NCBI GenBank assembly: GCA_902806565.1
Contig: CADCXA010000022.1
Span: 81,481-145,480 of the forward strand
Reading direction: 5' to 3'
Origin: Hypoxylon rubiginosum
Taxonomy: Eukaryota > Ascomycota > Sordariomycetes > Xylariales > Hypoxylaceae
Length of the DNA stretch: 64,000 nucleotides
Notes under the pieces: generated by a model
Told to the model about the DNA's origin: nothing
Database searches by the model: none
Seen by the model: only the letters and a program-made list of their open reading frames with translations
Shown: positions 1 through 64,000 of the stretch, piece after piece
Numbering within the stretch: position 1 is the stretch's first letter
Layout: every line of letters begins with the position of its first letter
Position numbers and translations under genes: made by a program

Positions 1-448
<448 letters not shown>

Positions 449-1045
449 ATGAGAATGGGGAGCCCAGTTAATCCAGATCCGCCAGTAGTCATACCGTCAG
501 AAGTCATACCATTTAGAATAAACCCCTACGATTCATTCCCACCCAGCTCCAGATCCTCTACTGGCGTTACTACTCCGACCCATACGTCGATTATGGACAA
601 TTTAACGCTTCACTCACCTACTTCCCCGAAAGACAAGCACACGGAGACGCCACCATATGCTGGTAGCACATATGCTATACGAGACCGCAAGTCTGGACGC
701 TTAATCACTCTCCTAAATGGGAGTCTCCGACTGGAGAACTGCACAGGAGAACAGGGCGGATGGCATTGGAAGTGTGAAGAGAAGCAAGGTTGGCTTGGAT
801 TCCGCAATCCTGTATCGGGGACCTACATGGGTCATGACACACTGGGCAGCTTCCTCGCTGTTGTCAACCATCATAAGACGCACGAATATTTCTGCGCTCG
901 GAGACATCCCGAAGGCGGCTATCTCCTGCTAATGAGGCAGGGTGATGAGTTACGCAAAATGGCTATCGGGGAGGACGGCCACGAGCTGGTAATGACGACA
1001 GGCGAGGGCGCACGGTGGGACTTCGAGAAGATTGGCGACCGTTAG
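449..1045 (+). CDS. Uncharacterised protein with probable beta-trefoil (fascin-like) domain, copy 1
   Basis: The protein is about 198 residues from the ATG at 449. The open frame extends upstream to 404, but there it starts only with TTG. The first ~60 residues are Ser/Pro/Thr-rich and probably disordered. The rest has the pattern ETPPYAGSTYAIRDRKSGR, then LITL, a CTGEQGGWHWKC stretch, GWLGFRNPVSGTYMGHD and a C-terminal WDFE. I associate this with uncharacterised Pezizomycotina proteins predicted to fold as a beta-trefoil; no function is known to me. It lacks a signal peptide and membrane segments. The next gene downstream is a clear paralogue in the same orientation, so the pair arose by tandem duplication. 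Family assignment is moderate and the start uncertain. Confidence 0.7.
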   Translation: MRMGSPVNPDPPVVIPSEVIPFRINPYDSFPPSSRSSTGVTTPTHTSIMDNLTLHSPTSPKDKHTETPPYAGSTYAIRDRKSGRLITLLNGSLRLENCTGEQGGWHWKCEEKQGWLGFRNPVSGTYMGHDTLGSFLAVVNHHKTHEYFCARRHPEGGYLLLMRQGDELRKMAIGEDGHELVMTTGEGARWDFEKIGDR

Positions 1046-1230
1046 TAGGGTTCTGATAGTAGAGTAATAGGTAGAAGGATGTCGTATTTCTCAAGAATCT
1101 ACGGTCTGGTAACGACCGTTGTGTCTCATTCTCTAGGGATGGGCATATCACGCGGCAAACAGACTTTTTCCATCTGCGACAGTCCGCGCAAGTAATAGGA
1201 ACTGAGACATTACGTGTATGATCCCAAAAG

Positions 1231-1236
1231 TATAAA
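1231..1236 (+). promoter_or_regulatory. TATA box of beta-trefoil copy 2
   Basis: TATAAA within TATAAAACGG, about 153 bases before the ATG at 1389. The 343-base spacer between the paralogues therefore appears to hold an independent promoter. Confidence 0.4.
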
Positions 1237-1388
1237 ACGGCTCGAGATTAAGTAGAGGGCAAATAGATGAACCCCCTCCGCGAAATTCTCCCTTGTCAGT
1301 CGTACCTAGGTAGTAGGCGTTATAAGCTACAACAATTCCTTGATCGAAGTCTGTAGCTTGAAGAAGAGGTCCTACCTTTAGGTAGACA

Positions 1389-1955
1389 ATGGGAAACGAA
1401 GAACAGCCGTGGCTCTTCAAAGGCCCTGAAATCAAGAGATCCGAAAGTCTCAGCTCTATGTTCGAATCCACCTCCACCTCAAGTAGTGGTATGGCGACCC
1501 CGACAGATACGATGACATCCGACAACTCGATAGACGATCTTCAATCTATGACTTCACAGAATGACGGACGTATAGATACCCCGCCATATCCCGGTCGGAC
1601 GTTTGCAATACGAGAGCGCGAGTCGGGACGCTTGATCACCCTTATTGATGGTGACATTCGATTAGAATATTGCACGGGAGAGCAGGGTGGATGGCATTGG
1701 AGATGCGCGGAGGATAAAGGCTGGCTCACATTCCGTAGCCCCGTGTCTGGACAGTATATAGGGGGAAACGCAATCCGACAACGCTTCTACGCTCGAGAAC
1801 ATTCCCAAGGTGGCTACGAGTTACTGTCGAGACGTGACGATGAGTTGGTTAAGATACATATTGGGAAGGATAATCGTTCGCTGATAAGGAGAGCTGGCGG
1901 GGAGACGCTATGGGACTTCGAGGAGGTTGTCAGTGCTCGACTCTCGACTCTTTAG
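1389..1955 (+). CDS. Uncharacterised protein with probable beta-trefoil (fascin-like) domain, copy 2
   Basis: This is a 188-residue intronless paralogue of the upstream gene. Residues ~1-60 are a Ser/Thr-rich, low-complexity leader. The domain from ~63 onward shares DTPPYPGRTFAIRERESGR, LITL, CTGEQGGWHWRC, GWLTFRSPVSGQYIG and the final LWDFEEV with copy 1. Copy 2 lacks a short insert present after the GHD/GGN position of copy 1 (the GSFLAVVNHHKTHE region), consistent with variation in a trefoil loop. It has a true ATG start and its own TATA box. No signal peptide or membrane segment is visible, so a cytoplasmic location is likely. Function is unknown. Confidence 0.75.
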   Translation: MGNEEQPWLFKGPEIKRSESLSSMFESTSTSSSGMATPTDTMTSDNSIDDLQSMTSQNDGRIDTPPYPGRTFAIRERESGRLITLIDGDIRLEYCTGEQGGWHWRCAEDKGWLTFRSPVSGQYIGGNAIRQRFYAREHSQGGYELLSRRDDELVKIHIGKDNRSLIRRAGGETLWDFEEVVSARLSTL

Positions 1956-4900
1956 ACAGGAGCTAGCAGTATCGGGACAGATAGGGTGGTCGAGCTTAGG
2001 AGACAAAGGGTAGGTTCTTACCACAGTTATGAGTCAGGCTCACATCAATCATATAGTAGAGAAAAGTCCAATCATAAAGATTTCACCATGATTATTTAAC
2101 TTGATGTGGAGTACCTTGGCTCAATACATAGGATAGCATCGCTACGTATTCTGATGGAACCTCAAAAAGACAGAAATACAGAGATAATACGCACTGAAAT
2201 CTGGCGGTCTTCGTGAAATACGTCATGACGAGATTGCTGACGGCCAGTGCAATTTGTAGGGTGCCCAATGTCGGTTGGGCACAAACGAGAAATGACTGAT
2301 AAAGGCTCTCTAAGACGGAGATGAAAGGGATAGAAGCATGGATATTGAACTGGCATCACGTCGATGCGACGTGTTCCCTGGTCAAAGCCTTGAAACTATT
2401 TTCGAGGCCGTTTGTCCGGCTTCTCAGACAACCGGACAATAATACTGGCCAAGTGTCGTCAGATGTAGCCAGTGGCCAGTATGAGAGGTGTCTGAATGGG
2501 TTCTCGAATTCGACGTTGACACATAAGTAAACTCGTTTGGCATCGAAAGCACGTCGTCCTATTCATAGGCTGGTGTGTCTGATCTACACTTAGGTCTACT
2601 TATTTGCCCATAGATGCAGGCTGTGACCAGGTCTAGGCTTATTACGCGGGTCGAATCAGCCATCTCCAACGGCGGTGAGGATGCAGTGGTTAACCATGAG
2701 ATATCATGTAGGTGGGCAAACAAAGGGAAAGGGGTACACGTTGCCCATCGTTCAGTCTGCCAAAGATGGGCTCTTGCTCCCAGTGGGACGCATTACACCA
2801 ACAACAGACACCCACGTCGGAGCATCCGACCATCAACTGCATCTACTCAAGATCATGTGCATATAACGACAAAGTCAAATGCCAAAATCAAAGCAGTCGC
2901 GGCCATACGGCATCTTTGTGGATTGACATAGAGACGTCCAGCCCACTCTGCTTCCTCAGGCGGCCGTCTAGGCGGCCGCCCCTGCGGCCCTCGAAGCGGT
3001 GACAACCGCCGTCGACGCAAGCCAAGCATATGGACTTCTCTTCCGCGTAAACAAGAGCTGCCTGCATAACACCTGCCTCCAAGGGCAACGCGGGAAAAAA
3101 CAGCAGGGTCGTCCGTTAGCGTGCGCATTGCTCGCTCGCCTGCATATCTACCGTCGTATTTTAAGCGCGAGGGAACCAACACGCGTCCGCGGCGATTGGC
3201 TATACTTGCGCCATTAGTGCTACGGAGACGCGTCTCGAGCATGAGGTAGGTAGGACGGCATAACGCCCTGATAAGTCGTCGTTCGACTGGTCCCCCCCTC
3301 CCCCCACTTCACAAGCAGGCGGAAAACAACGGGCGAGGAGTTGCAGCCTGCCGATACGATTCCCGTGGCAATTCCGTGGCGAAGGAGGTGTGGGGGTCCT
3401 ACTACGATGCTCGCCGAGCGGACTTTGCATCCGACGTTATTCGGTGACCTCAGCTGAAGCATCCACCAGGCCGGTTTGAGCGGCCTCGCACATAGTGGGA
3501 GCCTCCACTTGCAGATGGGCTGTTTGACCGCTAGATACTCCCAGATGCTTCTTCTGTAGGCACTGGTTAGTTTCATCAAGGCCGTTTGTCCTGAGCTGTC
3601 ACTTGTCAGAAAGTGGCTTACCAATCATAGATTTTGGAGACATGGTAATTGAAGCTCCAAATGACGACGGCCGTCGGCAAGCTACCGAGTTCGTTGACTC
3701 TAAGCTGAAACGGAGGATGGGAAAATTCGATTATTCCAAGTCTATAGTGAACGCATTGATAAAAATGCGAAATGTAATCAAATACGGACGGTATGAATGA
3801 TAGGAGGATCGTGATGCCCGTCAGTTGTTTGAGGTCTATTATCTAATGCGAGATGAACAAGACGAGAGGCTCAAGCTAGCCAATGCCTCCCTGGTCGGTT
3901 TTATCATGTCCCTTGTCAATATCAAACGCTGTAAAATCCCGAGAACAATTCGTCTTGTTCTGTCGGATCCGACATGTCGGTACCCCACTCCACATATTTC
4001 GAAATGTTGCGAAGGAACCGATAACGAATGGTAAAATCTGGTTAGCGAACCCGTATACCTGTAGTTCTTGGGTCTCAAGATGATCAGGGCGTTGTTTCAT
4101 CGACGCCGGGTAGGCTTCCGCTTAGTCACCTCTATCCGGTAGCTACAGTAGGGATTTCGGTTTCTCGGATCGTCTGATGTTGTTGACATCGCTAATATCA
4201 AGAACGTGGGGTGGCATCGAAGGATTCACGAAAAAAATCCTTACTATAGAGGGGCCTAAGCTGTGCTAAGGAACGTGGATAGCCTCTTTAGGGAGCGAAT
4301 ACGTGGAGTAGGCCAATAAGAGAGAATTTGATAGGGCTGGTCATCGCACTAACCCCGCTAGAACGAATATCAAACATGGCGAACGGACTTGAAACGAAAC
4401 ATCCCCTTACAGCCTTAACAACCTACCTACGTCCTTATGTAAGTCCGCTACATATCGTTCATCCCAAGTCCACGTGCTAAGCTTTTTAAGTATCATGGCT
4501 GGGATTCTATGATCGCGATGGGAAATGGGAAGCGAGAAGATAAATTGCATTTCAGGGGTGATATGGTATCAACAGTTATTGGCGTATTCATGCCTACCGC
4601 ATGTCGGTTCGTCTAGGACCTAGATTAGAGACAGGAGATATAATCAGCTCGGAGCTGCGATGCCCTCAGAGCTGGAGACGGCGCCGTCTTTAAAGTTCAA
4701 GATGCTACAGTATAACTTATACATGGTTGTGGTTTGTGAGATGTCGTTAGCGATTTTCTGTTCCCTTCTACGCGGCCTTGATAAGTTAATGCCACTTAAG
4801 TTAGTGGTCATATCATTAAAGATTCTATACCGACGATCGTATGTAGAAGCAGTTCCACCCCTTTACGTGAAGGAGCCGTGATTACAAATTACTCTGCCTC

Positions 4901-5727
4901 GGTTGAGCGCACGCACGATAACTTCACCTGGGTAAGTTAAGTCAAAAGGAGGAATTAGGATTTAGCTTGTTCGAAGTTATCCCAACTAGCTGGGAACCAC
5001 GTGCATTAGCCCGGTTATATCCTCCGGAGGATTTCTCGCTACAAGCCTGTGCCTGGCCTTATACCTTGGCATCGATTAGATGGGACATGCGTTCAGGGGA
5101 TATAGGTAGCGAGTATCAGATTCAAAAGTGTGGTGTTAGTGAGGGAGGCACAAGTCTCCTGTTAATTCGGCTTCGAATTGAGAATTATCAGTCGTCTTTG
5201 AAAGTTTTTTTTTGCATCCGTATCGATGAGCTTATGTGACTGCCCTAACCAAGCCGGTTGTGCAAAGGAGTTTAGCAATACGCTGACGCTATATCGTGTG
5301 ATGGTATTTAGATCTGAATTACAAATGAATTACAAGAATGTTAGCTGCGAGTTTGCGAAAATCATATAAAGATGTAAGGGAATGCTCGTCTTAGGTATGC
5401 TAGCACCAGCATCTCTTATTAAGAATATTCGTGTCTTTCGTCACATGGATCTGGGTTTAAAAGGATACAATGATGCAAGTATAAGCTGACGACAGCTCCT
5501 ACCAATGCTGTCGCTGTAGGTCCTGTTTGAATCTGCCGTGCCTTACCTCTTGGATCCAAACGCTAGCGCATGCAGAGTTGGGTGGTTGATACATTAAAAT
5601 GCAGGCAACGAGCAATAATGACGGGGGCAGGTAGAAGACTCGAGACTGCATTGGACGTCGATATCATTTGTCGTACGGAAGTTGCGTGCGCTCGGGGAAC
5701 ACAGCAGATATCCGGGTTTAACAACGT

Positions 5728-5769
5728 TAGGAGGTAGGCTCGGGATGGTTGCCGATAGAATACCTCCTA
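5728..5769. repeat. Short inverted repeat (hairpin)
   Basis: Two perfect 9-bp arms, 5728-5736 and 5761-5769, flank a 24-base loop. Related TAGGTA/TACCTA motifs recur across the window, so this is probably one of many such palindromic fragments. Confidence 0.35.
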
Positions 5770-7227
5770 CCTAATTCATTTCGAGTCACTTTCCATGACC
5801 TTTCACACTTTTCACGAGAAAACCTATTCCCGGATTAGATTCTTCACATTCGGAATTCGCATACGTATGAGGCATGGATTTCGTAATCTGCCCGTCCGCC
5901 AGATCTAGGAATTGAGAGGAATCACATTATTTTTCTGGAAAACTGGGCGGACTTTTTGTCTAGAACCCACCCGACTCACCCCCGACTCACCACTCGGCCC
6001 TGTCAAGACTCATGAGCATCTTCTCTCCCCTAGTAGCCCTAACAGCCCTGGTCGACCGACTGGGGTAGTCGCCAAAGTGGATAGACGGACAGCGGAAGGT
6101 CGCCTATCCAGCCAGTTAGCGATCTTGTCGAAATGAACTTTCCAGACACCCCTGCGGCTCGATATTTCTAAATTTGATCCGTCCTGATAGCGAGAGCGAA
6201 TTGGCTGTCCGCGAGCGGGCGCGATGGTAGGTGGCAGCGGCTCGTAGAGACGACCCTCTCTCGATAGCCGCGACCTTGTCCGAAAACGCGCTGGTGCTCA
6301 ATTAATTTGACGGCAGCCAACATGAGCGAGACACGCTTTCTTCTCCAATCGCTATGGCCTCTTTGCAAATGCCATTCAGTTATAGTTTATACGTCTGAGC
6401 GAATATTCTCCAGGTACCTGTTATCGTGAGATAACGCCCGGGGTAGTATGGCGTTCGTCATTTCGCCTTGTTATGGAGCTTCAACATCATCCCCTGCTTC
6501 CTAGACACCAGACTTTCAATCTATCTTGGGCTCAGACCTGTTGGTGGCCTTTAGCTGTGTCAAAGAGCCTGGAGCTAAAAACAGGAGGATTCAACACTAG
6601 CCTGGAGACTTGGTCCATGTCCAGGTTCCAGGGACCACTGACCAAGAACTCGCATTGTTGACCCCTCCCCCTCTCTTGCGACTCACGATGGATAGTTCCA
6701 GGAGTTGACCCTCCGTGACTACGAGCATCTCAAAGCTGTTGCCGTTTTTTTCTTGCAACTGTACACTCTACACTACTGCGCGAGGTGCAGGACCAACCAC
6801 CTAGTAACGAAGCACACGAGCACAGCCTACATAAATACATGCGGTAGTGTACCACCTTACCAAAGCGGATGGGCCCGCCGGGAGCACAGACGCAATGGAG
6901 TTCAACTTTTGCTGTTGCTTCCGAAGCCCTGTACGTAGGTAGGCAGGCTGTAGGTCAAAAGCAAACGTCTCGTTGACTCCGACTGTCCGACAGCCCCGAA
7001 ATGCACCTTCGCATGCAAGCTGGCTGGCTGGCAAGGTGAAGAGGGACCCAGCTCTTCAAAGGGCCCTGGCCCGATGATACCCTGCGATGCTCCAGCCATC
7101 AAGAGGATCAGTCCCCATAATGTAAACCCCGGCTAGTCCCAGGAGTCCAGACAACCACACGAAGACGGCCGCTGCCAAGGATGGGCGACATTCTGCACCA
7201 GGACCCATCCGCTTTCTAGGCCGCCCG

Positions 7228-7248
7228 CCTGCCTGCCTGCCTGCCTAC
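7228..7248 (+). repeat. CCTG microsatellite
   Basis: Several consecutive GCCTGCCTGCC units in an otherwise unique intergenic region. Approximate boundaries. Confidence 0.5.
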
Positions 7249-7598
7249 TGCTGCACACCTGGAGAATCCATATCCTCTCCCGTCACCCGTAGGCCGTCCG
7301 CGCCACGCCACGCCGTTCCTAGCGCGTTCACTACAGACGCCATCCGTCCCAATGTTCCCTTCGTTGATTCCAAGGGCTAGAGTACTTTGTACTTATGATC
7401 CCGGCTAGAAACTCCTTAGTCAGGCACATATCCTTGACGATGGCGTCGAGATACATGTATCCTAGAGCTAGGATGTTACTGCACACGGCAGCAATAGACG
7501 AAGAAGTACTTCGTCCTCTTTTACAGCTGGGTAGGCCTGCTGGGATGAGAGAGGCACAGCTTAACATCTTCTCTTGAGTTGTTAGTCTACGACTTGGA

Positions 7599-7604
7599 TA
7601 TAAA
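7599..7604 (+). promoter_or_regulatory. Possible TATA box of the DUF3455-like gene
   Basis: TATAAA about 540 bases before the ATG at 8141. If used, the gene has a long pyrimidine-rich leader. Open frames run through that leader (7640-8140 in the signal-peptide frame), but the clear signal peptide begins only at 8141. Confidence 0.3.
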
Positions 7605-8140
7605 CTCGAGTTGATCCCCTCGAGAGGAGTTCACGATCATTGTCATCATCATCGCTTTCATCTCTCTCTGTATCTTCTTCCGGGGTCTTGTTTCCTACAG
7701 TATATTACATCCGCTTTCCGCATCTTGGGGAATTTGTTATCTATCGTTTTCAGCTCTTTGTCAAATTTCGTCTAAATCGACCACGTCAAATCTCGGCTCG
7801 GGAAGCCCTCTCTCGCTCTCATCTTGCATTGCATATACCTGAAAATACAACCATACGCGCATATTTCTTATTCCATCCTAAGCGCCGACCAGCCAACCAC
7901 CACCACCCACACAACACACGGCCACGGCCACGGCCAGCTAAGAAACATTACACCGTCCTCAGCTACCGCCTGCACCACCCTGGTACCTACTTCGCCCAAG
8001 TACCTTTGTACAGTCGTTTCCCGTCCAGTTCTTTCGCCCGCCGGTCTTATAATATCTCTTTGGGGTCCTTTTCCCTTCCCAGTCTTAGCAGCACTACCTT
8101 CACGAAGTTCTATTCCAAGAAAAGAGAAGATTTCGTCACG

Positions 8141-9002
8141 ATGCAGTCGAAAAGTCTATTTGCCTTCTTCTCGGCTCTGGCCCTCTCTTCTGCTTCCCCT
8201 CTACGACGTAGGTGTAGCAACAGCACGGTCCCGACCCCTACTAATTCGACTACTACTCCTCCAGCCGCTACTGTCCCTGTACTGCCTACCACCGGATGTA
8301 AGCCTAACCAAGCCCCCAAATATTCCCCCGTCTTTTACGAGGCTCTCGAATACTGACAATATCATAGCCGGCACCCAACTCGCCGGCGCCGATGGCGCTA
8401 CGCTGAAGCATATCCTCGTCGGCCACGGCATCCAGAACTACACGTGCACCGCGGCGGACGTGACGGCGACATCCATTGGCGCGCTGGCCGTGCTATGGGA
8501 GATCACGGATCTGTACCCCGGCGTGTCATCATCCTCTCTGTCGGCGGCCGACTTTGACACCTTCACGTCCAAAGTGCTGCGGACAACAAGCATGCCGCTG
8601 AACATGGCGACAGACAGTACCACAGGAGCGGACGTGGCCGCTCCATTCCCGGCGCCGGTAGACTTGACGGTAGACGGCCTTAGCGCGCCGATCAAGTTCC
8701 TGGGCCACCACTTCTTCGACAGCGCCAACACGCCGACGTTCGACTTGAGCGGGGCGGACGACGGCGAGCTGTTCAAGGGCAAGAAAGACGCCAACATCGC
8801 CGCGCCGGCCGACGCGGACAAGGGCGAGGACCCCATCACCGGCGCCGTGGACTGGCTGCGCCTGAGCGACAAGGGCACCAGCACGGGCGTCAGCCTCGTC
8901 TACCGCGTTTGGACGGCCGGCGGCAACCCCGAGACCTGCACCGACGCCGGCGAGAGCCAAAGCATCCCGTACACGGCGCAGTACTGGATCTTCTCGGCTT
9001 AA
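8141..9002 (+). CDS. Secreted DUF3455-like protein
   Basis: Two exons, 8141-8297 and 8368-9002, encode 263 residues. The 70-nt intron starts GTAAGC and ends TACTGACAATATCATAG, and restores the frame exactly. The N-terminus MQSKSLFAFFSALALSSASP is a classic signal peptide, followed by a short Thr/Pro/Asn linker. The mature part contains a GTQLAGADGATLKHILVGHG stretch, then QNYTC, a LGHHFFD motif, VDWLRLSDKG and a C-terminal YTAQYWIFSA, which I associate with fungal secreted DUF3455 proteins. No biochemical role is established that I know of. Exon 2 is notably more GC-rich than the surrounding DNA. The family call is from memory of motifs. Confidence 0.75.
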
Positions 9003-10374
9003 GAAGCAAGACGTCTCTTGCGTAAAGTCATTACATAACTGGGCGGCTATACATTACAGAAAACTTGGTGGAGTTCAAGTCGTTGCTAAGCCGAAAACTT
9101 TGGAGGGAGGGAGATATCCTAATAAGACGGTCGGATAAGAAGGGATATTGGAGGCGTTTCGGGTTTTCTTACGACTATCATGGGGCGGGGGATGGAATGG
9201 AATGGGATGAGACAACACTACTACATTCTTTGGTGGCTAGACGGGCCTTCTCCTTTTTTCACACACCTAGAATCTTTTCGTTTCGTTTGGGGGTTTTTCT
9301 TTTACGGCTTCGATGGATGGCTTTCACTGCTACGTCGCAATGTTGTAAAAAGAAGCAAAGGCAGGATATACCCGATATTTTTTTTTATAGCTTCTTATAT
9401 TCTGGTGCGAGAAGCGATGTATATACTGTACGAGGAAACAATGTTATTAGAAAATTGGATGATGTTTCGTATCAAACCTTGATCTACGATGGCCCGTGAT
9501 GCTATTCCGCTTCGGGGCGGTACTGAGACATAGACACGGATAAGACATTTCACTGTAGAAGATAGAAAATGACGGCTAAATAAATCAACCTTCTACTTGA
9601 GTATCTACATATCCTCACGATTCCAACTTCACCTTACGTTCATCTCATCTAAAATATACCACATTGATAATTTACATGCCTGCCTACATGAACCTACCTG
9701 GAATTTACCTGGGTCAGGTACCTACACGTAGGCAAGTATGTAGCATCCGCACCCGAGTTCTCATTTACCCCAAGATTGCACGTTGCATACGATAGATCTC
9801 TTCATATCCATCCATAAATGTGATATCAGTGCATGTTGCATTATTTTCCATTTTCAAGAATTGTCATCATTAAAAAAGAACTTTCCCTTTGTGTTTTTAT
9901 TTTAATATTCGTCGTAACCCAAGACTCGTTGAATTAATTAAAAACTTTCGCAAAGCCGCTCTCTCCTTCTTGGCCTTGGCCTGGGCAAGAAAAAGAAAAA
10001 GAAAAAATGCAAAATGCAAAATGCAAAGCAGCAAAACCCCCCACCACCCCATCATTCGCTAGGTTAAGGTGTGTGTCATTTCTCCCTGCCGCTGAGCGTA
10101 GTCGCCCAATCTCTCTTCTCCCTTCTCCCTGGACCGGTTTTCCAAAAATAGCCCTGCTATATATCCCCCCCGGTTCAAAGTACGCGCACGCACCCGTCCC
10201 GTGACCATCATCATCATCGTCATCATCGGGCGCGCGCGTTCACCAGCAGAGGTATTCTTTTCTCCTGATATTTTGGTTGTAACGGCTAAATCGCCTCGGG
10301 GGGCTGTCCTCCTCCGTTTCATCCACCCTCCTCATTTCCTCCGCCGCCAAATAATACTGGAAGAGGAGGAGATT
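9003..10374. other. Intergenic region between convergent genes
   Basis: This separates the DUF3455-like gene from the kinase gene, which read toward each other. It should hold both 3' UTRs. It includes T-rich tracts, a run of AAATGC repeats near 10006-10030 and dispersed TACCTACCTG-like palindromic fragments around 9690-9735. No coding region is supported. Confidence 0.4.
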
Positions 10375-11946
<1,572 letters not shown>

Positions 11947-13409
11947 TGTGGAATTCGGGCTTCAGGATCGCTACTACTATGGAATACGAATCGCAACTGT
12001 TGTGCCTTGGAATAGGGCTAGGTTGAATGAGGTTGCGACTCGGATTTCGTTCGATTTCGTTTCTAATATCGTAGCTAATGACACAAAGACCAAGAACAAA
12101 AGGTAATTGGGACTATAAGACTCTTTCAGAGAGGAGGGCTCTGTTATCCAAGATATGACAAGCGGAATTATATAGCAAAGAACGATAATGAGGAGGGCGA
12201 GCTCGAGTTTTAAAGATTTGATGTAAGGCTGACGAGAGAATAGCCCAAGGAGGTAAAGGGGGTCAGCAAGCTGATGATGGTTGGGATGATATTTAAATTT
12301 GTACAAGGCGGCGTATAAGTACGGAATACAAAATACCCTGACAAGCTTGATATAACCAGTTTAGCTTAAGGGGTAATGAAAAAAAAGCAACACAGCCCAA
12401 GACGGAATAGTAGCGACGTAGAAGTGACCCTTTTTTCTCTTATTCAGAGTCTGGATATGCGCCGTGTCACGTCTCAGGCAGGTCAAGTTCGACTTGGGGG
12501 TCAAAAAGGCGAAGAGGTTGAAGGAGGGGAAATCTGAACAAGCCCACAAAGCTTTCCAAGGTTCAGGGCCAACAAGCGAAGGTGGGATGGTTTTTTCCCC
12601 GCATAGCCACAGCGATACCGACAAATAGTTGGCCAGTTTTCGAGGCCCTCTACCTACATGTATCCACTACTGCGGTTCCAAGCTACTATCGTAGCGCCTA
12701 TATGACCCTTGTCCGTCTTATAAGCGCCAGCTGCCGGTCAGTGATTGGACTAAACCCGTGAAAGCAATTTTAGATGGTAAATATCAACGTCGGTATTCGA
12801 CTAGGAAGTACGAAGAAATAAGAATTACTCGAACGTTAACCGCGCTTCGGATGGATGTACTACCTAATGGAAAGTTGAAATAAAAGAGACAAAGCGTAAA
12901 AATAGTCGAGGAGAAGACATGAGCACAGCTTTCCGCAAGGCTCGGCTAGAGTGCGTCCCGATGCGGGAACGGCCGTATGCTAACCCTACTTAAGGTACTG
13001 CTATCGCTATCCCACACTAGATCCATCCAAGGGGCTGAGCTGAGGCTGAGGAAGATATTCTTGGCCCCCATATCTCATCATCAATGCGACCTTAGTTGAC
13101 ATGTGCTACTGGTTGACATAATTTGATATAATTTCTAAGATGATGCTAAATATATTCCCACCCGTCTAATCTGTTCGTAACCTTGTAGATAGACGGCTTG
13201 GAAGTCGACTAGGCTAATGACGATTGTTCCAATTAGCGTCGTGAATTTCCGGGCATTAGAATCGACTACAGATTCGATATATACCTAGGTATACATAGCA
13301 AGTAAAAGCTGTCCGGATATTCATAAAATCTAATGCACCGTCGCCACGTCTATTAAACTCTATGTATTCTAAACGGAGCAATGCTGGGTATCATAAGTTA
13401 GGTAGGTAA
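11947..13409. other. Intergenic region upstream of the MAP kinase
   Basis: The first several hundred bases (11947 to about 12600) are the probable promoter and 5' UTR of the kinase gene. The rest lies beyond the 3' end of the phosphatase gene. I see no supportable coding frame or RNA gene. Confidence 0.4.
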
Positions 13410-14100
13410 TCAAGCTGTCGTCTTGGCGAGATCGGGAAACGTCTGCTCTAGAAAGTTGGTCGAAAACCTCTTGCACTGCTCGAATGCCTTCTCGAAGGCG
13501 TCACGACCGATATAGTACGGATCCTGCACCACCTCTTTGCGGCCCGTACCGGAGAACTCGCCGAAGAGCATGACCTGCGCCTTGGATGACGACGACTTCT
13601 TTCTCCTGTTATTCCACCGCTGGAGATCCGACAGGTTCGAGTTGTCCATCGCGAATATGTAATCGAAGTTTTGGAAGTCGCTGTCGCGGAGCTGCAACAC
13701 AAGTTCTTGTTAGTATCTTCTTCAATGGAATGCTACTCATCATATACCGCAATCTGCTCTAGGACTTACCTTGCGCGCCGCATGGACGTAATTCGTAACA
13801 CCGTTGTCTTCGAGGGTCGACATCGTTCGGGAATCCGGCTCGTCACCGATGTGGTATCCACCTATCCCGACACACGAACGTTAGCATGAATAACTCCTGA
13901 AACGATGGGGGCTTTTGCGTACCTGTGCCGCAGGAATCCACCTTGCCGACGAGGCTGTAATACGGCGACGACTTGTCTTGAACAATGGACCGGAAAACAC
14001 CTTCCGCCATGGTAGACCGGCAGATGTTGCCCAAGCAGACAAAAAGCACAGAGATCTTCTGTGGCTGCGCACTGCCCGTGGTCGCCGTAGTGCTCGACAT
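13410..14100 (-). CDS. Low-molecular-weight protein tyrosine phosphatase
   Basis: Three exons on the minus strand, 14100-13923, 13861-13770 and 13691-13410, give 183 residues. The protein should hydrolyse phosphotyrosine through a cysteinyl-phosphate intermediate in the cytosol. The P-loop VCLGNICRST supplies Cys22-X5-Arg28-Ser. The family's general acid is the Asp of QDPYYIG (about Asp147). The middle exon supplies the GYHIGDEPDSRT segment, and the third the FDYIFAMDNSNL segment. Compared with bacterial and mammalian members (~157 residues) it has a short N-terminal Ser/Thr extension and a Lys/Ser-rich insert around residues 120-130. Donor sites are GTACGC and GTAAGT, acceptors ATAG and TTGCAG. 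Confidence 0.95.
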
Positions 14101-14720
14101 CGTGATATTGTTCTCGGCGAGTTGGGCGACAGAGGCGAGATCGTTTTCTATTTTAAATCTCGAGTTTCAATGCGTTAATGCGGGATGCCGAACCTAGAAG
14201 GTACGTACAATACTATTACCTAAGCGCGATAAGATTAGAAGATCTTTAGCTGCACTACTCCACGCCAAGACCAAGATCCTTCCCGTTACGATACCTAGAT
14301 CTTCAAATTCTAGAGATGAATTTCCTAACCTTCTATCAACCAGGAAAAGATACTCGACTCGGAGTGTTTTTATATCGGCTCAAAACGCTAATTTGATTAA
14401 TCACCTGAAAATGTTGCTGAAATAGCAGTAACAGTTGAAAGTATGTATTGTTTGAGCTTCCTAAACAAGAGACTTGAACTGACGAATGAACTGACGAATG
14501 AACTTCGAATCCCCTAGGTAAATAGTAACAGCTGACAGGGTACCTTACCAACTATATATTATTATATATACTATTTACTACGTCTACTCTTGTCCACCCG
14601 TCTCTAGCTGATTCGGCTGGCTGTTTCAGATGCAGGAGAATGTTTTCATCATTATCACCGCGGTAAACAAGACATGAGCTCAACAAGTTTCCATCCGAAA
14701 CTATCCGTGCCGTGGTGATT
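14101..14720. other. Boundary between conserved genes and the biosynthetic cluster
   Basis: This 620-base spacer lies between the start of the phosphatase gene and the 3' end of P450-1. It contains an AT-rich palindromic patch near 14550-14580. No coding region is supported. Confidence 0.4.
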
Positions 14721-16589
14721 CTATATGCGCCCCTCTTTAGGGCGACGGCGAATTCGGCATGGAAGCTTTCCCTTCGGTGGCATCGTGCCAAATCCAAAAT
14801 GACTCATGTTAACGCTGGGAATGGTATCCGGATTGAGATCGATTTCGTAAGCGGTGAGAAAAGCAGCAGTCGTTAACATAATCTCCCTTTTCGCAAAGTG
14901 ACGGCCCGGACACAAGCTCCGACCACCGCCGTACGGAATCCAGGTCCCTGCTAAGCCATCGGTAGAGAATGATAGGTCTTTATTGCCTGCTGCTCTTTTC
15001 GTCCTTGGATTTCGAAGCGGTCCGCTATTGGAATCATCCGGGTTGACTAGGAACCGGTGGGACCAGAATTTGTCGAGGGCGTGAGAGCTCAGATCTCCCC
15101 CCACTCCCCAAACTTCCTGGTTCATGGCTTCGGTGTGGCTAGAAACGGTCAGGACTTCACCCTTCTTGATACGCCACCCGCAGAACGAGAAGTCCCGCTG
15201 CGCTGCTTCGCGAACTATCAGAGCTGCAACACGAAGGCGTAGCGTCTCGGCATATACAGACTGCAATAGTGGGTCGCAGCATAGCTTCTCGATGTCAAAG
15301 GTAGCGTGCCCATTCTCATGCTCGCCGTTAGCTTCGGGTATCAAAAGTGCCGAGGAAACTCGTTGGTACACTTCCTCCTTCAGAGAAGTATCTCTTATGG
15401 TCTCGACGAGGAACCATATTGCAGCAGGAACTGAGTTGGAATTCGCCCTATGATATGATGTGTTAGCTTTGTACACGTCCACATTTCTCAACTTTACGGC
15501 TTGACGTACGCCCATAGGTTGGCGAAGTTCTCGGCAGCACGCGCTGTCTCGTCTAGAATGCCGCGTCTCGTGAGTAGAGCTTGCCTTTCCCGTATGAACC
15601 TGCTCCCATAATATGGTTCCCAATCAACATCTCCAAGTTCAGCGAGGTCGCAATTTTCCCTGGCATGCTTCTGCCACCGTTGGATGTTGTCCACCATTCT
15701 CTGCCGTGCCTTATACGCTTTTGGTATTAACCACCGCGGCATGTTCATGAATAGTAGACGTATATAATCATTGAACTCTAAGAAATCTTGAACAATATGA
15801 GGGTTTAGAGAAATCATGTAAGGGCCAAAGAAGGTGTATATCACGGACTCGATCACGTATTTCTGCACGAGGTCGCATAGATCAGGAATCTCCACCCAGT
15901 CATTCCCGATGTCCTGCTGCGATGCCCCGATCTTCTCTAGCAGAGAAATCTGAAATCTGCTCGCCAGTATTTCTAGCTGCGGACCTGAAAGTCCGGTCTG
16001 TACACCCCTGTGAATGGCCTGTTCGACCTCATCAGGGGCCCCATCAGGCGAGTATCTTGGCTTAAAGTGATGGGCCAAGTGCGCCGGACAGCCGAAGGCA
16101 TTCTGGATGATGGTGACGCCACGGCTGGTAGTGGAAAGATCCCGGGTGTTCTTGAAGAAGGCAGTGACTGCTTCCGGACCTGACACAACATAGCTGGAGA
16201 AGCCGGGGAGACTGATTCTCACCGGGACGCTTGCACCAGAGAATTTGCTAAAGGCTCGACAGGTATTAGAAGTTATGCACCGTCACTTTCGTGGTAGGGA
16301 GGATAGTTCACCTGGCTTTTGATAACAGAGCACTGCCATTCGTAATGAATTGGATTAGATGATCTATGAATGGTACATAGGAGGGAAGTGTAGGCGGCCG
16401 TTTAGAAGGGAGGTTGATACCACTAGTCTCATCTTGAGTTTGAGCATCATGGTCTTGCCAGGATGCGTACACACGACTCAAGATGAACGGACAAGCAACC
16501 AGGAGCAAGAGACACAACAGAGACACTCCATCCCATTGTAAAGTTGAAACACTGAGCATTCTCGCTATCGTGGAAGTCTCCATAGTCAT
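14721..16589 (-). CDS. Cytochrome P450 (P450-1), CYP7/CYP8-like, triterpenoid cluster
   Basis: Three exons on the minus strand, 16589-16312, 16247-15510 and 15447-14721, give about 580 residues. The start has an N-terminal hydrophobic anchor (LLCLLLLVACPFILS) for the ER membrane. The heme loop is PYGGGRSLCPGRHF with Cys near residue 518; the first Phe of the usual FxxGxxxCxG is Tyr. The ExxR of helix K is in YAETLRLR. The I-helix reads ANSNSVPAAIWFL, without the usual acid-Thr pair; this N-and-PAA pattern recalls the CYP7/CYP8 (oxysterol hydroxylase, prostacyclin synthase) group and related fungal P450s. It is divergently transcribed from the acyltransferase gene, sharing a 537-base promoter region, which suggests co-regulation. 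A role in oxidising the triterpene skeleton is inferred from context only. Confidence 0.9.
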
Positions 16590-17126
16590 CGACGACTGGC
16601 TGTGCTCCCATTACTTTGGCAATCATGTGCGGGCATGAGAGCCGTCATACATCGCCGGGAGGTCCTCTTCATCGGGTGAACTCATGCCCGCCGAGGAAAG
16701 ACAAGACGAGCGAAACCTTGGAAATCTAGGACAACCCTGGTGGTGATGTGTTACACAAGGATCGATGCCATCATAAATGCATGGCTCCAGTTGCTTACCG
16801 GTAAGCTTACCTGCATATGCGACGTGCGCAGGCACCCAATCACCGTTCGGGCAAAAAGGCAAAGAGATTAGGCAGCGTTGCTACGACCTGTGGATATTGC
16901 CAAAAACAGAAGTCCTCGCGTTATGAATACGAGCCCACTTGCAATTAACCGATTACTGACAATCCTACGAGGAAGAGGGAGAAAGGGAGGGAAGAGGGAG
17001 GGAGACATGTCTGACCTAGTAAGTAGGAGTACTTTACAGCTTCTGTCGTATCTACCTGAATGTATGTACTTGGTATTTTTCGGAGAGTATTTTTCATATG
17101 AGAATTAACATATTCTCCTCCCAAAT
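16590..17126. promoter_or_regulatory. Divergent promoter between P450-1 and acyltransferase
   Basis: The start codons of two oppositely transcribed cluster genes are 537 bases apart, so this segment should hold both promoters. It includes a purine-rich run (about 16970-17005). The CTTACCGGTAAG palindrome at 16794-16805 might be a regulator site, but I cannot assign a binding protein. Confidence 0.45.
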
Positions 17127-18938
17127 ATGTCCTCAGCACTCATCGCCACTAGCATCTTCAGCCTTCAACTTGGTCTCACCGGGACCGTCTTAGGCTTCAC
17201 GCCCGCCAGCTCGATTTTGAGACCGGGATTTCTCCTACTGATCGCATTATGCCCGTACCTCCAATTCCCATACCTGGAAGACATTCGCTATGCTCCTCTG
17301 CGGGGTGCCTTAGGCGCCGCGTGCATTTATACGGTGATCATATATATCGACGCTGTTCTGCTCAACAAATTCACATTCGAAGCTGGCGGTCCGACATCTA
17401 CAGCGGGCGGATTGACTCCTGTTGAGTCGAGCGAGTTAAAAAGAGCCGCAAATGACTCTGGGACGCTAAGAGAAGCTCTGCATCGATTTCAGTTCGGTCT
17501 CAACATTAGCACTCAAGGAAGATTCCCGGCGACGAGGTGGCCGGTGAAGAACATTCCACCATTCTCTAGATCTGAACCTGGCCATATCCCCGGAAAGGGA
17601 AGCTTCCAAGTTCAAACCGCATTGAAGGTCATTATTGGGTTTACTTTGCTAGCGCTGCTCGGTTTCGCCCCAAATTCAGGAGACAATTCTACTGTATTTG
17701 CTTCGGAGAAGGTTGCACTCCTTACCAGGCTGGATAGCGTATCTAGGGAAGATATAATCACCCGAGCCGGAAGTGTTCTTGGATACTGGACAGTTCAGTA
17801 TATAATACATGTGGCGGTTCATGGGCTGTTGGCGGTAGTGGTCGTTACTCTGGGTGTCTCAGAGGTTAAGGCTTGGCCCCCTGTGTTCGGCTCGATTCAA
17901 GACGCATACTCCATACGTCGATTCTGGGGGTACGTAATAAATTCATTCAAAAATGAATTTATATCCCTTCCTTCGTAGTTGGAATGCTTGCTAACCTTTA
18001 CTGTTAGTAATTTCTATCACCAACTTATTCGCCGGGGTTGTAGTAGCATCGCGCATTTCACAACTTATACCTTTCTCGGTCTTAAGAAAGGGGGGTTTGT
18101 TGGTCGGTATCTATTCATACTCCTCGTATTCTCCGTTTCTGGAATATTCCACATGTTCTGCGATATCACTCAGGGGATTCCGTTGCGTGAGAGTGGGGCG
18201 ATGCATTTTTTCGTCATGCAGTCTTTCGGCATAATGTTTGAAGATGCTTTCCTATGGGTATTGCAGTACCTTTTTGGGGATAAGTTTCGCAAGGATCACT
18301 GGGCCTTGAAAAAGGCAGGATACCTATGGGTGACAGCCTGGCTGATCTGGTCCTCACCTATTTGGCTATACCCAACAATGCGACGCAACAAAGGAGAGCC
18401 GATAATTCCACTTCCAAGTTACATCCACACAGGCGTAACTCAGACGTGGTTCGGTATTTCTTCCTGGTATACCAATCAAGCAGGGAACTCTAATGTGACG
18501 ACGCTGGTATTTATACCAGTGTCGGCTCTGTTGGCCATCATATTAGTCCTTGCTGGCACTGCTGCAATATTCCAACCTATCACTCTCGCGCGAAATACTG
18601 GGATTTACTTGACGATACCTCACACAGAGGATGCGAAGCCTAAGTCGGACGACAACGATATAAATCCCCCCGTGCGTGACCAACAGGTAGTTGCCGCATG
18701 GGTGATTTTATTTGGCGTCCGGGAACTGGCACTAGGTCTCGCTCTTAGTACTTTATTGTACATGGGTGATTTAAGAGCTGCAGCGGTCGTGGTATTGGTG
18801 ATGTATGTGGTAGCCATAGGAGAAACCTATGTGTTCGCCAAGTATGGAGAAGGAGGCTCGATTACAAAGGTTGTGATACCAAGTCTTCTCCTACTTTGGG
18901 TGGCGCCATTTTATCTTCTTGGGCCCGGTCATAACTAG
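17127..18938 (+). CDS. MBOAT/wax-synthase-like O-acyltransferase of the triterpenoid cluster
   Basis: Two exons, 17127-17929 and 18008-18938, give 577 residues. The 78-nt intron has donor GTACGT and acceptor CTGTTAG. Multiple hydrophobic segments run through the protein, starting at SIFSLQLGLTGTVLGF. The RRFWG-NFYHQLIRR junction and the SGIFH segment (catalytic-type His near residue 316) match the wax-synthase domain of fungal membrane-bound O-acyltransferases. Members in terpenoid clusters transfer acetyl or longer acyl groups from CoA to hydroxyls. Enfumafungin carries an acetoxy group, so acetylation of the triterpene is the natural inference. At 577 residues it is longer than many family members; a hydrophilic stretch around residues 90-160 accounts for part of this. 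Confidence 0.85.
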
Positions 18939-19209
18939 AAGTGATATTTATAGATAGAAGCCTGTTAGCACTAAGGTGTATATTCAACAGCTCTGTATTT
19001 AACAAGAAACAACATTGTGAGTAATGCCAATATACTAGAGTAGATCCTAACCTAGACTACATATGTATGTAGGTACCTACCTGATAGGTACCTACTTAAT
19101 ATATCCCTTTAATATCTGCAATATTAGTCTGAGTAAAACCAAGTCACCTCCCCAAGTACCATCTCTGAGATCACCCCATATCCACAACCATTCATATTGG
19201 ACAGTACCA
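18939..19209. other. Spacer between convergent acyltransferase and P450-2 genes
   Basis: Both genes end here. The spacer contains the palindromic run of TAGGTACCTACC-type motifs at 19069-19095, a repeat seen elsewhere in the window. It may serve as a shared 3' end or terminator, but no signal is firmly assignable. Confidence 0.35.
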
Positions 19210-21041
19210 TCATGACCCAACCACATTGCATCTTCGAACTCTAACAGTTGATGAGAATGGGGGCATCGCCGCATCTCCGAGGACTTTCATGCTAGACTGC
19301 GGATCCAATGGTTCGACGTCGTAATTGAGGACCAAGTACGCGAACATTGTCTTCATCATTAAGACGGCATACCAACGCCCGGGACTCGAAACGCGTTAGA
19401 ACTTTCGATAACTGAGAATTAGATCATCATAGATGGTAACAACTCACCAGGCATGACGGCCGTAGCCAAAACCTAAATAGGTGCTGCTTGGTTTTCCAGC
19501 GTCCAAGTCTTTACTCGGCACCGGATCTTCGCCCGGACCCCTTTCGCGTTCACGCCTGAGCTTGACGTACCGGTAGGGGTCATAGGTCTCTGGGTCGGGG
19601 TAGAACCTCGCATCCCAATGAACGCCCAGCACAGGAACTCCCAGCCACGCGCCTTGTGGTATGTGGGTGCCATCTGGAAGGTCTAAGCCACCTTTACGCA
19701 CTACCTCTTTGGTCAGACCCTTGATTAGCATCGGATGGCATCGCAAGCTCTCGCGGATGACACTGTCGGATATTTGAAGACTGTTGAAGGTATCCGCATT
19801 GTTCCAATCGTCTGGAGTCTTGATTGAGGTCTCGGCCTCTTGACGAAGAGTCTCGTAGACCTGCAATTCCTCAGGGGAATGCAAGATATCGAGCAGAACA
19901 TTCGAGCTCTGGCCGCCTAGAGAGTTGAAAGCGGCGAACCCCTTCTCGCGGTCAGCCCAGAAAAGACTAGCGGCATTTATCAACGTCTTAATTACCAGTA
20001 ACATCATCCACTCAGCGAGTTGTTTTGGCTCTGCAGCAGTTCGCGTAGACGTGCTTTTCGCAGATGTCCTCGCGCATTGGGATATAAAATCGTAGCTCTT
20101 ATTGTCAGACTGGCTTCGTAATACCTGCTGTTCCACAATAGGGAGAAGGATCTTCAGGGTTCTTCGCCTATAATACCAGAGCGGAACATTGAAAAAGGGC
20201 ACAAGTAGCCGCTTCAAGAATCCTGGCAGTATACCAATAATCATCGTCCCTACGCCCATTGCGAGAATGTAGCGGCTGTAAATAGTCAAGAACTCCTGGT
20301 TACGGCTTATCTGTTCGCCAAAGAAAACTCGGCACATAGCCTGCAAGATAATTTCTTGCATAGATTGGTATACATTGAGTGTTTTCCACTCCGTGGAGTC
20401 GGTGCCGAATACTTGATCAAAGCCTTGGCAGATTTCGTCGCACAATGGCTGTTGGATATCGCCGAGGTTTCGCGTAAGACTGTCACGAATAACCCGCTCC
20501 ATGAAGTACAGCGTAGAACTAAATTCCACGCCCATATGCTGGATTGATAGCCGTCAGTATTATATGATCAAAGACCGAATAGTCTGGAGAAAATTACGAG
20601 TTAGGAACATGAAATTTCGGCTTTCTCACCAAGTATTTTGACGCATGTCTCTCTTCGCGTATGGTCTTGCTCGACATGACAGTGTCTGACTGCTCCGCAA
20701 ACCATTTTATATGTTCCGGGGGTAACATTAGTTCCTTTTGGAAACTGGGCTCACACAATATGAACAATTTTCCGTTGGCCGAGTACTATCCCCAAACGTA
20801 TCAGTTCCTTGTTCAGCCACATATAGAGCTCACGTACTTTTCGATATCCTTCCATTAGCGTTGACATACCGTCCGTGAGTTGACGGAGCGAGGCACGGAC
20901 GACCCTAAACACCTCATTGCGCAGGCCGCTGATGGGAATATCATCTGGAAAAGCAGCAGAGTCCCGTAAGAAGAGTAGGATGAAAATATATACGAGGCCT
21001 AATAGCAGCAGTGAAGCAAGATATACGGTCCATGTCTCCAT
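19210..21041 (-). CDS. Cytochrome P450 (P450-2), triterpenoid cluster
   Basis: Four exons on the minus strand: 21041-20838, 20785-20630, 20538-19448 and 19384-19210. They give about 541 residues. The N-terminus has a membrane anchor (LASLLLLGLVYIFILLFL). Exon 2 restores the GYRKYSANGKLFILC and LPPEHIKWFAEQ segments typical of fungal class II P450s. Helix K shows the ExxR as RESLR; the heme loop is FGYGRHACPGRWYA. The heme-ligand Cys codon (residue 484) is split by the last intron (TG|T). The I-helix region reads NSLGGQSSNVLLD instead of AGxxT. The exon 2/3 junction (KYL-HMGVEF) is the least certain. It lies between the acyltransferase and cyclase genes and presumably oxidises the triterpene. 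Confidence 0.88.
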
Positions 21042-22205
21042 CGTGAATATTAGTGTCGTGGTATTAAGATGACTTGCTAGCTCTGTTTGGTTTCAGCCCT
21101 CAAATTTCAGCTTGCGGTAGGTATCTCGAAATATCATTTGATTTGAGGTCCATGCGCATTTCAGACGAGCAAGTGAGGAACACAACAACTTCGCCAACTC
21201 ATCGGGTAGAAGACTTACTTCGGTAACCTGATAATCGCGACAGTCGATTAGCGTAGGATTCGGCCTAGCACTGTAACCTCTGCGAGCCATTGGAGTCCAT
21301 GCATATTCGGCGCTGGCCAGAACGAAATATCTGTAAGATTAGTTCCCTTAGCGTTATACTCTCACATGCTAGAATGTGTTGCAATCAATTACTAATTGCT
21401 TTAATACCGCATATATTCGCTATACTACAGTAACCTTATCTAGGTATAGCGAAATCATGAAGTTCGATCGGTAAGCTCACGTACTTTCCTAGACCCCTCC
21501 TATTTTCCCATCGTATAGTCTCACCATTAGGACTTGATCATACAAGACGCTGCAGCTTACCGGCCCTACTTGAGAAATGTTCATCGTAGCACTTCTCAGT
21601 GTATTGGTCCCCACGGGGTCGTTGTCATACAACATGCCACACAACATGTCCTATTATTTTAATTGGCCAGCCAAGAAGTTGAAGGGCTGTTCGGAGAAAG
21701 TATCGCGGAGTCAACTATGGCTTACGTTAGATTATAGTATATAGTAGCGTATTGGCATGCAGTGCTTCCCTATCCCACCCATAGATGTTGCTAAATTCGG
21801 CTTTATGTAGGCGTCGTGTAACACATCCAAAGATAGAAGAAAGGCAGGATGCGACCAAAGGAAGTAGCTTAATCGATATTAGGACTCTCTAGGTATCTCG
21901 GGTAGATTTATTGGTTCCTGTAAGGGTGACGATGTGTATGCTCAGATAAGACAAGATTTGGGCTACCTACCTGTCTTGGATTGTATTAGCGCCTCTTAAT
22001 ATAACAGGATCTTGCTGTGAAGGTTGAGATGACGAAATCAAGCTAGCTAGTATAGAAGATTGCTTCGAAATGTTATCGCCGCTCCCATTGTTAAGGTAAG
22101 CTAACCCATATGTTCAGATTATGGAATAGGTACCTAGGTAGGTAGAGAACGATAACTACTGCTACATACTCAAAGCCTAACCAAGAGGCGTTTACTGAAT
22201 GAACA
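21042..22205. promoter_or_regulatory. Divergent promoter between P450-2 and the cyclase-glycosyltransferase
   Basis: This 1.16-kb segment separates two oppositely transcribed cluster genes and should hold both promoters. It contains AGGTACCTAGGTAGGTAG at about 22129-22146, near the cyclase start. No coding frame is supported; a 65-residue frame at 21093-21290 lacks family resemblance. Confidence 0.45.
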
Positions 22206-25200
22206 ATGGACAAGCCACGTTATTTACCACAGTCATTGGCTGCTTTAGAACGCGCCAGTCAGTTCTCCTTTGACTGCCAACAGCCCGATGGCCACTGGGT
22301 TGCCGAGGTCTCTGCAGACGTGACTTTCACCTCTGAATATGTCATGTTCAAGTATTCTGTTGGCCTTGACCTAAAGTCGGACGGTGGTGCCATACGCCGT
22401 TGGCTACTACAAGATCAAAAGGAAGATGGCTCATGGGGTCTTGCACCAGAGTTGGAAGGGAATGTCTCGACAACGACGGAAGCCTATTTGGCATTGAAGA
22501 TTCTCGGCGTCCCGTCCGATCATGAGGCCCTTCTCAGAGCAAAAAGCTTCATGATCAGAAATGGAGGAGTGGCTAAAGTCCGCTTCTTCACGCGTTTCTT
22601 CCTAGCCACGTTTGGATTATTCCCCTGGACAGCTATTCCGCAGCTGCCAGCGGAGTTGATCCTGATGCCGCCATCGTCTCCCCTCAATATCTACACGCTG
22701 TCTTCGTGGGCACGAAGTACTCTCATTCCCGTTCTATTAGTCCATCACCACCAGCCAGTCTATGCTCTGCCAAACGGCTTAAGTCATGACAACACCTTCC
22801 TGGACGAGCTATGGGTCGACCCTGGAAATAAAAACGTCCCGTTTGCGCCGCCTTTAACAGACCTATTCTGGCAGCGAGAATGGATCAAGCTCGGATTCAC
22901 GGCAATTGACAAGATCATCGCGCAAGCTGGTGGTCTACGGCACCAACCATTACGCCGAGTCGCCAGGAGGAAGTGTGTCGAGTGGCTACTGGAACACCAG
23001 GAGGGAACCGGGGAATGGGCCGGTTTCTTCCCTCCCATGCACGGGAGTATATGGGCATTGCTCCTCGAAGGCTTCCCGCTCAGCCACGAGGTGATCCGTT
23101 TGGGACTTGTGGGTCTCGAGGGTTTGGCAATTGAAGACGCACGCGGAAAGAGAATTGCCGCAACCGTATCACCTGTATGGGATACCGCACTGATGGCAGG
23201 CGCTCTATGTGAGGCGGGATATGGGCCAGACACTCGAATCGTCAAAGCCGCGGACTGGATCAAACGCAAGCAGATCTTTGGGCCCCAAGGCGACTGGCGC
23301 ATATATAGCTCGAATACGCAGGCGGGCGGCTGGAGCTTTGAGTATCATAATACCTGGTACCCGGACGTGGACGACACCGCGGTGGTCATCATGACACTAG
23401 TGAGACAGGACCCGGGTCTTATCACTTCAGAGAGCATTTCTAGCTCCGTGGAATGGATCCTCGGGATGCAAAATCACGACGGCGGATGGGCAGCTTTTGA
23501 CACCAATAACGACAAGCTTTGGCTACACAAGATTCCGTTCAGCGACATGGATAGTCTATGCGATCCAAGTTCGGCTGATATCACTGGCCGTATCTTGGAG
23601 TGCTTTGGGTTCTTGCTTGATCAGCGAAAGTGTCGCTTAGATCGGCGGCTGGAAAAGAAAGTCACAGCAGCTTCATGGCGAGGAATATCATATCTGATCA
23701 AGGAGCAAGAGGCCTCAGGGGCTTGGTGGGGACGCTGGGGTAACAATTACATCTACGGCACTAGCAACGTCCTCAGGGGTATGGTCCATTTCGCGCGAAG
23801 GGATCCAAAAGTTCGGCACAGCGTAGTTCGTGCGCTGCGATGGTTTGAATCTATACAAAACCCAGATGGAGGCTGGGGAGAGACGCTGAAGTCGTATGAC
23901 TTCCCTGACCTTGCCGGGAGAGGGATTAGCACCGCTGCGCAGACGGCATGGGCTCTTGAAGCATTTCTTCCATACCGTGCTGTGTCGACCAAGTGCATTG
24001 AGGATGGAGTAAAATGGCTGGTAGATAATCAAACGATTGAGTCGGAACACGGGGCGTCCTGGTCAACGGACATATACACTGGAACTGGTTTCCCTAAGGT
24101 GCTCTATCTAGGCTATCCCTACTATCACCACGCGTTCCCAATCAAGGCGTTAAGCCAATACATACACTCAACCCAAAGAATCGAATTAGTGCCTATCAGC
24201 CTCCCTCCGCATATTCTGGACGTTCTATGTCGGCCGGACGTCGTCATGATTGTCAGCGGCAGCCGCGGGGACATCTCACCATTCCTTCGCATTGGCATCG
24301 AGCTGCAAAAATCTTACGGGTGCCGAATACGCATTGCGAGCCACATGTCCCACCAAGGAGCCGTCGAAGAACATGGCTTTGAACTCTACCCGATAGCCGG
24401 AAGCCCAAAGGAGTTCGCGAGAATCTTTACGGAGAAGCCGGATATCTTAAAATCTTTCATCAGGGGCGATTTCCACGCTCTTTTGGCATTGTTCAAGAGG
24501 ATGCTCGAGGACTGCTTGCGATCTACAATCGGTGACAGTAGATTCACCTTCGATACGAAAGCCACGTCTAGTCGCCCCTTTATTGCAGATATCGTTCTAT
24601 CTAATCCGCCTACTTTAGCTCACAGCTATGCTGCCGAGGCTCTCCAAGTTCCGCTACTCCTTGTCTCTATCCAACCTACTTTACCCACGATAGCTTTCCC
24701 GCATCCCCTGACCATGTCAAAACCTAGTCTACCACAGGCGAGTCGGTGGAACTACCTCTCATATTGGGGGTTGGAATTGGCGTACGTACCTACCGAATCT
24801 TTCGAGAAGTGACAGTTGAGCATCGATGCTAACACACTTGAGCAGAAACCAGTTGGCCTTCGGATACTTCTTAAGAACCCGCGCAGCTAAGATCTTCAAG
24901 GGAAGCTCTAGACGGCTGACCAGTAGTTCCAAGAAAGGGAAAATCCCATACGTGTGTTTATGGTCTTCCCTTGTCCTACCTCGCCCAACAGATTGGGATG
25001 AGACGACAACAGTTGCGGGCTACGCATTTTCTAACGCAGGAGACGACTATTCGCCGCCACAGTCCCTACAATCATTTCTTACATCTGACCAGCCAGTGCT
25101 GGCTATTTCATTTGGCTCAATGGGTATCGCTGATCCCGAGAAGTTCATGTCAGTACTATCGCAAGCAGTGGAGGGTGTCGGCGCGAAGGCCGTCATCTGC

Positions 25201-26043
25201 GGCTCTTGGCCAACAGCCGCAATGAAGATGCACATCCTAGATCACATGTATTTCGTGGAAGACATACCGCACGACTGGCTTTTACGGCACGTCCGAGGTT
25301 TCATCCATCACGGAGGAGCGGGGCACACGGCCGTAGGATTGCGCTTCGGCGTCCCGATGCTCCTAGTCCCATTCTGCCTCGATCAAAATTTCTGGGCTGC
25401 GAGAATTCACCAGCTCGGACTTGGGCCAACCCCGATCCCGTATCGCGACGTGACGATGCGGGTGCTCAAGGAATCCCTGGAGGACCTGCTTTCCGAGAAA
25501 TATCGTGAACGATGCAGGCAGAAGGCATCAAAGCTGTCACTTGACACGGATGGAGCTAAAGTCGCCGCAGACTTGGCTGCCAGAGAACTATCGTCACCAG
25601 GGACGGCTGAACTATGCAGTATAGTCCCTCGACTCGAGGCACACTGGCGACATACTGAGTCTGGGCTTGCGCTCTCGGGTGCTGTTGCTGCTGCCTTGGT
25701 ATCCCAAGAGCTCTTGGATTGGTCAGATATGGATTTGCGGAGAGGGGACGACCAGGCAGATCAGAGCAGCAGTGCGCTCTTATTGTTTCGAATTCTTATG
25801 CTGCTCGTGGATGCACTTTACAGTGTATTTCAGGTCATATGTGGCCTGGGCACAGAGTCCGAGCCTCCAGGAGATAATCCAATCCGTCAAGCGAGGATCA
25901 ACCAAAGTCTATCTGACCTAGAACTAATCCGAAGCCATGGAGTGGAATTGGAGGTGTTGGCGAGGAGCTGGCAAGCAGCGGTGACAGGGAGGTTTATTGG
26001 ACAGGTGGCAAAGACATACCGTGATCAAGAAGGCGCAGCATAA
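22206..26043 (+). CDS. Bifunctional triterpene cyclase-glycosyltransferase (enfumafungin-synthase/EfuA-like)
   Basis: Two exons, 22206-24781 and 24846-26043, encode 1257 residues; the 64-nt intron (GTACGT...TTGAGCAG) sits inside the glycosyltransferase part. Residues 1 to about 660 are a squalene-hopene-type cyclase with QW repeats (Q25-W31 QQPDGHW, QKEDGSW, NHDGGW, NPDGGW) and the protonating DVDDTA motif (D387, D389, D390). Residues about 678-1257 are a GT1 sterol-type UDP-glycosyltransferase. They begin with an IVSGSRGDISPF loop (682-693) and contain the donor-site HHGGAGHT (1013-1020) plus PFCLDQNFW. This architecture is that of enfumafungin synthase and the fuscoatroside cyclase. The expected reaction is cyclisation of (oxido)squalene to a polycyclic triterpene alcohol, followed by glycosylation of its 3-hydroxyl. 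Product skeleton and sugar cannot be read from the sequence. Confidence 0.95.
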
Positions 26044-26919
26044 AAAGGAGGTCGGAATTGGGTGAAGCACTAGTGGCAACGACTGTTCTAGAATTTCTGT
26101 CAATATCTTTGGATAGATATTGATGTCTCAAATTTCACGTCAATTCTCGTCTTAGACGACCTCGAAGACCTGTGCTCAATCGGGAATGATAGGTCATAAT
26201 CATATTCGGATGGCGAACTACGTTGCAGGCATGTCTGACAAAGTCGTCAAGGGTCAACTAAATTCCTGTTCTGTTAGTAAGAGATTCATTAGCAATGAGG
26301 ATTATTTTTACACATTAAACTCCCTTACATTCGGCAGTACCGTGTTGATGGTCACCTGGTCTTGTTGAGTGTTTGTAGGAGTCATCCATCACGGCGCAGC
26401 ATGGCATGCTAGGCAGCTTGATCTCAAACGATTATTGCCGGATCTCAAAATCCACCTTCTATCCACCCATCGGTCTGTTCTGCCTGCGGTACGAAAGAGA
26501 CCCTGGCTCGTTCCGAATCCACCGAAGCTTCGACGACAGGCATCTATCGCGAATGTCCAATCGGGTTGAGCCGCACTAAGCTTAAAAAGAACCGTTACCA
26601 TTCAGCTAATCTCAATTTCGCCGAGTCATTCCACTTCTTTATGCATCGAAAGAGCGGCTCCAAGTTTTCCTTCAGCTCTAGACCGTATTTGCCTAGGAAA
26701 CATGCTAGCTAGGCTGGTCACCCGCTGGCTGTGCCTCTATACTACGTAGTATAATTTCAAAAGTCCAAAATGTTGTTTTCAGGGGGTTCAAGTGATATAA
26801 ATACTGCCATTGTTCACGTCGCAATATTTCGTCAATATGAGAGAGAAGTACGCCCGCCTTCACTCTTTCAGTCATCTACCCTTCTTGTACGCACTCGTAG
26901 ACTTAAGATCTCGATCAAG
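26044..26919. other. Intergenic region downstream of the cyclase-glycosyltransferase
   Basis: Holds the 3' UTR of the fusion gene and the promoter of the secreted-protein gene. Short frames at 26186-26569 show no recognisable domain. A TATA box lies at 26796-26803. Confidence 0.4.
26796..26803 (+). promoter_or_regulatory. TATA box of small secreted protein gene
   Basis: TATAAATA about 124 bases before the ATG at 26920, well placed for a strongly expressed secreted-protein gene. Confidence 0.5.
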
Positions 26920-27650
26920 ATGTTCACCCAACTCGCCTTCGCCTCTCTCCTTGCCGCTATCCCGCTAGCGCATGCGACCCCTAACGTCACGGCCAAGGTT
27001 CTTCCTTCGGAAGATTGCTCGTCTTACCCCGGATATGATGCTACAACCAACACTGCTGGTCCTTGGACTATCCAGCTAGTCAACAGCGACAATGTGGCAA
27101 TTGAAGGGTTTAGCGACACTTCTGTTTACTCAATCTCATTCAATCCCAGCACCGATCGCAAGCCGAGTCTGCGATGGGGCTCTGTAAGTCGCGTTTCGCT
27201 GTCGAATCGCGTGCCAAGTCTAATCAAGCAATGCAGATCACGTTCCCCACGCGCAATGACATTGCGAAGAACCCGCTGAAGTGTGAAGCTGGTGTCCTCA
27301 AGGGTTGGGTGCCGACTGACCTGACGGCCGCCGGTGCGCCTATGAGCTACGTGTGGACCCCCTTGGTGCTTTCGGAGTACCCGTACGACGCCGCTCTGAT
27401 GTGGAAGATCGACGGCGAGGCGCCCCAGATCTTCGAGCACTACATCGGCGACGTCAAGCAGGATGGCGTGTTCCTGGGCAGCTACAACACGTCCACTTCC
27501 TGGGGCCTTAAGTACTATCCCGCAAGTTCCGGCTCGAGCGGCCAGGACTACTACTACAGTCGTCTGCTAGGACCTAACAGCGCGGATCCCACGACTGGTG
27601 CGCCGCTGTCCGCAAACGAGACTACGGCGTTTATCAAGATTACAGAATGA
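26920..27650 (+). CDS. Small secreted protein, uncharacterised
   Basis: Two exons, 26920-27183 and 27237-27650, give 225 residues. The 53-nt intron runs from GTAAGT to ATGCAG. The N-terminus MFTQLAFASLLAAIPLAHA is a textbook signal peptide. The mature protein is about 205 residues, rich in Thr, Ser, Pro and Tyr, with N-glycosylation sequons (NVT, NTS, NET). Cysteines are few (for example SEDCSSYPG and LKCEAG), so it is not a cysteine-rich effector. I do not recognise the family. It lies just after the fusion gene on the same strand, but a cluster role is not indicated. Confidence 0.78.
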
Positions 27651-27978
27651 TCTTTTTGAGATCTTTGAATCTTCCAGCAATATTCCAAGCTTTTGAAGGG
27701 AACTAGTTAGAGCAAGCATAATTGGGCTAGCGGGGCGACGGCATAGGAATATTACCTTAGGTATCTCACTTGTAAAGAACTTAAAGAACTCAGCTAATGA
27801 AGATTTAATTAACCTGGGAAGGTCACCATCATTTCTAGTATGCTTTATGGCATTGACGTTGGACTGCTCTAACCGTCACGTTTATTGATCTTGCAGCTAG
27901 ACAAATACGTAGATATTCATGTACTCCCATCCATACGTCCTACGAACAAGCAATGATCCATCTGAAGAATTTTCTATC
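27651..27978. other. Spacer between convergent secreted-protein and O-methyltransferase genes
   Basis: About 330 bases holding both 3' ends; no coding frame or RNA gene seen. Confidence 0.4.
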
Positions 27979-29389
27979 TTACCCCTCCCAAGTTGCCTCA
28001 AGGATAGCTAGACTAGAGCCCGGTGGTTGCTGCATTCCTTTGAAGACGAATCTTTGATCTGCTTGTTCAAACAGAGCCTTCCATTCGTCAAGGTCACGTT
28101 CCTTAGCATTGCCAATCTCAAGCATCGTGACGTCCATAGCTCTACCATACTCATTAGTGAATCAGGTTCAATTCTAACCGCTGTCGCAGACACCTACCTT
28201 AACTTTCGCTCAACGCTGTTAGGAAGGACACCAGGTGGTGGCATCACAAAGTCCATGATGAGAATCCTGGAGCCCTTCTTCAGAGCCGGCGCTAGGGCCC
28301 TGAGAATCTTGACACAGTACTTGTCCGGCCAGTTATGGAATACCCAGCGATAGAGATAGACCTCGGCGTTCTTGATGGGTTGCTCCTCGAAGAAATCATG
28401 AGCCATGAACTTGACGTCTACGTCGGGTTGTTCTCGGGAACTTGCTACCACCTCGGGTAAATCCTGTACGACCAAATGGAGGTTAGGATATTTTCGAGCC
28501 AGAGCAAATGCCGCATCACCATGGGATCCACCTAGATCGATGACAGTACCGTGCCCAAGTGAACTCCAGGAGTAATTGTCGGTCAGATGATGTAAGGAAT
28601 ACCCAGGTCCTGTCGTAAAGAAGCTCATAGCACCACCAAACCGCCGCGCCCGCTCAGGATCTTCGTAAAGATCGATGTAAAAAGGTTTAGAAGTCCCGTT
28701 AGCCAGAGAGAAGCCCTAGGTATCATCAGCAGATAGCCATCATGATTCGAGATGTTTTTACATACAGTCTGGCTAGGCTCTTCCGCAAGAGGCCATTTCG
28801 CCAACGCATCCACAGCTTTTTCGGCTGACGGCCACATATCGTCTACATTTGCCCCCACCCAATCGGCGACATTCGAATTCTCTGAAATCTGTTTAGAGGC
28901 TGCGGAGTGGGCCATAACCCCTGGACGAGGCTCCCTGAAGACGCGGCACGCAATACCCATGCGTAAGATACGACGAAGTGCGGCGCAGTCAACACCGACA
29001 GAGGCTGCTAGGTCTTCATAGCTGATCTCCCCATCCACGGGCACTTTCTTAGCAATATCAAATTTCGAGATGAACTTCAAATACACCAGCTGATTGTGCT
29101 ATTTCCATATCAGCTACTATGACGTGCTGTATCGTTAGCGGACAGCGCATACCGTATGGTTGAAGATTAACTCCCTCGGTCCCTGGAGAAGATCGTTAAG
29201 CTCTTGGCTTGCCTCGAGGGCCACGCCACGGGACTTTTCAATATCAGGCGGTAGGTTAAGATCGCTCGGGCCATCGGCTTCGAATGACGGGTACGGCAAG
29301 CCTTTCTCAGAGAGATAGTTATCAATCCGGTTCGTATGAGTTGCTACGGTAGCCGCTAGTTCGGCAATTTTGCTTTGGGGTGATGCCAT
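27979..29389 (-). CDS. SAM-dependent O-methyltransferase (caffeate/sterigmatocystin OMT class)
   Basis: Four exons on the minus strand: 29389-29153, 29098-28766, 28715-28198 and 28141-27979, giving 416 residues. Introns are 50-56 nt with standard signals. The N-terminal half is the dimerisation/winged-helix part, including QLVYLKFISKFDIAKKVP. The C-terminal half is the Rossmann methyltransferase, with SAM motif I VIDLGGSHGDAAFALA (about 248-263), VQDLPEVV, and FHNWPD carrying the presumed catalytic His317. ILIMDFVMPPPG follows. The start is ATG 29389; the frame extends to a TTG at 29401. It is divergent from an FAD-linked oxidase gene. In fungi this class methylates small-molecule hydroxyls. 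Whether it acts on the triterpenoid is unknown, since enfumafungin itself needs no O-methylation that I recall. Confidence 0.9.
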
Positions 29390-30027
29390 TGCGTACTTCA
29401 AAGCAGCCTTTAGGGGATAGCTTCCCCGAAAGGAGTGAGGACAATCCAGAGACCCAATTCAAGACCGTATTAATCCGCAAGGCAGTATGCAATCTATAGA
29501 TCTTAATACGAGCAACGTAAATCCTATAAAATCGTGATCGTTATAGCGCTACTGTTAAGCCCTACCGATAGCAGCGCGGGTGATTAATAACGTACCTAGG
29601 TAGGTAGGCCCAATTTCTCTCTTTCTCACGCTCCGCGGTGGTGCAGACAAAGAAACGAAGTCATAGTGAGAGCGGGGAAGCTATTGCTCAGGTTCCATTC
29701 ATAGTATGCACATATATGTATGTTGGTACAGTTGGCTCCTTGGGCTACAGCATGCAAGGGATCAGAACCTAGGAGGTACGTAAGCACCATGTATCCTCAA
29801 GGTCAACCCAACCACCTTTCTTGACTATTTCAGACCTCTGCCTAGTATGGTCTGCTCTATCCCTAGGCGACTACTATAGCCCCAATAATTTGTCTATTGC
29901 GTATCCTGCTCTCTTTGCCATCTGTTTGTCCTCATACGAAATAGTCTTATTAGTTCGATGGTTTGATCATTGGATTTACTCGTATACTAGTGTACTAAGT
30001 ACCGCTCGCCCCAACAATTTATTCATA
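29390..30027. promoter_or_regulatory. Divergent promoter between O-methyltransferase and FAD oxidase
   Basis: These 638 bases separate two start codons facing away from each other, implying a shared regulatory region. It carries a TACCTAGGTAGGTAGG palindromic motif at about 29594-29609. An upstream in-frame extension of the oxidase (29821-30027) starts without ATG and is probably leader. Confidence 0.4.
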
Positions 30028-31568
30028 ATGTCAGTCTCCGAGGCGATCGAGGCGGTCAAGAAGACCTCGGGGGGTTTGGTTATTCTCCGCGGAAGCGAGC
30101 AATATGATAAAATCACCGGCTCATACTTCTCGGAGCTAGAACGCGAGTTAAAGCCTGAATGCTTCCTCGTCCCGAACTCGGCGTCGCAAGTCGCGGATAT
30201 AGTAAAGGCTATAAAGCCTTTTGCGCTCCTCTCAAAGGTCGCGATTTGCGGTTCCGGTCAACAGGCGACACCCGCTGTTGCGAATGTCCGCGATAGTCTC
30301 ACAATCCATCTGCGTAATCTCCGAGGAGTTAAGATTGACATGGAGAGAAAATCGCCTCAGTTGCGGCTGGAGAACAGATGGGGAATGTGTACGAAGCCGT
30401 GAATGCTGCAGGGCTCGGTGTTGTGGGTAATCGACACTCCAGTGGCGGAATAGGAGGAGACGCTCCTCAAGGCTGGTTCTACTGTCTCTCTTCGATTTTC
30501 CCCCGTTGTAACTCTTTTTAGGGGGGTTGTCATACTTCTCTTATGCTCGGGGCTTCGTTTGCGACAACGTAGTCAATTACGAAATTGTCCTTTCCAGCGG
30601 AGAGATCGTGAATGCCAATGCCGAATCCAATAGCGACTTATGGATTGCTCTCAAGGGTGGAGGCAATAACTTCGGCATCGTCACTCGCTTCGACCTCAGC
30701 GTCTTCGAGCAAGGCCAGCTATGGGGCGGCAAACTCTTCTACTTCCAACCTAGCTTCAACGGACAGATACAAGCTCTCGTCGACTACCTGCGCCGCCCGA
30801 AAGCTGACGTCGATATTCATATTTGTGTTAGCCTCGGATATGCCGCCGCCCTTGGTGATATTATGTGCATGAACGACGTCTTCTGCACACGACCGGAAAA
30901 GCCGAAAGCACTTGAACCATTTGTGGATATCCAACCTCAGATCGACCAGATGAAGACATTACGTGTTGATAGTCTAAAGGGCTTCACTGACGAAGCATTT
31001 TCCGGTGCGCTTTCAAACAGGTAGGTGCTTCAATACCTGGTAGGAGTGGCCTTTGCTAGCTCTACAGATGTTAATAACACATAGGGTGGTCAAAATGTCC
31101 ACAACAGTCAAGGCGGATACAAGAATCCTCGAGTATTCCGTAGAGACGTATCGTGCGTCCCTTGAAAAGCTGAGGGGGGTGGGAAACCTTCTTTTCTCAA
31201 TGACGTTCGAACCTTTGGCTGTGTCCATGATGGAGCAGTCAATTGCTCGGGGTGGGAACTCTCTAGGGCTTAAGCCGTCAAATGGTCCACTTGTTGTGGT
31301 GCTATTCTACACCTCCTGGGACAATTCCAATGACGATGGAGTGGTGTACAATGTCAACAAAGTGGCTCTCGAGAACATTGACAACGAAGCACAAAGTAAG
31401 AACTTGTCTACGAACTATCGATGCTTGAACTACGCATCCACGCACCAAAATCCAATTGGTTCATACGGGTCTGAGAGTATGATGCAGCTACAAGCTGTCA
31501 GCTCGAAGTACGACCCTGAAGGATTCTTCCAAACTGCAGGTACAGGACCATTCAAGCTATCGACATAA
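30028..31568 (+). pseudogene. FAD-linked oxidase (BBE-type, cytosolic) with apparent frameshift
   Basis: From the ATG at 30028, the product resembles PCMH-type FAD oxidases: PNSASQVADIVKAI, then CGSGQQATPAVANV, VCDNVVNYEIVLSSGEIVNA, ALKGGGNNFGIVTRFDL and a C-terminal SSKYDPEGFFQT. Three oddities are visible. First, an AAAA run at about 30346-30350 shifts the frame before the AAGEQMGNVYEAVNAAGLG segment; one base seems missing. Second, the intron at about 30471-30520 needs a GC donor (CAAG|GCTGGT) to join GGDAPQ to GGLSYFSYARG. Third, the family's flavin-attaching His is replaced by Gln (SGQQ where RSGGH is usual). A normal intron lies at 31021-31084. It has no signal peptide. It is either a recent pseudogene or a gene with an assembly error. 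Confidence 0.7.
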
Positions 31569-33476
31569 CTACCTGGTAGGCAAATTGTTTATCCATTACG
31601 AACCATTACGAAAAACTCAAATACGTGGGTGATTGTAGATATTGGGTATTGGGGAAAGAAAAGAAAAGAAGGGGAAAAAAAGGTGTTACCTGGGGGATTC
31701 TAACCTACAAGCAACCACAGTAAAGATTTTTTTAAAAAGTAACATTCCAAGGCTAACCAACTAGGCCACTACCTTCTGTAACCAACAACTAGGATGGAGA
31801 GTACAGTTACGGTGTTAGCGGCAACCCGGGACATGTTGAATTACTGCTGCATTAAAACATATTATAAGCCTTACTTTAGGTAGGTAGGTATGCTACGGTT
31901 TTTTTAACCTACCTAGGTACCTACCTATTACGGATATATGTATATATTCAGGACTAAACACAATTTTGCAGCAAGTCGAGAGGGTGGCCGTTGATGGCGG
32001 ACCCCCATTGAGTCTTCGCTTTCCAACGTTTGCTGCTATATCGCAGGATGTGATCACCAACTTCTGTGTGGATAATGTCAGCAAGATGATGGAGGCTGCG
32101 TCGGTACGACTCTAAAAAGGGGTTCTAACAATTGCAGAGTGGGGGGCTATTGTTGCGAAATATATGAAGAATATTCCTGGATTGCTGATTGTACCAGGGT
32201 GGTTTATATTCTTCTATAACTGCACAAAATTCCTCCAACCTCACATAGATCCATCAACCCGCCAGCAGAGTGCAATCCACCACACCTATCACACCAAGGA
32301 CCCTTGGTATCGTGTGCCTATATACTCGTGTGTAGGTGTAGAGTGTATTAAACATGGGGCCGATACATTTTAATTATCCATGTGGGATGAGGGTATCGTC
32401 AATCTCGTCGCTACTACCCTCACCTACATCCTAAGTACCTCGAACATTAATACTTGTTAAAATTACAAAGGATGCTAAGGTATTAAGATACTGGTATTTA
32501 CCTTAACGCTACTTAGGAACGAAGGATGGCCTTATATATTCATCTTAAGGATCAGGATAAGATGGATGACTAGAATTTTGACTCGAATCTCGACAAGAAA
32601 ATCATCCTACGTTGATTTCTTATTTTTTCTTTTGATGGGCTGATAACATTCAAATCAGAATCAGGACCCCTGAACACCGGAAACCAGTATCTTAGATGTG
32701 TTAAATATAAGGAGGCTGGTATCTCCCCTTCTTTTGATGCCCCTTTCTGCAAAATCTGTCGCCACCCCAGCCACTTTAGCCACACTATTAGTGTACCAGC
32801 CAAAACTACTAGTAAACACTAACAATGGCACTGGAAATTTCGAGGTTCCCACATATACTTAAGCAACCGCACCTAATCTACGTGGTGTACGACACTCACT
32901 ACGGCCTCACCGTGGGGTGAATTGCAGCTCTGCTCGTCAGCGTAGGCCCAAATCTTCTGTTGCGACAAGTCAGTCCAACGAGGATAATGTGTACCTCAAT
33001 CCTGGGTCACTAACAGTTACTTTTCAACGTTACCCATCGCGTTGCCGTTAAGACGTCTGGACTACTGACATTATATACGTTAGGAAGCTCGAGATCTGCT
33101 CAATAGAAGGCTAAGCTATGAGCGCGCAGCATGAAGCTCAAGCTGGACGCCACACTTCGCGACATCTGTCAAGTCTTTAGTTACCATCCTAATGTAGAGA
33201 TCAACCAGTAAGGTCAATAAAGAAGGCTCAGCTGGTTGATATACATGAGACTATTCAGGTATGTGTTTACCCTCTATTCTATTCACTTATCTCATATTCT
33301 GCCTTAGGTACATGCGCGATGTTGGTTCCAATGTAACCTTGAATCTGCGCCGCAATGAATATGCTGGGCCTTACATAAGCCACGCCATCGTTGCCTGATT
33401 TATTACTTCAGCTCTGATATTAATTTTGTGTCTCAATTTGAACAAGCTTACCAGATACCCAGGTATCCAACTGAAG
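31569..33476. other. Intergenic region with low-complexity patches
   Basis: No gene is supported in these 1.9 kb. There is a purine-rich run at about 31650-31685. An inverted arrangement of AGGTAGGTAGG (31877-31887) and ACCTACCTAGGTACCTACC (31908-31926) could form a cruciform. The remaining short frames have no recognisable domain. Confidence 0.4.
31877..31927. repeat. Palindromic TAGGTACCTA cluster
   Basis: AGGTAGGTAGG and ACCTACCTAGGTACCTACC are separated by about 20 T-rich bases. The same motif occurs near 9690-9735, 19069-19095, 22129-22146, 29594-29609 and 40408-40430, always intergenic. Confidence 0.45.
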
Positions 33477-35160
33477 ATGCCGCAACTACAAGATGTTCCC
33501 AACGAGACCTTGGCGTCCATCGTCGCCCATTTAGTACGCTCCATTGGCATTGGCAAAGCTACCCGCCTTAGATCTGTCAATAGTAGGCTACTCGTACAGT
33601 TATCCCCGACATGAGTATAATCTGACACATTCACTAGAATCGTTCAATTCCGCAGTACTCTACGCCATCTGCGTGGCTCAGATCGTCGACATCAATGATC
33701 CAGCTACTCCAAATTTGCCTTTTCTCATCTCACCGCCTCTCAAAGGGCAGATACTCATGACGAAATCATGCTCAGACGAGGCGAAGACGGAGCCTATTCT
33801 TCGGGCCCTTGCTGACTTGAATCAAGCGCTAGACGACTTGACCCATGCAACAGGGGAACAGCAAATCCAACAGCATCGAGTAATTGCAGAGGCAATTGCT
33901 CACATGTACCCGTCACGGAACTCCAATCGCGGGATCCTACCAATGAGTATACACCATCTCGTATGCGGGGCAGTGGTCCTCGGCGACCTCAGCTTGGTAA
34001 AGCAGCTGCTAGAGGACTATGTATCAGCCGAAACCAATGACTCCGATAGGAGGTACAAAGTAGCCTACGTTATCGAGGGGGAAAGCAGTTATCTCGGACG
34101 GCCTCTGCAATTGGCTGCAGCTTGGGGTCATACTGAACTGGTCCAATACCTCCTGGACAACGGTGCAGATCCGCGTCAGAGTCGGGACAATAGGATCTGG
34201 GAACCGCACATGTACGTTGGTGTTGGTATGACAAACGTATGTCGACGCCCCGATGGAAGCGCCCTAGGAGCCGCCGTCCGTGGTGTCCATAAAGATACCA
34301 CACAGCTCCTCCTACAGCCCAAGTACCTCATCTCATCTAAAATGGCCGAATACTTCCGAGTTATCGTCGCTGCTGGCCAGACTGGCCAGCTTGACCTCCT
34401 GCACGACCTTGTAAAAGCCACGGGGATGTCTCTATCCCACTTCCCCGGTCTTGGAGAAGAGCTCCTGTGGCATGCAGCGTATAGCGGGCAATACGAGGTG
34501 TCACAAATGGTCCTCGACAGCGGCATAGATGTGAACGTAGCGCCAGTTCCAGACTGCCGCGCGTATGGCTGTGCACTGAGCATTGCTGCGTGTCTGGGAA
34601 ACGTCCGCATGGCTCGTTTCCTACTTGATCGTGGAGCAGACCCGAGGTTCTCGCACGATAGCCAAAATCATCTCAACCCTATAGAAATCTCCGCGCATCG
34701 TGGCCATCAGGAAGTGGTTGAACTCTTGCTCGCGCATGGCGCCGACCCTCTAAGGGCATTCGAAAGGGCCGCGGACGGGGGGCAAGTGCGCATAGTAGAT
34801 TGGCTTTTGAAACAATATCCCAAATTGCATCTAGAGCCGTCTATTGACGGTCTGCCAGCTTGGACGGAAGCACTGCGGAAGGCTATTCTTATAAAGAATC
34901 CGACCATAATTACTATGCTCGTCAAACATGGTGTTCCACTAAGCCATACATACTCAGACTACGGTCCCATAGCGCTGGCAAAAAGGTTTGCAGCGGACTG
35001 GATAGTGGAGTTTCTCTTGTCACTCGGGGCTGAAGACGAGGAGTATGACTTACGCAACAGATATGAGGCCGAATACTTTGAGCGAGTTTACAGCTCCTTA
35101 CCGGAGCGAAGTAGAGTACGTATCACTAAGCGAACTTGGGAATGGGTGGGTAAGTATTAA
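33477..35160 (+). CDS. F-box-like/ankyrin-repeat protein
   Basis: Two exons, 33477-33582 and 33638-35160, give 542 residues. The 55-nt intron (GTAGGC...CTGACACATTCACTAG) joins SVN to KSFNSAVLYAI. The N-terminal 45 residues, DVPNETLASIVAHLV followed by RLRSVNKSFN, look like an F-box-like helix bundle. From about residue 180 there are ankyrin-type units, such as GRPLQLAAAWGHTELVQYLL with NGADPRQ, and IEISAHRGHQEVVELLLAHG. Such proteins are numerous in Pezizomycotina; they may act as substrate adaptors of ubiquitin ligases, but the partner is unknown. No membrane segment or signal peptide. Independent of the biosynthetic cluster as far as can be seen. Confidence 0.85.
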
Positions 35161-35427
35161 GGAAATTAATATAATTTTTTAAAGTATTATCTATATATTA
35201 TTATATTTTATAACCACTTTATTATTTTATTATTAATATATAAATATATTAATAACTAAGATAATTACTAAGGTAATTACTAAGGTAATCGCTAAAAAAA
35301 AAAAAAAACCCACGGGTGACCTATAAGTTTAGAAAGAACCCACGGGTGACCCATAGGTTGAAAAAAAAAACCCATAGGTGACCCATGGGTCCGTGGGTGG
35401 TAGGTGATGGGTTTTTTTTGGCACACC
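35161..35427. repeat. AT-rich spacer with GGGTGACCCAT repeat array
   Basis: After an AT-rich stretch (35161-35293) come three copies of an approximately 24-base unit, ACCCACGGGTGACCCATAGG. They start near 35308, 35338 and 35369, each preceded by a poly-A run. A near-inverted GGGTCCGTGGGTGG...GATGGG lies at about 35387-35411. The array sits between two convergent genes and resembles the end of a degenerate repeat element. Confidence 0.55.
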
Positions 35428-36442
35428 CTAACCGAGCCTCCCAAAAGTCACGATACTTAAGGGACCAGTACGAGCATCGGGTGAGCCCAAACTTTCCGAC
35501 AGCTTGGAAAGGATCGGAGCCAAATATGTCTTGGCGATGGGGGCCAGAGTCGGAATACAAGCGATGGTAATACAGATCCATAGCTCTAGTGTTGTTGTCA
35601 GGGCAAGGGTTGGCATGTTGTAGACGAAGTCGCTCGAGCTGTTTTCAACAAGATCAACTATTCTCCATATCATTATACCAATAGTTCTGCTCAGTTGTCA
35701 GTGGTAGCTGCCTCGCAAGTCGAAATGGCTATGACATACATGAATCCAAGGCTGAACAATATACTAACGGTGATCTTGTTGCGCAAGCGCATGTTCAAAT
35801 TCCATAAAAAGGGCATAGGGAGTATGATGATGAGAATGTCGATTATCAAGTTTGTGCTTACCGAACCCAGCTGGCCAATGATCATGTCGCGACAATAACC
35901 ATCTGGCCTTGGATTCCACAACTGCGAGATATCCGGTGAGCAAGTTGCAAGGAAGACAGCCAAGAAGGAAATGCAATAAGCCACAGATATAAACATCAAA
36001 GCATAAGATAAATGCTTGAATTGTTTGATCGAGAATATACGGGTGTAAAGGGACAGGACCGAAAGTTTGAAAGCAGTGGTTCCCAATGTCCATGGAACCT
36101 GGCAAGCCGGAAGTGCCTTGAACGCAACTTGGAGTTCTGTTGGTGATAGATCAGATTGTAGGTGACCCATGCCACCGGCAAAGATGACCCAAATTACGAC
36201 GCCCTCAAGAGCAAGTGAGTTAATCTAGATAGACATAATATTAGATCAACCTTAACTGTGGATATAGGGGTTTTAAAAGCGCTAACCAAGGCAAAGACAA
36301 TCAGGTAATCATCCGTATAGATGCGACGTTTGATAAGGTGCGCTGCCCAAAAACGGAGAAATACGAAAAGATTATTAACAATTGTGAAAACGATGGTCCA
36401 GATGAGGAGATCAATGCCTTCTTTCGTAGGGGGTAAAGCCAT
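35428..36442 (-). CDS. Rhodopsin-like integral membrane protein (fungal-specific)
   Basis: Three exons on the minus strand, 36442-36287, 36224-35740 and 35686-35428, give 299 residues. Introns of 62 and 53 nt (the second GTATGT...CTGACAACTGAGCAG) close in frame. The protein has about seven hydrophobic segments, the first in DLLIWTIVFTIVNNLFVFLR. It shows family landmarks: RRIYTDDYLIVFAL, TAFKLSVLSLYTRIF, a SPDISQLWNPRPDGYC loop, and DFVYNMPTLALTTTLELW near the C-terminus. The family (fungal rhodopsin-domain, SAT4/Pth11-related) is large, with few known functions; some members sense host or surface cues. The start is ATG 36442, only about 60 bases from the flanking transposon end. Confidence 0.85.
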
Positions 36443-36503
36443 GACTGAGGTGGAATAAATTGAGCCGAACAATTCGCTGCTGTGAGGTATGCGGGACACC
36501 CTA

Positions 36504-36640
36504 GGGTGGACCATAAGGCCCAAAACCGCCAACCCCGCCAATTCCAAAAGGTCCGTATTTTCATTCTTAAATACTGTGGTTTTAGCACTGTATTTTCCCT
36601 ATAATTATAAGGCTGAGGCCTTGTAATATAGGTCCTAGAG
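36504..36640 (+). repeat. Left terminal inverted repeat
   Basis: Matches the reverse complement of 39979-40118 with scattered C-to-T type differences and small gaps. It ends about 60 bases from the rhodopsin-like gene's ATG and so probably lies in its promoter. Confidence 0.8.
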
Positions 36641-39600
36641 ATTTATATATTTATTTTTTAGATATTATAATATTAATATTACTTATATTTTATAATTTAT
36701 AATATATATATTTTATAAAATATTTAAATTTTTAAAATTATTTATTATATTTATAATATATTATAAAATATATATTATTATAATTAAATAACAAGGTTAT
36801 AAAATAACAAAACTATAAAATAATAAAGCTATAAAATAAAAAATTATTATTTTAATAATATTGTTTTTTTAATAATAAGTTTTTATAAAATTTAAATTTA
36901 TATTATTTTTATTATTTTTTTAATATTATTTATTTTTTTAATTAACTAAGATATTTATTACTTTTTTAAATATTAAAAATGGTTTTATTTAAATTAAAAT
37001 TTATAAAATCTTTTTTTTTTATAATATAATTATTTATTTATATTACTTTAAATTATATAGTTAATAAGTTTTTTTATAATTAAATTTATTAATTAAATTT
37101 TTTATAATTTAAATATAAATATATTAATTATAATATAAATTATTTTAGTTATTTATATATTTTTTAATTTATATTAGTTATTAAATTAATAATCTTATTA
37201 TTTTTTAAAATATTATTAATATTAAAGAAATTTTTATTAAATAAGTTTTTTTTTTTATATTTATTAATAGTGGCGATAACTTATTATTACTTTAATATAT
37301 AGTTTATAATATTATAAATAAATTTACCACTTTAATTAGTTTAGTTATTATTATAGTTATTATTATAATTTTTTTTATAAGTTTTTTTTATTATTACGGC
37401 TTTTTTTTATATTTTATATATTAATATTAAGGTTTTAACGGTAATTTTAATTTTACTGTAAATTATTATAATAACTAACTTATAAACTAGCTTTAATTTT
37501 TATATTAATATAAATTTATTTTACTGGTTTTTAATTAAAATTATAAGTATTTTTATTAAAAGATTTATTTATTTATTTTTATTAAAATAAATATTATTTA
37601 ATAAAGTTTTTAAATAACTAGGGATTTTATTAGTATTTTTTTATTATAAATATTATTTTAAATATAATTAATTTATTAAATAATCTCTTATAAAAGTTAA
37701 ATATAACTAATAATTTTTAAATTAATAAATCTGGTTTATTTTTAATTAAATTATATTTTAAATATTATTATTAATAAATATTATTTTTTTTAAATAGTGT
37801 TATATTTAATTTATTTTTAATTAGTTTAATATTTTTAAAAATCTTATATTAATAGTTTAATTTATATTAAATATATATATAATAAAAATATTTAAATATT
37901 ATAAATAAAAATAAATGTGTTTATATAAATAAATATTAAAAAGTTTTATAATAAGTTTTATTAAGTTTTTTTATTATAATTAAAAAATAATATAATAATA
38001 TATTTTTAAGTTATTAATAACTTATTTAATTGTTATATTATTTAAAGTTATTATAGGTAATTTATTAAATATAAATAGTTTTTATATTAATTATTATTTT
38101 TTTAATTATTTTATTAATTATTAATAAATTAAAGTAATTATTTAATATATAACTTTTAAATAATTAATTATTAAACTTAGTTAATAATATAGTTTTTATA
38201 TTAAAATTAAGGTATTTTTTAATATAATAATTAATTTATTTTTTTTAATAAAATAAGTATATTTTTTAAAAGTATTTTATAGTTAGTAATTACTTTTTAT
38301 TAAATTTATTAATTAATTATATTTAAATAATTTTAAATTTTATTTTATTATATATATATATTATATATTTTTAATATAATAATATATTTTTATAAAAATA
38401 AGAAATTTCTTTAAAAAAATTACTTAAATTAAAAATATTATTATATTTATTAAATTAATTAAGGTTTTTAAAAAACGTATTATTTTTTATTTATAATTTA
38501 TTAATAAAAGTGGTAGATATTTATTTTATAGTTTTAGTTTTTATTTTAATTAATAAAAAAGAAATTAAGTTATTTATAATTTATTTATAAATAAGTTATA
38601 ATATTATATTTTTATTTATATAAAAAATATAAAGCTAGAATTATATAAATAAAAACTACGTTTTAATTATTTTTTAAAATTACTTATTAAAATTTAATAT
38701 TATTATTAATAATATTAATATTTTAATAAACGTTTTTAATTTATTTAAAAATTTAAATAATTAATTAAATTAGTTTTAATTTTATACGATATTATATTAA
38801 ATATTATATTAAATATAAAGCCGGTTAAAAAGCGATTAATAACATTAAAAAATAATATATAATATTAATTAATTTTATAAATATTATTATAACTTATTAT
38901 ATATAAATGTTATTTTTATATTTTTTTATAATATAAATAAATTTAAATAATTATTTTTATTTTATTTAAGTTATTTATTATTTATTTAATAATATATTTA
39001 TATTTTTTTATATATAAATAATAAATAATTATATTTATATAAAACCTTATTATTTATATTTATAAAAATAAAGCTAGGTGTTATAAATATTTTTTAGTTA
39101 AATAAATATACCGGGATAATTATTTTATAATATTAAAAAGATTTATATTAATATTATAATTATAAATTATAAAAAAAACTTAATTTATTATATAACTTAA
39201 TTATTTTTTATTATTTTATAATAAGTGTAAATTATAAGATTAATTATAAGCTTATAATTATAAAAAAAAAATAAACTGGTATTTTGTTTTTTTATAAATT
39301 AAAAAGTTTATTTATAGTTATTATTATTTAATATAAATAAACTGTTTTTTTAAAAGTAATTAATTTTTTATAAAAAAATAACACGGTTTTTAACTTTTAA
39401 AAACTTTATATAAAAATTATAATTATAAATAATTTTATATTATATTAAAATCTTATTAATATAATTAAAACTAACTATTTTATTAATATTAAAACTATTT
39501 ATTTAAATAAAATCTAATAAATATTAATAGATTTTTTCTTATAATTTTATAAAAAAAAAACCGTTAAAACCGTTTTTTAATAAGTTTAATATTATTATTT

Positions 39601-39978
39601 TAATTATAGTTTTATTTAAATTAAATAATAATTTATAAAATGTTAAATTTAATTTAAAAAACTAATAAATTAAGTTTAATTAAAGAATTTTTTTAATATA
39701 TAAATTATAATTATAAAGTTTAATAATTTTTAATTTTTATATTTAAATAAATAATTATTTAATATATAATTAATTAAGTTATTAAATTTTATTTAATTAA
39801 TAAAAAGTTAATTTTCTACTGGTTTTTATTTTATAAAAACTTATTATTAAAAAAATAATATTATTAAAATAATAATTCTTATAAAATAATAAAATTATAT
39901 ATAATAAGTGATAAAATTATAAAATTAATTATAAAATTATATATAATATTAAAATTATAATATATAAAAAATAAAAAT

Positions 39979-40118
39979 ACGGCCTACGTTACAAGGCTTT
40001 TACCTTATAATTATAAGGCAAATACGGTGCTAAAACCACAGTGCCTTTTAATAAAAATACGGACCTTTTAAAATTAGCGGGGTTGGCGGTTTTTAGTTTT
40101 ATGGTCCGCTGTCCACCC
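39979..40118 (-). repeat. Right terminal inverted repeat
   Basis: Inverted partner of 36504-36640. It includes a 6-base insert (AGCGGA on the minus strand) relative to the left arm, near the outer tip. A further GTTACAAGGCTTTTA copy sits just outside at 40136-40150. Confidence 0.8.
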
Positions 40119-40573
40119 CCTGACCCCTTGGAGCTGTTACAAGGCTTTTATCTATATTTTAACTATATACTGTTAATCCTCGAATAAGACCACCAAGCCA
40201 TTACGCCTCCAATGTGCATGGTGCTGACTTCTGTGTAACATATGGCTTCGTACAGTGGTTGATTCGGATGTGAAAAGATACAGAAATGCTTCATGCATGT
40301 GGGGTTGGACAATTGCACCTCTAATATATATGTCGGCGAATCACATACAGAAGTCATCAATTAATCCTACGCCACACGGACAAAGCATGAGCGGGCGCTG
40401 GGCTATGTAGGTACCTAGGTACCTAAGTACATGAAGGTATTTATAAGCCTGGCCCTTATCAATCGAGGCTCTTTGCTCGATCTTCTTTTACGGTGCGCGA
40501 TCTTGTTCCCTCTCTTATTGCAAACCTTTCTGTTACTCGCCAATTCAAGAGCTTACAATTTACTCGCATAAAC
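40119..40573. other. Upstream region of flavoprotein oxidase 1
   Basis: The segment lies between the transposon end and the oxidase start. It includes the palindrome TAGGTACCTAGGTACCTA (40409-40426) and a TATTTATAAG sequence at 40438-40447, about 130 bases before the ATG, a candidate TATA element. No coding frame is supported. Confidence 0.35.
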
Positions 40574-42491
40574 ATGTTTAGGGGAGTACTGACTAAGTGC
40601 CAGGTGCAGATGGTGGCCTTGTTTTCAATTATCGTCCTCCTCGGGGCGATATGGAAGGCAACGTCGAAAACCTCGCTGTCAACACAGAAACAGCTTGAAT
40701 GCCGATGCTTCCCAGGGGATGACTGCTGGCCCTCATCCGAGGAATGGAGCCGCTTGAACGAAACCGTCCGGGGTAAACTAATTGCCACAGTTCCACTTGC
40801 CAGTCCCTGCCACGATGGCTTCCCTGGCGTAAATTACGATCCGGTCAAATGTGCGGACATACAAGCAAATTGGGCTCGGCCCTCACTTCATTACAAGACA
40901 ACGCATTCTCCGATGGCGTCCTTTTTCGCCAACCAAAGTTGCGATCCATTCACACCCCGAGATGCTCAGTGCGTCGTTGATGCCTACGTCGCTTACGCTG
41001 TCAACGCCTCAAGCGCGTCAGACTTCCGCGACACCATAGCTTTCGCAAGGAAACACAACGTTCGGCTAGTAATTCGAAATACAGGACACGATTATATGGG
41101 AAAGTCGACCGGTGCCGGTGCGCTAGCTATATGGACGCATCATATAAAAGATATTACTATTTTCGACTACGTTTCTCCCGGCCACACCTCCCCTGGCTAT
41201 ACAGGGAAAGCTATGAAAATAGGCGCCGGTGTCCAAGCATATGAAGCTCAAGCAGTGGCAAGAGCAAGCAGCCTGCTCGTTGTAGAGGGGGATTGTCCAT
41301 CTGTGGGGATTGCAGGGGGTTACACGCAGGGTGGTGGGACAAGTCCTTTGGGGTCTAGGTTTGGACTTGCTGCTGACCAGGTGCTCGAGTGGGATGTAGT
41401 GACTGGAAAAGGGGAACTTCTAACTGCCACCCCTAGTCAGAATCCGGATCTTTACTGGGCTCTATCAGGCGGCGGTGGCGGCACTTACGGTGTTGTTCTC
41501 TCCATGACAGTCAAATTGCATCAAGATCAGCCAACGGCTGGCGCCACTCTTTCCTTTACTGAATCCTCCAACAGATATTGGGATATGATACGGGTATTCC
41601 TGATGAACTTACCATCTATCATAGATTCCGGTGCTAGTGTTTACTTCCAGTTTCTACCAGGGAATATATTTTCCCTACCACAATCGTACCTCTTAGGAGG
41701 AGCTGCGCAGGACTTTGACCGGCTCTTCCAACCTACTCTTCAGGCCCTCAACCAGACCGGAATACCCTACGGTCAGTTTACCATTCTATATCCACCTGGA
41801 TTCATAGTTTATAATCTCCTATTCATCCTTGATCATCGGATCCTTACCAACCTGCATCTAACAGAATGGAGTTCCCATAACTTTCCGGGTTTTCAGGATG
41901 CTTTCCATACACTGAACCCCGATATGAACATTTCAGACGTCAATCTGGGCGGACGCCTCATACCTCGCACTCTTGTATCTGATAACGACTCGACCACTTC
42001 TCTTGTCGCTGCTATCAAGTTGATCCTCTCTCACGGTGGAGTTATAGCTGCTATTTCCATGGATTTCCACCGCCTGCCAACATATCCGAATTCTGTTCAC
42101 CCGGTTTGGCGTGAGACAGTATTTCTGGCGTTCCTCGGCACGTATGTACCCTAACAACACCAACTCCCTATCACATGAATTAAATTTAACTTCTTTTAAC
42201 AGGATGTATAATCAATACAACATGACGGAGAATATCAGAGATCAACAGACGATTACCAACGTTTTCGATCCAGCTCTGGAGGTATTAACACCTAGAGGAG
42301 CTGCGTATCTCAACGAGGGTGACATCAACCAGCCTAACTGGCAGGACGTCTTTTACGGTCCAAACTATCTCAGGTTAGCTGCTATCAAGAAGGTGTACGA
42401 CCCGCATGGTATCTTTTGGGGTCCTACTGCAGTGGGAAGCGAGGCGTGGGAGGTTTCTACAGGCGGAAGACTTTGCAAGACCCGTGATTGA
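40574..42491 (+). CDS. Secreted bicovalent FAD-linked oxidase (BBE-like), copy 1
   Basis: Two exons, 40574-42141 and 42203-42491, give 618 residues; the 61-nt intron runs GTATGT...TTTTAACAG. An N-terminal hydrophobic segment (VQMVALFSIIVLLGAIW) is a signal peptide or anchor. Bicovalent flavin attachment is indicated by His172 in IRNTGHDYMGKSTG and Cys241 in GDCPSVGIAGGY. ALSGGGGGTYGVV and a C-terminal YDPHGIFWGPTAVGSEAW complete the BBE signature. Such enzymes oxidise alcohols, sugars or alkaloid-type substrates and release hydrogen peroxide. The upstream open frame to 40493 begins with GTG, so ATG 40574 was chosen. The position after TQGGG is Thr; the paralogue next door has His. Substrate unknown. 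Confidence 0.92.
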
Positions 42492-43084
42492 AGTACTTAC
42501 TATAGATCAGTCTCACACTGTATACTATCAATAGAACACATTCTATCTGGTTGTAGGATTCCGCGTTCGGCAGGCTGTGACAGTGATATGCATAAAGAGC
42601 CTTTCGAAGTGAGACTTCATCTAAATGTCTAAACACCAGCAAATGAAGTGACGGTTCCGCTTAGTATGATTCGTAAGCTGCATGCATCGGCAATGGGGCA
42701 AATTAATGCTGCTCCGGTGGGCCTGACTAGTAGTTCTGGATCGGCCTTCCTTATGCACGAGTTAGGCCGAGATATGTGCAAAGTCATATTTGTTACACGA
42801 TTCTTGTCTCGGTCAATATTTGAGGGCGTCGCCGTAACGAGACCAACCACAGCCACCTTGAGTCCTGCAGGTTATATGGGAGCCATGTAACAGTTACAGC
42901 GAAGCCACCTCCTATCGTCGATGAATGCGGGTGATCCAACAAACTCGTACTAGTGCAGGCCAATACAGCAAAGGTTAAAGCACCTACATCGTGTTTGCTA
43001 GATAACCACAGTTGTTGCGAATACTATTCCAACCTCTACTATCTAGATACCAATTCGCCAATCACAAAGAAATATTGCAATACA
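42492..43084. other. Intergenic region between the two flavoprotein oxidases
   Basis: Contains overlapping frames on both strands around 42630-42890 with no family resemblance. The paralogue's frame extends upstream to a GTG at 42953, but the signal peptide fits ATG 43085. Confidence 0.4.
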
Positions 43085-44788
43085 ATGCGTTTCTACGACG
43101 CCCTCTGGGCACTCATTCTGAATTTGTTCGTGGATTTGACCGCCAGCCGTTGCCTTTTAGCACCTAGTGATCCTGAATGGCCAAGTACGGCAATATGGTC
43201 TGGTTTGAACGAGACTGTCGGCGGCAAACTACTAGCGACTATCCCCATAGCTGCCTCTTGCCATGACCGCTTTGCACAATATACATCAAACTTGTCTACA
43301 TACAACGGCAGCGTTTGTGATGCTCTACGAAGTACCTGGTTTTATCCAGAAACGCACTTGTCTTCGCCTTCCTCACCAATGGCCTATTCATTTACTAATA
43401 ATAGTTGCAATCCGTGGGTAGAACGGGATGTCCCATGTACGATAGGTTATGATGTAGCATATACCATCAACGCTACACAGATTAGCGATCTCCGGCACGG
43501 ACTTGAATTCGCCAAGGATCATAAAATACGGCTGATCATTCGCAATACTGGTCACGACTATCTCGGCAAGTCGACCGGAGCGCACGCCCTTGGTTTGTGG
43601 ACCCATCAGCTTAAGCTCCTCGAGGTGGGCACGTATAACACAACAAATTATACAGGGCCGGCCATACGTATCGGAGCAGGCGTACTGGCTATTGAAGCAT
43701 ACAGATTTGCAAGTTCCCACGGCCTCATGGTCGTTGGTGGTAATTGTCCAACCGTTGGCATTGCCGGTGGCTACAGTCAGGGGGGCGGGCACGGGCCCTT
43801 GATCTCTAAGTACGGCATGGGTGCTGACCAAGTACTTGAATGGGATGTCCTGACAGCAGACGGCAACATCGTTACTGCGAACGCAACAAGTCATTCTGAT
43901 TTATTTTGGGCGCTAAGAGGGGGCGGTGGCAGTACATTCGGCGTGGTGGTGTCAATGACGGTGAAAGCTTTCCCGGATATTTACGTGTCCACGGCCTCTC
44001 TGACGGCTGTCGACAACGGCACCAACACTGATATTATCTACGACTTCATGAAATCCTGGCTACGTGCCCTACCACAGATTGTCGATGCCGGCGTCCACGC
44101 CTTATGGTTTATCGGGCCAAGTGGTTTCTCCCTGGTGCCCGCATTCGCGCCTGGTTTGCATAAAGACGAACTTGATGCTCTGCTCCAAGTGCCCATCGAA
44201 GAAATGAAAAAAGCTGGCCTGCACTACCAGTATTCCTCGAATGAGAGTGCCACATTTTTGTCAGCTTATGAATCTTTGGCGACGGGCTGTAACGTATCAG
44301 ATTACAATATAGGAGGAAGACTGATTCCTAGAAGTCTTGTCCTGAACCAGACCGACAGGCTCGTAGAAGCTATTCGTTACATTGGTTCCGAAGCCATTTT
44401 GTCGGGCGTCAGTTTCAACGCCAGAGCTGGCGTTATCTCCCCCGATGAAGTTGCTGTGAATCCCTACTTCCGCAAGGCATTATTCAACGCATTTATCGGA
44501 GTGCCTATTAACTACACAAGCTGGACAGCAAATCAGGCAACTTTAGACGCTATAACCACAGACCTCTTGCCAGCATTGGAGGTTTTGACACCTCATGGAG
44601 GAGTGTATTTAAACGAAGCCGACTCAAGACAGCCTGATTTTCAGTCGACTTTTTATGGAGACCACTACGACAGGCTCTTGCAAATAAAACGCCTCTATGA
44701 CCCGGACAGTATTTTCTACGCGAGGACAGCGGTAGGAAGCGAGGCCTGGGAACAGCAGCTTGATGGGAGGCTATGTAGCTTGGAATAG
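43085..44788 (+). CDS. Secreted bicovalent FAD-linked oxidase (BBE-like), copy 2
   Basis: An intronless gene of 567 residues. MRFYDALWALILNLFVDLTA is a signal peptide. His157 (IRNTGHDYLGKSTG) and Cys221 (GGNCPTVGIAGGY) predict bicovalent FAD. The SQGGGHGPL loop, LRGGGGSTFGVVVSMTVK and YDPDSIFYARTAVGSEAWE follow. Multiple N-glycosylation sequons (NET, NLS, NGS, NAT, NTT) fit a secreted enzyme. It is paralogous to the upstream gene throughout, but it lacks the intron that interrupts copy 1 after FLGT, where it reads FIGVPINYTSW. Both sit on a gene island between two AT-rich blocks. Confidence 0.92.
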   Translation: MRFYDALWALILNLFVDLTASRCLLAPSDPEWPSTAIWSGLNETVGGKLLATIPIAASCHDRFAQYTSNLSTYNGSVCDALRSTWFYPETHLSSPSSPMAYSFTNNSCNPWVERDVPCTIGYDVAYTINATQISDLRHGLEFAKDHKIRLIIRNTGHDYLGKSTGAHALGLWTHQLKLLEVGTYNTTNYTGPAIRIGAGVLAIEAYRFASSHGLMVVGGNCPTVGIAGGYSQGGGHGPLISKYGMGADQVLEWDVLTADGNIVTANATSHSDLFWALRGGGGSTFGVVVSMTVKAFPDIYVSTASLTAVDNGTNTDIIYDFMKSWLRALPQIVDAGVHALWFIGPSGFSLVPAFAPGLHKDELDALLQVPIEEMKKAGLHYQYSSNESATFLSAYESLATGCNVSDYNIGGRLIPRSLVLNQTDRLVEAIRYIGSEAILSGVSFNARAGVISPDEVAVNPYFRKALFNAFIGVPINYTSWTANQATLDAITTDLLPALEVLTPHGGVYLNEADSRQPDFQSTFYGDHYDRLLQIKRLYDPDSIFYARTAVGSEAWEQQLDGRLCSLE

Positions 44789-45880
44789 GTAGGGCCACGG
44801 GCAGGAGTGAAAAACAAGACTTGTTATCTTACACTATATCTTTAGTCAGGGCTACCCCGGCGACGATGATGGTGTGGCGGCCGATAACGATGAAGGCAAT
44901 ATTGGTGAGGCACCGAGTTTACGTGTTATTGCATTTGGGCGTGGTGCGGGCATATTCTTGTTGATGATTTTGTTGCTATATTTAAACCATTAGTTGGCCT
45001 AGCTATGCGATTGCCATTAGGACCAGTAGTCTTTGCTTTGGTGGAATCGTTCGAGGTAAACATAATTGCTTACAGTATAATGGGATTATGTATAGGCAGT
45101 GTTTTTGGAAATAATGATATGCAAGCTACTGTATGGATTTAGGTTACAGTATTGTATATGATTTCAGCTACTTTTATGCTTTCTAGAATTGCGTGGTTGC
45201 CCTGATGTTTTATTCTGTTCTATTTTAGGATTTCTATTCTTATTACTTCTATTCCTGGCGTGCTATATATATTGGCATAGAGGAAAGTGGCTGGTTGTGC
45301 CAAGTACATCGCAGCAACAGAATGACCAACACTGTACGGACGCAGCTTCTCTCTTTCTTTCTGTATATAGTGTTATTATACAGTACCTGTAATCTGATAT
45401 TTGAAGGGTCTTGATTTTGCAGGTAGCATAAGCAGATAGGTTCACTGATTCGTAAAGAGCTTTTCTGTACTCTATAGTACTGTACTGTACTGTGGGTAGG
45501 CCATAGTGTTATATTGATACGAGGTAGCTACCGAATGAACGGTTCGTATACTGTACAATAGGGAATTCATGTAGCACCACTTATACAGTAGTACTGTAAC
45601 CTTCCCCCCTTTGGCCTGAGAGTTGTGCTCACCTGGCTTGCGTTGGCTCATCGGGCTCACACGCTCGTCACCTTGGCGAGTAGAGAGAGTTTGCGTGAGC
45701 CGAGTGAGTCGCTCTGATTGGCTCCTTCCTACCTGACCTTTACCCGGGGTCCGGTCTCCCTGTTAGCCCTCGTCAATTGTGCCAGTGAATACTGTAGGGT
45801 GTACAGGATATGGTGAGATGATAGATTTGCAGTACTTGACTTCCAATGAATATCGTCGGGGGACACGCCAATGCGATAAG
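44789..45880. other. Transition region before the large AT-rich block
   Basis: No complete gene. A frame at about 44847-44995 encodes an acidic stretch followed by a hydrophobic segment, but has no ATG. Another short hydrophobic frame lies at about 45189-45392. Both could be remnants. TACTGTACTGTACTGT repeats occur around 45476-45492 with related GTACTGTA motifs nearby. Confidence 0.35.
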
Positions 45881-48667
45881 TAGGGAGATTAAAAAGAGTC
45901 TTAGTATTAACAAAGTAACTATTATATAATTAAAAGCACTAGTTAATTAATTACTTAAAAATTCCGTAGATTTTTTTATTTAAAATTTATTTTTCTTTTT
46001 TTATTTCTTATAAATATATTAATTATTAAAATGTTTTTTTATATTTATATATTTTAAATAATTAAAAAATAATATAATATTATTTATTAAAATTTATTTC
46101 TTTAAATATTTATAATATATATTTATAGATTTCATTATTTATAAAATTTAAAATATTTTAATTATTTTATATTTATAATATATTAATTTTTATATTTTTA
46201 TTAATTTTATTTAAAAATTAATATTTAATATTTATAAATTATTTTTTTATTAATAAATGTTTTTAAAAATATATTTTAAATTTTATTTATTAAAAGTATA
46301 TTATAGTTTTTATAATTTTTATTATTATTAAACTTAATTTTTAATTTTTTAAAACGTTTTTAAATTAATTATATAATTTATTTATTATTATATAATATTT
46401 TAAATTTAAATTTATAAAATAATATATTTAATTTAAAAATTAATTAATTTATAAATAATTATTTTTTAATTATTTAAATTAATATTAATAATTTAATTTT
46501 AATAATTAATATAATAATAATATTATATTTAATTATTTATTATTTAAAATATTATTAAATATATAATAATTATATTATAAATTTATTTATATGGTATTTA
46601 ATTTATATATATTAATATTAAAACTTTTATATTAATAATTATTTATATAAATATTTTATAAATTAAATAATATTAATATATAAATATAAAATATTAATTA
46701 AACTTTAATTAAATATTAATTAAAAATTATATTAATATTTTAAGTTTTAATTATTTAATTTTTTATATTATCGGTAAATAAGGTTTAATTATTATATTAT
46801 ATATTATAATATAATTAATTAAAAAGTGTAAAAAAATAATAAAATAAAAATAATATATTAAAAATTAATATAATTATTTAAGTTTTAAATATAATTAATC
46901 TTTTTAAAAATAATACTTATATATATATATATAAATTACGTAATTATATTTTTTATATTAATAGTTTTTTTTTTTATTTATTAGTTAAATATAAAATTTT
47001 AATATAACATTAACGTGATTTTTTAAAATAAATTATAATTATATATAAAATATTTATTATATTTTTTTTTTATATAATTAAATAAAGTTATTTATAATAA
47101 GTATTATTGTTTTAATTAATTTTAAATTAATAATATTATTATATATAAATAATTATATTGTTTTTATAATAAATTAAAAATTAAAAAAATATATAAAAAT
47201 AATATAACTTTTATATTATAAATACGAATTTTTATTTTATTTTTAATTTTTACTTATATTTATTTCTTTTTAAACTACTTTTTTTTTTAAATAATAACTA
47301 ACTATAATATTATTTTTTATTAATATTATTATTATTATTTTATAAATTAATAATTAAATAATAATAATAATATATTTTATTATAAAATAAATAATATATA
47401 TATTTTATTTATTTATATATATAATTATTATTAACTTAAAATAAACACGTTAAATAAATATATTTATTATTTTAAAAAATAAAAACTTTATATAAAAATT
47501 AATATTACTTTTTTAATATTATTAAATTAAAACTAATTTATTTATAAATATTTATTTAAATTAATTATATTAATTATATTATAATTACTTTTTATATTAC
47601 TAATAATAATATTTGTTTTATAAATAATAAGTTTATAATATACTTATAAAATAAAAGTTAATATAATAAAATAAAATATTTTTAAAAAACTTTAAAATAA
47701 CTTAAAAAAAACTTTATAAAATATAAAAAACAATATAAATATAAATAAAACATATATTATTTAATAATATTATAAAAATATAATAAAATATAAAAAGCGT
47801 TTAATAATAATTTATAAAATTATTTAATTTAATATTAAATTTATAAAAATTTAAATTAAAAAGTTTTATATTTAACTAATAATAATAATTAATAAGTTTT
47901 AATAATTTTATAAAACACTTTTAATTATTAATTTATAAATTATTATTATTATAAATAAATTATATTAATTATATAAAACCTATAAAAAGTTTTTATTAAA
48001 TAATTTTTAAATAGATTTTATTATATAAAAATTAGATTTTTTTTATAAAATTATTATTATAGTTATTAAAATATATTATTTTTATATATTTTTTATTTTT
48101 ATAACTTTTTATATTAATTATTTTTTTATTTTAATAAAATATTTATTTATATATTATAACTTTTTTATTTTTTTCTTTTAATAAGTAAAATAAAAATAAA
48201 AAATAAAAAAAGAAAATAATAATAAAATTATTAATTTAACTTTTTTAATAAAACGTAGTTATAATAAAAAGAAAATATTAAAAACTAGTAATAATAAGTA
48301 AAATCTAAATTTAATTTTTTATAAAAATAATATTATTAATTTAAAATTTAATTTATTTAATTTAAAAGAAAAATAATAATTATTAATATATAAAGTTAAT
48401 TTTAAAATAGTTTTATAATTATTATTTTAATAGTTTTATTATTTTTAATACTTTTTATATTTAATTATATTTTATTTATTTTTAAAGCTTTATTATAATA
48501 TTATTATTATTAATAAAATTTTTAAATATTTTATTTATATTTAACTTAGTTATTATATTTATTAAATTATTTTTATTATATATTTAATAAATATTATATA
48601 TTTTATAACACTTATATAATTATTATAATAATATAATATTAATTATAAGTTGTTTTATTTTTATAAT

Positions 48668-50975
48668 ATTATAATAAAACTTTATTTTTATATTAATAAT
48701 TCTTAGTTTAAATAATAACTATATTATTATTTACTTTAAATTATATTTAACTTAAAAAATAACTTAAAAAACGTCCTGATCGGTATATTTAAAATATCTT
48801 ATAAAAAAATATATATTTTTATAATATATAACTATTTAATAATATAAAAAACTTTATAAACTTTTTAAAAAAAAAAATAAAAAAGATTTAATTATAAAAT
48901 AATTATATAACTTTTTATAAAATATTAATCGTTATATTTTATTATAACTTTTCTTTAAATTTAAATAAGGTTTTATTTTAATTTAAATTTATAAAAAAAA
49001 ACCTTTTATTTATTTTTTTTATATTAAATTAATTAATTTAATTTAAAAATTTTTTTATAAGTTATATTATAAACTTGTTTTTATTATTTAACTTTATAAA
49101 ATCGTTAATCTTTTCTTATTTTTTAATTAATATAAAATATATTTTTTTTATAAACAGTTTTTTAATTTTAAATAATTTATTAATTATATTAATTAAAATA
49201 ATATACTAATTTTAATTTATTTAGTTATAAAAATTAACAAGTTATAACTTATTTATTATAACTTTTATATATTAATTATTTACTTATTAATTAATATAAA
49301 TAATTTTTATTTATATTTAACTTTTTAAACTAAATTTATTTAAAAAATTAAGTTATAATTAAAATTTAATAAATGTTTATACCGTTCCTTAAAATTAATT
49401 TTATCCTTAAAAAAATATTAAGTTTTAGTTTTTTATATAATTTTATTAAAAGTAATTATAATAATAACATTTTTTTTTAAACTATTTTTAATTTTACTTT
49501 TCTTTTTTTTCGTAAGTTTAAAGTTTAAAAAATTATCTAAAAAATTAAATAAACTGTTATTTAAAAAGTTATTTTTAACGTTTTTAACTATATTAATTAC
49601 TATAAATTATAATTTTATTAAGTTTATTTTAAATATAAAATTATATATTGGTTTAATTAATATTATAAGCCGTTTAATAAATAAAAGTTTTTTAATAATT
49701 ATTTTAATTTTAATATATTTAAACGTTATTTTTATAAAAATATCTAAGATTAAAATTTAATTAAAGTTCTTATTTTTTAATAATTAAAATAAAATAACTA
49801 GTTTTTTAAATAATAAATAAGAAATATATATTATTTAATAATTATATGTTTAATTATTATTTTAAAAAATAATTTAAATTTAATATAAATTTTTAAAATT
49901 TTTAATTATTATTTCTTATTTATTATTATTATATATTTTATTTAAGTTTATAAATAATATTTATATTTTAATAAAAAAAAGGTTTATTTTATTTATAAAA
50001 ATATTAAAAATATATACCTGTTTTTTTATTATATTAATTAATATTATATAAAAATAAAAAGTTATATAATTGTTAAAATTTTTATTTAATATTATAAAAT
50101 TATAATAAACTATTAAAAAAATAAATTATAAGTTATATTATTTAATTAAAATAAATATAATACTGTTAAAATCGTTTATTTTATAGTTTTTTAAGGTTTA
50201 TAATATTTTAATTTTATAAATTAACTTGGTAAATAATATATTTTTTATAATAAATAATTAAAATTTTTTAATTTTTAATAATTTATTATATTTTTTGTTT
50301 TTATATAAAACTAAGAAACTTATAATTATAAATATAAGTTTTTTATATTAAAATTTAAAGTTTATTTTTAATAAAAATAAAATGTTTTATAATATAATTA
50401 TAATATATAAATTTAGTTTTAATTAAATAAAAAAAAAACGTTATTATTATAAGTTTTAAAAACTTAAATTAATATTTTTATTAATTAATAATATTATTAA
50501 TATAATAAATATCTTTTAAAAAATCTATAATATTAATAAACGTTATTTTTATTTTTTTACGTATTATTATTATAATTATAAAATATCGTAATTTTAAGTT
50601 TTTTTTAAAAAAAAAATTTAAAAAATATAAAATAAATTATATTAATTAAAATAAAAAAAGATATTAAATATTTTATTAAATAACTTATTATTATAATAAA
50701 ATGTGGCGATTAATACCTTATAAAAAGTTATATAATTACCTTGTAATTAAATTTTTTTTATTTTTTTCTTTTAAAAAACTTATAAAGTTTTTTATATAAT
50801 TAAATAGCTATATATCGTAGAAATATACACTTTTTTATAAAATATTTTAAATATATTAATCGGGATATTTTTTAAGTTATTTTTTAAGTTAAATATAATT
50901 TAAAATAAATAATAATATAATTATTATTTAAATTAAAAATTATTAATATAAAAATAAAGTTTTATTATAATTAAT
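48668..50975. mobile_element. Degenerate element with long terminal inverted repeats (copy 1)
   Basis: The first ~290 bases (about 48668-48955) recur as reverse complement at about 50690-50975; both start ATAATAAAACTTTATTTTTATA when read inward. The ~2.3-kb unit thus looks like a transposon. Its first ~2.0 kb recurs as a direct copy at about 54687-56690. The coding capacity is destroyed, so the family is unknown. Boundaries are by eye. Confidence 0.6.
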
Positions 50976-51424
50976 AATTATTATAAAACTTAAACTTATA
51001 ATTTTAGTTTTAAAAAAACTATATTAATTTTAACTTAATTAATAAAGAATTTTAAGAATTTTATTTTATATTTTATTAAAAAACTATTATTAACTTTAAA
51101 AAATTTTATTATAAGTTAAGGCTTATATATTTAATAAAATTTAATACCTTAAAAAAAGTTTTAAGCTTAAAATTTTAATATAAATTAAGTTATTTTATAT
51201 TAATTATTATAAATTTACGTTAATTAAACTATTAAATTAATAAATAAATTGTTTTTAATATTATAAAATAATTAAAATCTATAAAACTTATTAAATATAA
51301 AAAATTTAATTAAATATTATTTTAAATAAAACTATAATTAAGAACTTTAAGTTAAGGTATTTATTTTAATCGCCGAAACATTATAATTAAAAACCTAAAA
51401 ATTAAAAACTTAAAAATTAAAATT

Positions 51425-51600
51425 ATAAAACCTAATAATAAAATTTAATAATAAAACTTAATAATAAAACCTAATAATAAAATTAAATATTAAGATTTAA
51501 TAATAAAACCTAATAATAAAACCTAGTAATAAAATTTAATAATAAAATCTAATAATAAAACCTAATAATAAAATTTAATAATAAAACTTAAAACCTAAAA
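51425..51600 (+). repeat. 13-bp minisatellite
   Basis: About a dozen head-to-tail units of AAAACCTAATAAT with T/C variants (AAAATTTAATAAT, AAAACTTAATAAT). It lies just outside the inverted-repeat element. Confidence 0.65.
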
Positions 51601-53569
51601 ACCTGGTAAATTAAAACTTAAATATTTAATAATAAAACCAAAATATTAAAATCTTTAAAAATTTAAACCTACGTTTAAAATAATTACTTAAATAATTATA
51701 TATTATAAAATATAAAACTAAAAAATCTTAATTAACATTATAAATATTAACGTGAAAATATATATTAATACACCCTGAAAAAAAAAACCTATTTAAAACA
51801 CTAAGAATTTTAATTTTATAAACTAGATTATTTTTAATTTAATTAAATATTAAGTAAAACTAATAAAAAAATCTTATATTTTAAAAAAACAAATTCTTTA
51901 AAAATATTTATAAAACTTATTTTATTAATTTAATTTATTATTTTAATAATAAAACTTTTACTTAAATTAATAATAATACTTTTATAAAAAATGTAATTAT
52001 TTATTAATAATTTAATTAGTAATTTAATTAATATTTTAAAAAATATAAATTTTAAAAATAATATATTATACTTTTAAAAAAACCTACCGAAAAACGTAAA
52101 AATAAAACCAGAAAAAGTTACTTAAAAAACTTTATATATATTTTTAAAATAAAACCTTTCACTTAATAACTTTTTTTTATAATTAACAGATTATTTATTA
52201 CTTATTTTTTTATTTATTTTTTTTAAAAAAAACCTTTTTAAATATTTATTAAATATTTTAAAACTAAGTATAAACCTTATTAACCTTACTACTATTAATA
52301 TAAAAAACTAAAACTTTAAAAATACTTTTAAAAAATTAATTAAAGTTAATTATAATATTAATTTTATTTAAAAATAATTTTTATTTAACAATTTTTTTTT
52401 TATTATATCTTAAAGTAACTTTATTTTAATAATTATATTAACTCTTAGTTTTATTATTTTAAATAATATAAATTTAATTATAATTATTAATATAATTATT
52501 AATAATTTAAAAACTATAAATTAAGAAAAAAATTATATAAAAATATACTTATATTTATTTTTCTTTATTATAAACTTAAAGTAATAAAAAAATATCTAAT
52601 TTAATAAATTTTATATATTTTAATAGTTATTTAGTTTTAATTAATATTTTATTTAATTTAAATATATTAATTAGCTTAGGATTTTTAAAGTTTTTAAGTT
52701 TATATTTTCCTTAAAAATTAAATATAAAGTTAAAGTTTTAATCTTTAAATATATTACTTAAAAAAAAGTAAAAAATAAGTTTAAGAAAGTTTTTAATGTT
52801 ATTAATTTAAAATAACACCTAATAATCTAGGATTAAATTAACATTTTAAAAAAAAAAACAAAAAATATAAACTTTTTTAAAATAATTAATAGTTTAATTT
52901 TTAATTATAAAGTTATTATATTTAAAATTAAATTATAAAATAAGTTAATTAATAATAACGCTTATTTTTATATATTATAAAAGTTTTTATTTTTAACTAT
53001 TAAAAAATAATTAATTACTTATATTAAAAAAAGCCTTAATAACTTAAAAATTATAAACTTTAAGAACTTTTAAAAAACAATAATTAAATAAATAAATTTT
53101 ATTTATAAATTTTTAATATAAATAAAAATAAGATTATTATTAATTATATTAAATATAATTTAAATAGCGAGGATAATAATAATATTATTAATTAAAAAGT
53201 TTAAAAAATTAAAATTAATATTTAAACCTTACTAAAATTTATTATAAAAAAAAGTTTATTTTTACCACTTTTAATTAACGAAATTAATAAATTTATTAAG
53301 TAGTTTTTTAAAATAAAAATTTAAAATGTTAATTTAAAAAAAAAAATTAAAAGTATAAAAAATAAATTTTATAGTTTTAACTTTTATTTTAATAATTAAA
53401 ATTTATATTAAATTAAAACTATTATATTAATTAATATATTAAATATAAAAGGTTTTTTTTTTAATTTATAAATTAATTAAACCGGATTATTAATTAGTTA
53501 AACTTTATTAAATTACTAGCGGGCGTTTAATTTAAAATATATAAATTTAAAATTAAATTATAACTTTTA

Positions 53570-54682
53570 AAATTATTATTTTTATAAAAATATCTTTTAT
53601 TTTATAACGGGTTATAAAATAGTTAAATATTTAAATAATAATAATATCTTATATTATAATTATATAAATAAAAAATATATTTTAAAAAAAATAATAAGGA
53701 ATATAAAACTTATAAATATTTTAATTCCTAAATATATTATTATTAAAATATACCGTTAAAAAGTTTTTATTAAAAAAAATATCCTTAGTTATATTAAAAA
53801 ATATAACCTAAATAATAACTTAGTTATTTATTATATAAAATATTACTAAATATAAATTAAAACTTTTTATAAAATATAAATAAATAAAAAAAAAAAAAAG
53901 TTATAAAAACTTTATTTATAAAAAAAACTAAACTAGGTTAATATTTTTTATTTAAATATTAATTTTACTTTAAATTTAAATAATAACTTAATTTTTAATA
54001 ATTTAAATATATATATTTATTATTATAAAAAATAAATATAAAAGGATTTTAATTAAGTTAAAATATATATAACCTTTTAAATAAAAAACCTTAATTAGAT
54101 TTTTAATATTAAATAAAAAATAAGTTCTAAAAAAAACCTTATTAATATTAATATTAAAAGTAAAAATAATAACGTTAAAAAAGTTCTATAAAAACTTTTA
54201 AAAGAAGTTAATTTTATTAAAGGTTTAAAATTTATTAAAGCTAGCACTTTTTTTAATTATAAAGTTTAAAAATTTTAATTTAAAAAAATTATAATTAACT
54301 TAAACAAGTAATTTTTAATTATTTAAAAAAAAATAATTTAAATAATACTAAGATTTATAAGTTTATTTAAAAATATATTAAATAAATTATAAATTTATTT
54401 TATTTTTATATATATTATTAAACTTATTATTAAAAAGTATAAAAAAAACCTTGTTAATATAAATAAAATAAACTTAAAATTTAAAACTTAAAAGAATTTT
54501 ATTTAAATTAATTTAATTAATAAAAAAAAGTTTTTATTATTATTTTTTTATATAAGTTTTTTTTATATATAAAAGAATTTTATTTATTATAACTTAATTA
54601 TATATATTTAATTTTTATTTTAACTTTTAATTAAAATAAAATTATATAAAAATAAAAATAAAATAATTATAATAATTAATAT
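53570..54682 (+). repeat. Left arm of a 1.1-kb inverted repeat
   Basis: Matches the reverse complement of about 62900-64000 almost throughout, for example TTTATAAAAATATCTTTTAT at the outer end. The arm ends exactly where element copy 2 begins. Confidence 0.6.
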
Positions 54683-54686
54683 TATA

Positions 54687-56690
54687 ATAAAACTTTGTTT
54701 TTATACCGGTGATTTTTAGTTTAAATAACAGTTATATTATTATTTACCTTAGATTATACTTAATTTAAAAAATAACTTAAAAAATGTTTTAATTAATATA
54801 TTTAAAATATTTTATAAAAAAATGTATATTTTTATAATATATAATTATTTAATTATATAAAAAGCTTTATAAGTTTTTTAAAAAAAAAAATAAAAAGAAT
54901 CTAATTATAAGGTAATTATATAACTTTTTATAGGGTATTAATTACTGTATTTTATTATAACTTTTTTTTAAATTTAAATAAAATTTTATTTTAATTTAAA
55001 TCTATAAAAAAAAATCTTTTATTTATTTCTTTTTATATTAAGTTAATTAGTTTATTTTAAAACCCTTTTTATAGGTTATATTATAAGTTTGTTTTTATTA
55101 TTTAATTTTATAAAATTACTAGTTTTTCTTTATTTTTTAATTAATATAAAATATATTTTTTTTATAGATAGCTTTTTAGTTTTAAATAATTTATTAATTA
55201 TATTAATTAAGGTAGTATATTAATTTTAACTTATTTAATTATAAGGATTAATAAGTTATAATTTATTTATTATAGCTTTTTATATATTAATTACCCACTT
55301 ATTAATTAATATAAATAATTTTTATTTATATTTAATTTTTTAAACTAGATTTATTTAAAGGATTAAATTATAATTAAGGTTTAATAAATATTTATACTAT
55401 TTTTTAAAATTAATTTTATTTTTAAGAAAATATTAGGTTTTAGTTTTTTATGTAATTTTATTAAAAGTAATTATGGTAACAATGTTTTTTTTTAGGTTAT
55501 TTTTAGTTTTATTTTTCTTTTTTTTTTATAGGTTTAAAGTTTAGAAAGTTATTTAAAAAATTAAATAAACCATTATTTAAAGAATTATTTTTAACGTTTT
55601 TAATTATATTAATTACTGTAAACCGTAATTTTACCAGGCTTGTTTTAAGTGTAAAATTATATATTAATCTAATTAATATTATAAGTTATTTAATAAATAA
55701 AAGTTTTTTAATAGTTACTTTAATTTTAGTATATTTAAACGTTGTTTTTATAAAAATATTTAAAACTAAGGTTTAATTAAAATCTTTATCTTTTAATAAT
55801 TAAAATAAAATAATTAGTTTTTTAAATAATAAATAAAAAATATATATTATTTAATAATTATATATTTAACCGTTATTTTAAGAAATAATTTGGATTTAAC
55901 GTAAGTTTTTAAGGTTTTTAATTATTATTTTTTATTTACTATTATTATATATTTTATTTAAGTTTATAAATAATATTTATATTTTAATAAAAAAAAAGTT
56001 TACTTTGTTTATAAAAGTGTTAAAAATATATATTTGTTTTTTTACTATATTAATTAATATTACGTAAAAATAAAAAGTTATATAATTATTAAGGTTTTTA
56101 TTTAATATTATAAAATTATAATAAATTATTAAAAGGATAAATTATAAATTATATTATTTAATTAAAGCAAATATAATGTTATTAAAATTATTTATTTTAT
56201 AATTTTTTAAAACTTATAATATTTTAATTTTATAGATTAGTTTAATAAGTGGTATGTTTTTTATAATAAATAATTAAAGTTTTTTAATTTTTAATAATTT
56301 ATTATATTTTTTGTTTTTATATAAAATTAAAAAGTTTATAATTATAAATATAAATTTTTTATATTAAAATTCAAGGTTTACTTTTAATAAAAGTAAGATA
56401 TTTTATAATATAATTATAATATATAAATTTAACTTTAATTAAGTAAAAAAAAAAAACGTTGTTATTATAAATTTTAAAAGTTTTAATTAATATTTCTATT
56501 AATTAATAACATTATTAATATAATAAATATCTTTTAAAAGGTTTATAATATTAATAAATATTACTTTTATTTTTTTATATATTATTATTATAATTATAAA
56601 GTATTATAATTTTAAATTTTTTAAAAAAAAAAATAAAAGATATAAAATAAATTATATTAATTAAAATAAAAAAAAAGTATTAAATATTTT
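54687..56690 (+). mobile_element. Degenerate element, partial copy 2 (direct repeat of 48668-50660)
   Basis: It is colinear with copy 1 for about 2 kb. Matching landmarks include the CTTTGTTTTTATA start, ATAACTTAAAAAATGTTTT, a run around the two ACGTTTTTAA sites, and the final ATTAAATATTTT. Copy 1 then continues into its right inverted repeat, whereas copy 2 switches to unrelated AT-rich DNA near 56690, so it is truncated or interrupted. Many sites differ C/T or G/A, as RIP predicts. Confidence 0.6.
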
Positions 56691-59600
56691 TTATATTTAT
56701 ATAGTTTTATATAAATATTTTATTAAATGGTTTATTATATAAATAAGTTTTTATTAATTTTAGTTATAAACTAATAAAATATTAATATAATATGTAAACC
56801 GGTTTTTAATTAACGGTACTTGCTTTTTTTAAGGTAATAAAAAGTTAAAAATTTTATAATAGTTTTTATTTTTTATATTTTCTTTTTTTTTAAATTTTTT
56901 AGTTTTTTTAAAATACTTTAAATTATTTTTTAAAACAATAAAAAATATTCAAGTTATAATAATTATATTTACTTTTATTTATTTAAAAAAATTTAAAACG
57001 TTTAATAATAATAATAACGTTATAAAACTTACCATTATATAATATATTTAAAAACGTTATAAAAACCTTAAGCTTAATATATTATTTTTATTATTATTTT
57101 TTAATTTTAATGATATTATTTTTATATTTAAATATATATTTTAAAAAGAGTTTAATATAAGTGTTAAAGTTTATTTTTAAGTTTAAAACGTTTTTATAAA
57201 TATATTATTTATTTTTTATAATTATAACTTTAATTTGTTTTTTTAAGGTTAGTTTAATATAAAGTTTTTATTAAGGTTATTTAAAAGATTATATTTTATT
57301 ATAAATAAGATATATTATAATTAATTTTTTTAAGATTTTAATGTTTAAATCGATATTTAATAAATAAACTAAACTTTTAATATTATATTTATTTTTAATT
57401 GGTTGTTATTTTTAATATATAAATAGTTATAAGTAAGTAAATAACTTGTTATTTTTAATTAAATTATTTTAAATATAAAAGTTAATTTTAAATTTATATT
57501 ATAACTTTTATTAATTAAAATAAATTCCAGGCTAAAAAAATTATTACGGTTTATATTTCTTTAAGTTATTAATTTTTATAGCTTTTTAAGGTTTTATATA
57601 ATAACGAAACCTTTAGTTTTATTATTTTTATTGTTTTTAATAAATAATTTAATAAATTTTTAATTAAAATTTTTATTTTTAACTTTTAGGTTTTATATTA
57701 ATAATAAGTATTTACAGGTTAATAAAACTTAGTGATTTTATAAAAAAGTTTAATTAATATAGTTTATTAGATAATTTATAACATGAATTTTTATATATTT
57801 AATGGTTTTATTATTAACTGGTATATTTTTTAAAAAATATTTAATAAAAGCTTTTAATAAACGGCTGGTTTTTTATAAAATTATTATTTTTTTTTTAAAT
57901 AACTATTTTTAAAATAATTATTGTTTTTATTTATTAATATTAAATACGTAAGTTTTTTAAATAATTATTTTAATAAACTTGTATAAAATAGTTACTATGT
58001 TTTTAGTTTTTTTATTTAAATGTATAATCTTTTAAATAAAATAATTTACCGATGTTATTAATATTATATAAAAACGTTTAATTTTATTAATTACGTTAAA
58101 ATATAACTTTTTTTTAGTTATAAGTTTATTTTTAATATTATAAAAAGGTTTTACGGTATTTATATTATTTTAATATTTAGTGAGAAATGTAAATTTTAAA
58201 ACTATTAATTTAGAAATCTTTAAACCTAAAAATATTAAAATCCTCTTTTAATTAAAAATCTTATATTAAAGAATTTATTAATTTAGTTTTAATGGTTTAG
58301 TATTAAGATTTTAAATTAAATAAAATAAAAAATAAAACTTTTATATTAAGTATTATATTTTTTTATTTTATTAGTAAAATTAGTTTAATTTTAAAATAAA
58401 TAAAAAATAAAATAAAAGTTAAATAAATAAATTAATTTTAAATAATAAAAATTTAAAATTTATAAGAAAAAAAATAAATAAAATGTTTTAAATAAGGTTT
58501 TTTAGTTACATGTTAATTATATGTTATATATTTATAGATTTTTAGTTATAATATTAAATATAAATATAATTATTTTCCTTTACTTTTTTAAGTTAATAAT
58601 TATTTTACTTTTATATTAATTAATATAATTTAAGGTTAATAAATATTTTAAAATTTAATATAATAATATATTTCTTTTTTGTTTTTTTAAAAAAATAAAC
58701 CTTAATTTATTATAATTAAAAGGTTTTATTTTTAGAAATAATTTTACTTTTTAAGATAGTTTTAATAGTTTATTATTTCGTTTTATTATTAATTAAAATA
58801 TGTTTATATTAATATAAGTTATTTTAATAAGTTTTTATATTATTATTTTTAATAGTTAAACTTACTGCTTTTTAATTTATAAAATAATTAAATACCTTAA
58901 TGTTTTTTTTTCTATTATAAAAAATGGTGTTTTTATTTTAATTAAATTGTTTATTATTTAGTTTTATAGTTTAAAAGTTATTAAAAGGGTTATTAAGTTT
59001 TTAATATTTTTATTTATTTTTTATAAAAAATTTAAATTGGTTTTTTAAGAATATGGTTTTTAAAATAATATTATTTAATTTATAGATATTATATTTATTT
59101 TTTTTATAAACTTAATTAATTAAATAAAATCTTAGTTAATTATAATAAAGCTTATTTTTATTTAAGATATTAATATAATAAAAAATATTAAATAAAAATA
59201 TAAAATTATTTTTTTATAATATTATATTTTTAGTTTATTTTATATATCTTTTATTTTTTTACTTAACTGCCTTTTTTTTTTTTTTCTTTTAAAAGTAACA
59301 ATTAATTTTTAAAGGTTTTTTTTTTTTTTTTATAAAAATTTTATCTAGATTATTAAAAACTTTTTATAATTTTTTACTTTATTTTATTTAAATATCTATT
59401 ATATAGGAATTATAATTTTAATAAATATTATAATTTTTTATTTATATATAATTTTATATAAAAAAACTTTATTAAATTTAACTAATATTTAATTAACTTA
59501 GATAATTTTAAGTAAATATAATATTTAACTTTTATTATTTTTATTTAAAATTTAAAAAAATCTTTTAATAATTCTTTTATAATTAACTTTTATTTAACTT

Positions 59601-62600
59601 TATATTTTAAGATAATAAAAAAAACTTATTTTTTTTTTTATTCTTATTTTTAAATAAACGCTTTTAAAAGTTTTTTTAAATTTTAAGCTTTTATTATATT
59701 TTATTAATAAAAAGGTCTTATAATTAAAAATAATTTTTTTTTAAATAAAATTAATTATAATTTTTATTTTAATATTAAAGATAATTTTTATTTTAAGTTA
59801 ATTATTAATTTTTTTTTTTTACTTTTATAATAAATTTTTTTTTTTTAATTATAAAATATATATTATATATTAATAATTTATATAATAAAAAGATTATTTA
59901 GTTTATTATATAAGCTTAATTTATAAAACTTAGTAATTTAAAACTTTTAATAGTTAAGGTATATAAAAATAACTTAAGTTATATTTAAATTTATTTTTTT
60001 TTAATAATATATATTTTTTATTTTATTAATTATAAAGTTATATATTTTATAATTATATTTAATATAATTTTTCCAGATAATTAACTTTTTTTATAAAAAT
60101 AAATTAATGATTTATTACTGGTAAAATTTTTTTTTAAACTTTTTTTATAAAATATTTTTAATTATTATATATTAGAATATTTTATTTTAAAATCTTATTT
60201 TAATATATTAATCTTTTATTATCTTTTTATTTTTTAAGTAAAAAAAATAAATAAAAGTGTTTAAATATTTTATAATTTTTTAGGATTTATTATTTTAATT
60301 TTTTAATAATTATAGTAAAAAATATTTAATATTAAAAAAAGCTGGAAAAATTAAAGTAATTTAGATAAAATAAATTTAATTATTAATATATTTATTAATA
60401 TTACTTTTTTATTAATTATTCTTTTTATTTAAAAAGTTTTTTTTTTTATAAGATAAAGAGTTAGTTATTATATTAGATTTATTAGATATATATTTAATTT
60501 TAAAATTAAATAATTTAATATAAATAATTTATTAAATTAATTTTATTTTTAATAAATTTATAAATTTATTATTTAACTAAGTAATTAATGTTTTTATATT
60601 TATTTATAATAAAAAATAAATATTATAAAAATGGATTTATAATTAATAAAAAGATTTTATAATAATTAAGGTTTTAAGTTTTAAAATATTATAATTTTTT
60701 TTTATTTCACGTTATATATTTAATTTATATTTTAAAGGATAAAAAATATTTTAATTATTAAACTACCTTAATATATAATTTTAATTATTTTTTAAAACAT
60801 TTATTTATAGGATAATTAACCTTTTATAAATATAATTAAAATTAATAAAATATAAAATATTATTTAATATATTTTTTAATATTTATATAACTTGCTTTTA
60901 GTTTTTTATTTATTTTTATAAGGCGTTTTTTTAAAGCAGTTTTATTAAAGGTATAATAATTAAAATATATAATTTAATTTAAAGTTTAAAATAAATAATA
61001 ATATTAATAAAAAATTTAATATTTTTTATATTTTTATAAAGATTTTATTTTTATATTTTAAAAGTTTTTAATAAGGTTAATTTTTTTTTATAAATACTAT
61101 AAATATTTTTTATAATTTTTATTATTAAATAATAAAATTTTGATTTTTTTTCACTTATTATTATATTAGTAAATTTAAAATTTAATAAAATAATATTAAT
61201 ATTTTTTATATATTTAAGGATAAAATATTATATTTTAAGGTAAATTTTTTAATTTTTATATTAGGTAGTTAGTTTTTTAATTTTTATATTATTAAAAAAA
61301 GGCTCGTATTTATTTAGTATAAAATTATAAAGTATTTAAGTAACTATTTTTAAGAAATAAATAATTAAATTTATTATTTTTTATAATAATGTTATTATTT
61401 TTACTAATTTAATTAATATAATAAAAACTATTAATTATTTGTTAAAAAGGCTTAATTTTACTTGGTTATATTCTAAGAATTAGTTTATTATAAATAAAAT
61501 TTAACATATTATAAATTCTATAAAAAACTTTTTATAACTTTTTAATAAAAAAACGTTTTAGATTATCTTCCTATTAAATTTAATATAAAAGTTAATTAAT
61601 TTAAAAAATTTATTTTTTTTTTTAATAATAAACTAAACGTTTTAGTATAAGTTGTAATTTTTTTATAAAATATTATTTTTTAAACGTTTTTTTAAAATTT
61701 AAATAACTTTATTTTTAAAAAAAGTAAAAATTAAAATACTTTTAATTTATTATATAAAATATAAAATAATTTTAATTATATAATTAAATATTATATTTTT
61801 TTTTATATAATTAATTTTATTAAAATCTTAAATTAAAACTATTTTTTTCCTATAAAATATTTTAATAAAAATATCCTTTTTAATATTAGTTATTTTAAAA
61901 GTTTTTAATTTTTCTTTAATTACTTTAAGTTTATTAAGTTTTAAGTGTTTATTATAAAACTAGGTTATAAATTTAAAGTAAATATTTTTATAAAAACCTT
62001 TTTTATAAAACGTTAAAAAGTTTTTAATTTAATTTTATATTAATTAAAAAAACTTCTTTTTCCAGTTAAATAATCTTAATAATATAAATCTATTAATAAA
62101 AATATTATTAATAAAATTAACTTTTAAGATTTTAAATTTATATATAATATTAATAAAAATTAAACCGGAGTTAACTTTTATTTTATATTAACTTTAATTT
62201 TTCTTTTTTTTCATTTTTTTAATAGCTTTTTAAATAGTAGTTTTTATAGTTTTAAGGAAATTATTATTTATTAATATATAAAAAATTATCTCGTTTTTAT
62301 TAAAATTATATTTAGGGATATTTATTAAACTAGTTTATATATTATTATAAAAATTATTAAAAAAGTTAAAAAGGTTTATTTTATTAATTAATATTAATAG
62401 TATTTATAAATTTATTTTATAAAATAAAATGTTTTTTTTTTTATTATTATTTATTTTTTTTATTATAAGTCTTTTATAACTATTAATATAATTTTGGTTA
62501 TTAATAGTTAATAATTTTTTAAAATAAATTTTAATTATATTAATTCTTTTATTTATCTTTTACTTAATTAATTAAATATTAATAATATTTTTATTAATAT

Positions 62601-62899
62601 TTCTCTAAAAATTAAATTATTTATTATTTTAAAATCTTTATAATAAAAGCTTATTTTTATAAAAAAAATAAAGTTTAATTTTAATAATAATTTAGGTGAT
62701 ATAAAGGTATTTTTTATAATATAAATCAGGTATTATAAAAATTAACTTTTAATTTAAATAAGATTTTTTATAATTTTTATAGTTTTTATAAAAATGTAAA
62801 ATTTAAATCTTAATTATATTAAATAAGTTTTAAATATTAAAAGTTTAAATTTCGTTATATAAAACTTAACGATTAAATTAAATTACGTTTTTATATTAA

Positions 62900-64000
62900 T
62901 TATTATAATTATTTTATCCTTATTTTTATATAGTTTTATTTTAATTAAAAGTTAAAGTAAAAATTAAATATATATAATTAAGTTATAATAAATAAGATTT
63001 TTTTATATATAAAAAAAACCTATATAAAAAAATAATAATAAAGATTTTTATTTATTAATTAAATTAGCTTAAATAAGGTTTTTTTAAGTTTTAGGTTTTA
63101 AGTTTATTTTATTTATATTAATAAGGTTTTTTTTATATTTTTTAATAACAAGTTTAATAATATATATAAAAATAAAATAAGTTTATAATTTATTTAATAT
63201 ATTTTTAAATAAGTTTATAAATCCCGGTATTATTTAAATTATTTTTTTTTAAGTAATTAAAAATTATTTATTTAAGTTAATTATAATTTTTTTAAGTTAA
63301 AATTATTAAATTTTATAATTAAAAAAAACGCTAGTTTTAATAAATCTTAAACTTTTAATAAAATTAACGGTTTTTAAAAGTTTTTATAAAACTTTTTTAA
63401 CGTTATTATTTTTACTTTTAATGTTAATATTAATAAGGTTTTTTTTAGAACCTATTTTTTATTTAATATTAAAAATTTAATTAAGGTTTTTTATTTAAAA
63501 AATTATATATATTTTAATTTAATTAAAATCCTTTTATATTTATTTTTTATAATAATAAATATATATATTTAAATTATTAAAAATTAAATTATTATTTAGG
63601 TTTAAAATAAAATTAATATTTAAATAAAAAATATTAGTTTAATTTAATCCTTTTTATAAATAAAGTTTTTATAACTTTTTCTTTTTTTTATTTATTTATA
63701 TTTTATAAAAGATTTTAATTTGTATTTAATAATATTTTATATAATAAATAACTAAATTACCACTTAAGTTATATTTTTTAATATAATTAAGGATATTTTT
63801 TTTAATAAAGATTTTTTAACAACGTATTTTAGTAACGATATATCTAGGGATTAAAATATTTATAAATTTTATATTTTTTATTATTTTTTTTAAAATATAT
63901 TTTCTATTTATATAATTATAGTGTAAAATATTATTATTATTTAAATATTTAACCATTTTATAATTTGTTATAAAATAAAAGATATTTTTATAAAAATAAT
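62900..64000 (-). repeat. Right arm of a 1.1-kb inverted repeat (reaches window edge)
   Basis: Inverted partner of 53570-54682. Homology is still continuous at base 64000, so the repeat probably extends beyond the window. Confidence 0.6.

What the first reader, a model, noticed from the sequence alone, without database searches (positions are those of the whole stretch)
22206..26043. Triterpene cyclase fused to a sterol-type glycosyltransferase
One open frame (one intron) joins a squalene-hopene-type cyclase with DVDDTA and QW repeats to a GT1 glycosyltransferase with HHGGAGHT. This architecture is known from very few characterised enzymes (enfumafungin synthase EfuA, the fuscoatroside cyclase). 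A new member may make a different skeleton or carry a different sugar. I see the domains directly; the product is inferred.
Basis: partly seen in the sequence, partly recalled or inferred. Interest (0 to 1): 0.92.

Follow-up and report, generated by a model that had tools for sequence, protein, structure and literature searches.

The report
Known fungal cyclase–glycosyltransferase fusion gene
The gene is real and joins a triterpene-making enzyme to a sugar-adding enzyme, but this very gene cluster, in the wood fungus Hypoxylon rubiginosum, was already described in 2021 as a likely maker of an enfumafungin-like antifungal glycoside.

Summary
Observation confirmed. Window 22206-26043 encodes one 1257-residue protein in two exons around a 64-nt intron (24782-24845): a squalene-hopene-type cyclase fused to a sterol-type GT1 glycosyltransferase. 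The genome (48,274,338 bp, 70 contigs) matches Hypoxylon rubiginosum MUCL 52887 (48,274,337 bp, 70 contigs in PMC8403587). That 2021 paper already reports the SHC-glycosyltransferase fusion there, with two P450s, an acetyltransferase and an O-methyltransferase, as a fernane-glycoside cluster. So the locus is already known. The architecture is not rare: 84 of 117 cyclase rows fall in one fusion group, and cyclase and transferase trees agree. Active-site residues follow that group and the DQ motif is kept, so a different skeleton or sugar is not supported. Best reading: a fernenol/isomotiol-type cyclase plus 3-O-glucosyltransferase in a fuscoatroside-like pathway, perhaps with an extra O-methyl group. 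Leads from this work: an acetyltransferase fused in frame to DUF4267; the one glucan synthase found has Gly-Ala where yeast has Tyr638-Phe639; in relatives the transferase's catalytic half was lost at least twice while its C-terminal tail stayed.

The parts
22206..24781 (+). TC-GT fusion, exon 1: squalene-hopene-type cyclase (residues 1-~658) plus acceptor-side N-lobe of the glycosyltransferase (~663-859)
24782..24845 (+). intron, 64 nt, position shared with many relatives
24846..26043 (+). TC-GT fusion, exon 2: donor-binding half with HHGGAGHT...DQ, and C-terminal tail (residues ~1113-1257)
19210..21041 (-). cytochrome P450 B, 4 exons, 541 aa, divergent to the fusion gene
   Evidence: gene model; Pfam p450 4e-28; 31% over 279 aa to the N-terminal part of Chrysothrix P0080, a gene model that joins this part to a TC-GT relative
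14721..16589 (-). cytochrome P450 A, 3 exons, 580 aa
   Evidence: gene model; Pfam p450 8.2e-15
17127..18938 (+). MBOAT_2 acyltransferase fused in frame to a DUF4267 domain, 2 exons, 577 aa; putative 2-O-acetyltransferase
28190..29389 (-). O-methyltransferase (Methyltransf_2); start read by eye, end of last exon not settled
   Evidence: Pfam 4e-21; frames; sequence
30028..31568 (+). FAD_binding_4/BBE-type oxidoreductase-like gene (weak matches, piece by piece); reading frame changes near 30340 without an obvious intron
40427..42491 (+). FAD_binding_4/BBE oxidoreductase, in a gene island between two AT-rich blocks; possibly part of the cluster
42935..44788 (+). second FAD_binding_4/BBE oxidoreductase in the same island

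Best explanation
It is an intact EfuA/FsoA-type bifunctional enzyme, the core of the published H. rubiginosum fernane-type cluster. The cyclase half protonates 2,3-oxidosqualene through its DVDD motif and makes a 3-hydroxylated fernane-type pentacycle (fernenol, isomotiol or motiol; which one is not resolved). The product leaves, one P450 hydroxylates C2, the MBOAT acetyltransferase acetylates it, the fused transferase half then puts glucose on the 3-OH, and the second P450 oxidises or opens ring E, as worked out for fuscoatroside in PMC12667498. No EfuI-like dioxygenase was found, so the enfumafungin hemiacetal is not expected; the O-methyltransferase may add a methyl group. Shown here: sequence, domains, place in the tree, cluster content. 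Inferred from FsoA/EfuA: substrate, product, sugar, order of steps.
For: Domains and motifs. The DVDD motif and W169, W312, F365, W489 and F601 of A. acidocaldarius SHC are matched. The window carries F274/T320/V632/L633, as 44-45 of 45 rows of its own group do and 24-32 of 37 of the second fusion group, against mostly I/C/H/F in 33 stand-alone fungal cyclases. The fusion group splits off with SH-aLRT 100, window among Hypoxylon species. Cyclase and transferase trees show the same three groups. HHGG...DQ is kept in the window and in 20 of 21 full-length relatives. Cluster: two P450s, MBOAT acetyltransferase, O-methyltransferase. Of 9 relatives of the acetyltransferase, 3 (Aspergillus ellipticus, Chaetomidium leptoderma, Xylariaceae FL1651) lie on contigs of exactly the length that carries the TC-GT hit of the same organism. 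Pathway order from PMC12667498 (abstract and sections 1, 2.2, 2.3).
Against: No transcript, enzyme assay or metabolite. EfuA gave a little fernenol and no glucoside in A. oryzae, and EfmA gave no product (PMC12667498, section 2.2), so an intact sequence does not guarantee activity. The Hypoxylon transferase half sits on a long stem (0.67 against 0.22 for the cyclase), so its acceptor may have shifted. The two P450s are not matched to FsoD or FsoE.
Confidence: 0.72

Rival explanations
1. The cyclase half works but the transferase half is inactive or acts on another acceptor, and fusion serves mainly folding or localisation of the cyclase.
For: EfuA does not glucosylate in A. oryzae. In the second fusion group 8 rows (six Xylaria, P0086, P0100) have lost 264-271 of 271 residues of the donor half yet keep 81-130 of 130 tail residues. 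In all 10 intact pairs that I chose for comparison the N-lobe and the donor half are less alike than the cyclase.
Against: In the window all transferase motifs looked for are intact; the sister gene in H. texense also keeps them. For FsoA the transferase is active, and fusion raises its activity.
Confidence: 0.15
2. The fused enzyme makes a new skeleton (not fernane-type) or attaches another sugar.
For: An O-methyltransferase and FAD oxidoreductases sit nearby, and PMC8403587 says that such genes are not shared with efu; product specificity cannot be read from sequence alone.
Against: At the 27 active-site positions compared the window carries the commonest residue of the fusion rows; only residue 306 departs from columns 95% or more conserved in the other fusion rows. 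DQ motif kept.
Confidence: 0.1
3. Two adjacent genes misread as one.
For: No RNA evidence.
Against: Exon 1 runs from the cyclase through about the first 200 residues of the transferase in one open frame without an intron at the domain border. Transferase-type sequence follows the cyclase in 81 of the 83 other rows of the fusion group.
Confidence: 0.02

Closest known systems
H. rubiginosum MUCL 52887 fernane-type cluster (Kuhnert et al. 2021, PMC8403587, passages)
   Same: Same genome by contig number and by size within 1 bp; SHC fused to GT, two P450s, acetyltransferase, O-methyltransferase, FAD oxidoreductases
   Different: No contradiction found; the fusion of the acetyltransferase with DUF4267 is not mentioned in the passages read, and the FAD monooxygenase named there was not separately identified here. 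Fig. 17 was not seen
FsoA / fuscoatroside cluster of Humicola fuscoatra (PMC12667498)
   Same: TC-GT fusion, P450s and acetyltransferase; the set FsoA/D/E/F is matched in kind
   Different: The window cluster has an O-methyltransferase, and no glucose oxidase like FsoC was named by the scans; FsoA sequence not available, so identity unknown
EfuA / enfumafungin cluster of Hormonema carpetanum (PMC12667498, PMC9476466)
   Same: TC-GT fusion, P450s, acetyltransferase
   Different: No EfuI-like Fe(II)/2-oxoglutarate oxygenase among the ORFs scanned
Stand-alone fungal SHC-type cyclases (33 rows)
   Same: SHC type, DXDD motif
   Different: No GT part; other residues at several active-site positions. 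PolA of polytolypin (named in PMC11026467, passages) was not placed in the tree
Yeast sterol 3-beta-glucosyltransferase (PDB 5gl5, 5xvm)
   Same: GT1 type; GSRGD, HHGG and DQ motifs align
   Different: The matched chains carry no cyclase; the window has an extra C-terminal tail of about 145 residues

Membership tests
Enfumafungin-type TC-GT fusion enzyme | SHC-type cyclase domain with DXDD and QW repeats | tested here: met
Enfumafungin-type TC-GT fusion enzyme | Sterol-type GT1 in the same open frame, C-terminal to the cyclase | tested here: met
Enfumafungin-type TC-GT fusion enzyme | Cyclase falls with other fused cyclases, apart from stand-alone fungal ones | tested here: met
   84 rows against 33, SH-aLRT 100, midpoint root; 22 fused rows against 4 stand-alone rows, 100/100
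Enfumafungin-type TC-GT fusion enzyme | Groups with EfuA and FsoA themselves | not tested
   no hit with these names among the 120 listed of 1202
Enfumafungin-type TC-GT fusion enzyme | Makes a 3-hydroxy fernane and glucosylates it | not testable with these tools
   needs expression and NMR
Fuscoatroside-type gene cluster | TC-GT, two P450s and an acetyltransferase together | tested here: met
Enfumafungin gene cluster | EfuI-like Fe(II)/2-oxoglutarate oxygenase | tested here: not met
   no such Pfam hit in 31 of 36 window ORFs of 130 aa or more; short exons and genes outside the window are not covered
Enfumafungin-type producer | Self-protection of glucan synthase | tested here: inconclusive
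   one FKS gene found, not in the window; hot spot 1 altered, but no relatives without the cluster could be compared

The most novel reading that the evidence does not exclude
The C-terminal module of the fused transferase is a structural partner of the cyclase that evolution keeps apart from glucosylation: when the catalytic donor half is lost, the tail stays. In H. rubiginosum the full pathway makes an O-methylated fuscoatroside-like glucan synthase inhibitor, tolerated because its glucan synthase lacks both lipid-contacting aromatic residues of hot spot 1 (Gly-Ala for yeast Tyr638-Phe639).
Probability: 0.18. Interest if true: 0.6.

Novelty: already known. Interest (0 to 1): 0.3.

Why it matters
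Enfumafungin-type glycosides gave the approved antifungal ibrexafungerp (PMC12667498). The locus itself is published, so the discovery claim falls. Three side results bear on open questions: why cyclase and transferase are fused although they act at non-consecutive steps (asked in PMC12667498), how producers survive their own glucan synthase inhibitor (raised in PMC9476466), and what extra modification H. rubiginosum adds.

Tried and rejected
Rejected: two separate genes (open frame crosses the domain border); a rare architecture; a second FKS copy as resistance gene in the cluster (one FKS match in the genome, on contig C62). A second SHC-type cyclase in the genome: the two other hits lie together on C41; the larger piece scores better with oxidosqualene cyclase models than with hopene cyclase, all below the models' cut-offs because it is a fragment; the smaller piece was not scanned. 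My motif scan of those loci for DxTAE or DxDD(T/S)A printed nothing, so it is called an oxidosqualene cyclase on model scores alone.

Led nowhere: alignment with EfuA/FsoA (not available); Kuhnert et al. 2018, PMC6237087 (not held); papers on hot spot 1 in Sordariomycetes (no paper held all four terms); tandem repeats in 36-64 kb (none at score 300 or more); the secreted protein at 26.9-27.6 kb (no Pfam or NCBIfam match). Fernane plus Hypoxylon gave 2 papers, both read in passages.

Dropped rows: 4 of 120 hits (P0069, P0076, P0077, P0079) did not cover enough of the cyclase for the tree. The search scored 7991 candidates and listed 120 of 1202 hits, so counts describe the nearest relatives only. 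The 10 intact pairs were picked by me from 22 intact proteins.

Full report
What is there. A 64-nt intron at 24782-24845 joins two open frames into one protein of 1257 residues. Residues 1 to about 658 are a squalene-hopene-type cyclase; residues about 681 to 1112 match a sterol-type GT1 glycosyltransferase. Against A. acidocaldarius SHC the DVDD motif and the aromatic residues W169, W312, F365, W489 and F601 are matched, while I261, Y420, H451 and F605 are F, F, R and L (that these positions matter is recalled, not looked up). Against yeast sterol glucosyltransferase the GSRGD, HHGG and DQ motifs align (that DQ goes with glucose is recalled).

Which organism, and is it new. The genome holding the window has 48,274,338 bases in 70 contigs. 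Table 1 of PMC8403587 gives H. rubiginosum MUCL 52887 as 48,274,337 bp in 70 contigs. I take them as the same assembly; the tools gave no name, so this rests on the two numbers. The same paper says (passages) that H. rubiginosum has an SHC protein with a glycosyltransferase domain, with two P450s and an acetyltransferase shared with the efu cluster, plus an O-methyltransferase and an FAD monooxygenase, and two nearby FAD oxidoreductases, and that its product very likely belongs to the fernane glycosides. The window shows two P450s, an MBOAT acetyltransferase, an O-methyltransferase and two FAD_binding_4/BBE genes, with a third such gene matched only weakly, piece by piece. I did not see Fig. 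17 itself. The finding is therefore a rediscovery.

How rare is the architecture. The spliced protein found 1202 proteins at E <= 0.001, of which 120 were listed. In a tree of 117 cyclase rows (116 of those 120 plus the window) one branch with SH-aLRT 100 parts 84 rows from 33 (quick method, midpoint root). Of the 83 rows beside the window on its side, 81 match the transferase part, many of them only up to the intron, and none of the 33 others does. The 84 include Hypoxylon, Paramyrothecium, Diaporthe, Apiospora, Chaetomidium, Xylaria, Aspergillus ellipticus, Rhynchosporium and several lichen fungi (source names). More careful trees of the cyclase (26 rows) and of the transferase (27 rows) give the same three groups, with the window beside H. 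texense in both; the window's group has 99/98 support in the first and 91/91, unstarred, in the second. Of 51 related ORFs that stop before residue 900, 37 stop at window position 857-859, the intron position here. All this fits a single old fusion with joint descent; the trees used the simpler LG+G4 model, and some inner forks are open.

Skeleton and sugar. At the 27 active-site positions compared, the window carries the commonest residue of the fusion rows. Among them, F274, T320, V632 and L633 are found in 44-45 of 45 rows of the window's group and in 24-32 of 37 rows of the second fusion group, against mostly I, C, H and F in the 33 stand-alone cyclases. Only residue 306 (G for R, shared with the other five Hypoxylon-type rows) departs from columns that are at least 95% conserved in the other fusion rows. 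The HHGG...DQ motif is present in the window and in 20 of 21 full-length relatives; the P0031 model lacks that stretch. So I see no sign of a new skeleton or a new sugar, though fernenol, isomotiol and motiol cannot be told apart this way.

Mechanism. PMC12667498 (abstract and sections 1, 2.2 and 2.3) shows for FsoA that the cyclase makes isomotiol, that a P450 (FsoD) hydroxylates C2, that an acetyltransferase (FsoF) acetylates the 2-OH, that only then the GT half glucosylates the 3-OH, and that a second P450 (FsoE) cleaves ring E. The window offers a candidate for each: fusion, P450 A and B, and the MBOAT acetyltransferase. Genes of the same kinds do not prove the same product. An EfuI-like dioxygenase, which makes the enfumafungin hemiacetal, was not seen in the 31 of 36 window ORFs of 130 aa or more that were scanned. 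The acetyltransferase has 9 relatives in the protein search. Three of them, in A. ellipticus, C. leptoderma and Xylariaceae FL1651, lie on contigs of exactly the length that carries the TC-GT hit of the same organism (173,002, 66,740 and 1,425,909 bases). That supports a lasting link between the acetyltransferase and the fusion enzyme; the distance between the genes was not seen.

Side result 1, the acetyltransferase. Its second exon runs without a stop from MBOAT_2 into DUF4267, giving 577 aa. The five relatives P0178-P0182 have 409-418 aa and end before the stretch that matches DUF4267 here. P0177, nearest in identity, matches only the first exon and cannot tell. I did not search the literature for this fusion.

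Side result 2, the target. The genome search found one glucan synthase gene (FKS), on contig C62. At hot spot 1 it reads ESYGALTLSLRDP where S. cerevisiae FKS1 has ESYYFLVLSLRDP, so Tyr638 and Phe639 are Gly and Ala. [quoted passage not shown] F639Y has been linked to natural echinocandin resistance in Fusarium solani (PMC4824402, passages). Enfumafungins show only limited cross-resistance with echinocandins (PMC9476466, passages), which weakens the link. The change could be self-protection or simply a trait of the order; I could not compare relatives. Self-resistance of the enfumafungin producer was raised as a question, with EfuJ as a guess (PMC9476466, passages).

Side result 3, the tail. 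In the second fusion group of the tree, six Xylaria proteins and the metagenomic pair P0086/P0100 have 0-7 of 271 residues of the donor half but 81-130 of 130 tail residues; in all eight the GSRGD motif is changed too. They sit in two places in the tree, each with intact neighbours (P0020; P0050), so at least two losses. At cyclase identity of 82-84%, tail identity is 60-65% in three GT-less pairs and 45-59% in two intact pairs; at 72-77% it is 42-57% in nine GT-less pairs and 35-53% in three intact pairs, so the ranges overlap. The N-lobe goes the other way in the second range (32-45% against 48-60%). The pairs share members and are not independent, and the tail of P0072 was compared over only 74-85 residues. 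A model of the GT-less P0070 has cyclase blocks mostly above 80, an N-lobe remnant at about 35-69 and two tail stretches at about 81-88 and 77-84, with a poor stretch between them (35-60). Its alignment held 40 rows. The Xylaria proteins are annotators' gene models, so a skipped pseudogene part is possible there; P0086 and P0100 appear to be unspliced ORFs, which is my inference from how other proteins of that source end at the intron. The tail may thus serve the cyclase rather than the transfer of sugar; this is a lead, not a result.

Verdict. Interest is low to moderate, carried mostly by the side results.

Noticed in passing
window 17127-18938 (+): MBOAT_2 acetyltransferase fused in frame to a DUF4267 domain; five relatives of 409-418 aa lack it.
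   Followed up: partly
L004 (G000:C62:828931-831393): The one FKS glucan synthase found in the genome has Gly-Ala in place of yeast Tyr638-Phe639 at hot spot 1.
   Followed up: partly
related proteins P0070-P0073, P0083, P0084, P0086, P0100: Cyclase-transferase fusions that lost the transferase's donor half but keep its C-terminal tail, in two places of the tree.
   Followed up: partly
window 36600-40000 and 46000-64000: Two blocks with 8.6% and 7.7% G+C; TpA/ApT 1.18 and 1.20, (CpA+TpG)/(ApC+GpT) 0.27 and 0.20, as after RIP (the reading of these indices is recalled); the second runs to the end of the contig. Two FAD/BBE oxidoreductase genes form an island between them.
   Followed up: partly
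window 30028-31568 (+): FAD_binding_4/BBE-like gene whose frame changes near 30340 with no obvious intron; may be decaying.
   Followed up: no
window 26920-27650 (+): Small secreted-looking protein of 225 aa (model joined by eye) between the fusion gene and the O-methyltransferase, no Pfam or NCBIfam match.
   Followed up: partly
protein P0003 against window 22206-24781: A protein filed under Hypoxylon rubiginosum has a cyclase only 89% identical to this one, less than H. texense (91%), so the name may cover two species.
   Followed up: no
protein P0120 (Aspergillus coremiiformis): A cyclase listed with a PF02458 transferase domain in a 1141-aa model, outside the GT fusion group; another possible cyclase fusion.
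   Followed up: no
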